DNA from: a virus
Length of the DNA: 43,767 nucleotides
Strand: one strand, 5' to 3'
Virus record (IMG/VR): IMGVR_UViG_3300044619_000813
Span: 1-43,767 of that record
The notes under the pieces were generated by a model. It was not told where the DNA came from. It saw only the letters and a program-made list of their open reading frames with translations, and searched no databases. Below, piece after piece: positions 1 through 43,767 of this stretch. The position numbers were made by a program, and so were the translations under genes. Within the stretch, counting starts at the first letter, position 1. Every line of letters starts with the position of its first letter.

Positions 1-1
1 T

Positions 2-145
2 AATAAATACAATGATGACATTAGTAACCTCTGCCTTGTTACCAGGAAAGATTTGGCTATGTTAAATCGCAATCATAAACAATTACCGCAGGAATTAAAA
101 GAAGTGCAAATATTAATTAATCAGATTAAAGACATTGTAAAATGA
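2..145 (+). CDS. C-terminal fragment of HNH endonuclease (version A allele)
   Basis: An open frame runs from the window edge to a TGA at 143-145 and encodes about 47 residues, including NLCLVTRKDLAMLNR and ELKEVQILINQIKDIVK. These align with the C-terminus of the HNH endonuclease at 34998-35687 (NLCLMSRGELAVLNR, ELREVQQLVNQIKRIA). It is therefore the tail of a diverged allele of that gene, cut off by the window start. Its stop overlaps the start of the next gene (ATGA), whereas in version B a 71-aa gene lies between the two. The catalytic part is outside the window. The homology is clear by eye; activity cannot be judged. Confidence 0.75.
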   Translation, partial: NKYNDDISNLCLVTRKDLAMLNRNHKQLPQELKEVQILINQIKDIVK

Positions 146-375
146 AAAACAAAATTAGTGATTTACGCAACCACCTATTTTCCGTTCTTGAAGAACTAAC
201 CGATCCCGACTCCACCTACGACATTGCCAAAGCCAAGGTTGTGGCAGATGTTGCACAAGTGATTATTAATAGTGCCAGCGTGGAGAACCAGTATTTAAAA
301 ATAGTGGGAGGTAGTCATGGCAGTGGGTTTATTGAGGATAGGAATGAGGTGAAACAAATAAGTGAAAAGAATTAG
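142..375 (+). CDS. conserved phage protein of unknown function, 77 aa (allele A)
   Basis: A small soluble protein, largely helical in appearance, with the pattern ISDLRNHLF..LEEL near the start and AKVVADVAQVIINSA in the middle. I recall similar short proteins in many unrelated tailed phages without a known function. No catalytic motif is visible. It overlaps the preceding HNH fragment by ATGA and is followed directly by the promoter of the small RNA at 396. A second allele at 35844-36077 differs by scattered, mostly silent changes and a few substitutions near the C-terminus, so the protein is under selection. It marks the left border of the region swapped between versions A and B. Confidence 0.8.
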   Translation: MKNKISDLRNHLFSVLEELTDPDSTYDIAKAKVVADVAQVIINSASVENQYLKIVGGSHGSGFIEDRNEVKQISEKN

Positions 376-383
376 AAAAGTAT

Positions 384-391
384 TATATTTA
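384..391 (+). promoter_or_regulatory. -7 promoter element of small RNA A
   Basis: TATATTTA matches the Bacteroidota -7 consensus TAnnTTTG except at the last base. The same TATATTTAC string occurs at the promoters at 3287 and 36121. A start near 396-400 would place the 5' end of the transcript at the first strand of hairpin P1. No clear -33 TTTG is visible. Confidence 0.55.
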
Positions 392-395
392 CATA

Positions 396-498
396 TCCTT
401 TGGAACGGAGTAGACAACGTCTCAAAGGAATTGGAACAGCACAATAATGTTCTAACCCTTGCCCCGATAGATGTCTACCTATTGGGGCATTTTTTTTT
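396..498 (+). ncRNA. structured small RNA / leader, version A
   Basis: The intergenic space folds into three hairpins. P1 pairs 396-402 (TCCTTTG) with 423-429 (CAAAGGA). P2 pairs 431-438 with 448-455 (8 bp with one G-U). P3 pairs 460-470 with 479-489 (11 bp with one G-U, 8-nt loop) and is followed by nine T's. Seven nt inside P1 (410-416, GTAGACA) are perfectly complementary to the last seven nt of the P3 loop (472-478, TGTCTAC). The counterpart at 36131-36231 has the same layout with different sequences. The RNA ends 6 nt before the next start codon, so it could be a free small RNA or a regulated leader. I do not recognise the family. Confidence 0.75.
460..498 (+). terminator. intrinsic terminator, P3 of small RNA A
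   Basis: TGCCCCGATAG pairs with CTATTGGGGCA across an 8-nt loop and is followed by nine T's (490-498). The hairpin is strong and sits immediately before the start codon at 505, so transcription of the downstream cargo from this promoter needs readthrough. The loop holds the 7-nt partner of P1. Confidence 0.85.
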
Positions 499-504
499 AT
501 AATT

Positions 505-1161
505 ATGACAGAAAATAAATTTACTTATGTACAGTACAGTGCAATAAGAGGTTTGTACAAAATTGGATTTACAAGAAAAAGTAATGGTGAAGACAGAAGA
601 AAAAGTGGAACTATTTACTTGCCAGATTTATGTATAATATGTATTTGTAGTTTTGAAACAATAACTGAATCACAACTAAAAAAAATGTATCAAAATAAAA
701 GACAAGATGGAGAATGGTTTGATTTAAATGAAGTTGATTTAAATAAAATTAAATCAATAATGGCAAAAGATGATGAATATTTTGATTCTGAATTAATGCT
801 TGATAAATTAAAATTACAAATAGGTATGTTATGTGAATTACAATATAGAAAAGGTTTACAACATGGTGCAGATTTTACCAAAAGGCAATGGATTACTGAT
901 AAAGAAATTAGTGATTTTAGACATAAAGGATATCCAGAAGGTTTTTCAATTATTCAAGACCCTATTAGTAAATTTAAATGGAAAAATAATGAACGTATAT
1001 TAATGGAAATGGATTCAAGATTTGAAACATTAAAGTATTTATTACAATCTAAAAATTATGAAGAATTTTTAAATCATTCTTTAAGTTTGCAATGGCATAA
1101 AGAATTGTGGAAAGATTATAATTCAAACGATTTAAAACAATCTATAAAAAACAGATTTTAA
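505..1161 (+). CDS. GIY-YIG nuclease-like protein (T5orf172 / MUG113-like)
   Basis: The first 85 residues fit the T5orf172-type GIY-YIG domain: YVQ at 8-10, GLYKIGFT at 16-23, basic residues at 31-33, a Glu/Gln helix around 55-60 and the signature GEWFDL at 69-74. The remaining 130 residues are helical with no recognised motif. Proteins of this type occur as phage accessory nucleases or nuclease-like domains; the target is unknown. The gene is notably more AT-rich than the neighbouring structural genes. Version B has two unrelated genes at this position, so this is exchangeable cargo. Its start lies 6 nt after the terminator of small RNA A, and its stop overlaps the initiator start (TAATG). 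Confidence 0.7.
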   Translation: MTENKFTYVQYSAIRGLYKIGFTRKSNGEDRRKSGTIYLPDLCIICICSFETITESQLKKMYQNKRQDGEWFDLNEVDLNKIKSIMAKDDEYFDSELMLDKLKLQIGMLCELQYRKGLQHGADFTKRQWITDKEISDFRHKGYPEGFSIIQDPISKFKWKNNERILMEMDSRFETLKYLLQSKNYEEFLNHSLSLQWHKELWKDYNSNDLKQSIKNRF

Positions 1162-2084
1162 TGAAATACACAATATCCATAGACCAGACACATAGCATAG
1201 CATGGGGATTAAGTTTAAGCGAAGCTGCAATGTTTAGCTTTTTATACTCTGTGCCATCCTGGGCAGAACAAATATTTGTAGATAATCAAGTATGGTTTTT
1301 TGCAAGTAGAAATAAAGCCATAGATGAAATGCCTATTATTTCAGATAAATCAGATACAGTATATCGTTTATACAAATCATTACAAACTAAAGGAGTAATT
1401 GATTGGAAGAAATTTGGCGAAAAAGATTGTATAAGAATTACGGAAAAAGGTAAGCAATGGAATAGCTTAAATACAACACTCGGAAATAAATCCGATGATA
1501 CTCGGAAAAATATCCGAAAAAAGACGGAAAATAATCCGACATATAATAGTACTAAAGATAATAGTACTATAAATAATAATAAAGGTTGTGAATTTGAAAA
1601 TCCACTCCCAGAAACAAAAATTAAAAATTCTTTTACAAGGCAGTCTATCCTTGATTCTCTGAACACTGACTCTGACCCAAAAGAAAATTTTGCGAAAAAA
1701 GAAAAGGTAGAGCGCGAGCCCTCCGAGACCTACCTCTGCTTTACCGCCTTCGCCTCCACCTATGAACGGCTTGCCGGTGTTACCTATCCCTCTGATAAGA
1801 ATAATTATATAATGACAGCCAAGGATGGTGCAAACTGCAAAAAGTTAATAACATGGCTTAAAAAAGTAAGTGCCAGTGAGCAGGCACCAGACGAAATGGT
1901 GACAATGTTTACCACGGCTGCATGGCAAATAAGCGATAAATGGCTTAAAGCAAACTTTACAATAAGCAATATCTATTCACAGGCAAATAACATTTATACT
2001 AAATTTATGTATTCCAACCCAGCCGCACAGGAGAAGCGGAGGCAGGAGGAAATTGAGAGGCTCGTAAATGAATTTCAACCATGA
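1161..2084 (+). CDS. replication initiator (lambda O-like), version A
   Basis: 307 aa in three parts. Residues 1-105 look like a winged-helix DNA-binding domain (YRLYKSLQTKGVIDWKKFG, then RITEKGKQW). Residues 107-140 are a polar, low-complexity linker whose DNA carries three 22-bp iterons and an AT-rich tract. Residues 141-307 are nearly identical to the C-terminus of the version B initiator at 37824, whose N-terminus is unrelated. An origin inside the initiator gene, between the DNA-binding and partner-binding domains, is the arrangement of lambda O. By analogy the C-terminal part would recruit helicase or its loader. The role is inferred from architecture; no enzymatic motif is present. Confidence 0.65.
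   Translation: MKYTISIDQTHSIAWGLSLSEAAMFSFLYSVPSWAEQIFVDNQVWFFASRNKAIDEMPIISDKSDTVYRLYKSLQTKGVIDWKKFGEKDCIRITEKGKQWNSLNTTLGNKSDDTRKNIRKKTENNPTYNSTKDNSTINNNKGCEFENPLPETKIKNSFTRQSILDSLNTDSDPKENFAKKEKVEREPSETYLCFTAFASTYERLAGVTYPSDKNNYIMTAKDGANCKKLITWLKKVSASEQAPDEMVTMFTTAAWQISDKWLKANFTISNIYSQANNIYTKFMYSNPAAQEKRRQEEIERLVNEFQP
1481..1538 (+). repeat. origin iterons, version A: three 14-bp inverted repeats at 22-bp spacing
   Basis: CGGAAATAAATCCG (1481-1494), CGGAAAAATATCCG (1503-1516) and CGGAAAATAATCCG (1525-1538) share CGGAAAnnnATCCG and start exactly 22 bp apart, about two helical turns. Each has CGGA/TCCG arms. They lie in the linker-coding part of the initiator gene and are the likely binding sites of its N-terminal domain. 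Confidence 0.75.
1539..1582 (+). other. AT-rich tract, candidate DNA unwinding element of origin A
   Basis: Directly after the iterons comes a stretch almost free of G and C that contains two copies of AATAGTACT. Iterons followed by an AT-rich tract inside the initiator gene resembles the lambda origin. This supports origin function but does not prove it. Confidence 0.5.
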
Positions 2085-2320
2085 AACAAACACCTAAAGA
2101 AAAAGCCAAGGAGCTCTTTGACCACTACTATATTTTAATCCAAGAAATTGGAGGTGAATTAGGGCAGGAAATCCTTGTTTCCATCCTCGCAGAACAATGC
2201 GCATTGTTTTTTGCAAGCCAAATGCAAGCGGAAAAGTGGTCACAAAAAAAATACAAAGCATACGAGTACTGGCATGAAGTTGAAGTAGAATTAGTAAACT
2301 ATGCAAATTTTAAACTATGA
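2081..2320 (+). CDS. hypothetical protein, 79 aa
   Basis: A helical acidic/basic protein beginning KQTPKEKAKELFDHYYILI, with a hydrophobic middle (EILVSILAEQCALFFASQM) and an aromatic end. I do not recognise a domain. It overlaps the initiator stop by 4 bp in version A. In version B an extra 116-aa gene is inserted before it. Proteins of this sort are common downstream of phage replication genes in Bacteroidota, which suggests an accessory replication or regulatory role only by position. The right copy at 39127 differs at three silent sites. Confidence 0.75.
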   Translation: MKQTPKEKAKELFDHYYILIQEIGGELGQEILVSILAEQCALFFASQMQAEKWSQKKYKAYEYWHEVEVELVNYANFKL

Positions 2321-2523
2321 CTAAACAAGACCGCAATGCCTATATGCGTGAGTACATGAAGAAGTACCGCGCCACCATGAACGAATATACTTACAAGAAG
2401 ATCCGCGAACGCGAGAACTACCGCCTCCGCGCCAAGTACCATGCCATGAGCAGTGAGGAAAGGCAGAAATACATTGAATACCAAAGAAGCTATCACAAAC
2501 TAAAACAATTTACTAATGAGTAA
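2317..2523 (+). CDS. small basic protein, 68 aa
   Basis: Starts with ATG overlapping the previous stop (ATGA). The sequence is dominated by Arg, Lys and Tyr (MREYMKKYRATMNEY, then RERENYRLRAKYH), giving a strongly basic, probably helical protein that could bind nucleic acid. No named domain was recognised. It is co-translated with its neighbours in the early operon and identical in the right copy at 39363. The function is unknown. Confidence 0.7.
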   Translation: MTKQDRNAYMREYMKKYRATMNEYTYKKIRERENYRLRAKYHAMSSEERQKYIEYQRSYHKLKQFTNE

Positions 2524-3244
2524 TTTAACAAAGTACCAACCGCGAAACTCCGACGAGCAGGCAATTATCTCTGCCCGATCAAATCGCATTGCCAACATGG
2601 AGCAAAAGGACGCGTACAAACAAACATTGAATGTTATCAGCTCCGTGTTTCCAATGTACGGCATTGATGGCGATTTAGCCTTTTATGCAAACATAGCCAA
2701 GGAGATAGTAAAAACATTTGGGCAGATAGCAGCCAATGAGATTGAGATAGCCTTTCGCCTATTCTCCGCAGAAACTTTAGAACTTGATGATGATGTTAAA
2801 TTCTACGGCAAGGCAAATATGCACACCATTGGCAAAATACTAAATGGTTATATGACTTACCGGAGGAAAATAATAGCAAGTCATGACAATGAAGTAGCAG
2901 CACTCCGGCACCAGGTGCAGATGGAGCAAAGGGGAAAGGCAGAAAGAGAGAAGTTGTACGCAGAATTTCCAACTATGATTAAAGAGTTTACCGGTAAGAC
3001 ATGGGAAGATGTGCCTTTATACTGGTATGATATGTGCCTAAAGTTTGACATGATTACATACGAGGAAGGAGAGAAAAGAGCGTTATGGGAAGAAGCACAG
3101 GCCATCGCACTTAAAGAACCACCAGAGTCATTAGACCTTATGACCATCCGCAGCCATGCCAAGAAAATAGAACAGGGAAACATGAAGAGGGCTGTAGTGA
3201 TTGCGCAGAAACTGGCAGTGTGGAGGAAAGTGATAAAAAAATGA
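2516..3244 (+). CDS. hypothetical replication-region protein, 242 aa
   Basis: A mostly helical soluble protein. Residues 30-115 contain the hydrophobic block VISSVFPMYGIDGDLAFYAN followed by KEIVKTFGQIAANEIEIAFRLF. Residues 130-160 are a charged, possibly coiled segment, and the C-terminus is basic. Its place two genes after the initiator would suit a helicase loader or similar replication partner, but there is no Walker motif, so this is only positional inference. It overlaps the preceding gene by 8 bp, and transcription restarts just downstream at the promoter near 3287. The copy at 39562 is identical. Confidence 0.6.
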   Translation: MSNLTKYQPRNSDEQAIISARSNRIANMEQKDAYKQTLNVISSVFPMYGIDGDLAFYANIAKEIVKTFGQIAANEIEIAFRLFSAETLELDDDVKFYGKANMHTIGKILNGYMTYRRKIIASHDNEVAALRHQVQMEQRGKAEREKLYAEFPTMIKEFTGKTWEDVPLYWYDMCLKFDMITYEEGEKRALWEEAQAIALKEPPESLDLMTIRSHAKKIEQGNMKRAVVIAQKLAVWRKVIKK

Positions 3245-3261
3245 AAATAATTTAAATATTA

Positions 3262-3294
3262 TTATGTATATTAAATATATACTTTGTATATTTA
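3262..3294 (+). promoter_or_regulatory. early promoter with TATATTTA -7 box
   Basis: TTATG at 3262-3266 lies 20 bp before TATATTTA at 3287-3294. The ssb promoter has exactly the same TTATG-N20-TATATTT layout (33041-33073). The predicted start, near 3301, is about 30 nt before the ATG at 3333. Confidence 0.6.
3277..3291 (+). promoter_or_regulatory. candidate operator, palindrome ATATAC-TTT-GTATAT
   Basis: A perfect 6-bp inverted repeat with a 3-bp centre overlaps the -7 box. The same 15 bp (17 identical including two following bases) overlaps the -7 box of the promoter at 8342. Two shared palindromes at two early promoters suggest one regulator acting on both. Confidence 0.45.
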
Positions 3295-3332
3295 CAAAAC
3301 AAAATAAATTGTTCACCTTAATAAAAACAAAC

Positions 3333-3596
3333 ATGAACGACATTAGTAAAAGATTTGCATCCTATCTCATGGATGACTATCACATTAAAGGCACAACAGA
3401 GGAAGATGTTGACAAAGCCATTAACAAAATCTTCCGCTACGAATTACTTGACGATGCCCAGCAAGTATTATTTAACGAAATCATGACAGAAGCACTGGAT
3501 GTGCCTTGGATAGCGGAGCAGCTCACCGATGTGTGGGATAGATATAATCAAGAGATTTTAGACTGCAAAAAAGAAGATTATTATGAAAATCGTTAA
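3333..3596 (+). CDS. hypothetical acidic protein, 87 aa
   Basis: The start at 3333 (MNDISKRFASYL) is preferred over an in-frame ATG at 3264 because the promoter -7 box at 3287-3294 lies between the two. The protein is acidic and helical (TTEEDVDKAINKIF, LTDVWDRYNQEIL) with no recognised domain. It is the first gene of the transcript from the promoter at 3287 and overlaps the following gene by 14 bp. The identical copy is at 40379. Confidence 0.7.
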   Translation: MNDISKRFASYLMDDYHIKGTTEEDVDKAINKIFRYELLDDAQQVLFNEIMTEALDVPWIAEQLTDVWDRYNQEILDCKKEDYYENR

Positions 3597-3987
3597 AGGT
3601 GTCGTTAAGTATGGTGCAGGTGCGCCAAGGGAAGGTCAGTATGGGCCTTCAATAAACATCCTGGTAACTCTGGAGGATCAGAGCCAAGTCAGAGTTTACG
3701 GAAAGCCTGGCGATGTTATTGAGCGATACAAGTCTGGGCAAAACATACAGCTAATTGATGACAAAGGCAAATACAAGGTAGTTGAGGATGAGGCACAGAC
3801 ACCTGCTGCACAGGCAGAGCAAAGCGATAAGCCAGACTTGGCTGCAATGGTATTTGAGTTGTCTGCCATTTACTCACAGGCATACATTAACATTTATAAC
3901 AAGATAAGTGAAGGTGGAGTGCCGCATGAAAGTGCAACGGCAGCGACAAGCACTATCTTTATACAAGTATTTCAGAAATTGAGGTGA
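3583..3987 (+). CDS. hypothetical protein, possible OB-fold, 134 aa
   Basis: Residues 1-68 alternate beta-type segments (KIVKGVVKYG, SINILVTLED, QVRVYGKPGD, NIQLIDDKGKYKVVE) in a way that suggests a small OB-like barrel, as in single-strand DNA-binding or primer-binding proteins. Residues 70-85 are an Ala/Gln/Glu linker, and 85-134 form helices. With a RecB-like nuclease two genes later, a DNA-binding accessory role in recombination or replication is plausible but not shown. An intrinsic terminator follows 13 nt after the stop. The identical copy is at 40629. Confidence 0.6.
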   Translation: MKIVKGVVKYGAGAPREGQYGPSINILVTLEDQSQVRVYGKPGDVIERYKSGQNIQLIDDKGKYKVVEDEAQTPAAQAEQSDKPDLAAMVFELSAIYSQAYINIYNKISEGGVPHESATAATSTIFIQVFQKLR

Positions 3988-3999
3988 ATGACTACATAC

Positions 4000-4027
4000 G
4001 AGGCAGTAACTGCGCTGCCTCTTTTTT
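4000..4027 (+). terminator. intrinsic terminator after the 134-aa gene
   Basis: GAGGCAG (4000-4006) pairs with CTGCCTC (4015-4021) across an 8-nt loop, followed by six T's (4022-4027). The 5' arm can alternatively pair with CTGC in the loop, so the hairpin may have two states. The next gene starts 22 nt later without an obvious new promoter, so partial readthrough is likely. Confidence 0.75.
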
Positions 4028-4048
4028 AACAACTTAAAAACAAAACAA

Positions 4049-4297
4049 ATGGCTTTAGAAAGAAAAACATCGTTCGTTGTGTCATTTTATGACGATGAAC
4101 AAGAAAAAATACAAAGCTGGGCATTAACTGGAAGTTCAAGATTAGCTTTATTAGTACATACTATTTCATTTCAAAAAGATAAAATAGAAGCTAATAATAC
4201 AAATAAAGAAGAAATAATTAAATCAGCATTAGATTACCTTATTCATGATTTAAAGAAATTTTTAGAAACACCATATACAACAGAAGAAAATGCTTAA
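4049..4297 (+). CDS. hypothetical protein, 82 aa
   Basis: A small protein beginning ALERKTSFVVSFYDDEQEK with a helical C-terminal half (EEIIKSALDYLIHDLKKFLE). It is AT-rich in composition. No domain was recognised. It lies between a terminator and the RecB-like nuclease gene, which it overlaps by 8 bp, so the two are probably co-translated. The identical copy is at 41095. Confidence 0.65.
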   Translation: MALERKTSFVVSFYDDEQEKIQSWALTGSSRLALLVHTISFQKDKIEANNTNKEEIIKSALDYLIHDLKKFLETPYTTEENA

Positions 4298-5186
4298 ACT
4301 ACCAAGACCACATCTTTCTATCTCTCAGATTAATCTCTGGGAGTCCGATCCATCTGCCTACATGAAAAGGTATTTTCTAAACATACCAGATGCACCTTCC
4401 CCAATGATGGAATTTGGCAAGCAGTTTGCCAGTGACATTGAGGACTATTGCAAAGGAATAAAAAGAGAGTTTAATTTTCCTAATAACTTTCTAAACGATA
4501 TATTAATTTATCCTCATGTTGAGCATAAGTTAGAGTACGATTTCGGTGACTTTAAATTTATTGGGTACATTGACAATGCCTCCGAAAACTTTGAGATTAT
4601 CCGAGACTTTAAAACAGGCACTGCTGCCTGGACACAAGACAGATTAGAAAACAGTTTACAAATGCAAGCCTATAGCTATGTAATATTTCAGCAATATGGC
4701 ATTATCCCTACTTGTTTTATTGATTATTACAAGACAAGGATAAAAGGCAAAAGCATGGAGTGGACAGATGTGCATGAAACATATCAGCATACATTTACTA
4801 TGACTGATTTAGCATTAGTACAAATGAGAATTATTAAAGCAGCGGAGGAAATAGCGGAAGCCTATGAGCTGCATTGTGACCAAGAGTTAGAATCTTTAAT
4901 GAAAAAATATATAGATTGGGATTTGTTAATTAAGGATTGGACAATAAAAAGAGATGGATTAAGAAAGCAAATAGAGCAGCAGCTGCAAAATAGTAGATAC
5001 ATGGTGCAAGTTGATAATAAGGTTTTAAGTTATAGCACCTATGAGAAAAAGTCATATATTCATAGCCCAGAATTACAAGAGAGGGAGGAGCAACTGGCAG
5101 CACAAAAGAAACAAGAAATACTTTACGGTGTAGCAACAGAGGAAACAAAGACAATTACATTGTTAACCGTAAAAGATGCAAAGTGA
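4290..5186 (+). CDS. PD-(D/E)XK nuclease, RecB-like exonuclease
   Basis: 298 aa. The N-terminus (SISQINLWESDPSAYMKRYF) matches the start of RecB/Cas4-type nucleases. The catalytic core is GYID with D95, then RDFKTG with D106 and K108, then the QMQAYSY motif at 124-130. There is no cysteine cluster, so it is not a classical iron-sulfur Cas4. Such phage enzymes resect DNA ends for single-strand annealing recombination or process replication intermediates. The acidic and lysine residues are intact, so it is probably active. It overlaps both neighbours by 4-8 bp. The identical copy is at 41336. Confidence 0.8.
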   Translation: MLKLPRPHLSISQINLWESDPSAYMKRYFLNIPDAPSPMMEFGKQFASDIEDYCKGIKREFNFPNNFLNDILIYPHVEHKLEYDFGDFKFIGYIDNASENFEIIRDFKTGTAAWTQDRLENSLQMQAYSYVIFQQYGIIPTCFIDYYKTRIKGKSMEWTDVHETYQHTFTMTDLALVQMRIIKAAEEIAEAYELHCDQELESLMKKYIDWDLLIKDWTIKRDGLRKQIEQQLQNSRYMVQVDNKVLSYSTYEKKSYIHSPELQEREEQLAAQKKQEILYGVATEETKTITLLTVKDAK

Positions 5187-5593
5187 AAGAGTACAATGCT
5201 CAAATGATGGAGATTAAAGCCTTTTCCGATGAGGTGAACGCATGGATAAGTACAGCGCCAAGCGGAGAAGACCTTGATTCTTGCGACGAGTTTTTAAGAC
5301 AATTATCCGCTTACTATTCTCGTTACACTGTTATCTCTGGCATGAATGAAAGTATTTACTCCCAGTTGCTAATGATGTGCATTCGTGATATGCCAGAGGA
5401 GGAGTATAAAAGAATAAAGCATTCCTCTACTTTGACAGATTACTATGTTAAAGGTAAATATCCAAAGGCTACTGCTATCTTTGAGCAATGCCGGGCCGTG
5501 AAGCAGCTATTACTTATCACCAGTGATAACTACAGAACTTTGCTTAGTAGCTTTCGGCAGGAAAGAATATTAGTAGGTCACATGACTACATAA
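5183..5593 (+). CDS. hypothetical protein, 136 aa
   Basis: Overlaps the nuclease stop by ATGA and is probably co-translated with it. The protein is helical (MEIKAFSDEVNAWISTAPSG, DEFLRQLSAYYSRYTVISGM) with no recognised motif. Position suggests a partner of the RecB-like nuclease, but nothing in the sequence proves it. It is followed by 219 bp without an intact gene and then by a 33-bp repeat. The identical copy is at 42229. Confidence 0.7.
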   Translation: MKEYNAQMMEIKAFSDEVNAWISTAPSGEDLDSCDEFLRQLSAYYSRYTVISGMNESIYSQLLMMCIRDMPEEEYKRIKHSSTLTDYYVKGKYPKATAIFEQCRAVKQLLLITSDNYRTLLSSFRQERILVGHMTT

Positions 5594-5596
5594 GAT

Positions 5597-5758
5597 ATTT
5601 GCAGACCTCGGGTTTAGGTGTTATGTTATTTTCCCCTGATTAGACATTTCTTTCCACCTATTCGCGTCAGAGGATGAATTGGCAGCCTGGAAATAGACAG
5701 GTACTTACCAGTCCAAAGGTTATGAGGAAGCATCTGACACCGTATGTTCATAAAGTAG
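5597..5758 (+). pseudogene. possible decayed small gene
   Basis: No intact gene occupies 5594-5812. One frame reads like a protein but is interrupted: KIFADLGFRCYVIFP, TGA, LDISFHLFASEDELAAWK, TAG, TGTYQSKGYEEASDTVCS, TAA. Both internal stops could arise by a single point mutation. The same bases occur in the right copy (42643-42804), so a random read error is unlikely. It could instead be noncoding leader sequence. The stretch also holds one copy of TTAGACATTT (5640-5649), the 11-bp iteron core seen at 36074. Confidence 0.3.
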
Positions 5759-5775
5759 GCTGGAACGGTGTAATT

Positions 5776-5808
5776 TTAAACCATATCGTTGACGTCAACA
5801 AAATGATA
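5776..5808 (+). repeat. 33-bp direct repeat, copy 1, with palindrome GTTGACGTCAAC
   Basis: A 33-bp unit starting TTAAACCATATC, containing the perfect 12-bp palindrome GTTGACGTCAAC (5788-5799) and ending AAAATGATA. It recurs exactly at 5986-6018. Each copy ends about 4 nt before the inferred start of the following gene (GTG 5813, ATG 6022), so it may be a shared leader/operator or a recombination scar. Confidence 0.8.
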
Positions 5809-5812
5809 AACA

Positions 5813-5989
5813 GTGAAAACATTATTAATTTGTATATTATTACAACTTGTTTTATTTATACCATTTTATTTAATTTGGAGAAACGACTGTAAAGAAATAG
5901 GCAAAGAAAACTTAGCAGTAAGTCTTACTGAAAGATTTATGGCTTGGATATTTTATTGTCCAATTTGGTTAATTGGATTTTTTCGTTAA
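5813..5989 (+). CDS. small membrane protein, 58 aa, GTG start
   Basis: The frame begins GTG-AAA-ACA and encodes KTLLICILQLVLFIPFYLIW, a charged loop (RNDCKEIGKENLAVSLTERF) and a second hydrophobic segment rich in Trp, Tyr and Pro (MAWIFYCPIWLIGFF). Two membrane segments with a polar loop look far more protein-like than the competing frame starting at 5674 or 5803. The stop TAA lies inside the second 33-bp repeat. The gene sits exactly between the two repeats as a removable cassette. The function is unknown. The copy is at 42859. Confidence 0.65.
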   Translation: MKTLLICILLQLVLFIPFYLIWRNDCKEIGKENLAVSLTERFMAWIFYCPIWLIGFFR

Positions 5990-6018
5990 ACCATATCGTT
6001 GACGTCAACAAAATGATA
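5986..6018 (+). repeat. 33-bp direct repeat, copy 2, upstream of thyX
   Basis: Identical to 5776-5808 at a distance of 210 bp, with the palindrome at 5998-6009. Its first bases contain the stop codon of the 58-aa gene and its last bases contain an ATG (6013) in frame with thyX. Confidence 0.8.
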
Positions 6019-6021
6019 CAA

Positions 6022-6663
6022 ATGAAAGTAGAATTATTAGAAATATTTGGCAATGATGAAATGGTAGTTAATGCAGCTCGCGTCAGCTACGGCAAGGACG
6101 CAACCAATTACACCAGTGGCGAGAACAAAAGCCTAATAAATTACCTTGCCTCACATGGTCACACTTCTCCCTTTCGCCATCCGCAAATCCAATACCGGAT
6201 AACTTGCCCTATCTACGTTGAGCGGCAGTTGTTCAAGCACCAAGTAGGCTTATCTGCCAATAGTATCTCTGGTAGATACGTTGATTTCTCTGATACATAC
6301 ACTAAGGTCAATGTATGGAGAAAACAAAGTAAATCAAGTAAGCAAGGCAGCGAAGGTATGTTGTTTACCGATGTGGCAGAGAAGGCAAAGTTTATAGAAG
6401 AGCAAATGATTGACCATGCTAAAAGAGCATATCACACGTTAATAGAACTTGGAGTATCAAAGGAACAAGCGCGTACTATTCTACCGTTAAACTTAAATAC
6501 TACCTTTATCTGGACTGGATCTCTTTACGCGTACATAAATATGTTTAAACTACGCATTGACGCAAATGCCCAGGCAGAAACAAGATATATAGCCATGGAG
6601 ATGCTGCATGAGTTAAAACTTACAAATAAATTTATATTATCTTTAGAAGCATTTCACCTATGA
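6022..6663 (+). CDS. thyX: FAD-dependent thymidylate synthase
   Basis: 213 aa from the chosen start. ThyX makes dTMP from dUMP using methylene-tetrahydrofolate, NADPH and FAD. The ThyX signature appears as KHQVGLSANSISGRY at residues 72-86, preceded by HTSPFRHPQIQYRITCPI. The C-terminal block AQAETRYIAMEML corresponds to the conserved AQ.E.R stretch. The start at 6022 (MKVELLEIFG) fits family N-termini; an ATG at 6013 inside the repeat is possible, and the longer extension upstream to 5944 is repeat-derived. It forms a dTTP supply pathway with the dCTP deaminase at 7416. The copy is at 43068. Confidence 0.92.
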   Translation: MKVELLEIFGNDEMVVNAARVSYGKDATNYTSGENKSLINYLASHGHTSPFRHPQIQYRITCPIYVERQLFKHQVGLSANSISGRYVDFSDTYTKVNVWRKQSKSSKQGSEGMLFTDVAEKAKFIEEQMIDHAKRAYHTLIELGVSKEQARTILPLNLNTTFIWTGSLYAYINMFKLRIDANAQAETRYIAMEMLHELKLTNKFILSLEAFHL

Positions 6664-6965
6664 AAGAAGCTATGCGACACAATGAAAATAAGCTACGCTA
6701 CGACCTTTGCCCAGCCATTGCGCAACGTGAGTATGCCAAAGTGTGGACACAAGGTTTAGAAAAGTATCCTGCCGGTAACTGGGAGAAAGGCTTTGCCTTC
6801 TCTGTTGTCATTGCCTCTGCTATGCGACACCTGGAAGCAATGCGACTTGGTGAAATGATAGACAATGAAAGTGGGCTTTTGCACTCTGCACACTTGATGG
6901 CAAATGCAGCAATGCTAACAGAATTTCATTTTACTCACCCAGAACTAAATGATTTAAAGAAATGA
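6660..6965 (+). CDS. dATP/dGTP pyrophosphohydrolase-like protein (DUF5664 type)
   Basis: 101 aa with the signature of the family annotated as dATP/dGTP diphosphohydrolase N-terminal domain: NENKLRYDLCPAIA, the block LEKYPAGNWEKG, AMRHLEAMRLGE and SGLLHSAHLMANAAML. These are helical MazG-like metal-binding segments. In phages these proteins are thought to shape dNTP pools; substrate and activity here are inferred. It overlaps thyX by ATGA and continues the nucleotide-metabolism cluster. No PurZ-like gene was seen, so there is no sign of 2-aminoadenine DNA. The right copy is cut by the window end at 43767. Confidence 0.75.
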   Translation: MKEAMRHNENKLRYDLCPAIAQREYAKVWTQGLEKYPAGNWEKGFAFSVVIASAMRHLEAMRLGEMIDNESGLLHSAHLMANAAMLTEFHFTHPELNDLKK

Positions 6966-7198
6966 GTAAACTAACCGCTGTTGAAATTTTAGAATTAAAA
7001 TTACTTGGAATTGTTTCTTTTGATTCAGAAGTCCTTAGAAATAAATACAAAGAGCAGTTTAGAATTGCTAAAGAAATGGAAAAAGAGCAGATAATGGAGG
7101 CTTATATGTCGGCTTTACCTTATGGTCTTGAATATTCACATTACGATAAGTATGCAAATAAATATTACAACGAAACTTATAAAAAAGAAGACAAATGA
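6962..7198 (+). CDS. hypothetical protein, 78 aa
   Basis: A small charged helical protein (SKLTAVEILELKLLGIV, RIAKEMEKEQIMEAYMSALP) with a Tyr/Asn/Lys-rich end. No domain was recognised. ATGA overlaps on both sides place it in the tightly packed early operon between two nucleotide-metabolism genes. The sequence resembles the next gene in style (both have an EITEAF or QIMEAY-like helix), so the two may be distant duplicates. Confidence 0.65.
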   Translation: MSKLTAVEILELKLLGIVSFDSEVLRNKYKEQFRIAKEMEKEQIMEAYMSALPYGLEYSHYDKYANKYYNETYKKEDK

Positions 7199-7419
7199 AA
7201 AAAGAAACGTCAATAGATTTCCTTGTAAAAGAATTTTCTACAATTTTTGAAAATGTAAATAATACAGATACGCAATGTTTACTCACAAGTGAAGCTATTT
7301 ATAAAGCAAGGAATATGCACGAAATAGAGATAACGGAGGCTTTTGAAGATGGAACAAAGTATTATTTGCAAAGAAGAAGTAGATTATTAAAAAAAAGAAA
7401 CAAAAAAATAGACAAATGA
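7195..7419 (+). CDS. hypothetical protein, 74 aa
   Basis: A small protein with a helical N-terminus (KKETSIDFLVKEFSTIFENV) and a strongly basic C-terminus (YYLQRRSRLLKKRNKKIDK). It overlaps the previous gene and the dCTP deaminase gene by ATGA. The helix EIEITEAFEDGTKYY resembles QIMEAYMSALPYG of the preceding protein. The basic tail could bind nucleic acid. No function can be assigned. Confidence 0.65.
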   Translation: MKKETSIDFLVKEFSTIFENVNNTDTQCLLTSEAIYKARNMHEIEITEAFEDGTKYYLQRRSRLLKKRNKKIDK

Positions 7420-7949
7420 TACTTACAGACAAGACAATCATTGACGAAATAGCCTTAAAAAACATCGTCATTGAGCCATTGATAGAGGCAAACATTGGTA
7501 CTAATAGTGTTGACTTAACACTAAGCAATACTTTGCTAATGTACACTGATACTATTCTTGACACCAGGAAGAAGAATGCTTATGCACCTTTTATTATTCC
7601 AGAAGAAGGAATTATTTTAAGACCAAATGTTTTATACCTTGCCTCAACCGTAGAATATACGGAAACCTTGCGCCATGTACCAATTATACAAGGTAAATCA
7701 AGCCTTGGAAGATTAGGATTATTTGTCCATGTAACGGCAGGTTTTGGAGATGTGAACTTTAAAGGACACTGGACGCTGGAGCTTGTTTGTGTACAGCCAG
7801 TCAAAATATATCCTTACATGAAGATTGCACAAATCTGCTATCATGACATATCTGAAATGCCATACACCGACTATGCCAGCAAGTCAGATGCAAAGTACAA
7901 AGACCAGGGCAAAGATCCAGTAGCAAGTAAAAACTATTTAAACAGATAA
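7416..7949 (+). CDS. dcd: dCTP deaminase
   Basis: 177 aa. The enzyme converts dCTP to dUTP, feeding dUMP for ThyX. The family motif appears as GKSSLGRLGLFVHVTAGFGD at residues 93-112, followed by FKGHWTLEL at 116-123 with E122 in the place of the catalytic glutamate of Dcd. A dUTPase would usually have an Asp-based motif here, so deaminase is preferred; a bifunctional enzyme cannot be excluded. The length is typical for the family (about 170-200 aa). It overlaps the preceding gene by ATGA. Confidence 0.85.
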   Translation: MILTDKTIIDEIALKNIVIEPLIEANIGTNSVDLTLSNTLLMYTDTILDTRKKNAYAPFIIPEEGIILRPNVLYLASTVEYTETLRHVPIIQGKSSLGRLGLFVHVTAGFGDVNFKGHWTLELVCVQPVKIYPYMKIAQICYHDISEMPYTDYASKSDAKYKDQGKDPVASKNYLNR

Positions 7950-7951
7950 TC

Positions 7952-8080
7952 ATGCTAACAGAACAAGAAAAACAGAAATTAGGCAAAGACATTGCACTTA
8001 TTATTGTAGCGATTGGAGGTATTTTAACTATATCTTATGCCATTTACTTTATTGTTGACACGCTAAAAAAATGGTACTAA
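7952..8080 (+). CDS. single-pass membrane protein, 42 aa
   Basis: A short open frame fills the gap after dcd: LTEQEKQKLGKD, then the hydrophobic stretch IALIIVAIGGILTISYAIYF and IVDTLKKWY. It starts 2 nt after the dcd stop, and its own stop overlaps the next start (TAATG), which supports translation. One transmembrane helix is predicted by eye. The function is unknown. Confidence 0.6.
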   Translation: MLTEQEKQKLGKDIALIIVAIGGILTISYAIYFIVDTLKKWY

Positions 8081-8271
8081 TGGAAGTTAAAACAAAGCGC
8101 TTTATAATAAAGTACAGAGAAGGAATTGTTAGTGTAGCTGCTAATGATGTGGCAGAGGCTATTGAAAGATTTAAAGAATTACGCATCGAAACAAGTGCAA
8201 AAGAGTTAACCATTGTGCCAGCAGATGAGATGCACAAGCGCAGAGAAGAACTTTTTAAAAGGAGTGATTAG
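8080..8271 (+). CDS. hypothetical protein, 63 aa
   Basis: The start at 8080 (MEVKTKRFIIKYREG) is preferred over 8071 because it overlaps the stop of the 42-aa gene as TAATG. The pattern is a beta strand, VAANDVAEAIERFKEL helix, beta strand TIVPADEM and a basic end, resembling small alpha/beta phage proteins that present a parameter in xVxANDxxEAI form. No enzymatic motif is visible. It is the last gene before a strong terminator. Confidence 0.65.
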   Translation: MEVKTKRFIIKYREGIVSVAANDVAEAIERFKELRIETSAKELTIVPADEMHKRREELFKRSD

Positions 8272-8280
8272 TGGTTTTCG

Positions 8281-8312
8281 GTGGGAAGTAATTTATTTCC
8301 CACTTTTTTTTT
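8281..8312 (+). terminator. intrinsic terminator after the nucleotide-metabolism genes
   Basis: GTGGGAAGTA (8281-8290) pairs with TATTTCCCAC (8294-8303) with one G-U and a tight 3-nt loop, followed by nine T's (8304-8312). A new promoter follows at 8342. Confidence 0.85.
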
Positions 8313-8331
8313 ATTTTATTATTATATATAA

Positions 8332-8349
8332 ATATACTTTGTATATTTG
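8332..8349 (+). promoter_or_regulatory. early promoter with TATATTTG and shared palindrome operator
   Basis: TATATTTG at 8342-8349 is a perfect TAnnTTTG box. It is overlapped by ATATAC-TTT-GTATAT (8332-8346), the palindrome also present at 3277-3291. The ATG follows at 8380. Confidence 0.6.
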
Positions 8350-8379
8350 CTTATCATTAATCATTAAAACATCACAAAC

Positions 8380-9282
8380 ATGAAAAAGAATTTTAACAAT
8401 CAGAACTTTGAATGGCTATTCCAGGACATTACTTCCTCAATGCCTAAGATTATTTTTACAGGTATAATTTTAACATACCTTATTACCGCAGCTCTTAATG
8501 TTTATTTCCTTCCCCTTCCATTACTGCTTTCTATTCCTGCATCACTCATGCTCCAGTTTGGCAGATTTGCCGTTGTCTTTATTGATTTCCTAAACCCTTC
8601 CGACAAGCGCAGTAAATATCCTCCGCGTGTTGCTGCCATTGCTACGGTGATAGCATTGTTGGAGTTATGGTTTAGCATTCAAGGACAAAGCACTGGTGCT
8701 GAGTTTTGGGCAATGTTTTTCTTCATTGGTGCTATTATCTGCTTTGGCTATGTCTTAGAGATACAGTTTATAGAGAAAGGCATAGAGGCATACGGCATAG
8801 GTGTGAAAGAGCCAAGGACAAGGAGGAGAAGAATAGTTAAAGAAACGACTACAACAAACATTACTAGCACGCAGCCGATTAAGTTTACTATGGCTGTTTG
8901 TTTTATACTAACAGTTGGCTATTTACCAGCACAGAACAATCATTTCTTTGCTTATAACACTATGAGCCTTGAAAAGATAGGAAATAAACAATTAGAAAGA
9001 TGTTATTACAGTGAAGCAGATGACTCTTACACAGTTGATACAATAACTTATGATATGTTATCCGGAATAAACCTTTGGGATGGTTATTCAAGGACTACCT
9101 ATGATAATACCATGTTCATGACTTACGGCACACAGAACTTTGAATACTTTCCATTGGCAGGTTTATGGAAGTATAAAAATAAATACTATGACTATTACGA
9201 TTTACTAAAATTTGTGAGCAAATATGTTAAACGTAACTTTTTAAATAAAAAAATAAATTATGGCAAAATTCGTAGGCATTGA
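8380..9282 (+). CDS. multi-pass membrane protein, 300 aa
   Basis: Hydrophobic segments lie at about residues 23-45 (KIIFTGIILTYLITAALNVY), 46-70, 85-101, 109-128 and 165-182. A basic loop (EPRTRRRRIVKE) separates the last two, and residues 185-300 are a polar Tyr-rich domain with many aromatic residues. No known family was recognised. It is the first gene after the terminator at 8281 and the operator-bearing promoter at 8342, so it is probably controlled separately. Membrane topology suggests a host-envelope role such as exclusion or cell physiology, which is inference. Its 3' end overlaps the resolvase gene by 23 bp. Confidence 0.7.
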   Translation: MKKNFNNQNFEWLFQDITSSMPKIIFTGIILTYLITAALNVYFLPLPLLLSIPASLMLQFGRFAVVFIDFLNPSDKRSKYPPRVAAIATVIALLELWFSIQGQSTGAEFWAMFFFIGAIICFGYVLEIQFIEKGIEAYGIGVKEPRTRRRRIVKETTTTNITSTQPIKFTMAVCFILTVGYLPAQNNHFFAYNTMSLEKIGNKQLERCYYSEADDSYTVDTITYDMLSGINLWDGYSRTTYDNTMFMTYGTQNFEYFPLAGLWKYKNKYYDYYDLLKFVSKYVKRNFLNKKINYGKIRRH

Positions 9283-9718
9283 CCCATCTATGAGGCTTAA
9301 CGGATTTGCCGTTTGTATTATTGATGAGGATAAAGTTTATTTTGGAAAGTACAAGAAACTTGCTGACTGGGCAAAGGACGCATTGACCTGGGCAACAGAT
9401 ATAAAAGTAGTAGTCGAAGATTCTTCTTTGCAAAATATTACTTTTAGAAAATATGTCGATGGAAGGGCAAGAACAAAGATCAGCCGCAATGTCGGCATGA
9501 ATCAAGGAGCCAGTAGATTTACAATAGATTGGTTGGAATTGTACGGACATACTGTAAAAGGAATATCACCAGAGGATAAAGGCAGCAAATGGACATTGGA
9601 TTATGCCATGTCCGTAATTAAAGGAATGAAGCTCGAAGTGACTGGAAATAAAAAATTATCACAAGATGAAATTGACGCATTTCAATTAGCGTTAATATCA
9701 AAAGCATATTTCAAATGA
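9260..9718 (+). CDS. RuvC-like Holliday junction resolvase
   Basis: 152 aa with the RNase H-like fold pattern: GIDPS at 6-10 (D8), VVVEDSS at 50-56 (E53) and a C-terminal SQDEIDAFQLAL (acidic D136 and D139). This arrangement of carboxylates matches phage RuvC-like resolvases that cleave branched DNA before packaging. The length suits the family. It begins inside the end of the membrane-protein gene in another frame and overlaps the next small gene by ATGA. Activity is likely from the conserved residues but is not demonstrated. Confidence 0.8.
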   Translation: MAKFVGIDPSMRLNGFAVCIIDEDKVYFGKYKKLADWAKDALTWATDIKVVVEDSSLQNITFRKYVDGRARTKISRNVGMNQGASRFTIDWLELYGHTVKGISPEDKGSKWTLDYAMSVIKGMKLEVTGNKKLSQDEIDAFQLALISKAYFK

Positions 9719-9891
9719 TACAGGAAAAAGTAATTAGAAAACGTCTTAATAATCTTGAAAAGATTTATATAGCTGAATCGATTAAGGATAAAAATAGACA
9801 AGATAAATGGTTCATGGGCATTATTGAACATCGCATGAAACAAGAGAAAACTAAACTTTCACTATTAAAAATAGGTACACATGGCTGTTAA
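9715..9891 (+). CDS. small basic helical protein, 58 aa
   Basis: The open frame starts at the ATGA overlapping the resolvase stop and ends 11 bp inside the next gene. It encodes IQEKVIRKRLNNLEKIYIAE followed by KDKNRQDKWFMGIIEHRMKQ and EKTKLSLLKIG, a highly charged helix that could form a coiled coil. Overlaps on both sides and continuous frame support a real gene. The function is unknown. Confidence 0.6.
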   Translation: MIQEKVIRKRLNNLEKIYIAESIKDKNRQDKWFMGIIEHRMKQEKTKLSLLKIGTHGC

Positions 9892-10174
9892 AAACTATGG
9901 ACTGGATAAGAAGCAGATAGCACTTTGTGATGCTATGATAGCAAAGTATCCAAAAGGAATTAAGACAAATAATGTCGTATCCTCCGCATCAACACTTGTA
10001 TCTTTTTATAATTCGAAAGATGAAAGAAACAAACAATTTTACCAGTATATGAATCCGGAAAGAATGGTATCTTTGCTTTGGCAGGTAGTTAAAATAAACA
10101 ACGAGAAAGAGGATGTCAAAGAAGCTGCGGTTAGAATGTTAAATAAGTTATTGCAGGATATAGTTGTTAATTAG
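9881..10174 (+). CDS. hypothetical protein, 97 aa
   Basis: A helical protein with a possible DNA-binding character (LDKKQIALCDAMIAKYPKG, KTNNVVSSASTLVSFYNSKD). The C-terminal half is amphipathic (VKEAAVRMLNKLLQDIV). It is the last gene of the early operon before the terminator at 10202. A late regulator would be a tempting idea by position, but no recognised domain supports it. Confidence 0.65.
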   Translation: MAVKNYGLDKKQIALCDAMIAKYPKGIKTNNVVSSASTLVSFYNSKDERNKQFYQYMNPERMVSLLWQVVKINNEKEDVKEAAVRMLNKLLQDIVVN

Positions 10175-10201
10175 TGTTTGTTGATGTTTAAGGTGTTTAA
10201 G

Positions 10202-10231
10202 AGGCGCAAGAGAGATACTTGCGCCTTTTTT
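10202..10231 (+). terminator. intrinsic terminator between convergent early and late operons
   Basis: AGGCGCAAG (10202-10210) pairs perfectly with CTTGCGCCT (10218-10226), followed by T's to 10231. On the opposite strand the hairpin lacks a good T run, so it mainly stops rightward early transcription before the leftward late genes. Confidence 0.85.
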
Positions 10232-10892
10232 ATTCCCACACTACACCTTGCTGCACAGCGTAATCTAAGATGCCCTTTGCGTGCGCTTTAGCAATACTTT
10301 GCTGCCAAGACAAATCAATCATTAATCCAGCATCAGAATAATTGGTAAAGAATCCATTCTCCGACAACACCGCAGGCATTGACACATTGGTAAGCATGGT
10401 AAACCTTGCCTCTCTATCCAAATCTCCATCTAAATAATCAGCCCTATGCACCCAACCTGGTGTAGCAGTTTTCACCTGCTCCCCGATGCAAGTCGCAAGG
10501 AGATCCGCTTTCGTTTCTCCTGGTGATGTAAATATCTCCCATCCTCTGGCAGTTGTTGCTGCGGCTGCATTGCCATGAATGGAAACAAGGACAGAGTGTT
10601 TAGCTACAGATGCGTAGGAGTTGGCAAGTTGGCAGCGTTTATTCAATGTTGTGTCATTGATAGGCTCGTATATCTTTTTAACGTTAAAGCCATAGTCAAG
10701 AAGGTACTGCTCTAAATAGTTAGCTAAAGAGCGATTAAATACTCCTTCAAAAAACCATCCATAGGAATGAAACTTGCCTGTGCGATGTTGGTAGCACTTG
10801 GAAGGATAGGTAACATATTTCTCTGGGCCCGTTCCATTCCTCATGCCACCATGCCCAGCATCAAGGCATATTAAAAATTCATTTGCTTTCAT
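10230..10892 (-). CDS. endolysin: N-acetylmuramoyl-L-alanine amidase (Amidase_3)
   Basis: 220 aa. The zinc amidase motifs are in order: LDAGHGG with H14, FEGVFNRSLA with E49, SIHGNA with H106 and SENGFF with E178. The enzyme cuts the bond between MurNAc and the stem peptide to lyse the host. There is no signal peptide, so release would depend on the holin at 11313. It is the last gene of the leftward late operon. Its leader carries a GGGGATA hairpin followed by TTAAAAATATAAA, the same leader as the gene at 24660. Confidence 0.9.
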   Translation of the reverse strand: MKANEFLICLDAGHGGMRNGTGPEKYVTYPSKCYQHRTGKFHSYGWFFEGVFNRSLANYLEQYLLDYGFNVKKIYEPINDTTLNKRCQLANSYASVAKHSVLVSIHGNAAAATTARGWEIFTSPGETKADLLATCIGEQVKTATPGWVHRADYLDGDLDREARFTMLTNVSMPAVLSENGFFTNYSDAGLMIDLSWQQSIAKAHAKGILDYAVQQGVVWE

Positions 10893-10905
10893 ATTTTATA
10901 TTTTT

Positions 10906-10935
10906 AAGGGGATAAGAAATTAATCCTATCCCCTT
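10906..10935 (-). promoter_or_regulatory. leader hairpin upstream of endolysin
   Basis: On the minus strand AAGGGGATA pairs with TATCCCCTT (9 bp) and is followed by AAAAATATAAA and the start codon. No T run follows, so it is not a standard terminator. A near-identical arrangement precedes the gene at 24660-25220. Confidence 0.5.
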
Positions 10936-10961
10936 GGCACTAAGGTAGCGATTCTCTGCGC

Positions 10962-11309
10962 CTATAACTTAAACCCGATGAGCGAAAAAGCTGCACTAAT
11001 CAATGATAGCTTTGCAGGTAACTTTACCTCTATCTCCTTCCCTGCACACTCTCTGGATGTCTCCTTTACTTTGTCCCAAATGATTTGAGCTAGTTGGATA
11101 TATTCGCGCCATGTAAATTTTACCTTATTGCCTTCAAGATGAACGTTTATCTCAGAGGCTAACTCAGCAAAGTTCATTGAGTAACAAGCGATGTCACCCA
11201 TTGGTGATTTTATTCCGTCTGCATTTTTTAAGGCTTCTTTTAAATTAGTCTGCATATTATGTTTTTTTAAAGTTTCTAAAATTGTTGAATGAGTGATAAT
11301 TTTCTCCAT
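10962..11309 (-). CDS. hypothetical protein in lysis region, 115 aa
   Basis: A soluble helical protein (EKIITHSTILETLKKHNM, EYIQLAQIIWDKVKET) without a signal peptide or a strong membrane segment except a mildly hydrophobic C-terminus (LSLISAAFSLIGF). It lies between holin and endolysin with a 3-bp gap to the holin, so a lysis-related role is possible by position. No family was recognised. Confidence 0.65.
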   Translation of the reverse strand: MEKIITHSTILETLKKHNMQTNLKEALKNADGIKSPMGDIACYSMNFAELASEINVHLEGNKVKFTWREYIQLAQIIWDKVKETSRECAGKEIEVKLPAKLSLISAAFSLIGFKL

Positions 11310-11312
11310 GGT

Positions 11313-11717
11313 TTAACGATTAAAAAAACGTGTTATTAAAACGCCAAGATTTACGCCAGTTATGCGTTTTATATTTTCTGAAATGGAATATAACTCCACC
11401 GTTGCAATTAAAAACGCTGCCATGTATGTAATGTTGAATGGAAGGCTAAAAGTATTTCTTGCACCCTCGAAAATAAGGATAGCACAAAAATACACTACTA
11501 TTTTTTCTATGGTACGATAAAGCCCACGGCTATTTATCTTTTGCCCCTCCTTTTTTGCTGCAAGGATTCCCGTTGCCATGTCACAAAAAACAACAAATAC
11601 ACTAAATATTAAAAATCCCTTTATAGGAATAAAGAATGAAAAAATCCATCCGCAACAAATAGCATAAGTTATCTTTTCCCATCCAAGGTGCAAAAGGTTG
11701 ATTAAAGTTGTTTTCAT
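11313..11717 (-). CDS. holin (phage_holin_4 / toxin secretion-lysis type)
   Basis: 134 aa with hydrophobic segments at about 17-50, 72-90 and 96-108. It has the family motif DMATGILAAKKEGQKINS followed by GLYRTIEKIVVYF and ELYSISENIKRITG. Holins of this family open the inner membrane so the amidase can reach peptidoglycan. The position just upstream of the lysis genes agrees. The start overlaps the stop of the preceding gene by 1 bp. Confidence 0.85.
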   Translation of the reverse strand: MKTTLINLLHLGWEKITYAICCGWIFSFFIPIKGFLIFSVFVVFCDMATGILAAKKEGQKINSRGLYRTIEKIVVYFCAILIFEGARNTFSLPFNITYMAAFLIATVELYSISENIKRITGVNLGVLITRFFNR

Positions 11718-12313
11718 TATTCAAGTTTTATTAGTCTAACATCACCATCCACCGTTGCAAACTTGCCCTCAGCATATTTATACAAGTCGTATTTGATGCC
11801 ATTAAAAGCAAAGCTAACTTGATTAGTAAATGTAGATAAAAGTAAGTTGGTTGAAATGGTGTAAACCTTGCCATTGTCTGGATTAAAGATTAAACGTTTG
11901 TTTACATTTAACTCAATCTTACCATCAATAATTTCACCGTTAAAATTTAATTTCCAGTCTCCCAAAAACTTTGCCGTGTCCCGTTGAGCCGTTGTAAAAT
12001 AAACAGGCTTTCCACTTATTTGAACGTGCAAGTCATTGTAGTAATTAATCCTTTGTACAGTTTTGCCTTTAGTAATTAAAGGTTTAGCATGAATGGCTAA
12101 TGTGTTGCTTTGCCTTTCAGCATCGGTAACAAGGCTTTGAATGGCAGTTGCACTATCACCAAGTATTTGCTTTGAGCCTGTCACTGTGCTATCAGACAAA
12201 GTCGTTTGCTGAATAATGTAATAAATGTTGCCTTGCTTTTGTATGTAAACAGTGTCTTTGACAATGTCTTGGGCAAAGGAAAAGAAGGGAAAGAATAAAA
12301 ATAGGTATCTCAT
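11717..12313 (-). CDS. exported protein of unknown function, 198 aa
   Basis: The start at 12313 (MRYLFLFFPFFSFAQ) gives a clean signal peptide ending in FAQ, typical for Bacteroidota, and leaves 1 bp to the preceding fibre gene; a start 36 bp upstream would bury it. The mature part is beta-rich (DTVYIQKQGNIYYIIQ, KPVYFTTAQRDTAKFLGDW). It follows two fibre genes that also have N-terminal hydrophobic leaders, so it may be a virion or surface-adhesion accessory. No family was recognised. Confidence 0.65.
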   Translation of the reverse strand: MRYLFLFFPFFSFAQDIVKDTVYIQKQGNIYYIIQQTTLSDSTVTGSKQILGDSATAIQSLVTDAERQSNTLAIHAKPLITKGKTVQRINYYNDLHVQISGKPVYFTTAQRDTAKFLGDWKLNFNGEIIDGKIELNVNKRLIFNPDNGKVYTISTNLLLSTFTNQVSFAFNGIKYDLYKYAEGKFATVDGDVRLIKLE

Positions 12314-12314
12314 T

Positions 12315-13517
12315 TTATTTATTTTCAAGGTTAATAATTCTTTGTTCAAGGGCTTTGATGAGGGCTTGTTGTTCCTGGATTGCTTTGACTAATGTTGCAG
12401 TAATTGCTTTGTAATTTAGTTGTAAATCGCCATCACCATTACTTCTTACCGCTTCAGGTATAACATCCATAACATCTTGAGCAATAAACCCAATATCTGG
12501 AATTGTTGAGTCAAGTTTTCTATTTACATCATTCCATAGATAAGACACTGGTTTAAGTTTATTTATACAATTAATTCCGTAATTTATAGGTTCAATACTG
12601 TTTTTTAAATTAAAATCAGATGCGCCACCATCTATTATATCACCATCTGCATCTGTTTCAACTGGGTCATAATTTACTAACCCTGCAAACCTTACATCGC
12701 CTGTTGTATGAAATTGAACTGACGGAGTTTCAGTTCCAATGCCGACGTTGCCTTGCATTCCTAAAATTGTTTTACTGGCATTAATTTGCATTTCAATATA
12801 ATTTCCTGTACTTCTATTATAATTAACTATAAAATTTTTATTGCTTTGATTTATACCTGCATCTAATTCAATTCCCTCTGCTCCTTGATTGGATATTACA
12901 AATCTATATGCTGGTGTTGAAGTACCCATACCAATTCTTCCATCATTTCTAACAAATAGTAATGAAGCATCTGATGAGTTAGTAACATTTAATGCTGATT
13001 CTCCACTTGTATTTGTAACACCTTTAACAACTAATCTTGAATTTACAACGGAAGTACCAATGCCTAATCTATTATCAGTATCATTATAAAATAAATTTGA
13101 ATTATCTTGACTATAAGTTCCGCCACTTCCAGCAAATACAACTGAACCAGCCGTAAATGCAGTTGATGTATTTGTTCCCCCATTTGCCACAGGCAAAGTG
13201 CCACTAAATCTACCTGACCTCCAATAATTTGTAAGCATCGAAGCCGTATCACTCGGCAAAAGGTTTAAACGCAACCATGCGTTGCTCGTTGCTTTTTTAT
13301 AATGCCACATTATATTGGTAGTGGTATCAAGAACCATGTAAGCCATTGTGTCAATGGAAGGCTTTCTTACCGTATCAGTTGCAGCCACGCCCCGAAAAAT
13401 AAGCCCATCGGCAGTGGTCTGTTCTCCGAGCGTTATCTTTTGGTTACCATTGCTCGGGTACTGTGCCCATGCAAAGCAAGGCAAAAGGAGGAGGAAAATG
13501 GGAAGGAGTTGTTTCAT
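12315..13517 (-). CDS. tail fibre protein with S74 intramolecular chaperone domain
   Basis: 400 aa from the start at 13517 (MKQLLPIFLLLLPCFAWAQ, a signal-peptide-like leader). Residues 20-90 are paralogous to the start of the 1262-aa fibre (YPSNGNQKITLG, GLIFRG, DTVRKPS). The middle holds GNVGIGTETP-type repeats. The last 100 residues match Peptidase_S74: SDFNLKNSIEP, INKLKPVSYLW, GFIAQDV, then a coiled coil (EQQALIKALEQRIINLENK). The Ser-Asp...Lys elements used for self-cleavage after trimer folding are present. It probably forms the receptor-contacting part of the tail. Confidence 0.85.
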   Translation of the reverse strand: MKQLLPIFLLLLPCFAWAQYPSNGNQKITLGEQTTADGLIFRGVAATDTVRKPSIDTMAYMVLDTTTNIMWHYKKATSNAWLRLNLLPSDTASMLTNYWRSGRFSGTLPVANGGTNTSTAFTAGSVVFAGSGGTYSQDNSNLFYNDTDNRLGIGTSVVNSRLVVKGVTNTSGESALNVTNSSDASLLFVRNDGRIGMGTSTPAYRFVISNQGAEGIELDAGINQSNKNFIVNYNRSTGNYIEMQINASKTILGMQGNVGIGTETPSVQFHTTGDVRFAGLVNYDPVETDADGDIIDGGASDFNLKNSIEPINYGINCINKLKPVSYLWNDVNRKLDSTIPDIGFIAQDVMDVIPEAVRSNGDGDLQLNYKAITATLVKAIQEQQALIKALEQRIINLENK

Positions 13518-13528
13518 GTTTTTGTTTT

Positions 13529-16500
13529 TTAGTTGCACGTTTTTTTAATTACAAAGCCTCCTGTAATGTATAGCATATCACTTGTGTATGTACCATTTAA
13601 ATACAACCACCAAACATCACCAGTTGTAAGTGTATAGTTTACATTGACTTCTTTTAAGTCATATTCATTCATTGCAATTTGACTACCTTGTAATGACATT
13701 CCAGTTGTTTGTATTCTTGTAGAATTTGCTGCTTTATAAACACCAATATAATAATCCTTATCACCTGCTGCTGGAGGACAAGTTGAGCAAGTTAAAGCTC
13801 TTGCATATATAGAATCAATACAATAACCATTTAAGGTAGTTGGTACAACTAACATATTAATACCATATTGAGGATCCCACGTTGCAGCACTATTATCTGC
13901 TGCACCTGCAAATATCCCTAAATCCCAAACATATCTTTCAGTAGGTACGGTTATAGTTGAACTTAATGTGCCGCTTGTTAAAGATAAACCTGTACCAACC
14001 GATACAGTAGATACAGAGTTATCAGATGTTTTTCCCAATATAGATGTAGATGTTCCAGTTGTAGAAGATAATTTTATTGTATTTGCAAATGTTTTAACAC
14101 CTCCAAATGTTTGTGTAGTTTCATTAACTACACCCTTAACAAATTGACTTGCATCAACAATAGTAATATAAGGACTTACTGTATTATCAGATACATAAAT
14201 TGGAGCACCAGCGTAAACTCCTGTAACTGTTCCACTGCCTGTGCCTGCCCCAATAGCACTCCTTGTATCAGCTGCAGTTAAAAGTGTTATTGTTTTATTT
14301 GCATTAACTTTTATAAATTTATCACTAACACTATTATCAGCTACTAACAATGCCTTACCAACTGTTGTAACTCCTAAATTAGTCAATGCAGCATCGGCAG
14401 TCGTTGCACCTGTACCACCATTTAATAAAGGTAAAGCAGTGCCGCTATATGTCAATGCCAAAGTGCCGCTTGTTGTAACAGGTGAACCACCTACAGTAAA
14501 TATAGAAGGTGCAGTTAAGCCTACACTTGTTACAGTGCCAGAGCCTCCACCGCCTCCGCTGTATTGTGGAATGTTTAAGGTACTACCAACCAATGTTGCA
14601 GCTCCGCTTGTTCCTGTTGTAGTAAGTGATATAGTATTTTGTTTACCGTTAAATGTATTCCAATCTGTTGAGGTAAGAAATCCATTTGCGCTTGTAGTTG
14701 CCTGTGTTATAGATAAAGTCCTATTTGCAGATAAATCTCCTCCACCTTGCAATGGTGCAGTAGTAGATATTGACCTTGTTAATGGTGTGTAAGTTGATGT
14801 AGCATTGCTTTGTGTTAAATAAGTTGATGCTGCATCTGTTGTAGTTAAATAAGTTGAGTTATCATAAGAAATAGTTGTTCCCGTTGATTTTACAAATCCT
14901 GTGCCATTTATAGCATTTTGTTTATTATTAAAAGTAGTCCAATCCGCAGATAATAAATAACCTGGCACACTTGCCGATGCAGCATTTATTGTAAGTTCTG
15001 GAGTTGTTGTATTATTAGTTATGCTTATCGGAGTGCCTGCGGCTGCCGTAACAGTTGTTACAGTTCCTGCGCCAATGGCAGTACGAAAATTAGCAGCAGA
15101 TAATGCCGTAACAGAGTTATCAGCATTGAACCTTGGAAAGGTAATAGCAGAAGGATTTGTTAAGGTAAACATTGATTGTCCAATGGTAGTACCTCCTAAA
15201 CTTGTTCTGCCTGTCGCTGCTACTAAATCAGTGCTACTTCCATCCCATTTAAACCTATCTGTATATGCTGTATTCCAATTACTTGAATTATTTACAATAG
15301 ATGTTGTCCACGTTGTGCCTGTTGATAGGGCTATTCCAGCCTCTGGATAAATAGGATTTCCAGCCTGAGCCGAACCGACCGAACCAATACCGCTAACCGT
15401 TGCAACCGTATAATTAGCACCTACTTTAAAAGATGTCGAAACAATGGTAATTTTATTTGTGTCAGTTAAATTATATTGGTCATTGTTTAAAAGTTGTCCA
15501 TTCCTAAAAACCAAAATATAAGCCTTTAATTGAATAGGGAATTTTGGCGTAATTGTCCAAGTCAAAACACTTGATAAGGCTGGTTGATATTCTTGTTTTA
15601 ATATTTTAATAGTATCATTGCCAATAGCAACATCAACTATACTATCCCTTATCCTGGTAAATACTGCTGAACTATCTAAAAGTATTGTACCAGTTGTTGT
15701 TATTGTTCCACCACTTAATCCGTAGCCAGTTGCAATACTTGTAACTGTACCGCTACCTTTTGTATCTATTCTATTTGATAATGAAGCCGTGTCGGTTGCA
15801 TTTAATTTTGATGCAAACCTTGTAGTAAGGTTTAATAAACTTGTATCGGTTAATTCCATTAATACAGATAAATCAGCAGACACTGTACCCGTGGTTGTTA
15901 TTGGGTTAGGTGAAACAAGTATTCCCGTACCACCTGAAATTGAAGTAAGGCTTCCCGATCCTCCGCCACTACCAGCACCGCCACCACGGGGGAAAATCAC
16001 CGTATAATTTTCACCTAACTTAAAAGCCGTCGAACCAATGACAACTGAAGCATTAGTTGGTATAGTGTATTGAGTTGGCAAAAGTATTTGACCATTGCGG
16101 TAAACTTGCACTACTCCCGTACCACCGACAACTAATGTGTCACTTTGCGTCCATGTCAAAGTTGAAGTCGTAACCTTTTCAAAATCTTGTCTTGCGTAAA
16201 ATCTGCCACTTGTATCCGCGTATGCTTTGGTTGCGTAGTTGGCTAACATGGAAGCCGTATCACTTACTAAAAGTGTTGGCGTTGTATCCCTCCAAACACC
16301 TTCACTACTTAAATAGTATAATGAGGCTTTATTTACTGGCGATGTTATACGGACATCGTGTAATTCGTCAAGTTCCTGACCATTTCTAATCTTAACAAAC
16401 AATTCCCCAGAACCAGCATTACTTTTAACGCAAACACCAATATATACCGTGTGTTGTGGTGCTTGCGGCTTTGTTGATGTTAATCCTCCTGCCACCGTTG

Positions 16501-17317
16501 GCGAAAGGTAAACCGCTGAGTCTTCGACTAATGCACTTGTATTTATATTTGTAATTAATCCTTCTGTTATAACGTATCCGCTTTGATTATCTAAGATTGA
16601 TTCAGCAACTATGCCAAAAGTATTAGCCGAAAAGGCATCGGTAACGCCTAAGGCTTTTGCAACGGTTATTCGGTTACCTTGACTTCCTGACAAATAAACC
16701 GCAGTACCTTTTGTTAAAGTTGATCCCGTTCGATTATTAACCCGTTGGTGTAATTGTTGCCCAATAACATTGGTAACATTACCTCCCTTTAATCCTTGAA
16801 TCAAACTTCCTTGCGTATCGTTATATTTCACCTCACCTACTCCAACAGTGCCATCCTTGGCAGTGTTAAAGGTAATAGAATCAAAAGGCATAGTTAAACC
16901 TCCTCCTGCACCACTAATGGCTGCCCATGAACCTTGCTTAAATACATATAAAGAACCGCTAACAGAATCAAGGATAAGATAAGCTTTTACATTCTTATCT
17001 GCATAGCTTGTAGGCTTTGTAATTGTGTCTGTAACTCTACCTCTCCAAACCAAGCCGTTTCCAGTACTCTGCCATCCTAATCTCTGCTTATTGCCTGTGA
17101 CTGGGTAGGGTATGGAATCCATAGAGGCATAAGATATTCCTGCCACCAAAAGAAATGCAATAACAAGTCCTTGCCGTTTGTTGCCTACTTTGTCAATGGC
17201 TTTGCCGATAAACTTTCTTGCTATTCCCATGACTAATTCCTCTGCTAAAACTTTGCCGATATTGCCAATGGCTTTTAAAAACTTCCTTTCTTTCTTTGGT
17301 GCTTTTATCTCTTCCAT
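13529..17317 (-). CDS. large tail fibre / receptor-binding protein, 1262 aa
   Basis: N-terminal basic helix (1-48), a hydrophobic segment (about 49-65), then a domain paralogous to the S74 fibre (70-135). Residues 185-315 form a beta-rich tail domain (GTAVYLSGSQGNRITVAKAL). Two VLTWT...FRNGQ modules lie at about 385-443 and 583-642 and are shared with the 123-aa protein at 17317. Residues 450-1110 contain many GTVTS, GGTG and TTADAAL-type repeats typical of fibres, and 1130-1262 form a Cys- and Trp-containing terminal domain that is a candidate receptor binder. It has neither the S74 motif nor an enzymatic motif. Several long open frames on the opposite strand are by-products of its repetitive codons. 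Confidence 0.8.
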   Translation of the reverse strand: MEEIKAPKKERKFLKAIGNIGKVLAEELVMGIARKFIGKAIDKVGNKRQGLVIAFLLVAGISYASMDSIPYPVTGNKQRLGWQSTGNGLVWRGRVTDTITKPTSYADKNVKAYLILDSVSGSLYVFKQGSWAAISGAGGGLTMPFDSITFNTAKDGTVGVGEVKYNDTQGSLIQGLKGGNVTNVIGQQLHQRVNNRTGSTLTKGTAVYLSGSQGNRITVAKALGVTDAFSANTFGIVAESILDNQSGYVITEGLITNINTSALVEDSAVYLSPTVAGGLTSTKPQAPQHTVYIGVCVKSNAGSGELFVKIRNGQELDELHDVRITSPVNKASLYYLSSEGVWRDTTPTLLVSDTASMLANYATKAYADTSGRFYARQDFEKVTTSTLTWTQSDTLVVGGTGVVQVYRNGQILLPTQYTIPTNASVVIGSTAFKLGENYTVIFPRGGGAGSGGGSGSLTSISGGTGILVSPNPITTTGTVSADLSVLMELTDTSLLNLTTRFASKLNATDTASLSNRIDTKGSGTVTSIATGYGLSGGTITTTGTILLDSSAVFTRIRDSIVDVAIGNDTIKILKQEYQPALSSVLTWTITPKFPIQLKAYILVFRNGQLLNNDQYNLTDTNKITIVSTSFKVGANYTVATVSGIGSVGSAQAGNPIYPEAGIALSTGTTWTTSIVNNSSNWNTAYTDRFKWDGSSTDLVAATGRTSLGGTTIGQSMFTLTNPSAITFPRFNADNSVTALSAANFRTAIGAGTVTTVTAAAGTPISITNNTTTPELTINAASASVPGYLLSADWTTFNNKQNAINGTGFVKSTGTTISYDNSTYLTTTDAASTYLTQSNATSTYTPLTRSISTTAPLQGGGDLSANRTLSITQATTSANGFLTSTDWNTFNGKQNTISLTTTGTSGAATLVGSTLNIPQYSGGGGGSGTVTSVGLTAPSIFTVGGSPVTTSGTLALTYSGTALPLLNGGTGATTADAALTNLGVTTVGKALLVADNSVSDKFIKVNANKTITLLTAADTRSAIGAGTGSGTVTGVYAGAPIYVSDNTVSPYITIVDASQFVKGVVNETTQTFGGVKTFANTIKLSSTTGTSTSILGKTSDNSVSTVSVGTGLSLTSGTLSSTITVPTERYVWDLGIFAGAADNSAATWDPQYGINMLVVPTTLNGYCIDSIYARALTCSTCPPAAGDKDYYIGVYKAANSTRIQTTGMSLQGSQIAMNEYDLKEVNVNYTLTTGDVWWLYLNGTYTSDMLYITGGFVIKKTCN

Positions 17318-17688
17318 TATATTATGTTTATTGCAAATACAATGTAATTACTTCCATCGTAATGTGTGTTAGAATCTATGGTAATAGTAGCAGGTGCCGT
17401 TATACTATATTGACTATCTATTAATTTCTGACCATTCTGGTAAACATGAATAGCAGCATTTAAATTAGTAACTGGCAAGACTCCATTATTTTGAGTCCAG
17501 GTTAAAACATTGGATGAAGATGCAAGAAATTCTTGATTAAATATTGAAACGGCAGAGCCATTTACTGTAACATTATTTATTGTTTCTGTAACATTGTTGT
17601 TAACCACACCACCACTGCCTGCATTGTTTGCAACATTGGCAAAGTCGCGAGGTTTAGATAAAACTGTTCTTTCGGTATAATTAGGCAT
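17317..17688 (-). CDS. small tail protein sharing a fibre module, 123 aa
   Basis: Residues 1-50 are polar and Asn/Val rich (NNNVTETINNVTVNGSAVS). Residues 55-120 are a third copy of the module found twice in the 1262-aa fibre (NVLTWTQNNGV, IHVYQNGQKLIDSQYSI, YDGSNYIVFAI). It overlaps neighbours by 1 and 8 bp. The shared module suggests a structural part of the same tail-tip or fibre assembly; an adaptor role is inference. Confidence 0.7.
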   Translation of the reverse strand: MPNYTERTVLSKPRDFANVANNAGSGGVVNNNVTETINNVTVNGSAVSIFNQEFLASSSNVLTWTQNNGVLPVTNLNAAIHVYQNGQKLIDSQYSITAPATITIDSNTHYDGSNYIVFAINII

Positions 17689-19903
17689 CCAATTCTATTT
17701 TAAAGTAATCACCCTGCCAAATCTCTGTTTTTAAATCAAAACTACCTCTTTCAAAAACGTAATATCCGGATGAATATTCTATGACCTTGTGAGGAAGGTA
17801 TGGATTGTCAACTGTTAAATTTTGGAATGGCATATCAACCATGCGTAGCTTTGGTGTGAGCTGTCCGCGTATTACTTCATTTACTAATAATTGTGTGACA
17901 TTGTTAAAGCCTGATCCGCTGCTAACATCCCATGAGCTGCTATTTTCATAGGTGCCAGATTCTAATACTTTTAATCCTCCATCCGTTGTTTTACTCGGCC
18001 CATCGCCAAGGTATGTGTCAAGGCTAAATATAGTGGATGATTTATCGTCATTGTCAGAGCCATATTCAAGGATGTCACTTTGCCCAGAGACTGCACCAGT
18101 AGGAAGAAATTCAAGATAATTACTGCTTAATAAATATGATATACTAAAATTACCAGACACATTTGTTCCTGCCTCATTTCTCATATTTTTTAAGCGCATC
18201 TCCCATACATACTCTGCACTCTCTGGAATGTCTAAGGTATCAAATGTGATAGTTTTATAAGCAACAAAAGCAGCATCTGCTGTTATTGTTTCCGTATTAA
18301 ACTCATATTCGTAAAATGTATTTTCCCAACTTGCAGCGTCTAATATAAAATTAAAACCATTAGTGTAAGTTACATTTCTTTTTAAATACTTATTTTCCTG
18401 CTTTACCTGTAATGATTTAATTTTGCCAGTAAAACCTGGAGATGATAAACTATCTAATTGTAATGTATCTGTGTTAGTTGATAAAATTACATAGTCATAA
18501 TCACCACTTTCTGTAATTGTTTTTGTAACACCACCTAAACGTAGTCTAAGGCTACCACTATTTTCAATATCAACTTTAATTTTAACATAATACTTTCTAC
18601 CAGATGTAACTGTAAAAGTAGTGTAGTATGCTACCGTTGCTATTATTGTACCTTCAAGTATTCCATTATTAATAAACCAACCGCTGCCCAATGTCCAGTT
18701 AGCATCGGCAAAACCTTGCAATGGAAAGCTATTAATAATAGATGCTACCTTTACAGCAAATACAAATTGAAAAGGCTCAAAGTTTACAGGATTTAAAGCC
18801 TGGGCATAAAAGCCAAGTATTCCTGTGTATGATAATCTTGCATCTGCATTTGTAGCGTCTAATGTCGGAGTGATAGTTGTTATTGGTGTGGCATTAGTAG
18901 CATAGTTATATTCTACTCCGGCTAATAAGTTTTGTTTAGCAAAGTGATTATATCTAACAACTACATTTTTTAGTGCAGGATAATATGTCCATTTACCTCC
19001 GCTTAATCTCATTAAATCACTTCCTGGTAAATTAGTCTGTACATTAGACATAGTAAAATCAAAAGTAAATGTACCAGATGCCTGTACGCCTAATGCACTA
19101 TATTTAAAATATCTGTGAGCTGAAGGATTTCTTGCGTATTCATTGACCTGTATAAACCAATATTGATTACCAGAAAATATTAATCTTGCGCCAAAGGTTT
19201 GACATATCTTTTTTAAAACATCGTAGCAACTTTGATATATGTAGTTGTTTTTTGTATCCTTATGATAAAATGCCCTATGCTGTATTACTGTCAATAATGC
19301 GTAATCATTAGCAGCATTGTAGGCTGTAGTATTCTCATTCCAATTAAAAACAGTGTGCAGCACTGGCAGACTATTTGCCACCAATTCACTCTGTACAAAA
19401 TCTAATTGATTAAGGCAGTTTAAAATATGTTGTACTACTGTGTCTTGTCCATTGTAAGGCCCTACTGCACTTTTGTAATCCAATGTTTTTAGCCATCCTA
19501 ATCCATCAATGGCAGATATTTGAGCAACATATCCAATAGACAAAGGAATATCTTCAAATTGTACTAAATCTGTAACTATATAACCATACCAATTAAACGA
19601 TACTGTTGTATTGTCATCTTCGTACGCAGTTAAATGCATTGTAAACCTACCCTCCACTGCTAATCCAATATCAAGAAGTAAAGTCTGTAAATCGTTATTA
19701 TTTATAAGTAATGATAAATTGCAGGATGATCCGATAATAGGAGTAAATCTTTCAGCTCCTTGTTGGCTTTCGCTATCGTATTGTAATGACAGGCTAATAG
19801 TATCAAATGAATATGTCATGCCCGAAAAATCATTGTCTTTTATGGCAACATTAATTTTTCTACCTTTCTCATTATATACAGTCGTTTCAAACCTTACAGC
19901 CAT
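17681..19903 (-). CDS. tail tip / baseplate-associated protein, 740 aa
   Basis: Follows the tape measure gene directly with a 1-bp overlap, the usual place of distal tail or tail-tip proteins. The N-terminal 120 residues are beta-rich (AVRFETTVYNEKGRKINVAI). The middle contains LKTLDYKS, SCYDVLKKICQTFGARLIF and GNQYWFIQV. Residues 400-500 look like a carbohydrate-binding-type beta sandwich (GSGWFINNGILEG, GRKYYVKIKVDIENSGSLRL). No protease or hydrolase motif was seen. Proteins of this layout are common in Bacteroidota siphoviruses and prophages; exact role inferred from position. Confidence 0.7.
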   Translation of the reverse strand: MAVRFETTVYNEKGRKINVAIKDNDFSGMTYSFDTISLSLQYDSESQQGAERFTPIIGSSCNLSLLINNNDLQTLLLDIGLAVEGRFTMHLTAYEDDNTTVSFNWYGYIVTDLVQFEDIPLSIGYVAQISAIDGLGWLKTLDYKSAVGPYNGQDTVVQHILNCLNQLDFVQSELVANSLPVLHTVFNWNENTTAYNAANDYALLTVIQHRAFYHKDTKNNYIYQSCYDVLKKICQTFGARLIFSGNQYWFIQVNEYARNPSAHRYFKYSALGVQASGTFTFDFTMSNVQTNLPGSDLMRLSGGKWTYYPALKNVVVRYNHFAKQNLLAGVEYNYATNATPITTITPTLDATNADARLSYTGILGFYAQALNPVNFEPFQFVFAVKVASIINSFPLQGFADANWTLGSGWFINNGILEGTIIATVAYYTTFTVTSGRKYYVKIKVDIENSGSLRLRLGGVTKTITESGDYDYVILSTNTDTLQLDSLSSPGFTGKIKSLQVKQENKYLKRNVTYTNGFNFILDAASWENTFYEYEFNTETITADAAFVAYKTITFDTLDIPESAEYVWEMRLKNMRNEAGTNVSGNFSISYLLSSNYLEFLPTGAVSGQSDILEYGSDNDDKSSTIFSLDTYLGDGPSKTTDGGLKVLESGTYENSSSWDVSSGSGFNNVTQLLVNEVIRGQLTPKLRMVDMPFQNLTVDNPYLPHKVIEYSSGYYVFERGSFDLKTEIWQGDYFKIELDA

Positions 19904-21942
19904 TATTGTATTCTACTAAGACCCTTTTGAGACCTATTTAACAATATAATTAAATCATTTCCGCTTATTCTTGTCTCCAGTGTGCCACCTACGCCCATAT
20001 CTCCCATCATTGATTTTAACTTTGATAAAGGTGCAATTACTTCTGGATCTACACGACTGTTCCTGTTATCTCCGACCGTTGCCATGGTAGGCCCAAATGC
20101 CAAGCCGCCCTCGGCAAGTTTTGGAGCACCAATCTTCATTATTAATGATTTTGCTACACCTCCAGCAGCAGCAGCAATAGCAGGAGCAATAGCCACCATA
20201 AAAGGTGATAATGGTACAGATGCTAATGCTTTTGCTACATACATTCTAATAAAATTAGCAATTATATCGGCAATGCTTTTTCGTACAGCTGCGGCAAGTT
20301 CTTTCATACTTTCAAATCCACTTGCTGCCAATTCACCAAAACTTAATATACTTGCAGCAATAATTTGTTGACCTTGTCCTAATGAATCATAGGCGCTTTT
20401 TGCCACTGGTGCAATTTTATTAAATGAATTAGCTACATCTTCATTTGTTTGTTTTAATCTTTCATTTGCAGCTGATATACTTTCTAATTTATCTGGCAAT
20501 AAATCTAATGTCGGTAAAATTCCTATAACACCTAAACCTGCACCCATTGAGGCAGCAGAACCTGCTCCACCTGCACCGCCACCTGTTGGAGTAGTAGCAC
20601 TTGGTTCTGTTGGTAAAGTTGGTGCAGTAATACCACCACCGCCACCAGTTGCTTTTGCACCAGTTGTAAATAATGAGGCAAGTTTGCCTTTTAAACTATC
20701 AACTGTATCTCCAATACTTTTAAACTCTGTAGCTACTATTCTTTGTTCCTTTTGATAAGATGTTAAACCATCAAGATTAAATAGATTTAATCCTAATGCT
20801 TTCTGTAAATAGTCAATATTTTTTAAAACATTAGCTACTCCTTCCATTACAGAGTTTTTAATGTTTATCCAAATGTTTTTAAAATTGTCACTAAATGCTT
20901 TCCAGTTATCATAAACATACAAGGCAATAGCACCGATAGCAGCAATGGATGCAGTAACTACTAAAATCATTGGATTGGCAGCTAAATAGCTAAATGCTTT
21001 ACTTATATTTCCTATTGCTTGTACTATTAATTTTGATGCTCCGGCTAAAGCACCGTATGTGCTTATCAATTTACCTACAATAAATATAATAGGCCCTATG
21101 GATGCAGCTACTAAAGCAGCCTTAACAATGAAGCCTTGTGTCTCCGGATTAAGAGCCTTAAATCCATCTACTAATCCTTGTATATATTTACTTAAACTTT
21201 CTGCAACCGCTTGTAAATTTAATGATTCATTTATAGCCTTGCCAAATTCTGCTAAAGATGCAGTAACATTATCTTTTAAATTATCAAATGTATTACCTAA
21301 TCCACCTTGCGCTCTTTCTAACTTTGCTAATGCAGATACAGAGCGCGTAATAAATTCCTCACTACTTACACCTATTGCCCGTATTCCTTCCGCAGTCACC
21401 GTTCCAAATTCCTCTTTCATTACTCTGGCAAACTCCGGTAGCCTTTCTTTTATCTGATTAAGGTCTTCCTGTGTAACTTTACCAACCGCGCTTATCTGAC
21501 TTAAAGCTAATGTAACTCCGCTAAACTGTTCTGCACCTCCTCCCGATCTCGCTACGGCATTACCAAACTGTGTTATAGTTTCCCTTGCAGCATCGGCAGA
21601 CATTCCTACTGATTGTAAAGAGGCAGAAGCCTGTACAACTTGAGGCAATGCAAGACCAGGATTTTCTGCAACTTTACGAAGTTTATCTAATTCATCCTTT
21701 GCTCCTTCACTTGTACCCATTATGGCAATCAATCCATTCTCCAACTTCTCCATGTCGGCAAATGCTTTCAATGAAGCTGCACCGACACCAAGCAATGGCA
21801 GAGTTAATGACTGTGTCATAGTACTGCCGATAGATTGCATTTGTCCGCCAAATCTTGACATCGCACGCTCAACCTTGCCAAGTTCTTTTTCAAGGTTGGA
21901 TACATCAATGCCAAGTTTTAAATTCAGTTTACCTAATGCCAT
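19903..21942 (-). CDS. tape measure protein
   Basis: 679 aa. The N-terminal part is typical: KLGIDVSNLEKELGKVERAM, an MQSIGSTMTQSLTLP segment, then the conserved tape-measure domain with LRKVAENPGLALPQVVQASA, SLQSVGMSADAARETI, LALSQISAVGKVTQEDLNQI and ERLPEF. Hydrophobic stretches lie around 270-290 and 322-345, and the C-terminus is Ala/Gly-rich. The protein sets tail length; at about 0.15 nm per residue the tail would be near 100 nm, a rough estimate. It lies immediately downstream of the frameshifted chaperone genes, as in most siphoviruses. Confidence 0.9.
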   Translation of the reverse strand: MALGKLNLKLGIDVSNLEKELGKVERAMSRFGGQMQSIGSTMTQSLTLPLLGVGAASLKAFADMEKLENGLIAIMGTSEGAKDELDKLRKVAENPGLALPQVVQASASLQSVGMSADAARETITQFGNAVARSGGGAEQFSGVTLALSQISAVGKVTQEDLNQIKERLPEFARVMKEEFGTVTAEGIRAIGVSSEEFITRSVSALAKLERAQGGLGNTFDNLKDNVTASLAEFGKAINESLNLQAVAESLSKYIQGLVDGFKALNPETQGFIVKAALVAASIGPIIFIVGKLISTYGALAGASKLIVQAIGNISKAFSYLAANPMILVVTASIAAIGAIALYVYDNWKAFSDNFKNIWINIKNSVMEGVANVLKNIDYLQKALGLNLFNLDGLTSYQKEQRIVATEFKSIGDTVDSLKGKLASLFTTGAKATGGGGGITAPTLPTEPSATTPTGGGAGGAGSAASMGAGLGVIGILPTLDLLPDKLESISAANERLKQTNEDVANSFNKIAPVAKSAYDSLGQGQQIIAASILSFGELAASGFESMKELAAAVRKSIADIIANFIRMYVAKALASVPLSPFMVAIAPAIAAAAGGVAKSLIMKIGAPKLAEGGLAFGPTMATVGDNRNSRVDPEVIAPLSKLKSMMGDMGVGGTLETRISGNDLIILLNRSQKGLSRIQ

Positions 21943-21945
21943 TAT

Positions 21946-22194
21946 TTACTCTTTATCCCATTTGTCAAAAATTGACTTGTCAACTTCTGTCAAACTTCTT
22001 TTAGTTGGTTTTGAATTATCTGTCTCCCAAGGAAACTCAATCAAATCTTTAGGTTTAATTGACTTTCCTTTTACCGTATGAACATTCAATAAAAGTGTTG
22101 TTTGCCACCTGGCTCTCTCCCACTCAAATTGCTGCTCTATTTCAAATTGATTATTATAACCTTGCATAGCTATAATAACCTCTCTTAGTGTCAT
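21946..22194 (-). CDS. tail assembly chaperone T part (expressed as GT by -1 frameshift)
   Basis: 82 aa from the ATG at 22194, but the frame is open upstream to the slippery site at 22284. The added 30 codons, including LDYIERFCFGVLRFSPPQYY, lead into KMTLREVIIAMQGY, which is the usual T-domain layout of siphovirus chaperones (a loop ending in a T-type LTLRE helix). The protein is therefore most likely made mainly as the C-terminal part of a 214-aa GT fusion with the gene at 22260, helping load tail-tube subunits on the tape measure. Separate translation from 22194 cannot be excluded. Confidence 0.75.
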   Translation of the reverse strand: MTLREVIIAMQGYNNQFEIEQQFEWERARWQTTLLLNVHTVKGKSIKPKDLIEFPWETDNSKPTKRSLTEVDKSIFDKWDKE

Positions 22195-22259
22195 CTTATA
22201 GTATTGCGGAGGGGAAAATCTTAATACTCCAAAGCAAAAACGCTCAATATAATCAAGAG

Positions 22260-22589
22260 TTAATTCTGCTCCTCCGCTATCTCGTTTTTTCTTTCCGGAT
22301 CTTCTGGTACTGAAATCTCATTTGTTATCAGCTCCGTTATCCTGTTTATCCCTCCCTTATCCAAATCTACTAAGTCGCAAAACTTTTCTAAGGTATATGG
22401 GCACTTCTCTCCCTTTGCCTTGTAACCTGCCTGTACACCTGCAAAGGCAAGTTCAAGAGCAAATAGGAGGTCTTCGCCAAGGAGGGAGAGGTCACTTAAT
22501 TTAAGGTTCCTCTCCCTTAAAAATGTACCTAAAACGAACATACCAAACTTAACTGGTATGTCCGCATTAGCTATTTTTATTGTTTTCAT
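22260..22589 (-). CDS. tail assembly chaperone G
   Basis: 109 aa: KTIKIANADIPVKFGMFVLG, then the helical block FLRERNLKLSDLSLLGEDLL, LELAFAGVQAGYKAKG and an acidic tail. Its position between the tail-tube gene and the tape measure, and the slippery A-AAA-AAC near its 3' end, are the hallmarks of lambda G-like chaperones. Most ribosomes would stop at 22260 to give G; a minority would shift by -1 at 22284-22290 to give GT. Confidence 0.8.
   Translation of the reverse strand: MKTIKIANADIPVKFGMFVLGTFLRERNLKLSDLSLLGEDLLFALELAFAGVQAGYKAKGEKCPYTLEKFCDLVDLDKGGINRITELITNEISVPEDPERKNEIAEEQN
22284..22290 (-). other. programmed -1 ribosomal frameshift site, A-AAA-AAC
   Basis: On the minus strand the heptamer AAAAAAC sits in the G reading frame as AGA-AAA-AAC, so it has the canonical X-XXY-YYZ phase. 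Re-reading from C22284 gives an open frame of 30 codons that joins the ATG at 22194 without a stop. Location and gene order match G/GT frameshifts in other siphoviruses. Confidence 0.8.
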
Positions 22590-22607
22590 TTTAGGTAATT
22601 TTTAATT

Positions 22608-23036
22608 TTAAGATTTAACAGTCTTTGTAATAGCACCAGTAACTTCAAAAGAAGCTGAGTAGCTTGTATTTTCTTCTACGGCTGCGTTAAGGTCTAATGA
22701 TGTACAAATGGCTTGCATAGTAAATACATTGTCTCCGCTGACATCTGTTGTAAATTTAATAGTTAGAGCAGTACCACTAATCAAATCTGTAAAGAGATCA
22801 TCAAACAAATAGTTAGTAGAAGAATCACCAGGACCGGCATACAGCGCCTCCGTAGATAGTGTTCCGGATAACTGACCCTTCTTTACTTCTCTCCATCCTC
22901 CAGCTGCTGAATCCTTTGTTAAGATTTCACGCATAGCTGCGGAGATATTCATTTGGCACGATGTGGCGTAACCGATTGCAGTTGAATCTTTATACAAGCG
23001 CATCAACGTACCATTAATAATTCCTGTAGTTGGCAT
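22608..23036 (-). CDS. major tail tube protein
   Basis: 142 aa with the features of the TP901-1-like tube family: NGTLMRLYKDSTAIGYATSC, SAAMREILTKDSAAGGWREV, KKGQLSGTLSTEALY, LTIKFTTDVSGDN and SYSASFEVTGAIT. The GWREVKKGQLSGTLS block is the conserved core of these proteins. Position between tail terminator genes and chaperones agrees. It is expected to be among the most abundant virion proteins. Confidence 0.85.
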   Translation of the reverse strand: MPTTGIINGTLMRLYKDSTAIGYATSCQMNISAAMREILTKDSAAGGWREVKKGQLSGTLSTEALYAGPGDSSTNYLFDDLFTDLISGTALTIKFTTDVSGDNVFTMQAICTSLDLNAAVEENTSYSASFEVTGAITKTVKS

Positions 23037-23040
23037 TTTA

Positions 23041-23310
23041 TTATTTTTTAACTTTTGACAAATCTATATTAACATCAATTTTTTCCAATTCATTCTCATC
23101 TTCAAAATACTGCATAGGCATAGGCACGGGAATATAAATAGGTTGAGGTGCCTCTTGCACTTGTTTCTCCGGCATCTTTTCTACCACAAAGTCATCGTCA
23201 AGATGTTCTGCAATGCCATCGGCAACAAGTTGCTCTCCGAAGTCGGAAAGGAATACACCTGTTGCGCCTACTGGCTTGCCGTTCCAAGTTTTTATTAATC
23301 TTAACTTCAT
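23041..23310 (-). CDS. hypothetical structural-region protein, 89 aa
   Basis: Residues 1-40 resemble a small domain (RLIKTWNGKPVGATGVFLSD, EQLVADGIAEH) often seen in short head-tail proteins. Residues 50-68 are Pro-rich (PQPIYIPVPMPMQYFE) and the end is acidic/basic. It is packed between the tail completion and tail tube genes with 2-4 bp gaps. The role is unknown. Confidence 0.65.
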   Translation of the reverse strand: MKLRLIKTWNGKPVGATGVFLSDFGEQLVADGIAEHLDDDFVVEKMPEKQVQEAPQPIYIPVPMPMQYFEDENELEKIDVNIDLSKVKK

Positions 23311-23312
23311 AA

Positions 23313-23702
23313 TTATCGTTTCATTCTTGCCATAAAATCAATACTCACCCAATAAACATTTAAATCAGCATTGTATGCTTGTGAATCAGATGACATATAC
23401 TTAACTGTCTGCACGCTAATATCATTTACTGTACCTACAAATCTGTCTAATCTATTTCTTATAGAGTTAGATAAACTTTGTGTAGTGTCATAGTTGTTTG
23501 TATAAACATCTACTTGAAAACTAACTTCTTCAAGATTACTTTGACCATCTTTAAAATCAACTGCAACACTATTAATAATTGTGTAAACACAAAAAGGATA
23601 GGTAACATTTTGAGGAGCAATATCTGGAAAGATGCGTAATCCGCAAACACCAGTAACTGCCACATCAGTTGATAGTCTCCCATATATTACTTTACCTATC
23701 AT
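23313..23702 (-). CDS. tail completion / terminator protein (DUF3168-like)
   Basis: 129 aa with the DUF3168 layout: short N-terminal helix, RIFPDIAPQNVTYPFCVYTI, EEVSFQVDVYTNNYDTTQ, SLSNSIRNRLDRF and a C-terminal strand. Members cap the tail and connect it to the head. The gene order connector, stopper, gp10-like, DUF3168, tail tube is canonical for siphoviruses. Confidence 0.8.
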   Translation of the reverse strand: MIGKVIYGRLSTDVAVTGVCGLRIFPDIAPQNVTYPFCVYTIINSVAVDFKDGQSNLEEVSFQVDVYTNNYDTTQSLSNSIRNRLDRFVGTVNDISVQTVKYMSSDSQAYNADLNVYWVSIDFMARMKR

Positions 23703-24316
23703 AATACTTGCCAGAATTTTTTAGGCCTTTCCTGCATGATAAAAATACATTCGTCACGCATTGTTTTAATTACTTTTTCTCTACTTAAATTTCTTGCTTG
23801 TACTACTATTTTATTATACCAGGCTCTTGTACTTCCAAAAACCATGTGAGCATAAAAGCCATTTGTTCCTTCGCTACTATTAATACCTTTATTCATTGTA
23901 CCTCTTTTATACAATGGCCCTACCGCTCCTACTGCATATCTATATGATTTAAGATTTTTAGATAAATCAATAATTGACTTTCTTAAATTACCTGGTTGCA
24001 CAATCATTGAAGCTCGATCATTTTCAGACCAGCCTTTCATTTTTTTATTACTAAAAGGATTAGTGCTAATTCTGTGAGCCTTATTACTTACCGGCACTAA
24101 TGACTTATAAATTTGTAATGCGATAGGAGTAGCTGAATCTATTACTCTACTTCTTTCTTTTACTGTACATTGCTCCATTAACTCTGCAAATTCAATCACC
24201 GCATCTGCTAAACCTACCACTCTTAATGACATACCTTGAAAACTCCTTCTACCTGCGTAGTTAGACTTCTGAAGATCTTTGAGGTGATTTATTTGTTTAG
24301 CTGATAAATATCCCAT
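23699..24316 (-). CDS. HK97 gp10-like head-tail protein
   Basis: 205 aa. The start at 24316 (MGYLSAKQINHLKDL) overlaps the stop of the preceding gene as TAATG and is preferred over an in-frame ATG 27 bp upstream. The centre has the HK97 gp10 pattern: ALQIYKSLVPV, PGNLRKSIIDL, and the C-terminal GFYAHMVFGSTR with a final helix. Members act at the neck or tail junction. It is somewhat longer than typical (about 140-170 aa) owing to its N-terminal extension. Confidence 0.75.
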   Translation of the reverse strand: MGYLSAKQINHLKDLQKSNYAGRRSFQGMSLRVVGLADAVIEFAELMEQCTVKERSRVIDSATPIALQIYKSLVPVSNKAHRISTNPFSNKKMKGWSENDRASMIVQPGNLRKSIIDLSKNLKSYRYAVGAVGPLYKRGTMNKGINSSEGTNGFYAHMVFGSTRAWYNKIVVQARNLSREKVIKTMRDECIFIMQERPKKFWQVL

Positions 24317-24660
24317 TACACATAATTTTGAGCAAATGAACAAAATAAATGTAAATACATATTGTCTTCACTTATCTGGATATTTTCTATTTGGTAATAT
24401 TTATTCATCCAAATAATTCTTTGTTGCTCGTTTATGTCAGTTCTATATCGACAGGTAACTCTCACCTGGCTTAATGCTGTTATCTTGCCACCTTCTACCT
24501 CCTCCTTGTTTATTCCTTTATAATCTACTAATGCCCATACCTCTGCAAAATTACTCCACGTCTCTGTTCCAAAACCAGTAGTGCCAATAGCACGAGAAAC
24601 ACTCTGTACTATTATTCTTTCTCTTAACTTTCCTATTTCTTCTTTTTTGTTGTATCTCAT
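24316..24660 (-). CDS. head-tail joining / head closure protein
   Basis: 114 aa matching the phage head-tail joining family: GKLRERIIVQSVSRAIGTTG near the start, the conserved WSNFAEVWALV and VTCRYRTDINEQQRIIWMNK, YQIENIQ. These proteins plug the portal after DNA packaging and bind the tail. It overlaps both neighbours by 1 bp. Confidence 0.85.
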   Translation of the reverse strand: MRYNKKEEIGKLRERIIVQSVSRAIGTTGFGTETWSNFAEVWALVDYKGINKEEVEGGKITALSQVRVTCRYRTDINEQQRIIWMNKYYQIENIQISEDNMYLHLFCSFAQNYV

Positions 24661-25220
24661 TAGAATAATTGAACCCTATATTGATCTAAAAGATATTGAG
24701 AGGCAGTAGGCATCTTTCTAACGTAATCTTCTCTGTTGTCGTAAGTATCAGCAATCATCATCAACATTGCCTGTCTTATTTGCATAGGTACACCGCTTGC
24801 CTCACTGCTAAATCCTGCCGTATAAGTTATAGTCACATCATTTATATTACCATACAATGTTGGCCATGTTTTGCCAAATGCAAGGGATAATCTGCATGGT
24901 TTTGAAAAATTATCTACAATATAATTACTACTATTGTATGTCTGTGTTGTATTTTGGCTGTCTGCGTACTGAAAATTAGTAACAGCAATAACTGGAGAAA
25001 TACTTAAATAAATAATTGGATTTGAAAGCCTATCTAACTTTTCAGTAATAGTTTGAGTAATCAATGCCATGTTAAGGTAACTTTCAGCAACGTGACGAGC
25101 TCCAGTAATTAAAGTAGTAATCATTGTATCATCAGCAGATGTATCAACCTTTAAATAGTTTTTTACTTCAGACAATGTCCAAGGTTCTGTTACTGGTGCC
25201 GTTGTTACTTTATAAGCCAT
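24660..25220 (-). CDS. head-tail connector protein (gp6-like)
   Basis: 186 aa. The family pattern is clear: EPWTLSEVKNYLKVD, DDTMITTLITGARHVAESYL, a central beta region with SNYIVDNFSKPCRL, VTITYTAGF and the C-terminal helix PMQIRQAMLMMIADTYDNRE. Such proteins form the ring below the portal. The leader between the capsid gene and this gene carries a GGGATAG hairpin. Confidence 0.85.
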   Translation of the reverse strand: MAYKVTTAPVTEPWTLSEVKNYLKVDTSADDTMITTLITGARHVAESYLNMALITQTITEKLDRLSNPIIYLSISPVIAVTNFQYADSQNTTQTYNSSNYIVDNFSKPCRLSLAFGKTWPTLYGNINDVTITYTAGFSSEASGVPMQIRQAMLMMIADTYDNREDYVRKMPTASQYLLDQYRVQLF

Positions 25221-25236
25221 CTTTATATTTTTAAGT

Positions 25237-25262
25237 AGGGATAGAGATTTCTCCCTATCCCT
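25237..25262 (-). promoter_or_regulatory. hairpin between capsid and connector genes
   Basis: AGGGATAG (25237-25244) is complementary to CTATCCCT (25255-25262). On the minus strand it is followed by ACTTAAAAATATAAAG and ATG. No T run follows. The arrangement and the string TTAAAAATATAAA recur before the endolysin gene. It may protect or cut the capsid mRNA end, or set connector expression. Confidence 0.5.
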
Positions 25263-25279
25263 TTACTATCCCCTATTAT

Positions 25280-26506
25280 TTACAGATTCTTTAGGTGCTT
25301 AATTGCAGCCGTATTAAGCAATTTGCCATCATACCTTGCATACATTAAGAAACCTACCTCCATTTCGTCCATGAAACGCTCACGCAATGGCACAAGGACA
25401 TTGTTAGCTACCTGGCGAATGATGTACTTAGACCAATCTCCAAAATAAATAATTTTAGCATCAGCAGCCTGTGCAGATGGTAAATCATTGTTCACAAAGA
25501 AGTTGTAACCTAATAATCTGTCTGGTGTACCTTCTCTAAGTGATGGTTGGAATAATGGATTATTTGCAGTATCAAAGTTTAATTTCCTAACCGCACTTAA
25601 AATCTGGTCATGCATCATGAACGCAGCCGATGGGCTATTTCTGTAAGCAATGTCAACCGAATGAACAAGGTCAACCAAGTTAGCAGCAGTAAACGCGCCA
25701 GTAGTTGCAGATTCTACACCAGAAGGTGCAACATCTCTGAATCCTGTTGGTTTACCAGAACCATCACCAGTTGTAAATGCAGTGTTTAACGCTCTACCTA
25801 AACGCTCACCTAACATGATTGGTAATTCACTATTCAATAAACCAAACTCATCATTTGCCCATTCAACAGATACTTTAACCAATGTGTTACAAACGTGAGC
25901 TGCAAACGTTTCTCTTGTAAAGGTCATGTCTTGAACAGTTACTGCCGCTGCCTCTGTATGCCAGTTAGCAGCCGTGCCTGTATCATTAACTTTTGGCCAG
26001 TACAATGTACCTGCTTTTGGTGTAGTGATTACACGGCTAACCTGTAACATTGGTCCGTAGTAAGCCATTGTTCTTTCCAATTCGTTAGAAAACTGGTAAG
26101 GAATAACATAACCACCTGCCAATCCAGTCTCCGCAGTAGTAATCGTTGCAGTACCACGCATTTCACGGAGTAAACCGCGCTCAGTGTTATTCAACTCTCT
26201 CTTTGCAATAGCCTTTATGAATGCAGAGTGATACTCTGGAGACTTAACAATCTCTCTTTGATCCCTTGGCAATGCAGCAAGTGTATCTTCAATACCACTA
26301 ACTCCTCTTGACTCAGAGTTGATTTCATTCCATCTTTCTAAACGTGAAATTTGGTCTGTATAACTTTTAAAAGAGCTATCTGCTTTATCCCATTGTGCGG
26401 ATTCGTCGGCGGACATCAATCTACCTTCGGCTGCGGCTCTTTTTTGTAGGTCTTCCATTATTGCGTAATCGGAAGCCCGCTTTTCTCTTAATTCCTTTGC
26501 AGTCAT
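25280..26506 (-). CDS. major capsid protein, HK97 family
   Basis: 408 aa. Residues 1-100 are a charged helical delta domain (TAKELREKRASDYAIMEDLQ, SFKSYTDQISRLERW) expected to be removed by the prohead protease. The rest has the HK97 capsid pattern: TETGLAGGYVIP-like region at 125-140, VITTPKAGTLYWP, AAAVTVQDMTFTRETF, VEWANDEFGLL, GDGSGKPTGF and LLGYNFFVNNDLP. Protease, portal and terminase lie upstream in the usual order. The exact cleavage site is not visible from sequence alone. Confidence 0.92.
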   Translation of the reverse strand: MTAKELREKRASDYAIMEDLQKRAAAEGRLMSADESAQWDKADSSFKSYTDQISRLERWNEINSESRGVSGIEDTLAALPRDQREIVKSPEYHSAFIKAIAKRELNNTERGLLREMRGTATITTAETGLAGGYVIPYQFSNELERTMAYYGPMLQVSRVITTPKAGTLYWPKVNDTGTAANWHTEAAAVTVQDMTFTRETFAAHVCNTLVKVSVEWANDEFGLLNSELPIMLGERLGRALNTAFTTGDGSGKPTGFRDVAPSGVESATTGAFTAANLVDLVHSVDIAYRNSPSAAFMMHDQILSAVRKLNFDTANNPLFQPSLREGTPDRLLGYNFFVNNDLPSAQAADAKIIYFGDWSKYIIRQVANNVLVPLRERFMDEMEVGFLMYARYDGKLLNTAAIKHLKNL

Positions 26507-27441
26507 TATTTTGTTTTTAAATTTAGTAAATGCAGGGCATTCCTGCGTAACTCGTTCTGTATATTAATTTCAGATTTAACACATATATCAATAACACTTT
26601 GTAATTCTTCGTCTAACTTTCCTGCTATCTGCTCATAGCTGCGCTTGGCAACCATGGTATCTGGATTAGCAGGATAAGTTACTGGAGAAACATCGTAAAC
26701 TTTTTTAATAGAACGTATGATTCTTTTAGGTTTGATGCCTTCCCTTTCTTGCCAGTCCTCTGCCTCTACACTAAAAGCAAATGATGATTGATAAACATCA
26801 CCACGTTTAACCATTTCTAAAAGGTCGTTACCTAAAGAAGTATTTGGTGCCTCAAATGAATATTCCAAAGCATTACCCGTAAGATTTAATTTTAAAGTAC
26901 CGGATTTAGTCCTTGCCAAAACCATGTTAGCATCATGATTAAACAATGCCACTACATCGCTCATGTCGGAGTTAGTGAATACATCTTGACTCATCTCTTC
27001 ATCATACCAACCCATATCGTAGGCAGAGTTAAACACGGTAGCAGTGCCTACTATTGTGCGAGATTCTGGCATAGCCCTAAACTCATAATTTATACTTCTT
27101 TTTTCCATTGTTTCTTCTTTTGACCTTTCGTCCATTATTTTATTAGCTGTTCTTTCTGCCCAGGGCAACATCGTTGAGCCACCCCAAGCGTCATACATGA
27201 TTGAACCGCATATTTCATTATCATCTTCATCAAAATATTTACCTTGGTCATATACCTTGGCTCTACTTAAAAAACTATATGTTCTTATGACCTCATCGTC
27301 ACTTAATGCCTCTCTTCCGCTTAACTGCCTTGCCCTTGTCCAGCCCACGGAAGTCCCACACTGGCTGCCATTATCTTCTTTATGCTGCAATGCTTTCTTT
27401 GCGGCATTTGTTGCTGATTGAGGGTAATTACTGTACGGCAT
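26506..27441 (-). CDS. prohead protease (S78) with extra N-terminal domain
   Basis: 311 aa. Residues 1-105 form a separate domain (YPQSATNAAKKALQ, TRARQLSGREALSDDEVIR, GSIMYDAWGGSTMLPW) that I recall from other phage structural proteins. Residues 113-265 are the S78 protease: EFRAMPESRTIVGTATVFNS, FNHDANMVLAR with the catalytic His (169) and VYQSSFAFSV with the Ser (219 or 220). It should mature the capsid by removing the delta domain. The typical S78 protease is about 200 aa, so the N-terminal domain is an addition. It overlaps portal and capsid genes by 14 and 1 bp. Confidence 0.85.
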   Translation of the reverse strand: MPYSNYPQSATNAAKKALQHKEDNGSQCGTSVGWTRARQLSGREALSDDEVIRTYSFLSRAKVYDQGKYFDEDDNEICGSIMYDAWGGSTMLPWAERTANKIMDERSKEETMEKRSINYEFRAMPESRTIVGTATVFNSAYDMGWYDEEMSQDVFTNSDMSDVVALFNHDANMVLARTKSGTLKLNLTGNALEYSFEAPNTSLGNDLLEMVKRGDVYQSSFAFSVEAEDWQEREGIKPKRIIRSIKKVYDVSPVTYPANPDTMVAKRSYEQIAGKLDEELQSVIDICVKSEINIQNELRRNALHLLNLKTK

Positions 27442-28654
27442 CTGTCGTAGGTTCTATTTTTATATTAGAAGCTAAAGGCAATTCATAACTATCTCCACCG
27501 GTGTAAGGATTCATATTCTCTTTAATCCTAATTTCGTTAGGTGACATTGCTAATACATTACGCATAGTTGTGTAGTAAGAAGATCTTGCTGCCACATCGC
27601 CACGGAGTAAGCCATCAAGATTAAATCGAGTGCTATACCTTTCTTTTTCTACCTCAAAAAATATTTTTCTATTAAATTCTGCCTCTATAATTTCGCACAA
27701 TGGCATAATGGTGTAATTAACAAACATTTGGCTCAACTGCTCCATGTTGCTAAATGTAGCCTTATCCATATCTTCTAATAAAACACCTGGTACACCAGTT
27801 ATGCGAGCAATGTCTGATATAGTAGCCTTCTTAGTTTCATTAAATGCTGCATCGTTTGGATTAAGACCTACCTTCTGAAAGTCCATGCCTTCCTCTAAGA
27901 TGGCAGTGCCTCCAGCATTTTGACTGCCTCCAAAAGCACGATTGAAAGAAGATTTTAATCTGTCGTATGCCTCATTAGTTAACTTACCAGGATGTTTTAA
28001 CACTCCATTCAAGTGTGCGCCATTCTTGTAAAAGTTTGCACCGTAATTTCTATTGGCTAAAGCTAAGCCATAGTTATCTCTATGAAGGTCCGGCATAACA
28101 AAACCATCTATACCATTCCATGAAAGGTTAGGTATGTGAATGATGTTATCTGAACTATACTTCTTGTTATTCTTCTTATTCTTAAATAGTAACTCGCCTC
28201 TGGTATTATAGTAACTTTCCATCTGCACCGGATCAAGAATCAAAAGACTTGTAATCCTTTGGCTATTTGCATTTCTGTTGATAGCAGCGTAAAAAACACC
28301 ATGGCTCAAATAGTGAAGCACCATTGTCTTATAGAACGTGTGAGCTGTGTAAAACTGTGAGGGCTCACGACTAACTATTTTAAAATTTGGATGTTCTTTA
28401 GCTATTCTTAAACTACCATCTTCTCCTTTTTCTATAATATCAAAAGGCAAGGATGCAATAACACCTCCAAGTATTTGAGTCGCTCGGTAAAATGCAGGTA
28501 GACCAATAATAGAATATTCATCTACCGCTACACCAGCTGCAGATCCTCTTTGAAATAATGCGCCTAATGTATCACCGTTTATTGGTGTACTTGGATTTTC
28601 AATACTGGCACGAGTATTAGAAAAAAAAGACCGCATGGAGTTAATTATTCCCAT
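27428..28654 (-). CDS. portal protein, HK97 type
   Basis: 408 aa from the start at 28654 (MGIINSMRSFFSNTRAS); an upstream in-frame ATG adds six residues that precede a -7-like box and is less likely. Family motifs: LPAFYRATQILGGVIASLPF, a dense stretch around LILDPVQMESYYNTRGEL, DNIIHIPNLSWNGIDGF, LKHPGKLTNEAYDRLKSSF, IARITGVPGVLLEDMDKATF and SQMFVNYTIMPLCEIIEAEF. The portal ring is the DNA entry channel. An 8-bp inverted repeat covers the start codon. Confidence 0.9.
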   Translation of the reverse strand: MGIINSMRSFFSNTRASIENPSTPINGDTLGALFQRGSAAGVAVDEYSIIGLPAFYRATQILGGVIASLPFDIIEKGEDGSLRIAKEHPNFKIVSREPSQFYTAHTFYKTMVLHYLSHGVFYAAINRNANSQRITSLLILDPVQMESYYNTRGELLFKNKKNNKKYSSDNIIHIPNLSWNGIDGFVMPDLHRDNYGLALANRNYGANFYKNGAHLNGVLKHPGKLTNEAYDRLKSSFNRAFGGSQNAGGTAILEEGMDFQKVGLNPNDAAFNETKKATISDIARITGVPGVLLEDMDKATFSNMEQLSQMFVNYTIMPLCEIIEAEFNRKIFFEVEKERYSTRFNLDGLLRGDVAARSSYYTTMRNVLAMSPNEIRIKENMNPYTGGDSYELPLASNIKIEPTTDAVQ

Positions 28655-28658
28655 GCGG
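28631..28658 (-). promoter_or_regulatory. inverted repeat over the portal start codon
   Basis: CCGCATGG (28631-28638) and CCATGCGG (28651-28658) are perfect inverted repeats; the start codon of portal (28652-28654) lies in one arm. TATATTTG on the minus strand (28659-28666) directly precedes it and fits a -7 box, though no -33 box is clear. A fold here would mask portal translation. Confidence 0.45.
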
Positions 28659-28705
28659 CAAATATAAACCAAGATAGTATGAAGTAATGGAGTTATGGTA
28701 ACATC

Positions 28706-28936
28706 TTAAACAAATCGCATTACCATGTAATTGCTTTTTGCTTTTCTAAAACTTTCGTAGGTCTTATATTTCTCATCCAATCCAAATTCATCTCTCTCCT
28801 CCTCCAATTTTATCCATGCCTCTTGATGTGTACGACATTCTCCGGATAACTCGTAAAACCTATGAAAATATCCGCTTGTTGAATTAATTTGTCTAACCTG
28901 TTGAGCGTACTCATGCTTTGCCATTAATTTTTCCAT
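28706..28936 (-). CDS. hypothetical protein between terminase and portal, 76 aa
   Basis: A charged helical protein (KHEYAQQVRQINSTSGYFH, GECRTHQEAWIKLEEERDEF, YKTYESFRKAKSNYM). The true start may be the first Met or the Met at residue 5. No family was recognised. Small genes between TerL and portal are common; a packaging accessory role would be a guess. Confidence 0.6.
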   Translation of the reverse strand: MEKLMAKHEYAQQVRQINSTSGYFHRFYELSGECRTHQEAWIKLEEERDEFGLDEKYKTYESFRKAKSNYMVMRFV

Positions 28937-28968
28937 AATTAAAAGGTTTTATTTTAATTAGGTACATT

Positions 28969-30636
28969 TTATAACATTAACAATCCTCCTTCCCTTTCCT
29001 TGCCCTCGTATATTGTTGGTCTATCTCCTTGCATTATCTGTGCGTAGGCCATAACCATTGCTACCGCTCCATCCACTTTCTCTGTGCTTTTTGCTTTATC
29101 TATTTTAATGTTGCCAGCAGGATCTAACCGCAACATAACATTGCTCATCATCCATTCCAATACTGGATTGCCATCGTGTGTAATTTCATTAGATAAAAAC
29201 AACTTTTCTACCTCCTTGGTTGGTGCAGACATAGAAATAAAACCTTGCCCAAATGGCTTCATTGTTGCGCCATCATTTGTTAATTGGATAACAAGTTGAC
29301 TGGCATTCCATCTATCAAAACAAATACATTCTATTTTATACTTAGCCGTTATTTCAATTACCTTATTCTTTATGTAATCGTAATCGGTTACATTACCATC
29401 TGTCATTGTTAGATGCCCATCTTGTTGCCATTGCAGATATGGAACACCATCACTAAGCGATCTTTCTCTCACATTGTCCTCTGGGCAAAAGTAATAAGAT
29501 TTTATATGTGGCTTAGATAATCCTTCTTGTACCGGAAAACAAAGTACAAGTGCGCAGATGTCACGCGTTGAGGCAAGGTCTAAGCCAGCAAAGCATTTTT
29601 TATTATACAACGTAGCATCATCAATAAATAACCTCGTTGCATCAATGTAAGACTGCGAAATCCAAACGGAGGATGTAGATGTCCATACATTTAAATTCTT
29701 TGTCATAAATTGTATTTGCTTTGCGGCCCCTTCGTTTAATGCCTTTTGATACTGGTTATCCATGTAGTCCATGTACGGAGTAACACCAAGGTTAGGATTG
29801 CTTTTTGTCCAATTATTTTTATCCTGCCAGTCATCGCCTTCATCAAGACAAAATAGTAACGGAAAAACAGACTCATCTATTTTCCTTTTCTCTAAAATGT
29901 CAACCATTACCTTTCTGTACATATAACAGGGAGACTCCCGATTAAAGCCAGCAGTAGTTGTTATTAGAAGTAATGGCTGTAACCTTGAACCCATGCCAGT
30001 CTCCATTACTTCTAAAACATCGCTTGTCTTATGCGCGTGATATTCGTCAATAATAGCACAATGTGGATTAAGACCATCTAAGGTATCAGCATCGGCACTA
30101 ACCGATTCAAACTTTGTATTTGTGGTAGGTACATTACAATTATACTTTAAAACATTAACCAACTTGTTAAATGTTTTAGAATCATTCTTTAAATTCTTTA
30201 AAAATACTTTAGCAGTATCAAATGCAATCCTCGCTTGATCCCTTGTCGTTGCAGCTGTGTACACCTCCGCTCCCGTTTCATTGTCTAACAGGAAACAGTA
30301 AACGGCAATCGCAGCTGCTAACTCAGTCTTACCGTTCTTCCTTGCTATTTCAAGGTAAGCCTTGCGGAATCGTCTGCCACCAGTCTTTTTCTGCCATCCA
30401 AATAATACTTTAATAAAAAACTCTTGGAATGGTTGGATGTTAAAGCGCTGCCCGGCAAACTCGCCCTTGGTATGTCGGAGTGCAGAAATAAAGGAGAAAG
30501 CCCTGGTTGCCTTCTCCTCTGAAAAAACAAACTCCCAATCGTTATTTTTTAAATCAGCTAAATGCCTGTCAACTGCCAGTTTTGCATAGTTGCCTAATAT
30601 TAATCGCCCCGAAACAACATCCTCAATAAATTTCAT
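28969..30636 (-). CDS. terL: terminase large subunit
   Basis: 555 aa. The ATPase half has the Walker A-like ARKNGKT at 98-104, the Walker B CAIIDEYHAH with D197-E198 and a coupling motif LLITTTAG at 223-230. The nuclease half begins with GLDLASTRDICALVL (D353) and continues with CICFDRWNASQLV and a C-terminal STEKVDGAVAMVMAYA. The protein pumps and cuts concatemeric DNA into proheads. It follows TerS and a small membrane protein. The architecture is that of HK97-group terminases. Confidence 0.92.
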   Translation of the reverse strand: MKFIEDVVSGRLILGNYAKLAVDRHLADLKNNDWEFVFSEEKATRAFSFISALRHTKGEFAGQRFNIQPFQEFFIKVLFGWQKKTGGRRFRKAYLEIARKNGKTELAAAIAVYCFLLDNETGAEVYTAATTRDQARIAFDTAKVFLKNLKNDSKTFNKLVNVLKYNCNVPTTNTKFESVSADADTLDGLNPHCAIIDEYHAHKTSDVLEVMETGMGSRLQPLLLITTTAGFNRESPCYMYRKVMVDILEKRKIDESVFPLLFCLDEGDDWQDKNNWTKSNPNLGVTPYMDYMDNQYQKALNEGAAKQIQFMTKNLNVWTSTSSVWISQSYIDATRLFIDDATLYNKKCFAGLDLASTRDICALVLCFPVQEGLSKPHIKSYYFCPEDNVRERSLSDGVPYLQWQQDGHLTMTDGNVTDYDYIKNKVIEITAKYKIECICFDRWNASQLVIQLTNDGATMKPFGQGFISMSAPTKEVEKLFLSNEITHDGNPVLEWMMSNVMLRLDPAGNIKIDKAKSTEKVDGAVAMVMAYAQIMQGDRPTIYEGKEREGGLLML

Positions 30637-30842
30637 TTAGGTGTTTTAATTTCTATGGCAATAAATCTAAATAGAAAAAGAAAGCTAACAAATCCAAGTG
30701 CCTCTAAAAAGTCTATATAATCAAACCAAAAGAATTTAACAAATAACCAATTCCATAAATAGTAAAAAGGAACGGCTAAAACTGTGGACATTATAGTCAT
30801 AACAATGATAAAGGTCAATGTTTCATAAATGCTTTGTTTCAT
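30633..30842 (-). CDS. small membrane protein, 69 aa
   Basis: Two hydrophobic segments (LTFIIVMTIMSTVLAVPFYY at about 8-28 and ALGFVSFLFLFRFIAIEI at about 48-65) around an aromatic loop (WNWLFVKFFWFDYIDF). It is inserted between the terminase subunits with overlaps of 4 and 1 bp, an unusual place for a membrane gene. The function is unknown. Confidence 0.65.
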   Translation of the reverse strand: MKQSIYETLTFIIVMTIMSTVLAVPFYYLWNWLFVKFFWFDYIDFLEALGFVSFLFLFRFIAIEIKTPK

Positions 30843-31291
30843 TAGTTCATTTTTAAAAGTTTAGCTATCTCGTCATCCTCATCTTCGTTACTATCTCTAA
30901 AGTAGTCTAATTTTAAACGGCTGCCCGGATCTAAGCCTAAACTCTTGCTAATCTCCAAAAACATATCCATACTTTGCTTAAATGCAGTCCATTCTGCAGA
31001 AACTTGCCTTGCACCGTTTGGATGCACCATAACTGCACCAGCAACTGCAAGAACCTCGGCATTGTAAAGCAGATGGCCAATGGCGCGCGTAGCAATGCTC
31101 AAAAAAATGTCATCAACGTCCTTGCTTGCCTTGTGCGCTTGTAAGTGTTCCTTTAATTTCTCATAAATCTTTACCTCGTCCTCATTCAGTTTTAGCAGCG
31201 ACCTGCCGACTGGGCTACCGGAATAGGATTTGATACGGGAAGGTATCAATGTACCTTGAAGTTCTTTTGTTTTCAATGACTTTGCTCTCAT
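30842..31291 (-). CDS. terS: terminase small subunit, P27-like
   Basis: 149 aa. The order fits P27-type small subunits: a basic start (RAKSLKTKELQGTLIPSRIK), a helical core (DEVKIYEKLKEHLQAH, DDIFLSIATRAIGHLLYNAE), the block VMVHPNGARQVSAEWTAFKQ and LEISKSLGLDPGSRLKLDYF. The NG-x5-S-x-x-W-x-x-(F/Y)-K and LGLdPxSR elements are typical. It recognises phage DNA for packaging with TerL. Confidence 0.85.
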   Translation of the reverse strand: MRAKSLKTKELQGTLIPSRIKSYSGSPVGRSLLKLNEDEVKIYEKLKEHLQAHKASKDVDDIFLSIATRAIGHLLYNAEVLAVAGAVMVHPNGARQVSAEWTAFKQSMDMFLEISKSLGLDPGSRLKLDYFRDSNEDEDDEIAKLLKMN

Positions 31292-31442
31292 TTGCTTTGC
31301 TTTTTTATGCTTTGGTTAAACCCCCCTTTTGGAGATTGATTTGATGTCTTCCTTTCTGCACAGTACGATGTTTAGGCTTTCGAGGTAATTCCTTCCCTCC
31401 CCCGGTCCTTCTTGCCTCTCCGACCTTGTCCGCTCCTCCTCC
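31292..31442 (-). other. 151-bp purine-rich gap between HNH and TerS genes
   Basis: On the minus strand the stretch is strongly purine-rich near the HNH stop (repeated GAGGAG, then GGGGGAGGGAAGG). No gene with good support was found. A 24-codon frame starts at the ATGA overlapping the HNH stop, and another frame stays open down to a TAA at 31316-31318 but lacks a start codon. Gaps beside terminase and HNH genes often hold the packaging signal, so a cos or pac site here is possible but not shown. Confidence 0.35.
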
Positions 31443-31880
31443 TCATGCTCCTCCTTGCTTCTCCATGCTCCTCTTCCTCTGCACCATCTGTGCCAGCCAT
31501 GTCACCACATCAGCCTTGTCCTTCGGTAGTATCTTTGCATCTGCATCCATGTAAATGGGAACAGGTGCAACAGATGTCTTCTCCAGTATAGACTTAGTAT
31601 CATGACAAGACTTACATAGTGCTAAGAGGTTGCCTAAGTTATACATAGAACCACCACGAGTGATAGGTATCATGTGGTCAACACATCCTTTCCTATCACC
31701 TGGTGTTATGTCAACCATCTCACCTAATACCAAGCACACCTCACACAATGGATTGGCACGTCTATAGTTTACGCTAACCTTCTGCCATGCACTGTTATAA
31801 TTACCTTGCTCACCAGATGGCTTGCGCTGCATCTTAGCCTTATTAATACTTGAATGTATGTACTTAGGTATGTATGGCAT
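31443..31880 (-). CDS. HNH endonuclease (terminase-associated type)
   Basis: 145 aa. The HNH core is complete: CEVC (C46, C49), GCVDHMIPITRGG (DH at 68-69), NLGNLLALCKSCHD (N84, C89, C92, H93). The paired CxxC elements bind a structural zinc. The gene lies next to TerS, as HK97 gp74-like HNH proteins do, where they assist packaging cleavage; that role is inferred. It overlaps the glycosyltransferase gene by 1 bp. Confidence 0.85.
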   Translation of the reverse strand: MPYIPKYIHSSINKAKMQRKPSGEQGNYNSAWQKVSVNYRRANPLCEVCLVLGEMVDITPGDRKGCVDHMIPITRGGSMYNLGNLLALCKSCHDTKSILEKTSVAPVPIYMDADAKILPKDKADVVTWLAQMVQRKRSMEKQGGA

Positions 31881-32866
31881 TATAGTCCTTTTAGTATCTT
31901 GTATCGTGTTTGATTAAGTAAGTCTATGTGTAACACCTCATTAAGATACTTCCTTCCTTCCTTAACGAGAGATAGCTTATTAATGTTGCCAGCTATAATA
32001 GCTAATACAAGGTCAAAGAACTGGTGAGGTGTATCATAACACATAACACCAGGTATATTAAACTCCTTAAAATATACATCTGCTAACACTGGCATACCAT
32101 TGGCTAAACATTCAATAGCAAAGATATTAGACTTACCTTCATTAAACTCATTCCTTACCAATGGATAGTACCCATAGTCACCTTCTATTCTTTGCATAAA
32201 TGTAAAGTAAATAAACATACTATTCCATTCCACAAAGTTAGCCTTCTTACTAAAGTCATACATCATAAACTTAGGCATACCGAAGAAAGTAAATTCAGTA
32301 TCTAACTCCATCGCCTTGTTGAGTTGCTCCTTTATGGTATGTAAATCTGCAAAGTGCGTACTACCACCACGCCAAACAAACCTTGGAGGATTGTGCTGCT
32401 CTTCTACCTTTGTCATGGGTAGGTCAGTAGGTGACCATCCATTGGGAATAACAAACATAGGCTTATCATGGCTCAAAGGTTTATATAAGTCATATAGCTT
32501 TTGAGTAGATACTATAATGACATCGGCAAATAAGAATGTGTCTTGTATTTGCTTTTGCACCTGTGGATTGCTAAAATAAGTTGATGCAGGATTATCTTCC
32601 GGAACATTTAATAAATGATCGTCAAAGTCGATTATCACAGCCTTTCCCATTCGCTTTGCATCTGCCATGATTCCCAATGAAGCAGTTGAATTAGGACGCT
32701 GAATAATTACTATATCAGTATTATAGATGTCATACCACAATGCCTTTTCTTGGCTACAGATAATTAACTCAAATTTCTTTTGCAATGCAAGACGAGAGAA
32801 AGGGCCTATCGTCCTGTAGTAATCAGTCGCTTGACTCTTAGAAGAGGTAAATATAGTAGCCTTCAT
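31880..32866 (-). CDS. glycosyltransferase (GT4-like, GT-B fold)
   Basis: 328 aa with a GT-B layout: ATIFTSSKSQATDYYRTIGP at the N-terminus, KAVIIDFDDHLLNVP, DVIIVSTQKLYDLY and MFVIPNGWSP marking the inter-domain region. The C-terminal domain has RFVWRGGSTHFADL, a YYPLVRNEFNEGKSNIFAIE acceptor/donor loop (E..KSN..AIE as in GT4 E-x7-E regions) and CLANGMPVLA. It could glycosylate virion proteins, phage DNA or the host surface; the target is unknown. It is the second gene of the late operon and follows a 54-aa gene with ATGA overlap. Confidence 0.75.
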   Translation of the reverse strand: MKATIFTSSKSQATDYYRTIGPFSRLALQKKFELIICSQEKALWYDIYNTDIVIIQRPNSTASLGIMADAKRMGKAVIIDFDDHLLNVPEDNPASTYFSNPQVQKQIQDTFLFADVIIVSTQKLYDLYKPLSHDKPMFVIPNGWSPTDLPMTKVEEQHNPPRFVWRGGSTHFADLHTIKEQLNKAMELDTEFTFFGMPKFMMYDFSKKANFVEWNSMFIYFTFMQRIEGDYGYYPLVRNEFNEGKSNIFAIECLANGMPVLADVYFKEFNIPGVMCYDTPHQFFDLVLAIIAGNINKLSLVKEGRKYLNEVLHIDLLNQTRYKILKGL

Positions 32867-33027
32867 TTATTGTTTTTTTGCCAATCTGCACATAAATAAT
32901 TAATAATCTCAACCAGTGGCATCTTCTTTCCAGTCTTTGCCGATAGCTTAATCTGTGTAGTAATAAGCATCCTGTGACTATCCTCATCTAACAACACGCT
33001 TTTCTTTTTTTTCGTTAGTACATCCAT
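32863..33027 (-). CDS. small ribbon-helix-helix-like protein, 54 aa
   Basis: A frame from ATG 33027 to TGA 32863-32865, overlapping the glycosyltransferase start by ATGA. It begins DVLTKKKKSVLLDEDSHRML, then ITTQIKLSAKTGKKMPLVEI and INYLCADWQ. A basic start, a short strand (SVLLDE) and two helices resemble ribbon-helix-helix DNA binders. As the first gene after the late promoter at 33046 it could autoregulate the divergent promoter; this is inference. Confidence 0.6.
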   Translation of the reverse strand: MDVLTKKKKSVLLDEDSHRMLITTQIKLSAKTGKKMPLVEIINYLCADWQKNNK

Positions 33028-33040
33028 TTTTTTATATTAT

Positions 33041-33073
33041 TTATGCAAAGTTATACAATTTTATATATATTTG
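33041..33073 (+). promoter_or_regulatory. ssb promoter (rightward), TTATG-N20-TATATTTG
   Basis: TTATG at 33041-33045, a 20-bp spacer and TATATTTG at 33066-33073, 17 bp before the ssb ATG. It overlaps the leftward promoter almost completely; the two share the palindrome TTTGCAAA (33070-33077). Confidence 0.65.
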
Positions 33074-33077
33074 CAAA
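33046..33077 (-). promoter_or_regulatory. late promoter (leftward), TTTG-N20-TAACTTTG
   Basis: On the minus strand TTTG (33077-33074), a 20-bp spacer and TAACTTTG (33053-33046) match the Bacteroidota -33/-7 consensus exactly. It lies about 20 bp before the 54-aa gene start and is the only strong leftward promoter seen at the head of the late operon. Confidence 0.7.
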
Positions 33078-33089
33078 TAAAAAATAATT

Positions 33090-33485
33090 ATGATAAAATT
33101 AATAGTTTCTGGACGCGTTGGACAAGACGCAGAATTAAAGACAGTAGGAGATACAACTGTATGCTCTTTTTCTATTGCACACACCGAAAAGGTCTATGGC
33201 CCAAACCCATCGGAGAAAGTTGTATGGATTACTTGCTCAATCTGGGGTGAACGTGGCGTTAAACTTGCGCCTCACATTGTCAAAGGTACATTTGTGGTCG
33301 TGGAAGGATCAGGCGGCGTGAATGCGTATATGAAAAACGGGGAAGCGGCGGCGGTTATTCGTTGTATGGTAAATTCCCTTGAATTTGGAGGCAAGCCAAC
33401 GGCAGCAGGTATTCCTACGTCTATTGTAGAAAAAAACCTTGGCGGTGTAACTTTTGAAGGTGTAGATGGAGATTTGCCATTTTAA
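33090..33485 (+). CDS. ssb: single-stranded DNA-binding protein
   Basis: 131 aa. OB-fold pattern of SSB: IKLIVSGRVGQDAELKTVGD, TTVCSFSIAHTEK, EKVVWITCSIWGERGVKLAP, HIVKGTFVVVEGSGGVNAYM. The C-terminus ends in GDLPF, the acidic tip that docks partner proteins. It coats single-stranded DNA during phage replication and recombination. It is the first gene of the rightward transcript from the divergent promoter and is separated from the other replication genes by the second rightward block. Confidence 0.92.
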   Translation: MIKLIVSGRVGQDAELKTVGDTTVCSFSIAHTEKVYGPNPSEKVVWITCSIWGERGVKLAPHIVKGTFVVVEGSGGVNAYMKNGEAAAVIRCMVNSLEFGGKPTAAGIPTSIVEKNLGGVTFEGVDGDLPF

Positions 33486-33508
33486 ACAACATTTATAAAC
33501 CAATTTGT

Positions 33509-34270
33509 ATGAACAAACAAACAAAAATTAAAGGCTATATGCTTTTAATCCTCGTTATCTCCTCGCTGTTTATCTCCTTTTCCGGCAAAGGTACTTATGC
33601 CAAAAGCAAGGACAAGGCACCTAATCCTGCTAAAGAATATCCACAAGATAATCTTATGATTATTGACATGAAGAATCTGCCAGGAACACAAATTAAAAAC
33701 ATGGGCAAAGATGAATTGCAGGACTTTTTAGAAGGACAAGGCTTTAGGAGATTAAAGAATAAAAGTCTGGTAGATTTAAGACGTATATGGTTAGGCTTTA
33801 TGTATGAAGATTTCTTTTACACTATGCACAAGAAAACTGATCTTCCTATCTCTGTAATCTATGCTTTCTTTATCATTGAGGCAACTAATGCCGGAATAGA
33901 AAGTAAGTTGATGGCAAAAGCATTAAACCCTGGAGGAATAAAATACAGAGGCACCGGTAAGAAAATTAATGCTATGGATGACTGCTATAAGAATGGTAAA
34001 AAGATACCTTGCGCCTTCCAGGCTTTCTCTTCTTACAATGCCATGGTGCAAGGCTGGGCAGATGTTTTAAACTTACCGAGATACAAGAATTGCAAAAGGT
34101 ATATGTTTGCTAAGTATAATAGAGGCATGAGTGCTAAAAACATTGTAGATGCTACTTGTAAATGTTTTTACAAAAGCGGCTACCATACAAGTAATCTTTG
34201 GAAAGTAAGAAGTAATTTATCAACAGAATACTGGACAGTAAAAGCCAGTTTTCCCGAAATGGAATATTAA
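33509..34270 (+). CDS. exported glucosaminidase-like protein (GH73-like)
   Basis: 253 aa. Residues 7-26 are a hydrophobic signal/anchor (KGYMLLILVISSLFISFSG). The catalytic region resembles GH73: PISVIYAFFIIEATNAGIES with E124 as candidate acid, ALNPGGIKYRG in place of the NNLFGIK block, and CAFQAFSSYNAMVQGWADVL before the Tyr-rich part. Such enzymes cut peptidoglycan glycan strands. Unusually it is in the ssb transcript and not the late operon, so it may act early (for example against superinfection or to modify the envelope) or be a virion enzyme; both are inference. Confidence 0.65.
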   Translation: MNKQTKIKGYMLLILVISSLFISFSGKGTYAKSKDKAPNPAKEYPQDNLMIIDMKNLPGTQIKNMGKDELQDFLEGQGFRRLKNKSLVDLRRIWLGFMYEDFFYTMHKKTDLPISVIYAFFIIEATNAGIESKLMAKALNPGGIKYRGTGKKINAMDDCYKNGKKIPCAFQAFSSYNAMVQGWADVLNLPRYKNCKRYMFAKYNRGMSAKNIVDATCKCFYKSGYHTSNLWKVRSNLSTEYWTVKASFPEMEY

Positions 34271-34271
34271 A

Positions 34272-34988
34272 ATGAAATGGATAGATAATTTATCACACAA
34301 ATATTATGATAGCTGTTTATTAATAGGCAGCGGAGCATCATTAGATTATTTACCATATGCAGATATATGTAATAGGTTTTGGATTGACGACTTAATTATT
34401 TGTGTAGGTGATATGTGGAAAGATGATAAAATAAAATTTGATTATTGTATAAATCACCATACAGTAAAAGATTTACCAGAAGGATATTTACAATTATGGC
34501 AAGAAGAGATTTACAGACATCCTAACAAACACATATTGCCAGAGTTTGACTGCAACGATGAAAGAAGAGGTGTAACACAAATGGAAGGAGATTTTTACAA
34601 GTACAAAGGTATGCCAGTATGTGAATCTACAAAAGTCTATGTTAAGCCGATTGTAGAAAAAATACCTAATACTTTATTTGTTGGAGGTACAATTTTGTTT
34701 GATGCTATTGGACTTGGTTTGCATTTAGGTATTAAAAAATTCTATTTAATGGGATTTGATGGAGGTCAATTTCAAGGTCATTCTTATTATAGTAAATATA
34801 GAGAATTATGGCCAGAGGATTCTTATTTTGTTACTGGGCACTCTATTCGCACGATGAACAGTTTTAAATCATTACAGGAGTTTTTAAAACCAAGAGGGAT
34901 TACTTTCACACATATTTCTGCAAGGTATGGATCAAGTGATTTAACATATAGCAATTATGAAGGTAATGATTATTCTATTGTATTATAA
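34272..34988 (+). CDS. DUF115 / MptE-like protein, possible sugar-nucleotide enzyme
   Basis: 238 aa. The N-terminus CLLIGSGASLDYLPYAD is a nucleotide-binding-like GxGxSL loop, and ADICNRFWIDDLIICVGDMW, VGGTILFDAIGLGLHLGIKK and FYLMGFDGG follow the DUF115-type pattern. These proteins are related in layout to sialyltransferase-like GT42 and 6-hydroxymethylpterin pyrophosphokinase enzymes. With a glycosyltransferase about 1.4 kb away it may belong to a surface- or virion-glycan pathway. It is AT-rich and starts 1 bp after the previous stop. The assignment is tentative. Confidence 0.5.
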   Translation: MKWIDNLSHKYYDSCLLIGSGASLDYLPYADICNRFWIDDLIICVGDMWKDDKIKFDYCINHHTVKDLPEGYLQLWQEEIYRHPNKHILPEFDCNDERRGVTQMEGDFYKYKGMPVCESTKVYVKPIVEKIPNTLFVGGTILFDAIGLGLHLGIKKFYLMGFDGGQFQGHSYYSKYRELWPEDSYFVTGHSIRTMNSFKSLQEFLKPRGITFTHISARYGSSDLTYSNYEGNDYSIVL

Positions 34989-34997
34989 TTCCTAATC

Positions 34998-35687
34998 ATG
35001 GGCAAGATTATAAAAAAAAGTGTTAAGATTCGTTACAGAGATGATGAAATAGACTTTCTTAAAACTTATTACCCATACATTCACAATGAAGATTTATCTT
35101 TACTGATGGGCAGAACATCTGTATCCATTGGAGTAGCAGCCAGTAAACTTGGTATTAAGAAGTGTAAAGGATTTTTATCTTTAAATATGCGTCGTGCATC
35201 TGGAATAGGTAGAATAAAATCACCTTTTAGAAACACTTGCTTTAAAAAAGGCTTTACCCCTTGGAACAAAGGCAAACAATTAAGCCCAGAGCATAGAGCA
35301 AAGTTAGTAGAATCCAGTTATGTAAAAGGTAATATTCCTTACAACTATAAACCTATTGGCTCAATTAGAAAGATAGTTGAGTATGTAGAAATTAAAGTAG
35401 ATCACGGCAGATGGATTTCTTTAAGTAGGCACACCTGGGAACAAGTACACGGACCAGTGCCCAAAGGCTACGTTGTTTTCCGCATGGATGGGAATATAGA
35501 TAATAATAACCTTGACAACCTCTGCCTTATGTCACGGGGAGAACTGGCAGTGCTTAACCGATGGATAAGCCGTGTGCCGCCAGAGTTGAGAGAAGTGCAG
35601 CAATTAGTAAACCAAATTAAAAGAATAGCAAATGAGACTAACAAAAGACGAAGCTCGAATATTAGCGGAAGCAATGGCGGAGTATAA
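34998..35687 (+). CDS. HNH endonuclease with N-terminal helix-turn-helix (homing-type)
   Basis: 229 aa. Residues 12-50 look like a DNA-binding segment (RDDEIDFLKTYYPYIHNEDL, TSVSIGVAASKLGIKK). The middle resembles NUMOD-like repeats (RASGIGRIKSPFRNTC, TPWNKGKQLSPEHRAKL). The HNH_3-type core is SRHTWEQVHGPVPKGYVVF, RMDGNIDNNNLDNLCLMS. The usual second His before DGN (HxDGN) is RMDGN here, so activity is uncertain. A diverged allele supplies the C-terminus at 2-145. A free-standing homing endonuclease next to the exchanged region could promote allele replacement. Confidence 0.75.
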   Translation: MGKIIKKSVKIRYRDDEIDFLKTYYPYIHNEDLSLLMGRTSVSIGVAASKLGIKKCKGFLSLNMRRASGIGRIKSPFRNTCFKKGFTPWNKGKQLSPEHRAKLVESSYVKGNIPYNYKPIGSIRKIVEYVEIKVDHGRWISLSRHTWEQVHGPVPKGYVVFRMDGNIDNNNLDNLCLMSRGELAVLNRWISRVPPELREVQQLVNQIKRIANETNKRRSSNISGSNGGV

Positions 35688-35847
35688 GTACAAAGTAGTA
35701 GAAAATCCTTATTATAAAGAATTAGGAGTGTTTGACAAACTATTTGATTTGCAATACAAATTAGAAATGTTTGGCGATGATAAACGCAGAAATGGTAGAA
35801 CAACCCAAGATAATTTTAACGACTTAATTAAAAGATTAACAAAATGA
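35632..35847 (+). CDS. hypothetical protein, 71 aa (version B only)
   Basis: Begins inside the end of the HNH gene (56-bp overlap in another frame) and overlaps the next start by ATGA. It is helical and charged (TKDEARILAEAMAEYKYKVV, FDKLFDLQYKLEMFGDDKRR). No domain was recognised. The version A allele lacks it: there the HNH stop directly overlaps the 77-aa gene. Confidence 0.65.
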   Translation: MRLTKDEARILAEAMAEYKYKVVENPYYKELGVFDKLFDLQYKLEMFGDDKRRNGRTTQDNFNDLIKRLTK

Positions 35848-36077
35848 AGAACAAAATCAGCGACCTCCGCAACCACCTCTTTTCCGTTCTTGAAGAACTG
35901 ACCGATCCCGACTCCACCTACGACATTGCCAAAGCCAAGGTTGTGGCAGATGTTGCACAAGTTATTATTAACAGTGCCAGTGTTGAAAACCAGTATCTAA
36001 AGATAGTGGGAGGTAGTCATGGCAGTGGATTTATAGAGGATAAGAATGAGGTGAAACAAATAGTCGAAAAGAATTAG
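35844..36077 (+). CDS. conserved phage protein of unknown function, 77 aa (allele B)
   Basis: Allele of the gene at 142-375. The proteins differ at only a few positions (for example EDKNEVKQIVEKN at the end), while the DNA has many silent differences (aaaattagtgattta versus aaaatcagcgacctc). This shows purifying selection on the protein and real strain divergence, not an assembly copy. It marks the point where versions A and B part. Confidence 0.8.
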   Translation: MKNKISDLRNHLFSVLEELTDPDSTYDIAKAKVVADVAQVIINSASVENQYLKIVGGSHGSGFIEDKNEVKQIVEKN

Positions 36078-36113
36078 ACATTTATTAGACATTTATTAGA
36101 CATTTTTTAGACA
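36074..36113 (+). repeat. four TTAGACA iterons at exact 11-bp spacing
   Basis: TTAGACA occurs at 36074, 36085, 36096 and 36107, within a TTAGACATTTA unit. The array starts at the end of the 77-aa gene and ends 8 bp before the -7 box at 36121, so it covers the upstream promoter region. Spacing of one helical turn puts all four on one DNA face. Version A has no array; a single TTAGACATTT is at 5640 and 42686. Confidence 0.75.
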
Positions 36114-36120
36114 TTAATTG

Positions 36121-36128
36121 TATATTTA
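36121..36128 (+). promoter_or_regulatory. -7 promoter element of small RNA B
   Basis: TATATTTA, as at the version A RNA and the promoter at 3287, preceded by TTG as in the shared TTGTATATTT half of the early operator. The predicted start is near 36133, at the first strand of hairpin P1. The four 11-bp iterons lie immediately upstream. Confidence 0.55.
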
Positions 36129-36130
36129 CG

Positions 36131-36231
36131 CATTCCTTCCGACAGAGTGATAGCTATCGCAAGGAACAGAGGCAATCCGCATTGTTTCACATGAGTCAAG
36201 TAGTCTATCACCTGCTTGACTCTTTTTTTTT
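36131..36231 (+). ncRNA. structured small RNA / leader, version B
   Basis: Three hairpins in the same order as the RNA at 396-498. P1 pairs 36133-36138 (TTCCTT) with 36161-36166 (AAGGAA) and spans 34 nt as in A. P2 pairs 36169-36176 with 36181-36188. P3 pairs 36193-36203 with 36212-36222 (11 bp, one G-U, 8-nt loop), followed by a T run. Within P1, GTGATAG (36147-36153) is the perfect complement of CTATCAC (36205-36211), the last seven nt of the P3 loop. Sequence is unlike A but the pairing is kept. The next start codon is 13 nt downstream. Confidence 0.75.
36193..36231 (+). terminator. intrinsic terminator, P3 of small RNA B
   Basis: GAGTCAAGTAG pairs with CTGCTTGACTC across the loop TCTATCAC and is followed by a run of T's starting at 36223. 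Stem length and loop length equal those of the version A terminator although the bases differ. Confidence 0.85.
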
Positions 36232-36243
36232 GTAAAAAAAATC

Positions 36244-37122
36244 ATGGATATATTAAACATTGAAGAATCGCATGAACTTGAAAGATGCGAGGTTGTAATT
36301 AAGCAAGGCTTAAATACATTTATTGAGGTTGGAGAAGCCTTATTTCTTATTCGAGATAAAAGATTATATCGAAGGGAATTTAAAACTTTTGAAGATTATT
36401 GCCAACAAAAATGGTCAATGCCACGTCGTCATGTAAATAGAATGATTGCAGCTTCTGAAACAATTATTAATTTGGGACCAATTGGTCCCATTTTACCAGA
36501 ATCAGAAAGTCAGGTAAGACCATTGGTAGGACTTGAAAAGGATGTACAAATAGCTGTATGGAATGATGTTGTACACGAAAGTATAATTGATAATAAAAAG
36601 ATAACTGCAAAGATGGTAGAACAAAAAGCAGAACAATACAAAGAGATTAATGAAATTATTAGTGGTGCAGAAAAATATCCAATGTTTGCAATCAGTACAC
36701 CAGAGGAATTATTAAAGAAAGCTAAAGAAGTAGCGAAGGAAAGAGCCGAAGTAAAGAGACAAATTATTGACCAAAAAGGTAGTACAGAGGTTATACCCTT
36801 AGAAGATTTAGAACTTATTAATAGAATGAAAAATAGTGAAACGGTTGTTTTAAACATGAACACAAATTTTCACGCTATGAAATGGGCAAAGGATAATAAT
36901 AGATTTCAACAAATAGATAGATGGAGTGACTGGGGAAATCCATTTTTAATTGGAGGTGATGGTAATCGTGATAACGTTTGTGAATCTTTCAAAGTATATT
37001 TTAATTTAAAATTAGAATTGAATCAAAAAGTAAAACAATTAAAAGGTAAGGCATTAGGCTGTCATTGTTACCCTTTACGTTGCCATGGTGACCACTTAAA
37101 AAAGTTGGCAGATGGAAACTAA
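36244..37122 (+). CDS. ParB-like N-terminal domain fused to DUF4326
   Basis: 292 aa. Residues 15-125 follow a phage ParB/DUF3102-like helical pattern (EVGEALFLIRDKRLYRREFK, TFEDYCQQKW, RRHVNRMIAASETI, LPESESQVRPLVGLE, KKITAKMVEQKA). Residues 130-195 are a charged linker helix. Residues 199-290 are DUF4326: VVLNMNTNFH, RWSDWGNPFLIGGDG, and KALGCHCYPLRCHGDHL. Conserved WGNPF, GC-C and CHGD residues suggest an enzymatic or metal-binding site in the DUF4326 part; its reaction is not established to my knowledge. It is AT-rich cargo replacing the GIY-YIG gene of version A and overlaps the next gene by 11 bp. Confidence 0.7.
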   Translation: MDILNIEESHELERCEVVIKQGLNTFIEVGEALFLIRDKRLYRREFKTFEDYCQQKWSMPRRHVNRMIAASETIINLGPIGPILPESESQVRPLVGLEKDVQIAVWNDVVHESIIDNKKITAKMVEQKAEQYKEINEIISGAEKYPMFAISTPEELLKKAKEVAKERAEVKRQIIDQKGSTEVIPLEDLELINRMKNSETVVLNMNTNFHAMKWAKDNNRFQQIDRWSDWGNPFLIGGDGNRDNVCESFKVYFNLKLELNQKVKQLKGKALGCHCYPLRCHGDHLKKLADGN

Positions 37123-37822
37123 TATAGATTTTCTTTGTCTTGGTCAAACAGTACCAGAGGAAAGTAAAAAGTACGGCTTAAGAGTTTGTACTGCTGGATG
37201 GGATATAAAAAATGAATGTTTAGTCAGAATATATCCATTAGGAGTAAATAAAGACCATCATTTTAAAAGATGGCATATTTACAAAGACCTTCCTGTAAGA
37301 AATAATCCTAAAGATAGCAGAAAGGAAAGTTGGAGATTAAATATTGACATTACAGAATTAAGCAGTATTGTATGTAAAAAATACGATGCAAATAAATTTG
37401 ATGCATTAAAAATGATGTTTGATTTATATGGCTCAAAAGATATTATAACACTAAACGAAACAAGAAAAAGTTTAGCTATTATTAACATGGTAAAGCCACA
37501 AGGATATTTTGAAAATAAAAGTAAAATTATTCAAAATGTAAATCAGCTATCAATGTTTGAAGACCTTAATTGTAATAATATGTTAGGGAAAAATGGATTT
37601 GATTATTTGCCAAGAATAGAATTTAAGGATGAACTTAATAAGCCTCATAAATTAATGTTTAATTCATGGGATGCTTATATGCACCAAATTAATTTAGCAC
37701 CTAAGTATGGCAAAGATAATTTATGGAATCAATTAAAATTAAGTCCAAAAGACAATAAATTAGCTTTAATTGGTAACATGAATCATCAAAGAAATGCTTG
37801 GTTAATAATTTCAACTTTTTAA
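37112..37822 (+). CDS. hypothetical protein partnered with DUF4326, 236 aa
   Basis: No domain was recognised. Visible features are an N-terminal beta region (METNIDFLCLGQTVPEESKK, GLRVCTAGWD, CLVRIYPLGV), HHFKRWHIYKDLPVRNNPKD with many basic residues, RKESWRLNIDIT and a C-terminal LALIGNMNHQRNAWLIISTF. The Arg/Trp/His-rich conserved-looking motifs suggest nucleic acid binding or an enzyme. The 11-bp overlap with the DUF4326 gene suggests the two proteins act together. It is present only in version B. Confidence 0.6.
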   Translation: METNIDFLCLGQTVPEESKKYGLRVCTAGWDIKNECLVRIYPLGVNKDHHFKRWHIYKDLPVRNNPKDSRKESWRLNIDITELSSIVCKKYDANKFDALKMMFDLYGSKDIITLNETRKSLAIINMVKPQGYFENKSKIIQNVNQLSMFEDLNCNNMLGKNGFDYLPRIEFKDELNKPHKLMFNSWDAYMHQINLAPKYGKDNLWNQLKLSPKDNKLALIGNMNHQRNAWLIISTF

Positions 37823-37823
37823 T

Positions 37824-38735
37824 ATGAATAAGGTAAACAACAAAATAAAGGAAAACTTTACAACTATTCCTAATAGCGTTATAAGGAATAAGGCACTTTC
37901 CGACCGCGCCCGATTCCTTTTTTGTTACATGGCATCCATGCCCAATGATTGGCAGTTTTACCAATCTGCGATGGCAAAGGAACTGGGCTACACAAAGGAT
38001 ACCCTTAGAAAGTACATGGAGGAGTTATTGTCAACTGGATACTTAATAAGGGAACAAAGAAGGGAAAAAGGTAAGTTTGATTCCTACGATTATACCATTA
38101 ATTTTTCACCGTGTATGGAAAATACCGACACGGTAAAAAACGGCAGCGGAAAAATACCGAATCGGGAAAAGTCGACAGTAACAAATAAAGACCTTGAACA
38201 AAGAAAGAATAATACAAATAAAGACTTTAACAAAGGTTGTGAATTTGAAAATCCACTCCCAAAAACAAAAATTAAAAATCCTTTCTCTCGCCAGGCTTAC
38301 CATGATTCTCTGAACACTGACTCTGACCCAAAAGAAAGTTGCGCTAAAGAAAAGGTAAAGGAGCGCGAGCCTTCGGAAACCTACCTCTGCTTCTCCGCCT
38401 TTGCCTCCACCTATGAACGGCTTGCCGGTGTTACCTATCCTTCCGACAAGAATAATTATATCATGACAGCTAAGGATGGTGCAAACTGCAAAAAGTTAGT
38501 AAGTTGGCTAAAGAAAGTAAGTGCAAGTGAGCAGGCACCAGACGAAATGGTGACAATGTTTACCACTGCTGCATGGCAAATCAGCGACAAATGGCTTAAA
38601 GCTAACTTTACTATTAGCAATATCTACTCACAGGCAAATAACATTTATACTAAATTTATGTATTCCAACCCTGCCGCACAGGAGAAGCGGAGGCAGGAGG
38701 AAATTGAAAGACTTGTAAATGAATTTGAAGGATAA
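37824..38735 (+). CDS. replication initiator (lambda O-like), version B
   Basis: 303 aa. Residues 10-90 are a clear HTH_36-like winged helix (FTTIPNSVIRNKALSDRARF, FQSAMAKELGY-like block at 50-60, DTLRKYMEELLSTGYLIRE). The linker (about 95-136) is encoded by DNA with four 16-bp iterons. Residues 137-303 are almost the same as in the version A initiator (YLCFSAFASTYERLAGVTYP, ISDKWLKANFTISNIYSQAN). The N-terminal domain and the origin repeats have been exchanged together while the partner-binding C-terminus is kept. The role is inferred from architecture and the lambda O parallel. Confidence 0.7.
   Translation: MNKVNNKIKENFTTIPNSVIRNKALSDRARFLFCYMASMPNDWQFYQSAMAKELGYTKDTLRKYMEELLSTGYLIREQRREKGKFDSYDYTINFSPCMENTDTVKNGSGKIPNREKSTVTNKDLEQRKNNTNKDFNKGCEFENPLPKTKIKNPFSRQAYHDSLNTDSDPKESCAKEKVKEREPSETYLCFSAFASTYERLAGVTYPSDKNNYIMTAKDGANCKKLVSWLKKVSASEQAPDEMVTMFTTAAWQISDKWLKANFTISNIYSQANNIYTKFMYSNPAAQEKRRQEEIERLVNEFEG
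38116..38178 (+). repeat. origin iterons, version B: four repeats of about 16 bp
   Basis: TGGAAAATACCGACA (38116), CGGTAAAAAACGGCAG (38131), CGGAAAAATACCGAAT (38147) and CGGGAAAAGTCGACAG (38163) line up at 15-16 bp spacing with a consensus near CGGnAAAAnnCCGACA. Their position in the linker-coding part equals that of the version A iterons, but sequence and spacing differ. Confidence 0.6.
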
Positions 38736-38751
38736 TTATAAAATAAAAAAA

Positions 38752-39102
38752 ATGATATACATAATTAAAAGAGCAAGTGATTTTAGAAACAAACGTCCAT
38801 GCGAAGAAGCCGTTTTAAGACCTTTTGAAAATTGGCAAGAACGTTGTTGTACTGAGGAATATTTTAACGAACATTATAGTCAAAGGTTAGGTTTATGGCG
38901 TTCAAAAGGAATAAATCACACTACAACTTTAGATGGCAATATAATAAGGCAGTTAGAAGATAAATTGTTATACATTATTGATATAAATACCTTAGAAGAT
39001 TTGCATAAACTAATTGATAAATATGGAACTCTAATTATTGATAATGGAGATTCTATAAATAAAACACCAACTATTACTATATATGATGATTATATGGAAT
39101 AA
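38752..39102 (+). CDS. hypothetical protein, 116 aa (version B only)
   Basis: The start at 38752 (MIYIIKRASDFRNKRPCEEA) is chosen over an ATG at 38719 that lies inside the initiator gene. Motifs include RPFENWQERCCTEEYFNEHY and LGLWRSKGINHTTTLDGNII, followed by IDINTLEDLHKLIDKYGTLI. The order of strands and helices is unlike any family I know. The gene is inserted between the initiator and the 79-aa gene, which overlap directly in version A, so it is extra cargo. Confidence 0.6.
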   Translation: MIYIIKRASDFRNKRPCEEAVLRPFENWQERCCTEEYFNEHYSQRLGLWRSKGINHTTTLDGNIIRQLEDKLLYIIDINTLEDLHKLIDKYGTLIIDNGDSINKTPTITIYDDYME

Positions 39103-39126
39103 TTATTATATTAAAAACTTAAAACC

Positions 39127-39366
39127 ATGAAACAAACACCTAAAGAAAAAGCCAAGGAGCTCTTTGACCACTACTATATTTTAATCCAAGAAATTGGAGG
39201 AGAATTAGGGCAGGAAATCCTTGTTTCCATCCTTGCAGAACAATGTGCATTGTTTTTTGCAAGCCAAATGCAAGCGGAAAAGTGGTCACAAAAAAAATAC
39301 AAAGCATACGAGTACTGGCATGAAGTTGAAGTAGAATTAGTAAACTATGCAAATTTTAAACTATGA
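39127..39366 (+). CDS. hypothetical protein, 79 aa (right copy)
   Basis: Same protein as the gene at 2081-2320; three silent changes (39201, 39234, 39246). Here it is preceded by the extra 116-aa gene and a short AT-rich spacer instead of overlapping the initiator. Confidence 0.75.
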   Translation: MKQTPKEKAKELFDHYYILIQEIGGELGQEILVSILAEQCALFFASQMQAEKWSQKKYKAYEYWHEVEVELVNYANFKL

Positions 39367-39569
39367 CTAAACAAGACCGCAATGCCTATATGCGTGAGTA
39401 CATGAAGAAGTACCGCGCCACCATGAACGAATATACTTACAAGAAGATCCGCGAACGCGAGAACTACCGCCTCCGCGCCAAGTACCATGCCATGAGCAGT
39501 GAGGAAAGGCAGAAATACATTGAATACCAAAGAAGCTATCACAAACTAAAACAATTTACTAATGAGTAA
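39363..39569 (+). CDS. small basic protein, 68 aa (right copy)
   Basis: Identical to the Arg/Lys/Tyr-rich protein at 2317-2523, with the same ATGA overlap to the preceding gene. No function is known. Confidence 0.7.
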   Translation: MTKQDRNAYMREYMKKYRATMNEYTYKKIRERENYRLRAKYHAMSSEERQKYIEYQRSYHKLKQFTNE

Positions 39570-40290
39570 TTTAACAAAGTACCAACCGCGAAACTCCGAC
39601 GAGCAGGCAATTATCTCTGCCCGATCAAATCGCATTGCCAACATGGAGCAAAAGGACGCGTACAAACAAACATTGAATGTTATCAGCTCCGTGTTTCCAA
39701 TGTACGGCATTGATGGCGATTTAGCCTTTTATGCAAACATAGCCAAGGAGATAGTAAAAACATTTGGGCAGATAGCAGCCAATGAGATTGAGATAGCCTT
39801 TCGCCTATTCTCCGCAGAAACTTTAGAACTTGATGATGATGTTAAATTCTACGGCAAGGCAAATATGCACACCATTGGCAAAATACTAAATGGTTATATG
39901 ACTTACCGGAGGAAAATAATAGCAAGTCATGACAATGAAGTAGCAGCACTCCGGCACCAGGTGCAGATGGAGCAAAGGGGAAAGGCAGAAAGAGAGAAGT
40001 TGTACGCAGAATTTCCAACTATGATTAAAGAGTTTACCGGTAAGACATGGGAAGATGTGCCTTTATACTGGTATGATATGTGCCTAAAGTTTGACATGAT
40101 TACATACGAGGAAGGAGAGAAAAGAGCGTTATGGGAAGAAGCACAGGCCATCGCACTTAAAGAACCACCAGAGTCATTAGACCTTATGACCATCCGCAGC
40201 CATGCCAAGAAAATAGAACAGGGAAACATGAAGAGGGCTGTAGTGATTGCGCAGAAACTGGCAGTGTGGAGGAAAGTGATAAAAAAATGA
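39562..40290 (+). CDS. hypothetical replication-region protein, 242 aa (right copy)
   Basis: Identical to the helical protein at 2516-3244. The context downstream, including the promoter and palindrome, is also the same. Confidence 0.6.
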   Translation: MSNLTKYQPRNSDEQAIISARSNRIANMEQKDAYKQTLNVISSVFPMYGIDGDLAFYANIAKEIVKTFGQIAANEIEIAFRLFSAETLELDDDVKFYGKANMHTIGKILNGYMTYRRKIIASHDNEVAALRHQVQMEQRGKAEREKLYAEFPTMIKEFTGKTWEDVPLYWYDMCLKFDMITYEEGEKRALWEEAQAIALKEPPESLDLMTIRSHAKKIEQGNMKRAVVIAQKLAVWRKVIKK

Positions 40291-40307
40291 AAATAATTTA
40301 AATATTA

Positions 40308-40340
40308 TTATGTATATTAAATATATACTTTGTATATTTA
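40308..40340 (+). promoter_or_regulatory. early promoter and palindrome operator (right copy)
   Basis: Copy of the promoter at 3262-3294: TTATG, 20 bp, TATATTTA at 40333-40340, with ATATAC-TTT-GTATAT at 40323-40337. Confidence 0.55.
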
Positions 40341-40378
40341 CAAAACAAAATAAATTGTTCACCTTAATAAAAACAAAC

Positions 40379-40642
40379 ATGAACGACATTAGTAAAAGAT
40401 TTGCATCCTATCTCATGGATGACTATCACATTAAAGGCACAACAGAGGAAGATGTTGACAAAGCCATTAACAAAATCTTCCGCTACGAATTACTTGACGA
40501 TGCCCAGCAAGTATTATTTAACGAAATCATGACAGAAGCACTGGATGTGCCTTGGATAGCGGAGCAGCTCACCGATGTGTGGGATAGATATAATCAAGAG
40601 ATTTTAGACTGCAAAAAAGAAGATTATTATGAAAATCGTTAA
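40379..40642 (+). CDS. hypothetical acidic protein, 87 aa (right copy)
   Basis: Identical to the gene at 3333-3596, with the start again placed after the promoter box and not at the upstream in-frame ATG. Confidence 0.7.
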   Translation: MNDISKRFASYLMDDYHIKGTTEEDVDKAINKIFRYELLDDAQQVLFNEIMTEALDVPWIAEQLTDVWDRYNQEILDCKKEDYYENR

Positions 40643-41033
40643 AGGTGTCGTTAAGTATGGTGCAGGTGCGCCAAGGGAAGGTCAGTATGGGCCTTCAATA
40701 AACATCCTGGTAACTCTGGAGGATCAGAGCCAAGTCAGAGTTTACGGAAAGCCTGGCGATGTTATTGAGCGATACAAGTCTGGGCAAAACATACAGCTAA
40801 TTGATGACAAAGGCAAATACAAGGTAGTTGAGGATGAGGCACAGACACCTGCTGCACAGGCAGAGCAAAGCGATAAGCCAGACTTGGCTGCAATGGTATT
40901 TGAGTTGTCTGCCATTTACTCACAGGCATACATTAACATTTATAACAAGATAAGTGAAGGTGGAGTGCCGCATGAAAGTGCAACGGCAGCGACAAGCACT
41001 ATCTTTATACAAGTATTTCAGAAATTGAGGTGA
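40629..41033 (+). CDS. hypothetical protein, possible OB-fold, 134 aa (right copy)
   Basis: Identical to the gene at 3583-3987 and followed by the same terminator. Confidence 0.6.
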   Translation: MKIVKGVVKYGAGAPREGQYGPSINILVTLEDQSQVRVYGKPGDVIERYKSGQNIQLIDDKGKYKVVEDEAQTPAAQAEQSDKPDLAAMVFELSAIYSQAYINIYNKISEGGVPHESATAATSTIFIQVFQKLR

Positions 41034-41045
41034 ATGACTACATAC

Positions 41046-41073
41046 GAGGCAGTAACTGCGCTGCCTCTTTTTT
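41046..41073 (+). terminator. intrinsic terminator (right copy)
   Basis: Copy of the GAGGCAG/CTGCCTC hairpin with T run at 4000-4027. Confidence 0.75.
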
Positions 41074-41094
41074 AACAACTTAAAAACAAAACAA

Positions 41095-41343
41095 ATGGCT
41101 TTAGAAAGAAAAACATCGTTCGTTGTGTCATTTTATGACGATGAACAAGAAAAAATACAAAGCTGGGCATTAACTGGAAGTTCAAGATTAGCTTTATTAG
41201 TACATACTATTTCATTTCAAAAAGATAAAATAGAAGCTAATAATACAAATAAAGAAGAAATAATTAAATCAGCATTAGATTACCTTATTCATGATTTAAA
41301 GAAATTTTTAGAAACACCATATACAACAGAAGAAAATGCTTAA
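41095..41343 (+). CDS. hypothetical protein, 82 aa (right copy)
   Basis: Identical to the gene at 4049-4297; overlaps the nuclease gene by 8 bp. Confidence 0.65.
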   Translation: MALERKTSFVVSFYDDEQEKIQSWALTGSSRLALLVHTISFQKDKIEANNTNKEEIIKSALDYLIHDLKKFLETPYTTEENA

Positions 41344-42232
41344 ACTACCAAGACCACATCTTTCTATCTCTCAGATTAATCTCTGGGAGTCCGATCCATC
41401 TGCCTACATGAAAAGGTATTTTCTAAACATACCAGATGCACCTTCCCCAATGATGGAATTTGGCAAGCAGTTTGCCAGTGACATTGAGGACTATTGCAAA
41501 GGAATAAAAAGAGAGTTTAATTTTCCTAATAACTTTCTAAACGATATATTAATTTATCCTCATGTTGAGCATAAGTTAGAGTACGATTTCGGTGACTTTA
41601 AATTTATTGGGTACATTGACAATGCCTCCGAAAACTTTGAGATTATCCGAGACTTTAAAACAGGCACTGCTGCCTGGACACAAGACAGATTAGAAAACAG
41701 TTTACAAATGCAAGCCTATAGCTATGTAATATTTCAGCAATATGGCATTATCCCTACTTGTTTTATTGATTATTACAAGACAAGGATAAAAGGCAAAAGC
41801 ATGGAGTGGACAGATGTGCATGAAACATATCAGCATACATTTACTATGACTGATTTAGCATTAGTACAAATGAGAATTATTAAAGCAGCGGAGGAAATAG
41901 CGGAAGCCTATGAGCTGCATTGTGACCAAGAGTTAGAATCTTTAATGAAAAAATATATAGATTGGGATTTGTTAATTAAGGATTGGACAATAAAAAGAGA
42001 TGGATTAAGAAAGCAAATAGAGCAGCAGCTGCAAAATAGTAGATACATGGTGCAAGTTGATAATAAGGTTTTAAGTTATAGCACCTATGAGAAAAAGTCA
42101 TATATTCATAGCCCAGAATTACAAGAGAGGGAGGAGCAACTGGCAGCACAAAAGAAACAAGAAATACTTTACGGTGTAGCAACAGAGGAAACAAAGACAA
42201 TTACATTGTTAACCGTAAAAGATGCAAAGTGA
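41336..42232 (+). CDS. PD-(D/E)XK nuclease, RecB-like (right copy)
   Basis: Identical to the gene at 4290-5186, with the same GYID, RDFKTG and QMQAYSY catalytic elements. Confidence 0.8.
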   Translation: MLKLPRPHLSISQINLWESDPSAYMKRYFLNIPDAPSPMMEFGKQFASDIEDYCKGIKREFNFPNNFLNDILIYPHVEHKLEYDFGDFKFIGYIDNASENFEIIRDFKTGTAAWTQDRLENSLQMQAYSYVIFQQYGIIPTCFIDYYKTRIKGKSMEWTDVHETYQHTFTMTDLALVQMRIIKAAEEIAEAYELHCDQELESLMKKYIDWDLLIKDWTIKRDGLRKQIEQQLQNSRYMVQVDNKVLSYSTYEKKSYIHSPELQEREEQLAAQKKQEILYGVATEETKTITLLTVKDAK

Positions 42233-42639
42233 AAGAGTACAATGCTCAAATGATGGAGATTAAAGCCTTTTCCGATGAGGTGAACGCATGGATAAGTACA
42301 GCGCCAAGCGGAGAAGACCTTGATTCTTGCGACGAGTTTTTAAGACAATTATCCGCTTACTATTCTCGTTACACTGTTATCTCTGGCATGAATGAAAGTA
42401 TTTACTCCCAGTTGCTAATGATGTGCATTCGTGATATGCCAGAGGAGGAGTATAAAAGAATAAAGCATTCCTCTACTTTGACAGATTACTATGTTAAAGG
42501 TAAATATCCAAAGGCTACTGCTATCTTTGAGCAATGCCGGGCCGTGAAGCAGCTATTACTTATCACCAGTGATAACTACAGAACTTTGCTTAGTAGCTTT
42601 CGGCAGGAAAGAATATTAGTAGGTCACATGACTACATAA
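42229..42639 (+). CDS. hypothetical protein, 136 aa (right copy)
   Basis: Identical to the gene at 5183-5593. The 219-bp stretch that follows (42640-42858) again lacks an intact gene and carries the same interrupted frame. Confidence 0.7.
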   Translation: MKEYNAQMMEIKAFSDEVNAWISTAPSGEDLDSCDEFLRQLSAYYSRYTVISGMNESIYSQLLMMCIRDMPEEEYKRIKHSSTLTDYYVKGKYPKATAIFEQCRAVKQLLLITSDNYRTLLSSFRQERILVGHMTT

Positions 42640-42821
42640 GATATTTGCAGACCTCGGGTTTAGGTGTTATGTTATTTTCCCCTGATTAGACATTTCTTTC
42701 CACCTATTCGCGTCAGAGGATGAATTGGCAGCCTGGAAATAGACAGGTACTTACCAGTCCAAAGGTTATGAGGAAGCATCTGACACCGTATGTTCATAAA
42801 GTAGGCTGGAACGGTGTAATT

Positions 42822-42854
42822 TTAAACCATATCGTTGACGTCAACAAAATGATA
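42822..42854 (+). repeat. 33-bp palindrome-bearing repeat, copy 1 (right)
   Basis: Copy of 5776-5808, with GTTGACGTCAAC at 42834-42845. Confidence 0.8.
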
Positions 42855-42858
42855 AACA

Positions 42859-43035
42859 GTGAAAACATTATTAATTTGTATATTATTACAACTTGTTTTA
42901 TTTATACCATTTTATTTAATTTGGAGAAACGACTGTAAAGAAATAGGCAAAGAAAACTTAGCAGTAAGTCTTACTGAAAGATTTATGGCTTGGATATTTT
43001 ATTGTCCAATTTGGTTAATTGGATTTTTTCGTTAA
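42859..43035 (+). CDS. small membrane protein, 58 aa, GTG start (right copy)
   Basis: Same as the gene at 5813-5989: two hydrophobic segments around a charged loop, flanked by the 33-bp repeats. Confidence 0.65.
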   Translation: MKTLLICILLQLVLFIPFYLIWRNDCKEIGKENLAVSLTERFMAWIFYCPIWLIGFFR

Positions 43036-43064
43036 ACCATATCGTTGACGTCAACAAAATGATA
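43032..43064 (+). repeat. 33-bp palindrome-bearing repeat, copy 2 (right)
   Basis: Copy of 5986-6018, immediately upstream of the right thyX copy. Confidence 0.8.
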
Positions 43065-43067
43065 CAA

Positions 43068-43709
43068 ATGAAAGTAGAATTATTAGAAATATTTGGCAAT
43101 GATGAAATGGTAGTTAATGCAGCTCGCGTCAGCTACGGCAAGGACGCAACCAATTACACCAGTGGCGAGAACAAAAGCCTAATAAATTACCTTGCCTCAC
43201 ATGGTCACACTTCTCCCTTTCGCCATCCGCAAATCCAATACCGGATAACTTGCCCTATCTACGTTGAGCGGCAGTTGTTCAAGCACCAAGTAGGCTTATC
43301 TGCCAATAGTATCTCTGGTAGATACGTTGATTTCTCTGATACATACACTAAGGTCAATGTATGGAGAAAACAAAGTAAATCAAGTAAGCAAGGCAGCGAA
43401 GGTATGTTGTTTACCGATGTGGCAGAGAAGGCAAAGTTTATAGAAGAGCAAATGATTGACCATGCTAAAAGAGCATATCACACGTTAATAGAACTTGGAG
43501 TATCAAAGGAACAAGCGCGTACTATTCTACCGTTAAACTTAAATACTACCTTTATCTGGACTGGATCTCTTTACGCGTACATAAATATGTTTAAACTACG
43601 CATTGACGCAAATGCCCAGGCAGAAACAAGATATATAGCCATGGAGATGCTGCATGAGTTAAAACTTACAAATAAATTTATATTATCTTTAGAAGCATTT
43701 CACCTATGA
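43068..43709 (+). CDS. thyX: FAD-dependent thymidylate synthase (right copy)
   Basis: Identical to the gene at 6022-6663, with the same KHQVGLSANSISGRY signature. The second copy is best explained by the contig wrapping past one genome unit. Confidence 0.9.
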   Translation: MKVELLEIFGNDEMVVNAARVSYGKDATNYTSGENKSLINYLASHGHTSPFRHPQIQYRITCPIYVERQLFKHQVGLSANSISGRYVDFSDTYTKVNVWRKQSKSSKQGSEGMLFTDVAEKAKFIEEQMIDHAKRAYHTLIELGVSKEQARTILPLNLNTTFIWTGSLYAYINMFKLRIDANAQAETRYIAMEMLHELKLTNKFILSLEAFHL

Positions 43710-43767
43710 AAGAAGCTATGCGACACAATGAAAATAAGCTACGCTACGACCTTTGCCCAGCCATTGC
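43706..43767 (+). CDS. dATP/dGTP pyrophosphohydrolase-like protein, 5' part (right copy)
   Basis: The first 20 codons of the gene at 6660-6965 (KEAMRHNENKLRYDLCPAI); the rest lies beyond the window end. Confidence 0.75.
   Translation, partial: MKEAMRHNENKLRYDLCPAI

Follow-up and report, generated by a model that had tools for sequence, protein, structure and literature searches.

A structured RNA of uncultured phages with a conserved pairing between its 5' hairpin loop and its terminator loop

The locus

The window analysed here spans all 43,767 bases of an IMG/VR virus contig. The structural genes, for portal, terminase and major head protein, lie on its minus strand, and genes for SSB, HNH, thymidylate synthase and dCTP deaminase on its plus strand. 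It is among these plus-strand genes that the RNA lies, between genes and in the orientation of both its neighbours (Table 1). Two arrangements are present. Behind the 77-aa gene come, in one, RNA A and the gene for a MUG113 protein of 218 aa and, in the other, RNA B and the gene for a DUF4326 protein of 292 aa. The right end of the record repeats the left, positions 2077-6721 being equal to 39123-43767 at 99.94%, and this, together with the repeated 77-aa gene, makes it most likely that the record is a wrap-around assembly joining two strain variants of a single locus (1-6721 and 35700-43767), which differ in RNA and cargo and match at 99.94% downstream. The earlier note on this DNA had spoken of two alleles of one locus; most likely this holds in the sense of two strain variants, and not in that of two copies in one genome.

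The 77-aa protein matches phrog_2044, which is labelled 'RNA polymerase beta subunit', a label that we find doubtful since the protein has no Pfam match and is so small. Directly 3' of its gene there are TTAGACATTTA direct repeats in variable copy number (36076-36117 in the window; also in L007, L018, L021, L024, L025, L028 and L029).

Table 1. Features of the two variants in the window
Feature	Position	Strand	Basis
77-aa gene, used to fetch homologous loci	142..375	+	phrog_2044 match
Promoter box A TATATTTA, Bacteroidota -7 type TAnnTTTG	384..391	+	box present at 116 loci
P1 hairpin of RNA A, apical loop of 14 nt	396..429	+	fold; P1 pairs covary in relatives
GTAGACA, kissing pairing, P1-loop side, RNA A	410..416	+	exact complement of 472-478
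P2 hairpin of RNA A	431..455	+	fold; 8 bp conserved with covariation
P3 intrinsic terminator of RNA A: 11-bp stem, 8-nt loop, T tract	460..498	+	fold; covarying stem
TGTCTAC, kissing pairing, terminator-loop side, RNA A	472..478	+	family-wide match, covariation, compensated changes
ORF behind RNA A, 218 aa, MUG113 / GIY-YIG-like domain	505..1161	+	Pfam MUG113, E=2e-6; ATG 12 nt past model end
77-aa gene, second allele	35844..36077	+	about 92% DNA identity to first allele
Promoter box B TATATTTA	36121..36128	+	box survey of loci
P1 hairpin of RNA B	36133..36166	+	fold
GTGATAG, kissing pairing, P1-loop side, RNA B	36147..36153	+	pairs with 36205-36211
P2 hairpin of RNA B	36169..36188	+	fold
P3 intrinsic terminator of RNA B: 11-bp stem, 8-nt loop, T tract	36193..36231	+	fold; terminator scan
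CTATCAC, kissing pairing, terminator-loop side, RNA B	36205..36211	+	pairs with 36147-36153
ORF behind RNA B, 292 aa, DUF4326	36244..37122	+	Pfam DUF4326; ATG 18 nt past model end

Both RNAs lie where the note had located them, and folding agrees with the shared plan that it had drawn for them, P1, P2 and a P3 terminator (z-scores of -5.4 for RNA A and -4.5 for RNA B). The P3 hairpin proper spans 460-489 in RNA A and 36193-36222 in RNA B, followed in each case by T9. In both RNAs, as had been claimed, seven nucleotides of the P1 loop have their exact complement in the terminator loop, and the two 7-mers of RNA A do not occur again in the window. That the bases of A and B differ completely is an overstatement, as their 7-mers share a leading GT that is nearly invariant across the family.

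An RNA family of uncultured viruses

Using the 77-aa gene as a probe we obtained 80 viral loci, most of which hold an RNA of the same plan between this gene and the next. A covariance model (R1) that includes P1, P2 and P3 and leaves out the long-range pairing recovered 70 strong sense-strand copies from these loci and the window, 78 copies from loci fetched by DNA patterns of P1, and 13 more from loci fetched by additional patterns. The sets of 70 and 78 give 148 copies and 83 distinct RNAs, from uncultured viral contigs, and several phages hold two RNAs, 1.4-2.5 kb apart. The P1 patterns fix P1 bases and the GT of its loop and leave the terminator loop free, so that they do not select for the complement. 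Most rows of another alignment (A1) had been chosen with a complementarity filter, and for this reason the R1-selected sets, and not the pair counts of A1, are used as proof. Weak minus-strand matches of R1, which arise from the palindromic P1, were dropped.

Rfam 15 gave no match at or above the gathering threshold for the window or for L204, L207, L215 and L260; the top sub-threshold match, in a permissive search, was AgvB, with 20.6 bits against the 56 needed. We found no description of the RNA in the open literature. Its description as an unrecognised structured RNA is supported. The check that had been proposed, collecting the loci around homologues of the 77-aa gene and building a covariance model, has thus been carried out, with P1-P3 covariation as its outcome. 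We class it as an RNA family of its own, which would represent a new form of leader control in phages; it is probably an on/off leader of a kind not described before.

Conservation and compensation of the loop-loop pairing

In each of the 83 distinct RNAs an unbroken Watson-Crick match joins the P1 loop to the P3 loop, of 7 nt in 75 cases, 8 nt in six and 6 nt in two, and the kissing 7-mers come in about 20 sequence versions. Among the terminators of the same contigs that lie outside the family, none of 136 has an upstream 7-mer complement to its loop (this control began with 137 hairpins, of which the single exception, L166, was later confirmed as a family member). The pairing kept in 83/83 relatives against 0/136 other terminators excludes chance, as had been argued from A and B alone, and homologues lacking the complementarity, which would have spoken against the proposal, were sought and none was found among the 83 distinct RNAs.

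The pairing is also recovered without any assumption about structure. A mutual-information scan of 73 aligned RNAs (about 4,000 column pairs) places five variable loop-loop pairs in its top nine, the rest of the nine being pairs of the P3 stem; it also gives one further covarying pair, within the P1 loop (L1.2-L1.13). When RNAs at least 85% alike outside the kiss are compared, all 39 differences within the kiss are compensated, these being pairwise comparisons and not independent events, with nine distinct replacements. The clearest are a G-C to C-G change between L007 and L029, whose remaining sequence is 99% alike, and an A-U to U-A change between L065 and L067 (97% alike). The conservation and compensation proposed for this pairing are therefore seen throughout the family, and the RNA carries what marks a kissing-loop RNA, a pair of hairpin loops whose Watson-Crick complementarity is conserved and maintained by compensating changes.

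The kind of pairs allowed bears on the nature of the molecule. The 489 kiss cells comprise 475 Watson-Crick pairs, four G-U and ten others; the stems accept many G-U pairs, and all helices together hold 155 G-U cells and 25 C-A cells, a ratio that points to a sense-strand RNA. The same ratio speaks against a palindromic DNA site for recombination or protein binding, a reading that the near-perfect inverted repeat of P1 and the exchange of the cargo behind it could suggest; since, in addition, a promoter box and a terminator flank the element at all loci, we give it hardly any credence.

We are almost as sceptical of a switch in which the kiss competes with a local hairpin of the P1 segment, as the earlier note had suggested. 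Such a hairpin can be folded in both A and B, and local pairing is slightly above that of allele-swapped controls (3.4 vs 3.0 bp), but the longest stem is at most 3 bp in 26 of 49 distinct P1 domains and shows no covariation.

Promoter, start codon and cargo

Upstream of the RNA, a TAnnTTT(A/G) box is present at 116/116 distinct loci, at a distance of 10-12 nt in 115 of them and of 5 nt in one, the background frequency of TAnnTTT[AG] being 0.002 per position. This box is the -7 consensus of Bacteroides and Flavobacterium (PMC7366714), from which we infer that the host is probably a member of Bacteroidota. Searches by terminase, by tail and in host genomes yielded no host name. In a screen of 395 Bacteroidota genomes, which carries little weight for want of a positive control genome, the covariance model matched none, and the DNA patterns gave three matches, which is not above the backward control. 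Isolate phages gave no DNA match, and only one distant relative of the 77-aa protein.

The other end of the RNA is equally constant. All 116 loci have an intrinsic terminator between promoter and ORF, as a classical attenuator does, and an ORF starting with ATG 7-27 nt 3' of the RNA. An ORF start within 40 nt behind the terminator is found for 70/70 family members vs 41/116 other terminators. The gap between RNA and ATG is short for another promoter, and in 7/116 cases a T-run within it matches the loose box. The link to the downstream gene that the note had considered is hence supported by attenuator-like placement at every locus. One natural version without the RNA was observed: L023 (around 4237) has the 77-aa gene and the promoter TATCTTTG, with the ATG of the ORF about 40 nt behind the box.

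The first downstream genes fall into ten unrelated sequence groups (about ten families), which include ParB-like and methyltransferase proteins, HTH/DnaD-like replication initiators, HNH-AP2 endonucleases, HNH-helicase fusions, DUF4326, MUG113 and unknowns, and a single identical RNA sequence can be found before up to three unrelated genes. HNH/AP2-type endonuclease genes stand directly behind the RNA in L009, L013, L017, L026, L039, L044, L047, L093, L121, L129 and L241, and such endonucleases may drive the exchange of cargo.

This variety weighs on two further readings. The RNA could be a free small RNA whose loops act as regulators of other mRNAs, of phage or host, the adjacent ORF being incidental. 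Its own promoter and terminator at every locus fit this idea; against it, the ATG follows 7-27 nt behind the RNA at all 116 loci and before ten unrelated gene groups, and no consistent second 7-mer match was seen near the RNA or in the loci, so that we judge it improbable. Some 7-mer alleles are about twofold over-represented in the loci, without a common site; the local excess of matches, considered as a set of second targets, came from a few conserved gene words and was rejected. The RNA could also form multimers through loop-loop contacts, as phi29 pRNA does, or prime replication beside a replication initiator gene. Each molecule does have two complementary loops, and many copies precede replication-initiation genes. 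The RNA is, however, also found before HNH, methyltransferase/ParB-like and unknown genes, and some phages hold two different versions, which leaves little room for a multimer or a primer.

A proposed kissing contact between the leader and its terminator

We favour, with somewhat more confidence than doubt, a portable promoter-leader-terminator module that would control read-through into the next gene and in which a kissing loop would tie the 5' hairpin to the terminator. A leader RNA of about 100 nt would be transcribed from its own Bacteroidota-type promoter and fold into P1, P2 and the intrinsic terminator P3, ending 7-27 nt before the start codon. The majority of transcripts would end at P3 and be set free as short RNAs, the downstream phage gene being expressed through read-through only, which would be allowed under some condition. 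The P1 loop and the terminator loop of one molecule would form a 7-bp kissing helix, P1, which is made first, capturing the P3 loop on its exit from RNA polymerase. Through this order of events the kiss would couple the 5' domain to terminator formation and set or switch read-through, in either direction and presumably in answer to a signal.

Such a leader would not be a classical attenuator, because no conserved antiterminator competing for the bases of the terminator stem was found in the family, the P3 stem columns covarying with each other only. The conserved long-range pairing reaches the terminator loop alone and therefore does not exclude the terminator stem, unlike a classical antiterminator. 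The family shows an unusually clean covariation of a tertiary contact located on the terminator itself, and it makes a question testable: can termination be controlled by a kiss with the terminator loop while the stem stays intact?

Geometry leaves space for another partner. By a rough A-form estimate, the linkers of 6-10 nt plus P2 are barely long enough for a straight coaxial stack, or else the RNA has to bend; because an intramolecular kiss would be taut or bent, two molecules may pair with each other instead. The 7-mers, moreover, have diversified more than a purely local contact needs, which counts against a leader acting in cis. The terminated RNA might then act in trans, its loops kissing those that complement them on a second copy, whether nascent or free; RNA concentration would feed back on expression, or phages with the same 7-mer would be excluded, in the manner of ColE1 RNAI/RNAII or P4 CI RNA. 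We take this alternative, with the consequences attached to it, to be possible though rather unlikely. It accords with the taut geometry, with the roughly 20 versions of the 7-mer in related phages, with the uniqueness of the RNA A 7-mers within the window, and with the loops of two-RNA phages, which are always non-cognate (cross-match of at most 4 nt vs 7-8 nt for their own). This cross-match is, however, not below that of permuted pairs (p=0.55), and a contact in cis is favoured by local concentration. Selection for orthogonal loops in two-RNA phages is not supported by this comparison.

A more specific version, to which we assign a small chance, is that the short RNA counts itself: in trans, its two loops would kiss leaders of its own version while these are being made, and so set the termination of phage early genes, with the 7-mer as an identity tag. 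If true, the tag would separate the two modules within one phage as well as co-infecting phages. The family also supplies natural collections of leader versions that do not pair with one another; they come from phages in which gene control has hardly been studied.

Relation to known systems

Classical attenuators and transcriptional riboswitches have the same series of promoter, structured leader, intrinsic terminator and ORF, but their antiterminator shares bases of the terminator stem, whereas here the loop alone is paired. The earlier note had compared the RNA with lambda OOP, a small phage RNA near the replication region. The comparison does not fit, OOP being antisense to a phage gene and the present RNA a sense leader directly upstream of a start codon, for which we saw no second consistent loop target. 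The loops of ColE1 RNAI and RNAII are 7 nt long. They pair over their full length, and specificity depends on the loop sequence, which can be diversified (PMC9458437). These are sense and antisense RNAs of a plasmid, however, whereas here one RNA carries both loop partners.

Two phage systems come closer in arrangement. In the leader and CI RNA immunity of P4 (seqA, seqC), RNA-RNA pairing in the leader controls premature termination before replication genes (PMC4825925), and the likeness lies in a phage RNA with in-leader pairing tied to termination. P4 CI, however, arises by processing of the leader and has two pairing partners outside itself, whereas the partners here are two loops of one RNA, one of them the terminator loop. 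No match to P4 CI or c4-type phage antisense RNA was found with the covariance models (c4 is in Rfam). In Gifsy-1, IsrK starts at a prophage promoter and ends as a short RNA at an intrinsic terminator, and its read-through form encodes downstream genes (PMC4825925). The plan of promoter, short RNA, terminator and read-through is shared, with the short form acting on the long one; as described there, though, IsrK works by opening translation of the read-through mRNA and not through a 5' hairpin that kisses a terminator loop, and the host group is another. We would therefore see a likeness in part to the working of P4 CI, IsrK and the ColE1 kissing loops, to which no defining sequence feature links the RNA.

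Divergent members and a separate element

Looser patterns, in which nothing but the promoter box, CTTT, GT and AAAG was fixed, led to two more groups. P2 is a different one in L229, L247 and L260, and their kiss is 9 bp long GTGATGTAC. The genes on either side of the RNA in L229 and L247 do not resemble those of the first group, and the next ORF belongs to phrog_5931 (unknown function) and looks ParB-like by eye; L260 has a phrog_4652 protein behind the RNA. In L207, P2 is short and again different, the kiss comprises 8 bp GTAGGAGT, and the ORF behind the RNA looks, likewise by eye, like a replication protein. What is kept across these four divergent RNAs is the kiss of 8-9 bp, the promoter and the site before an ATG, while the sequence and P2 vary.

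A separate element made of a promoter and hairpins was observed in L171 (minus strand, rc 4072), L189 (rc 4706), L204 (rc 4112) and L215 (rc 981). The L204 and L215 elements have no Rfam match. It consists of TATATTTG, a hairpin CTTTAC...GGTTT...AAAGG and a second hairpin with the loop ACC(C/A)G(T/A)AA, and its GGT could pair with the ACC of that loop. In L215 the element precedes a 79-aa ORF.
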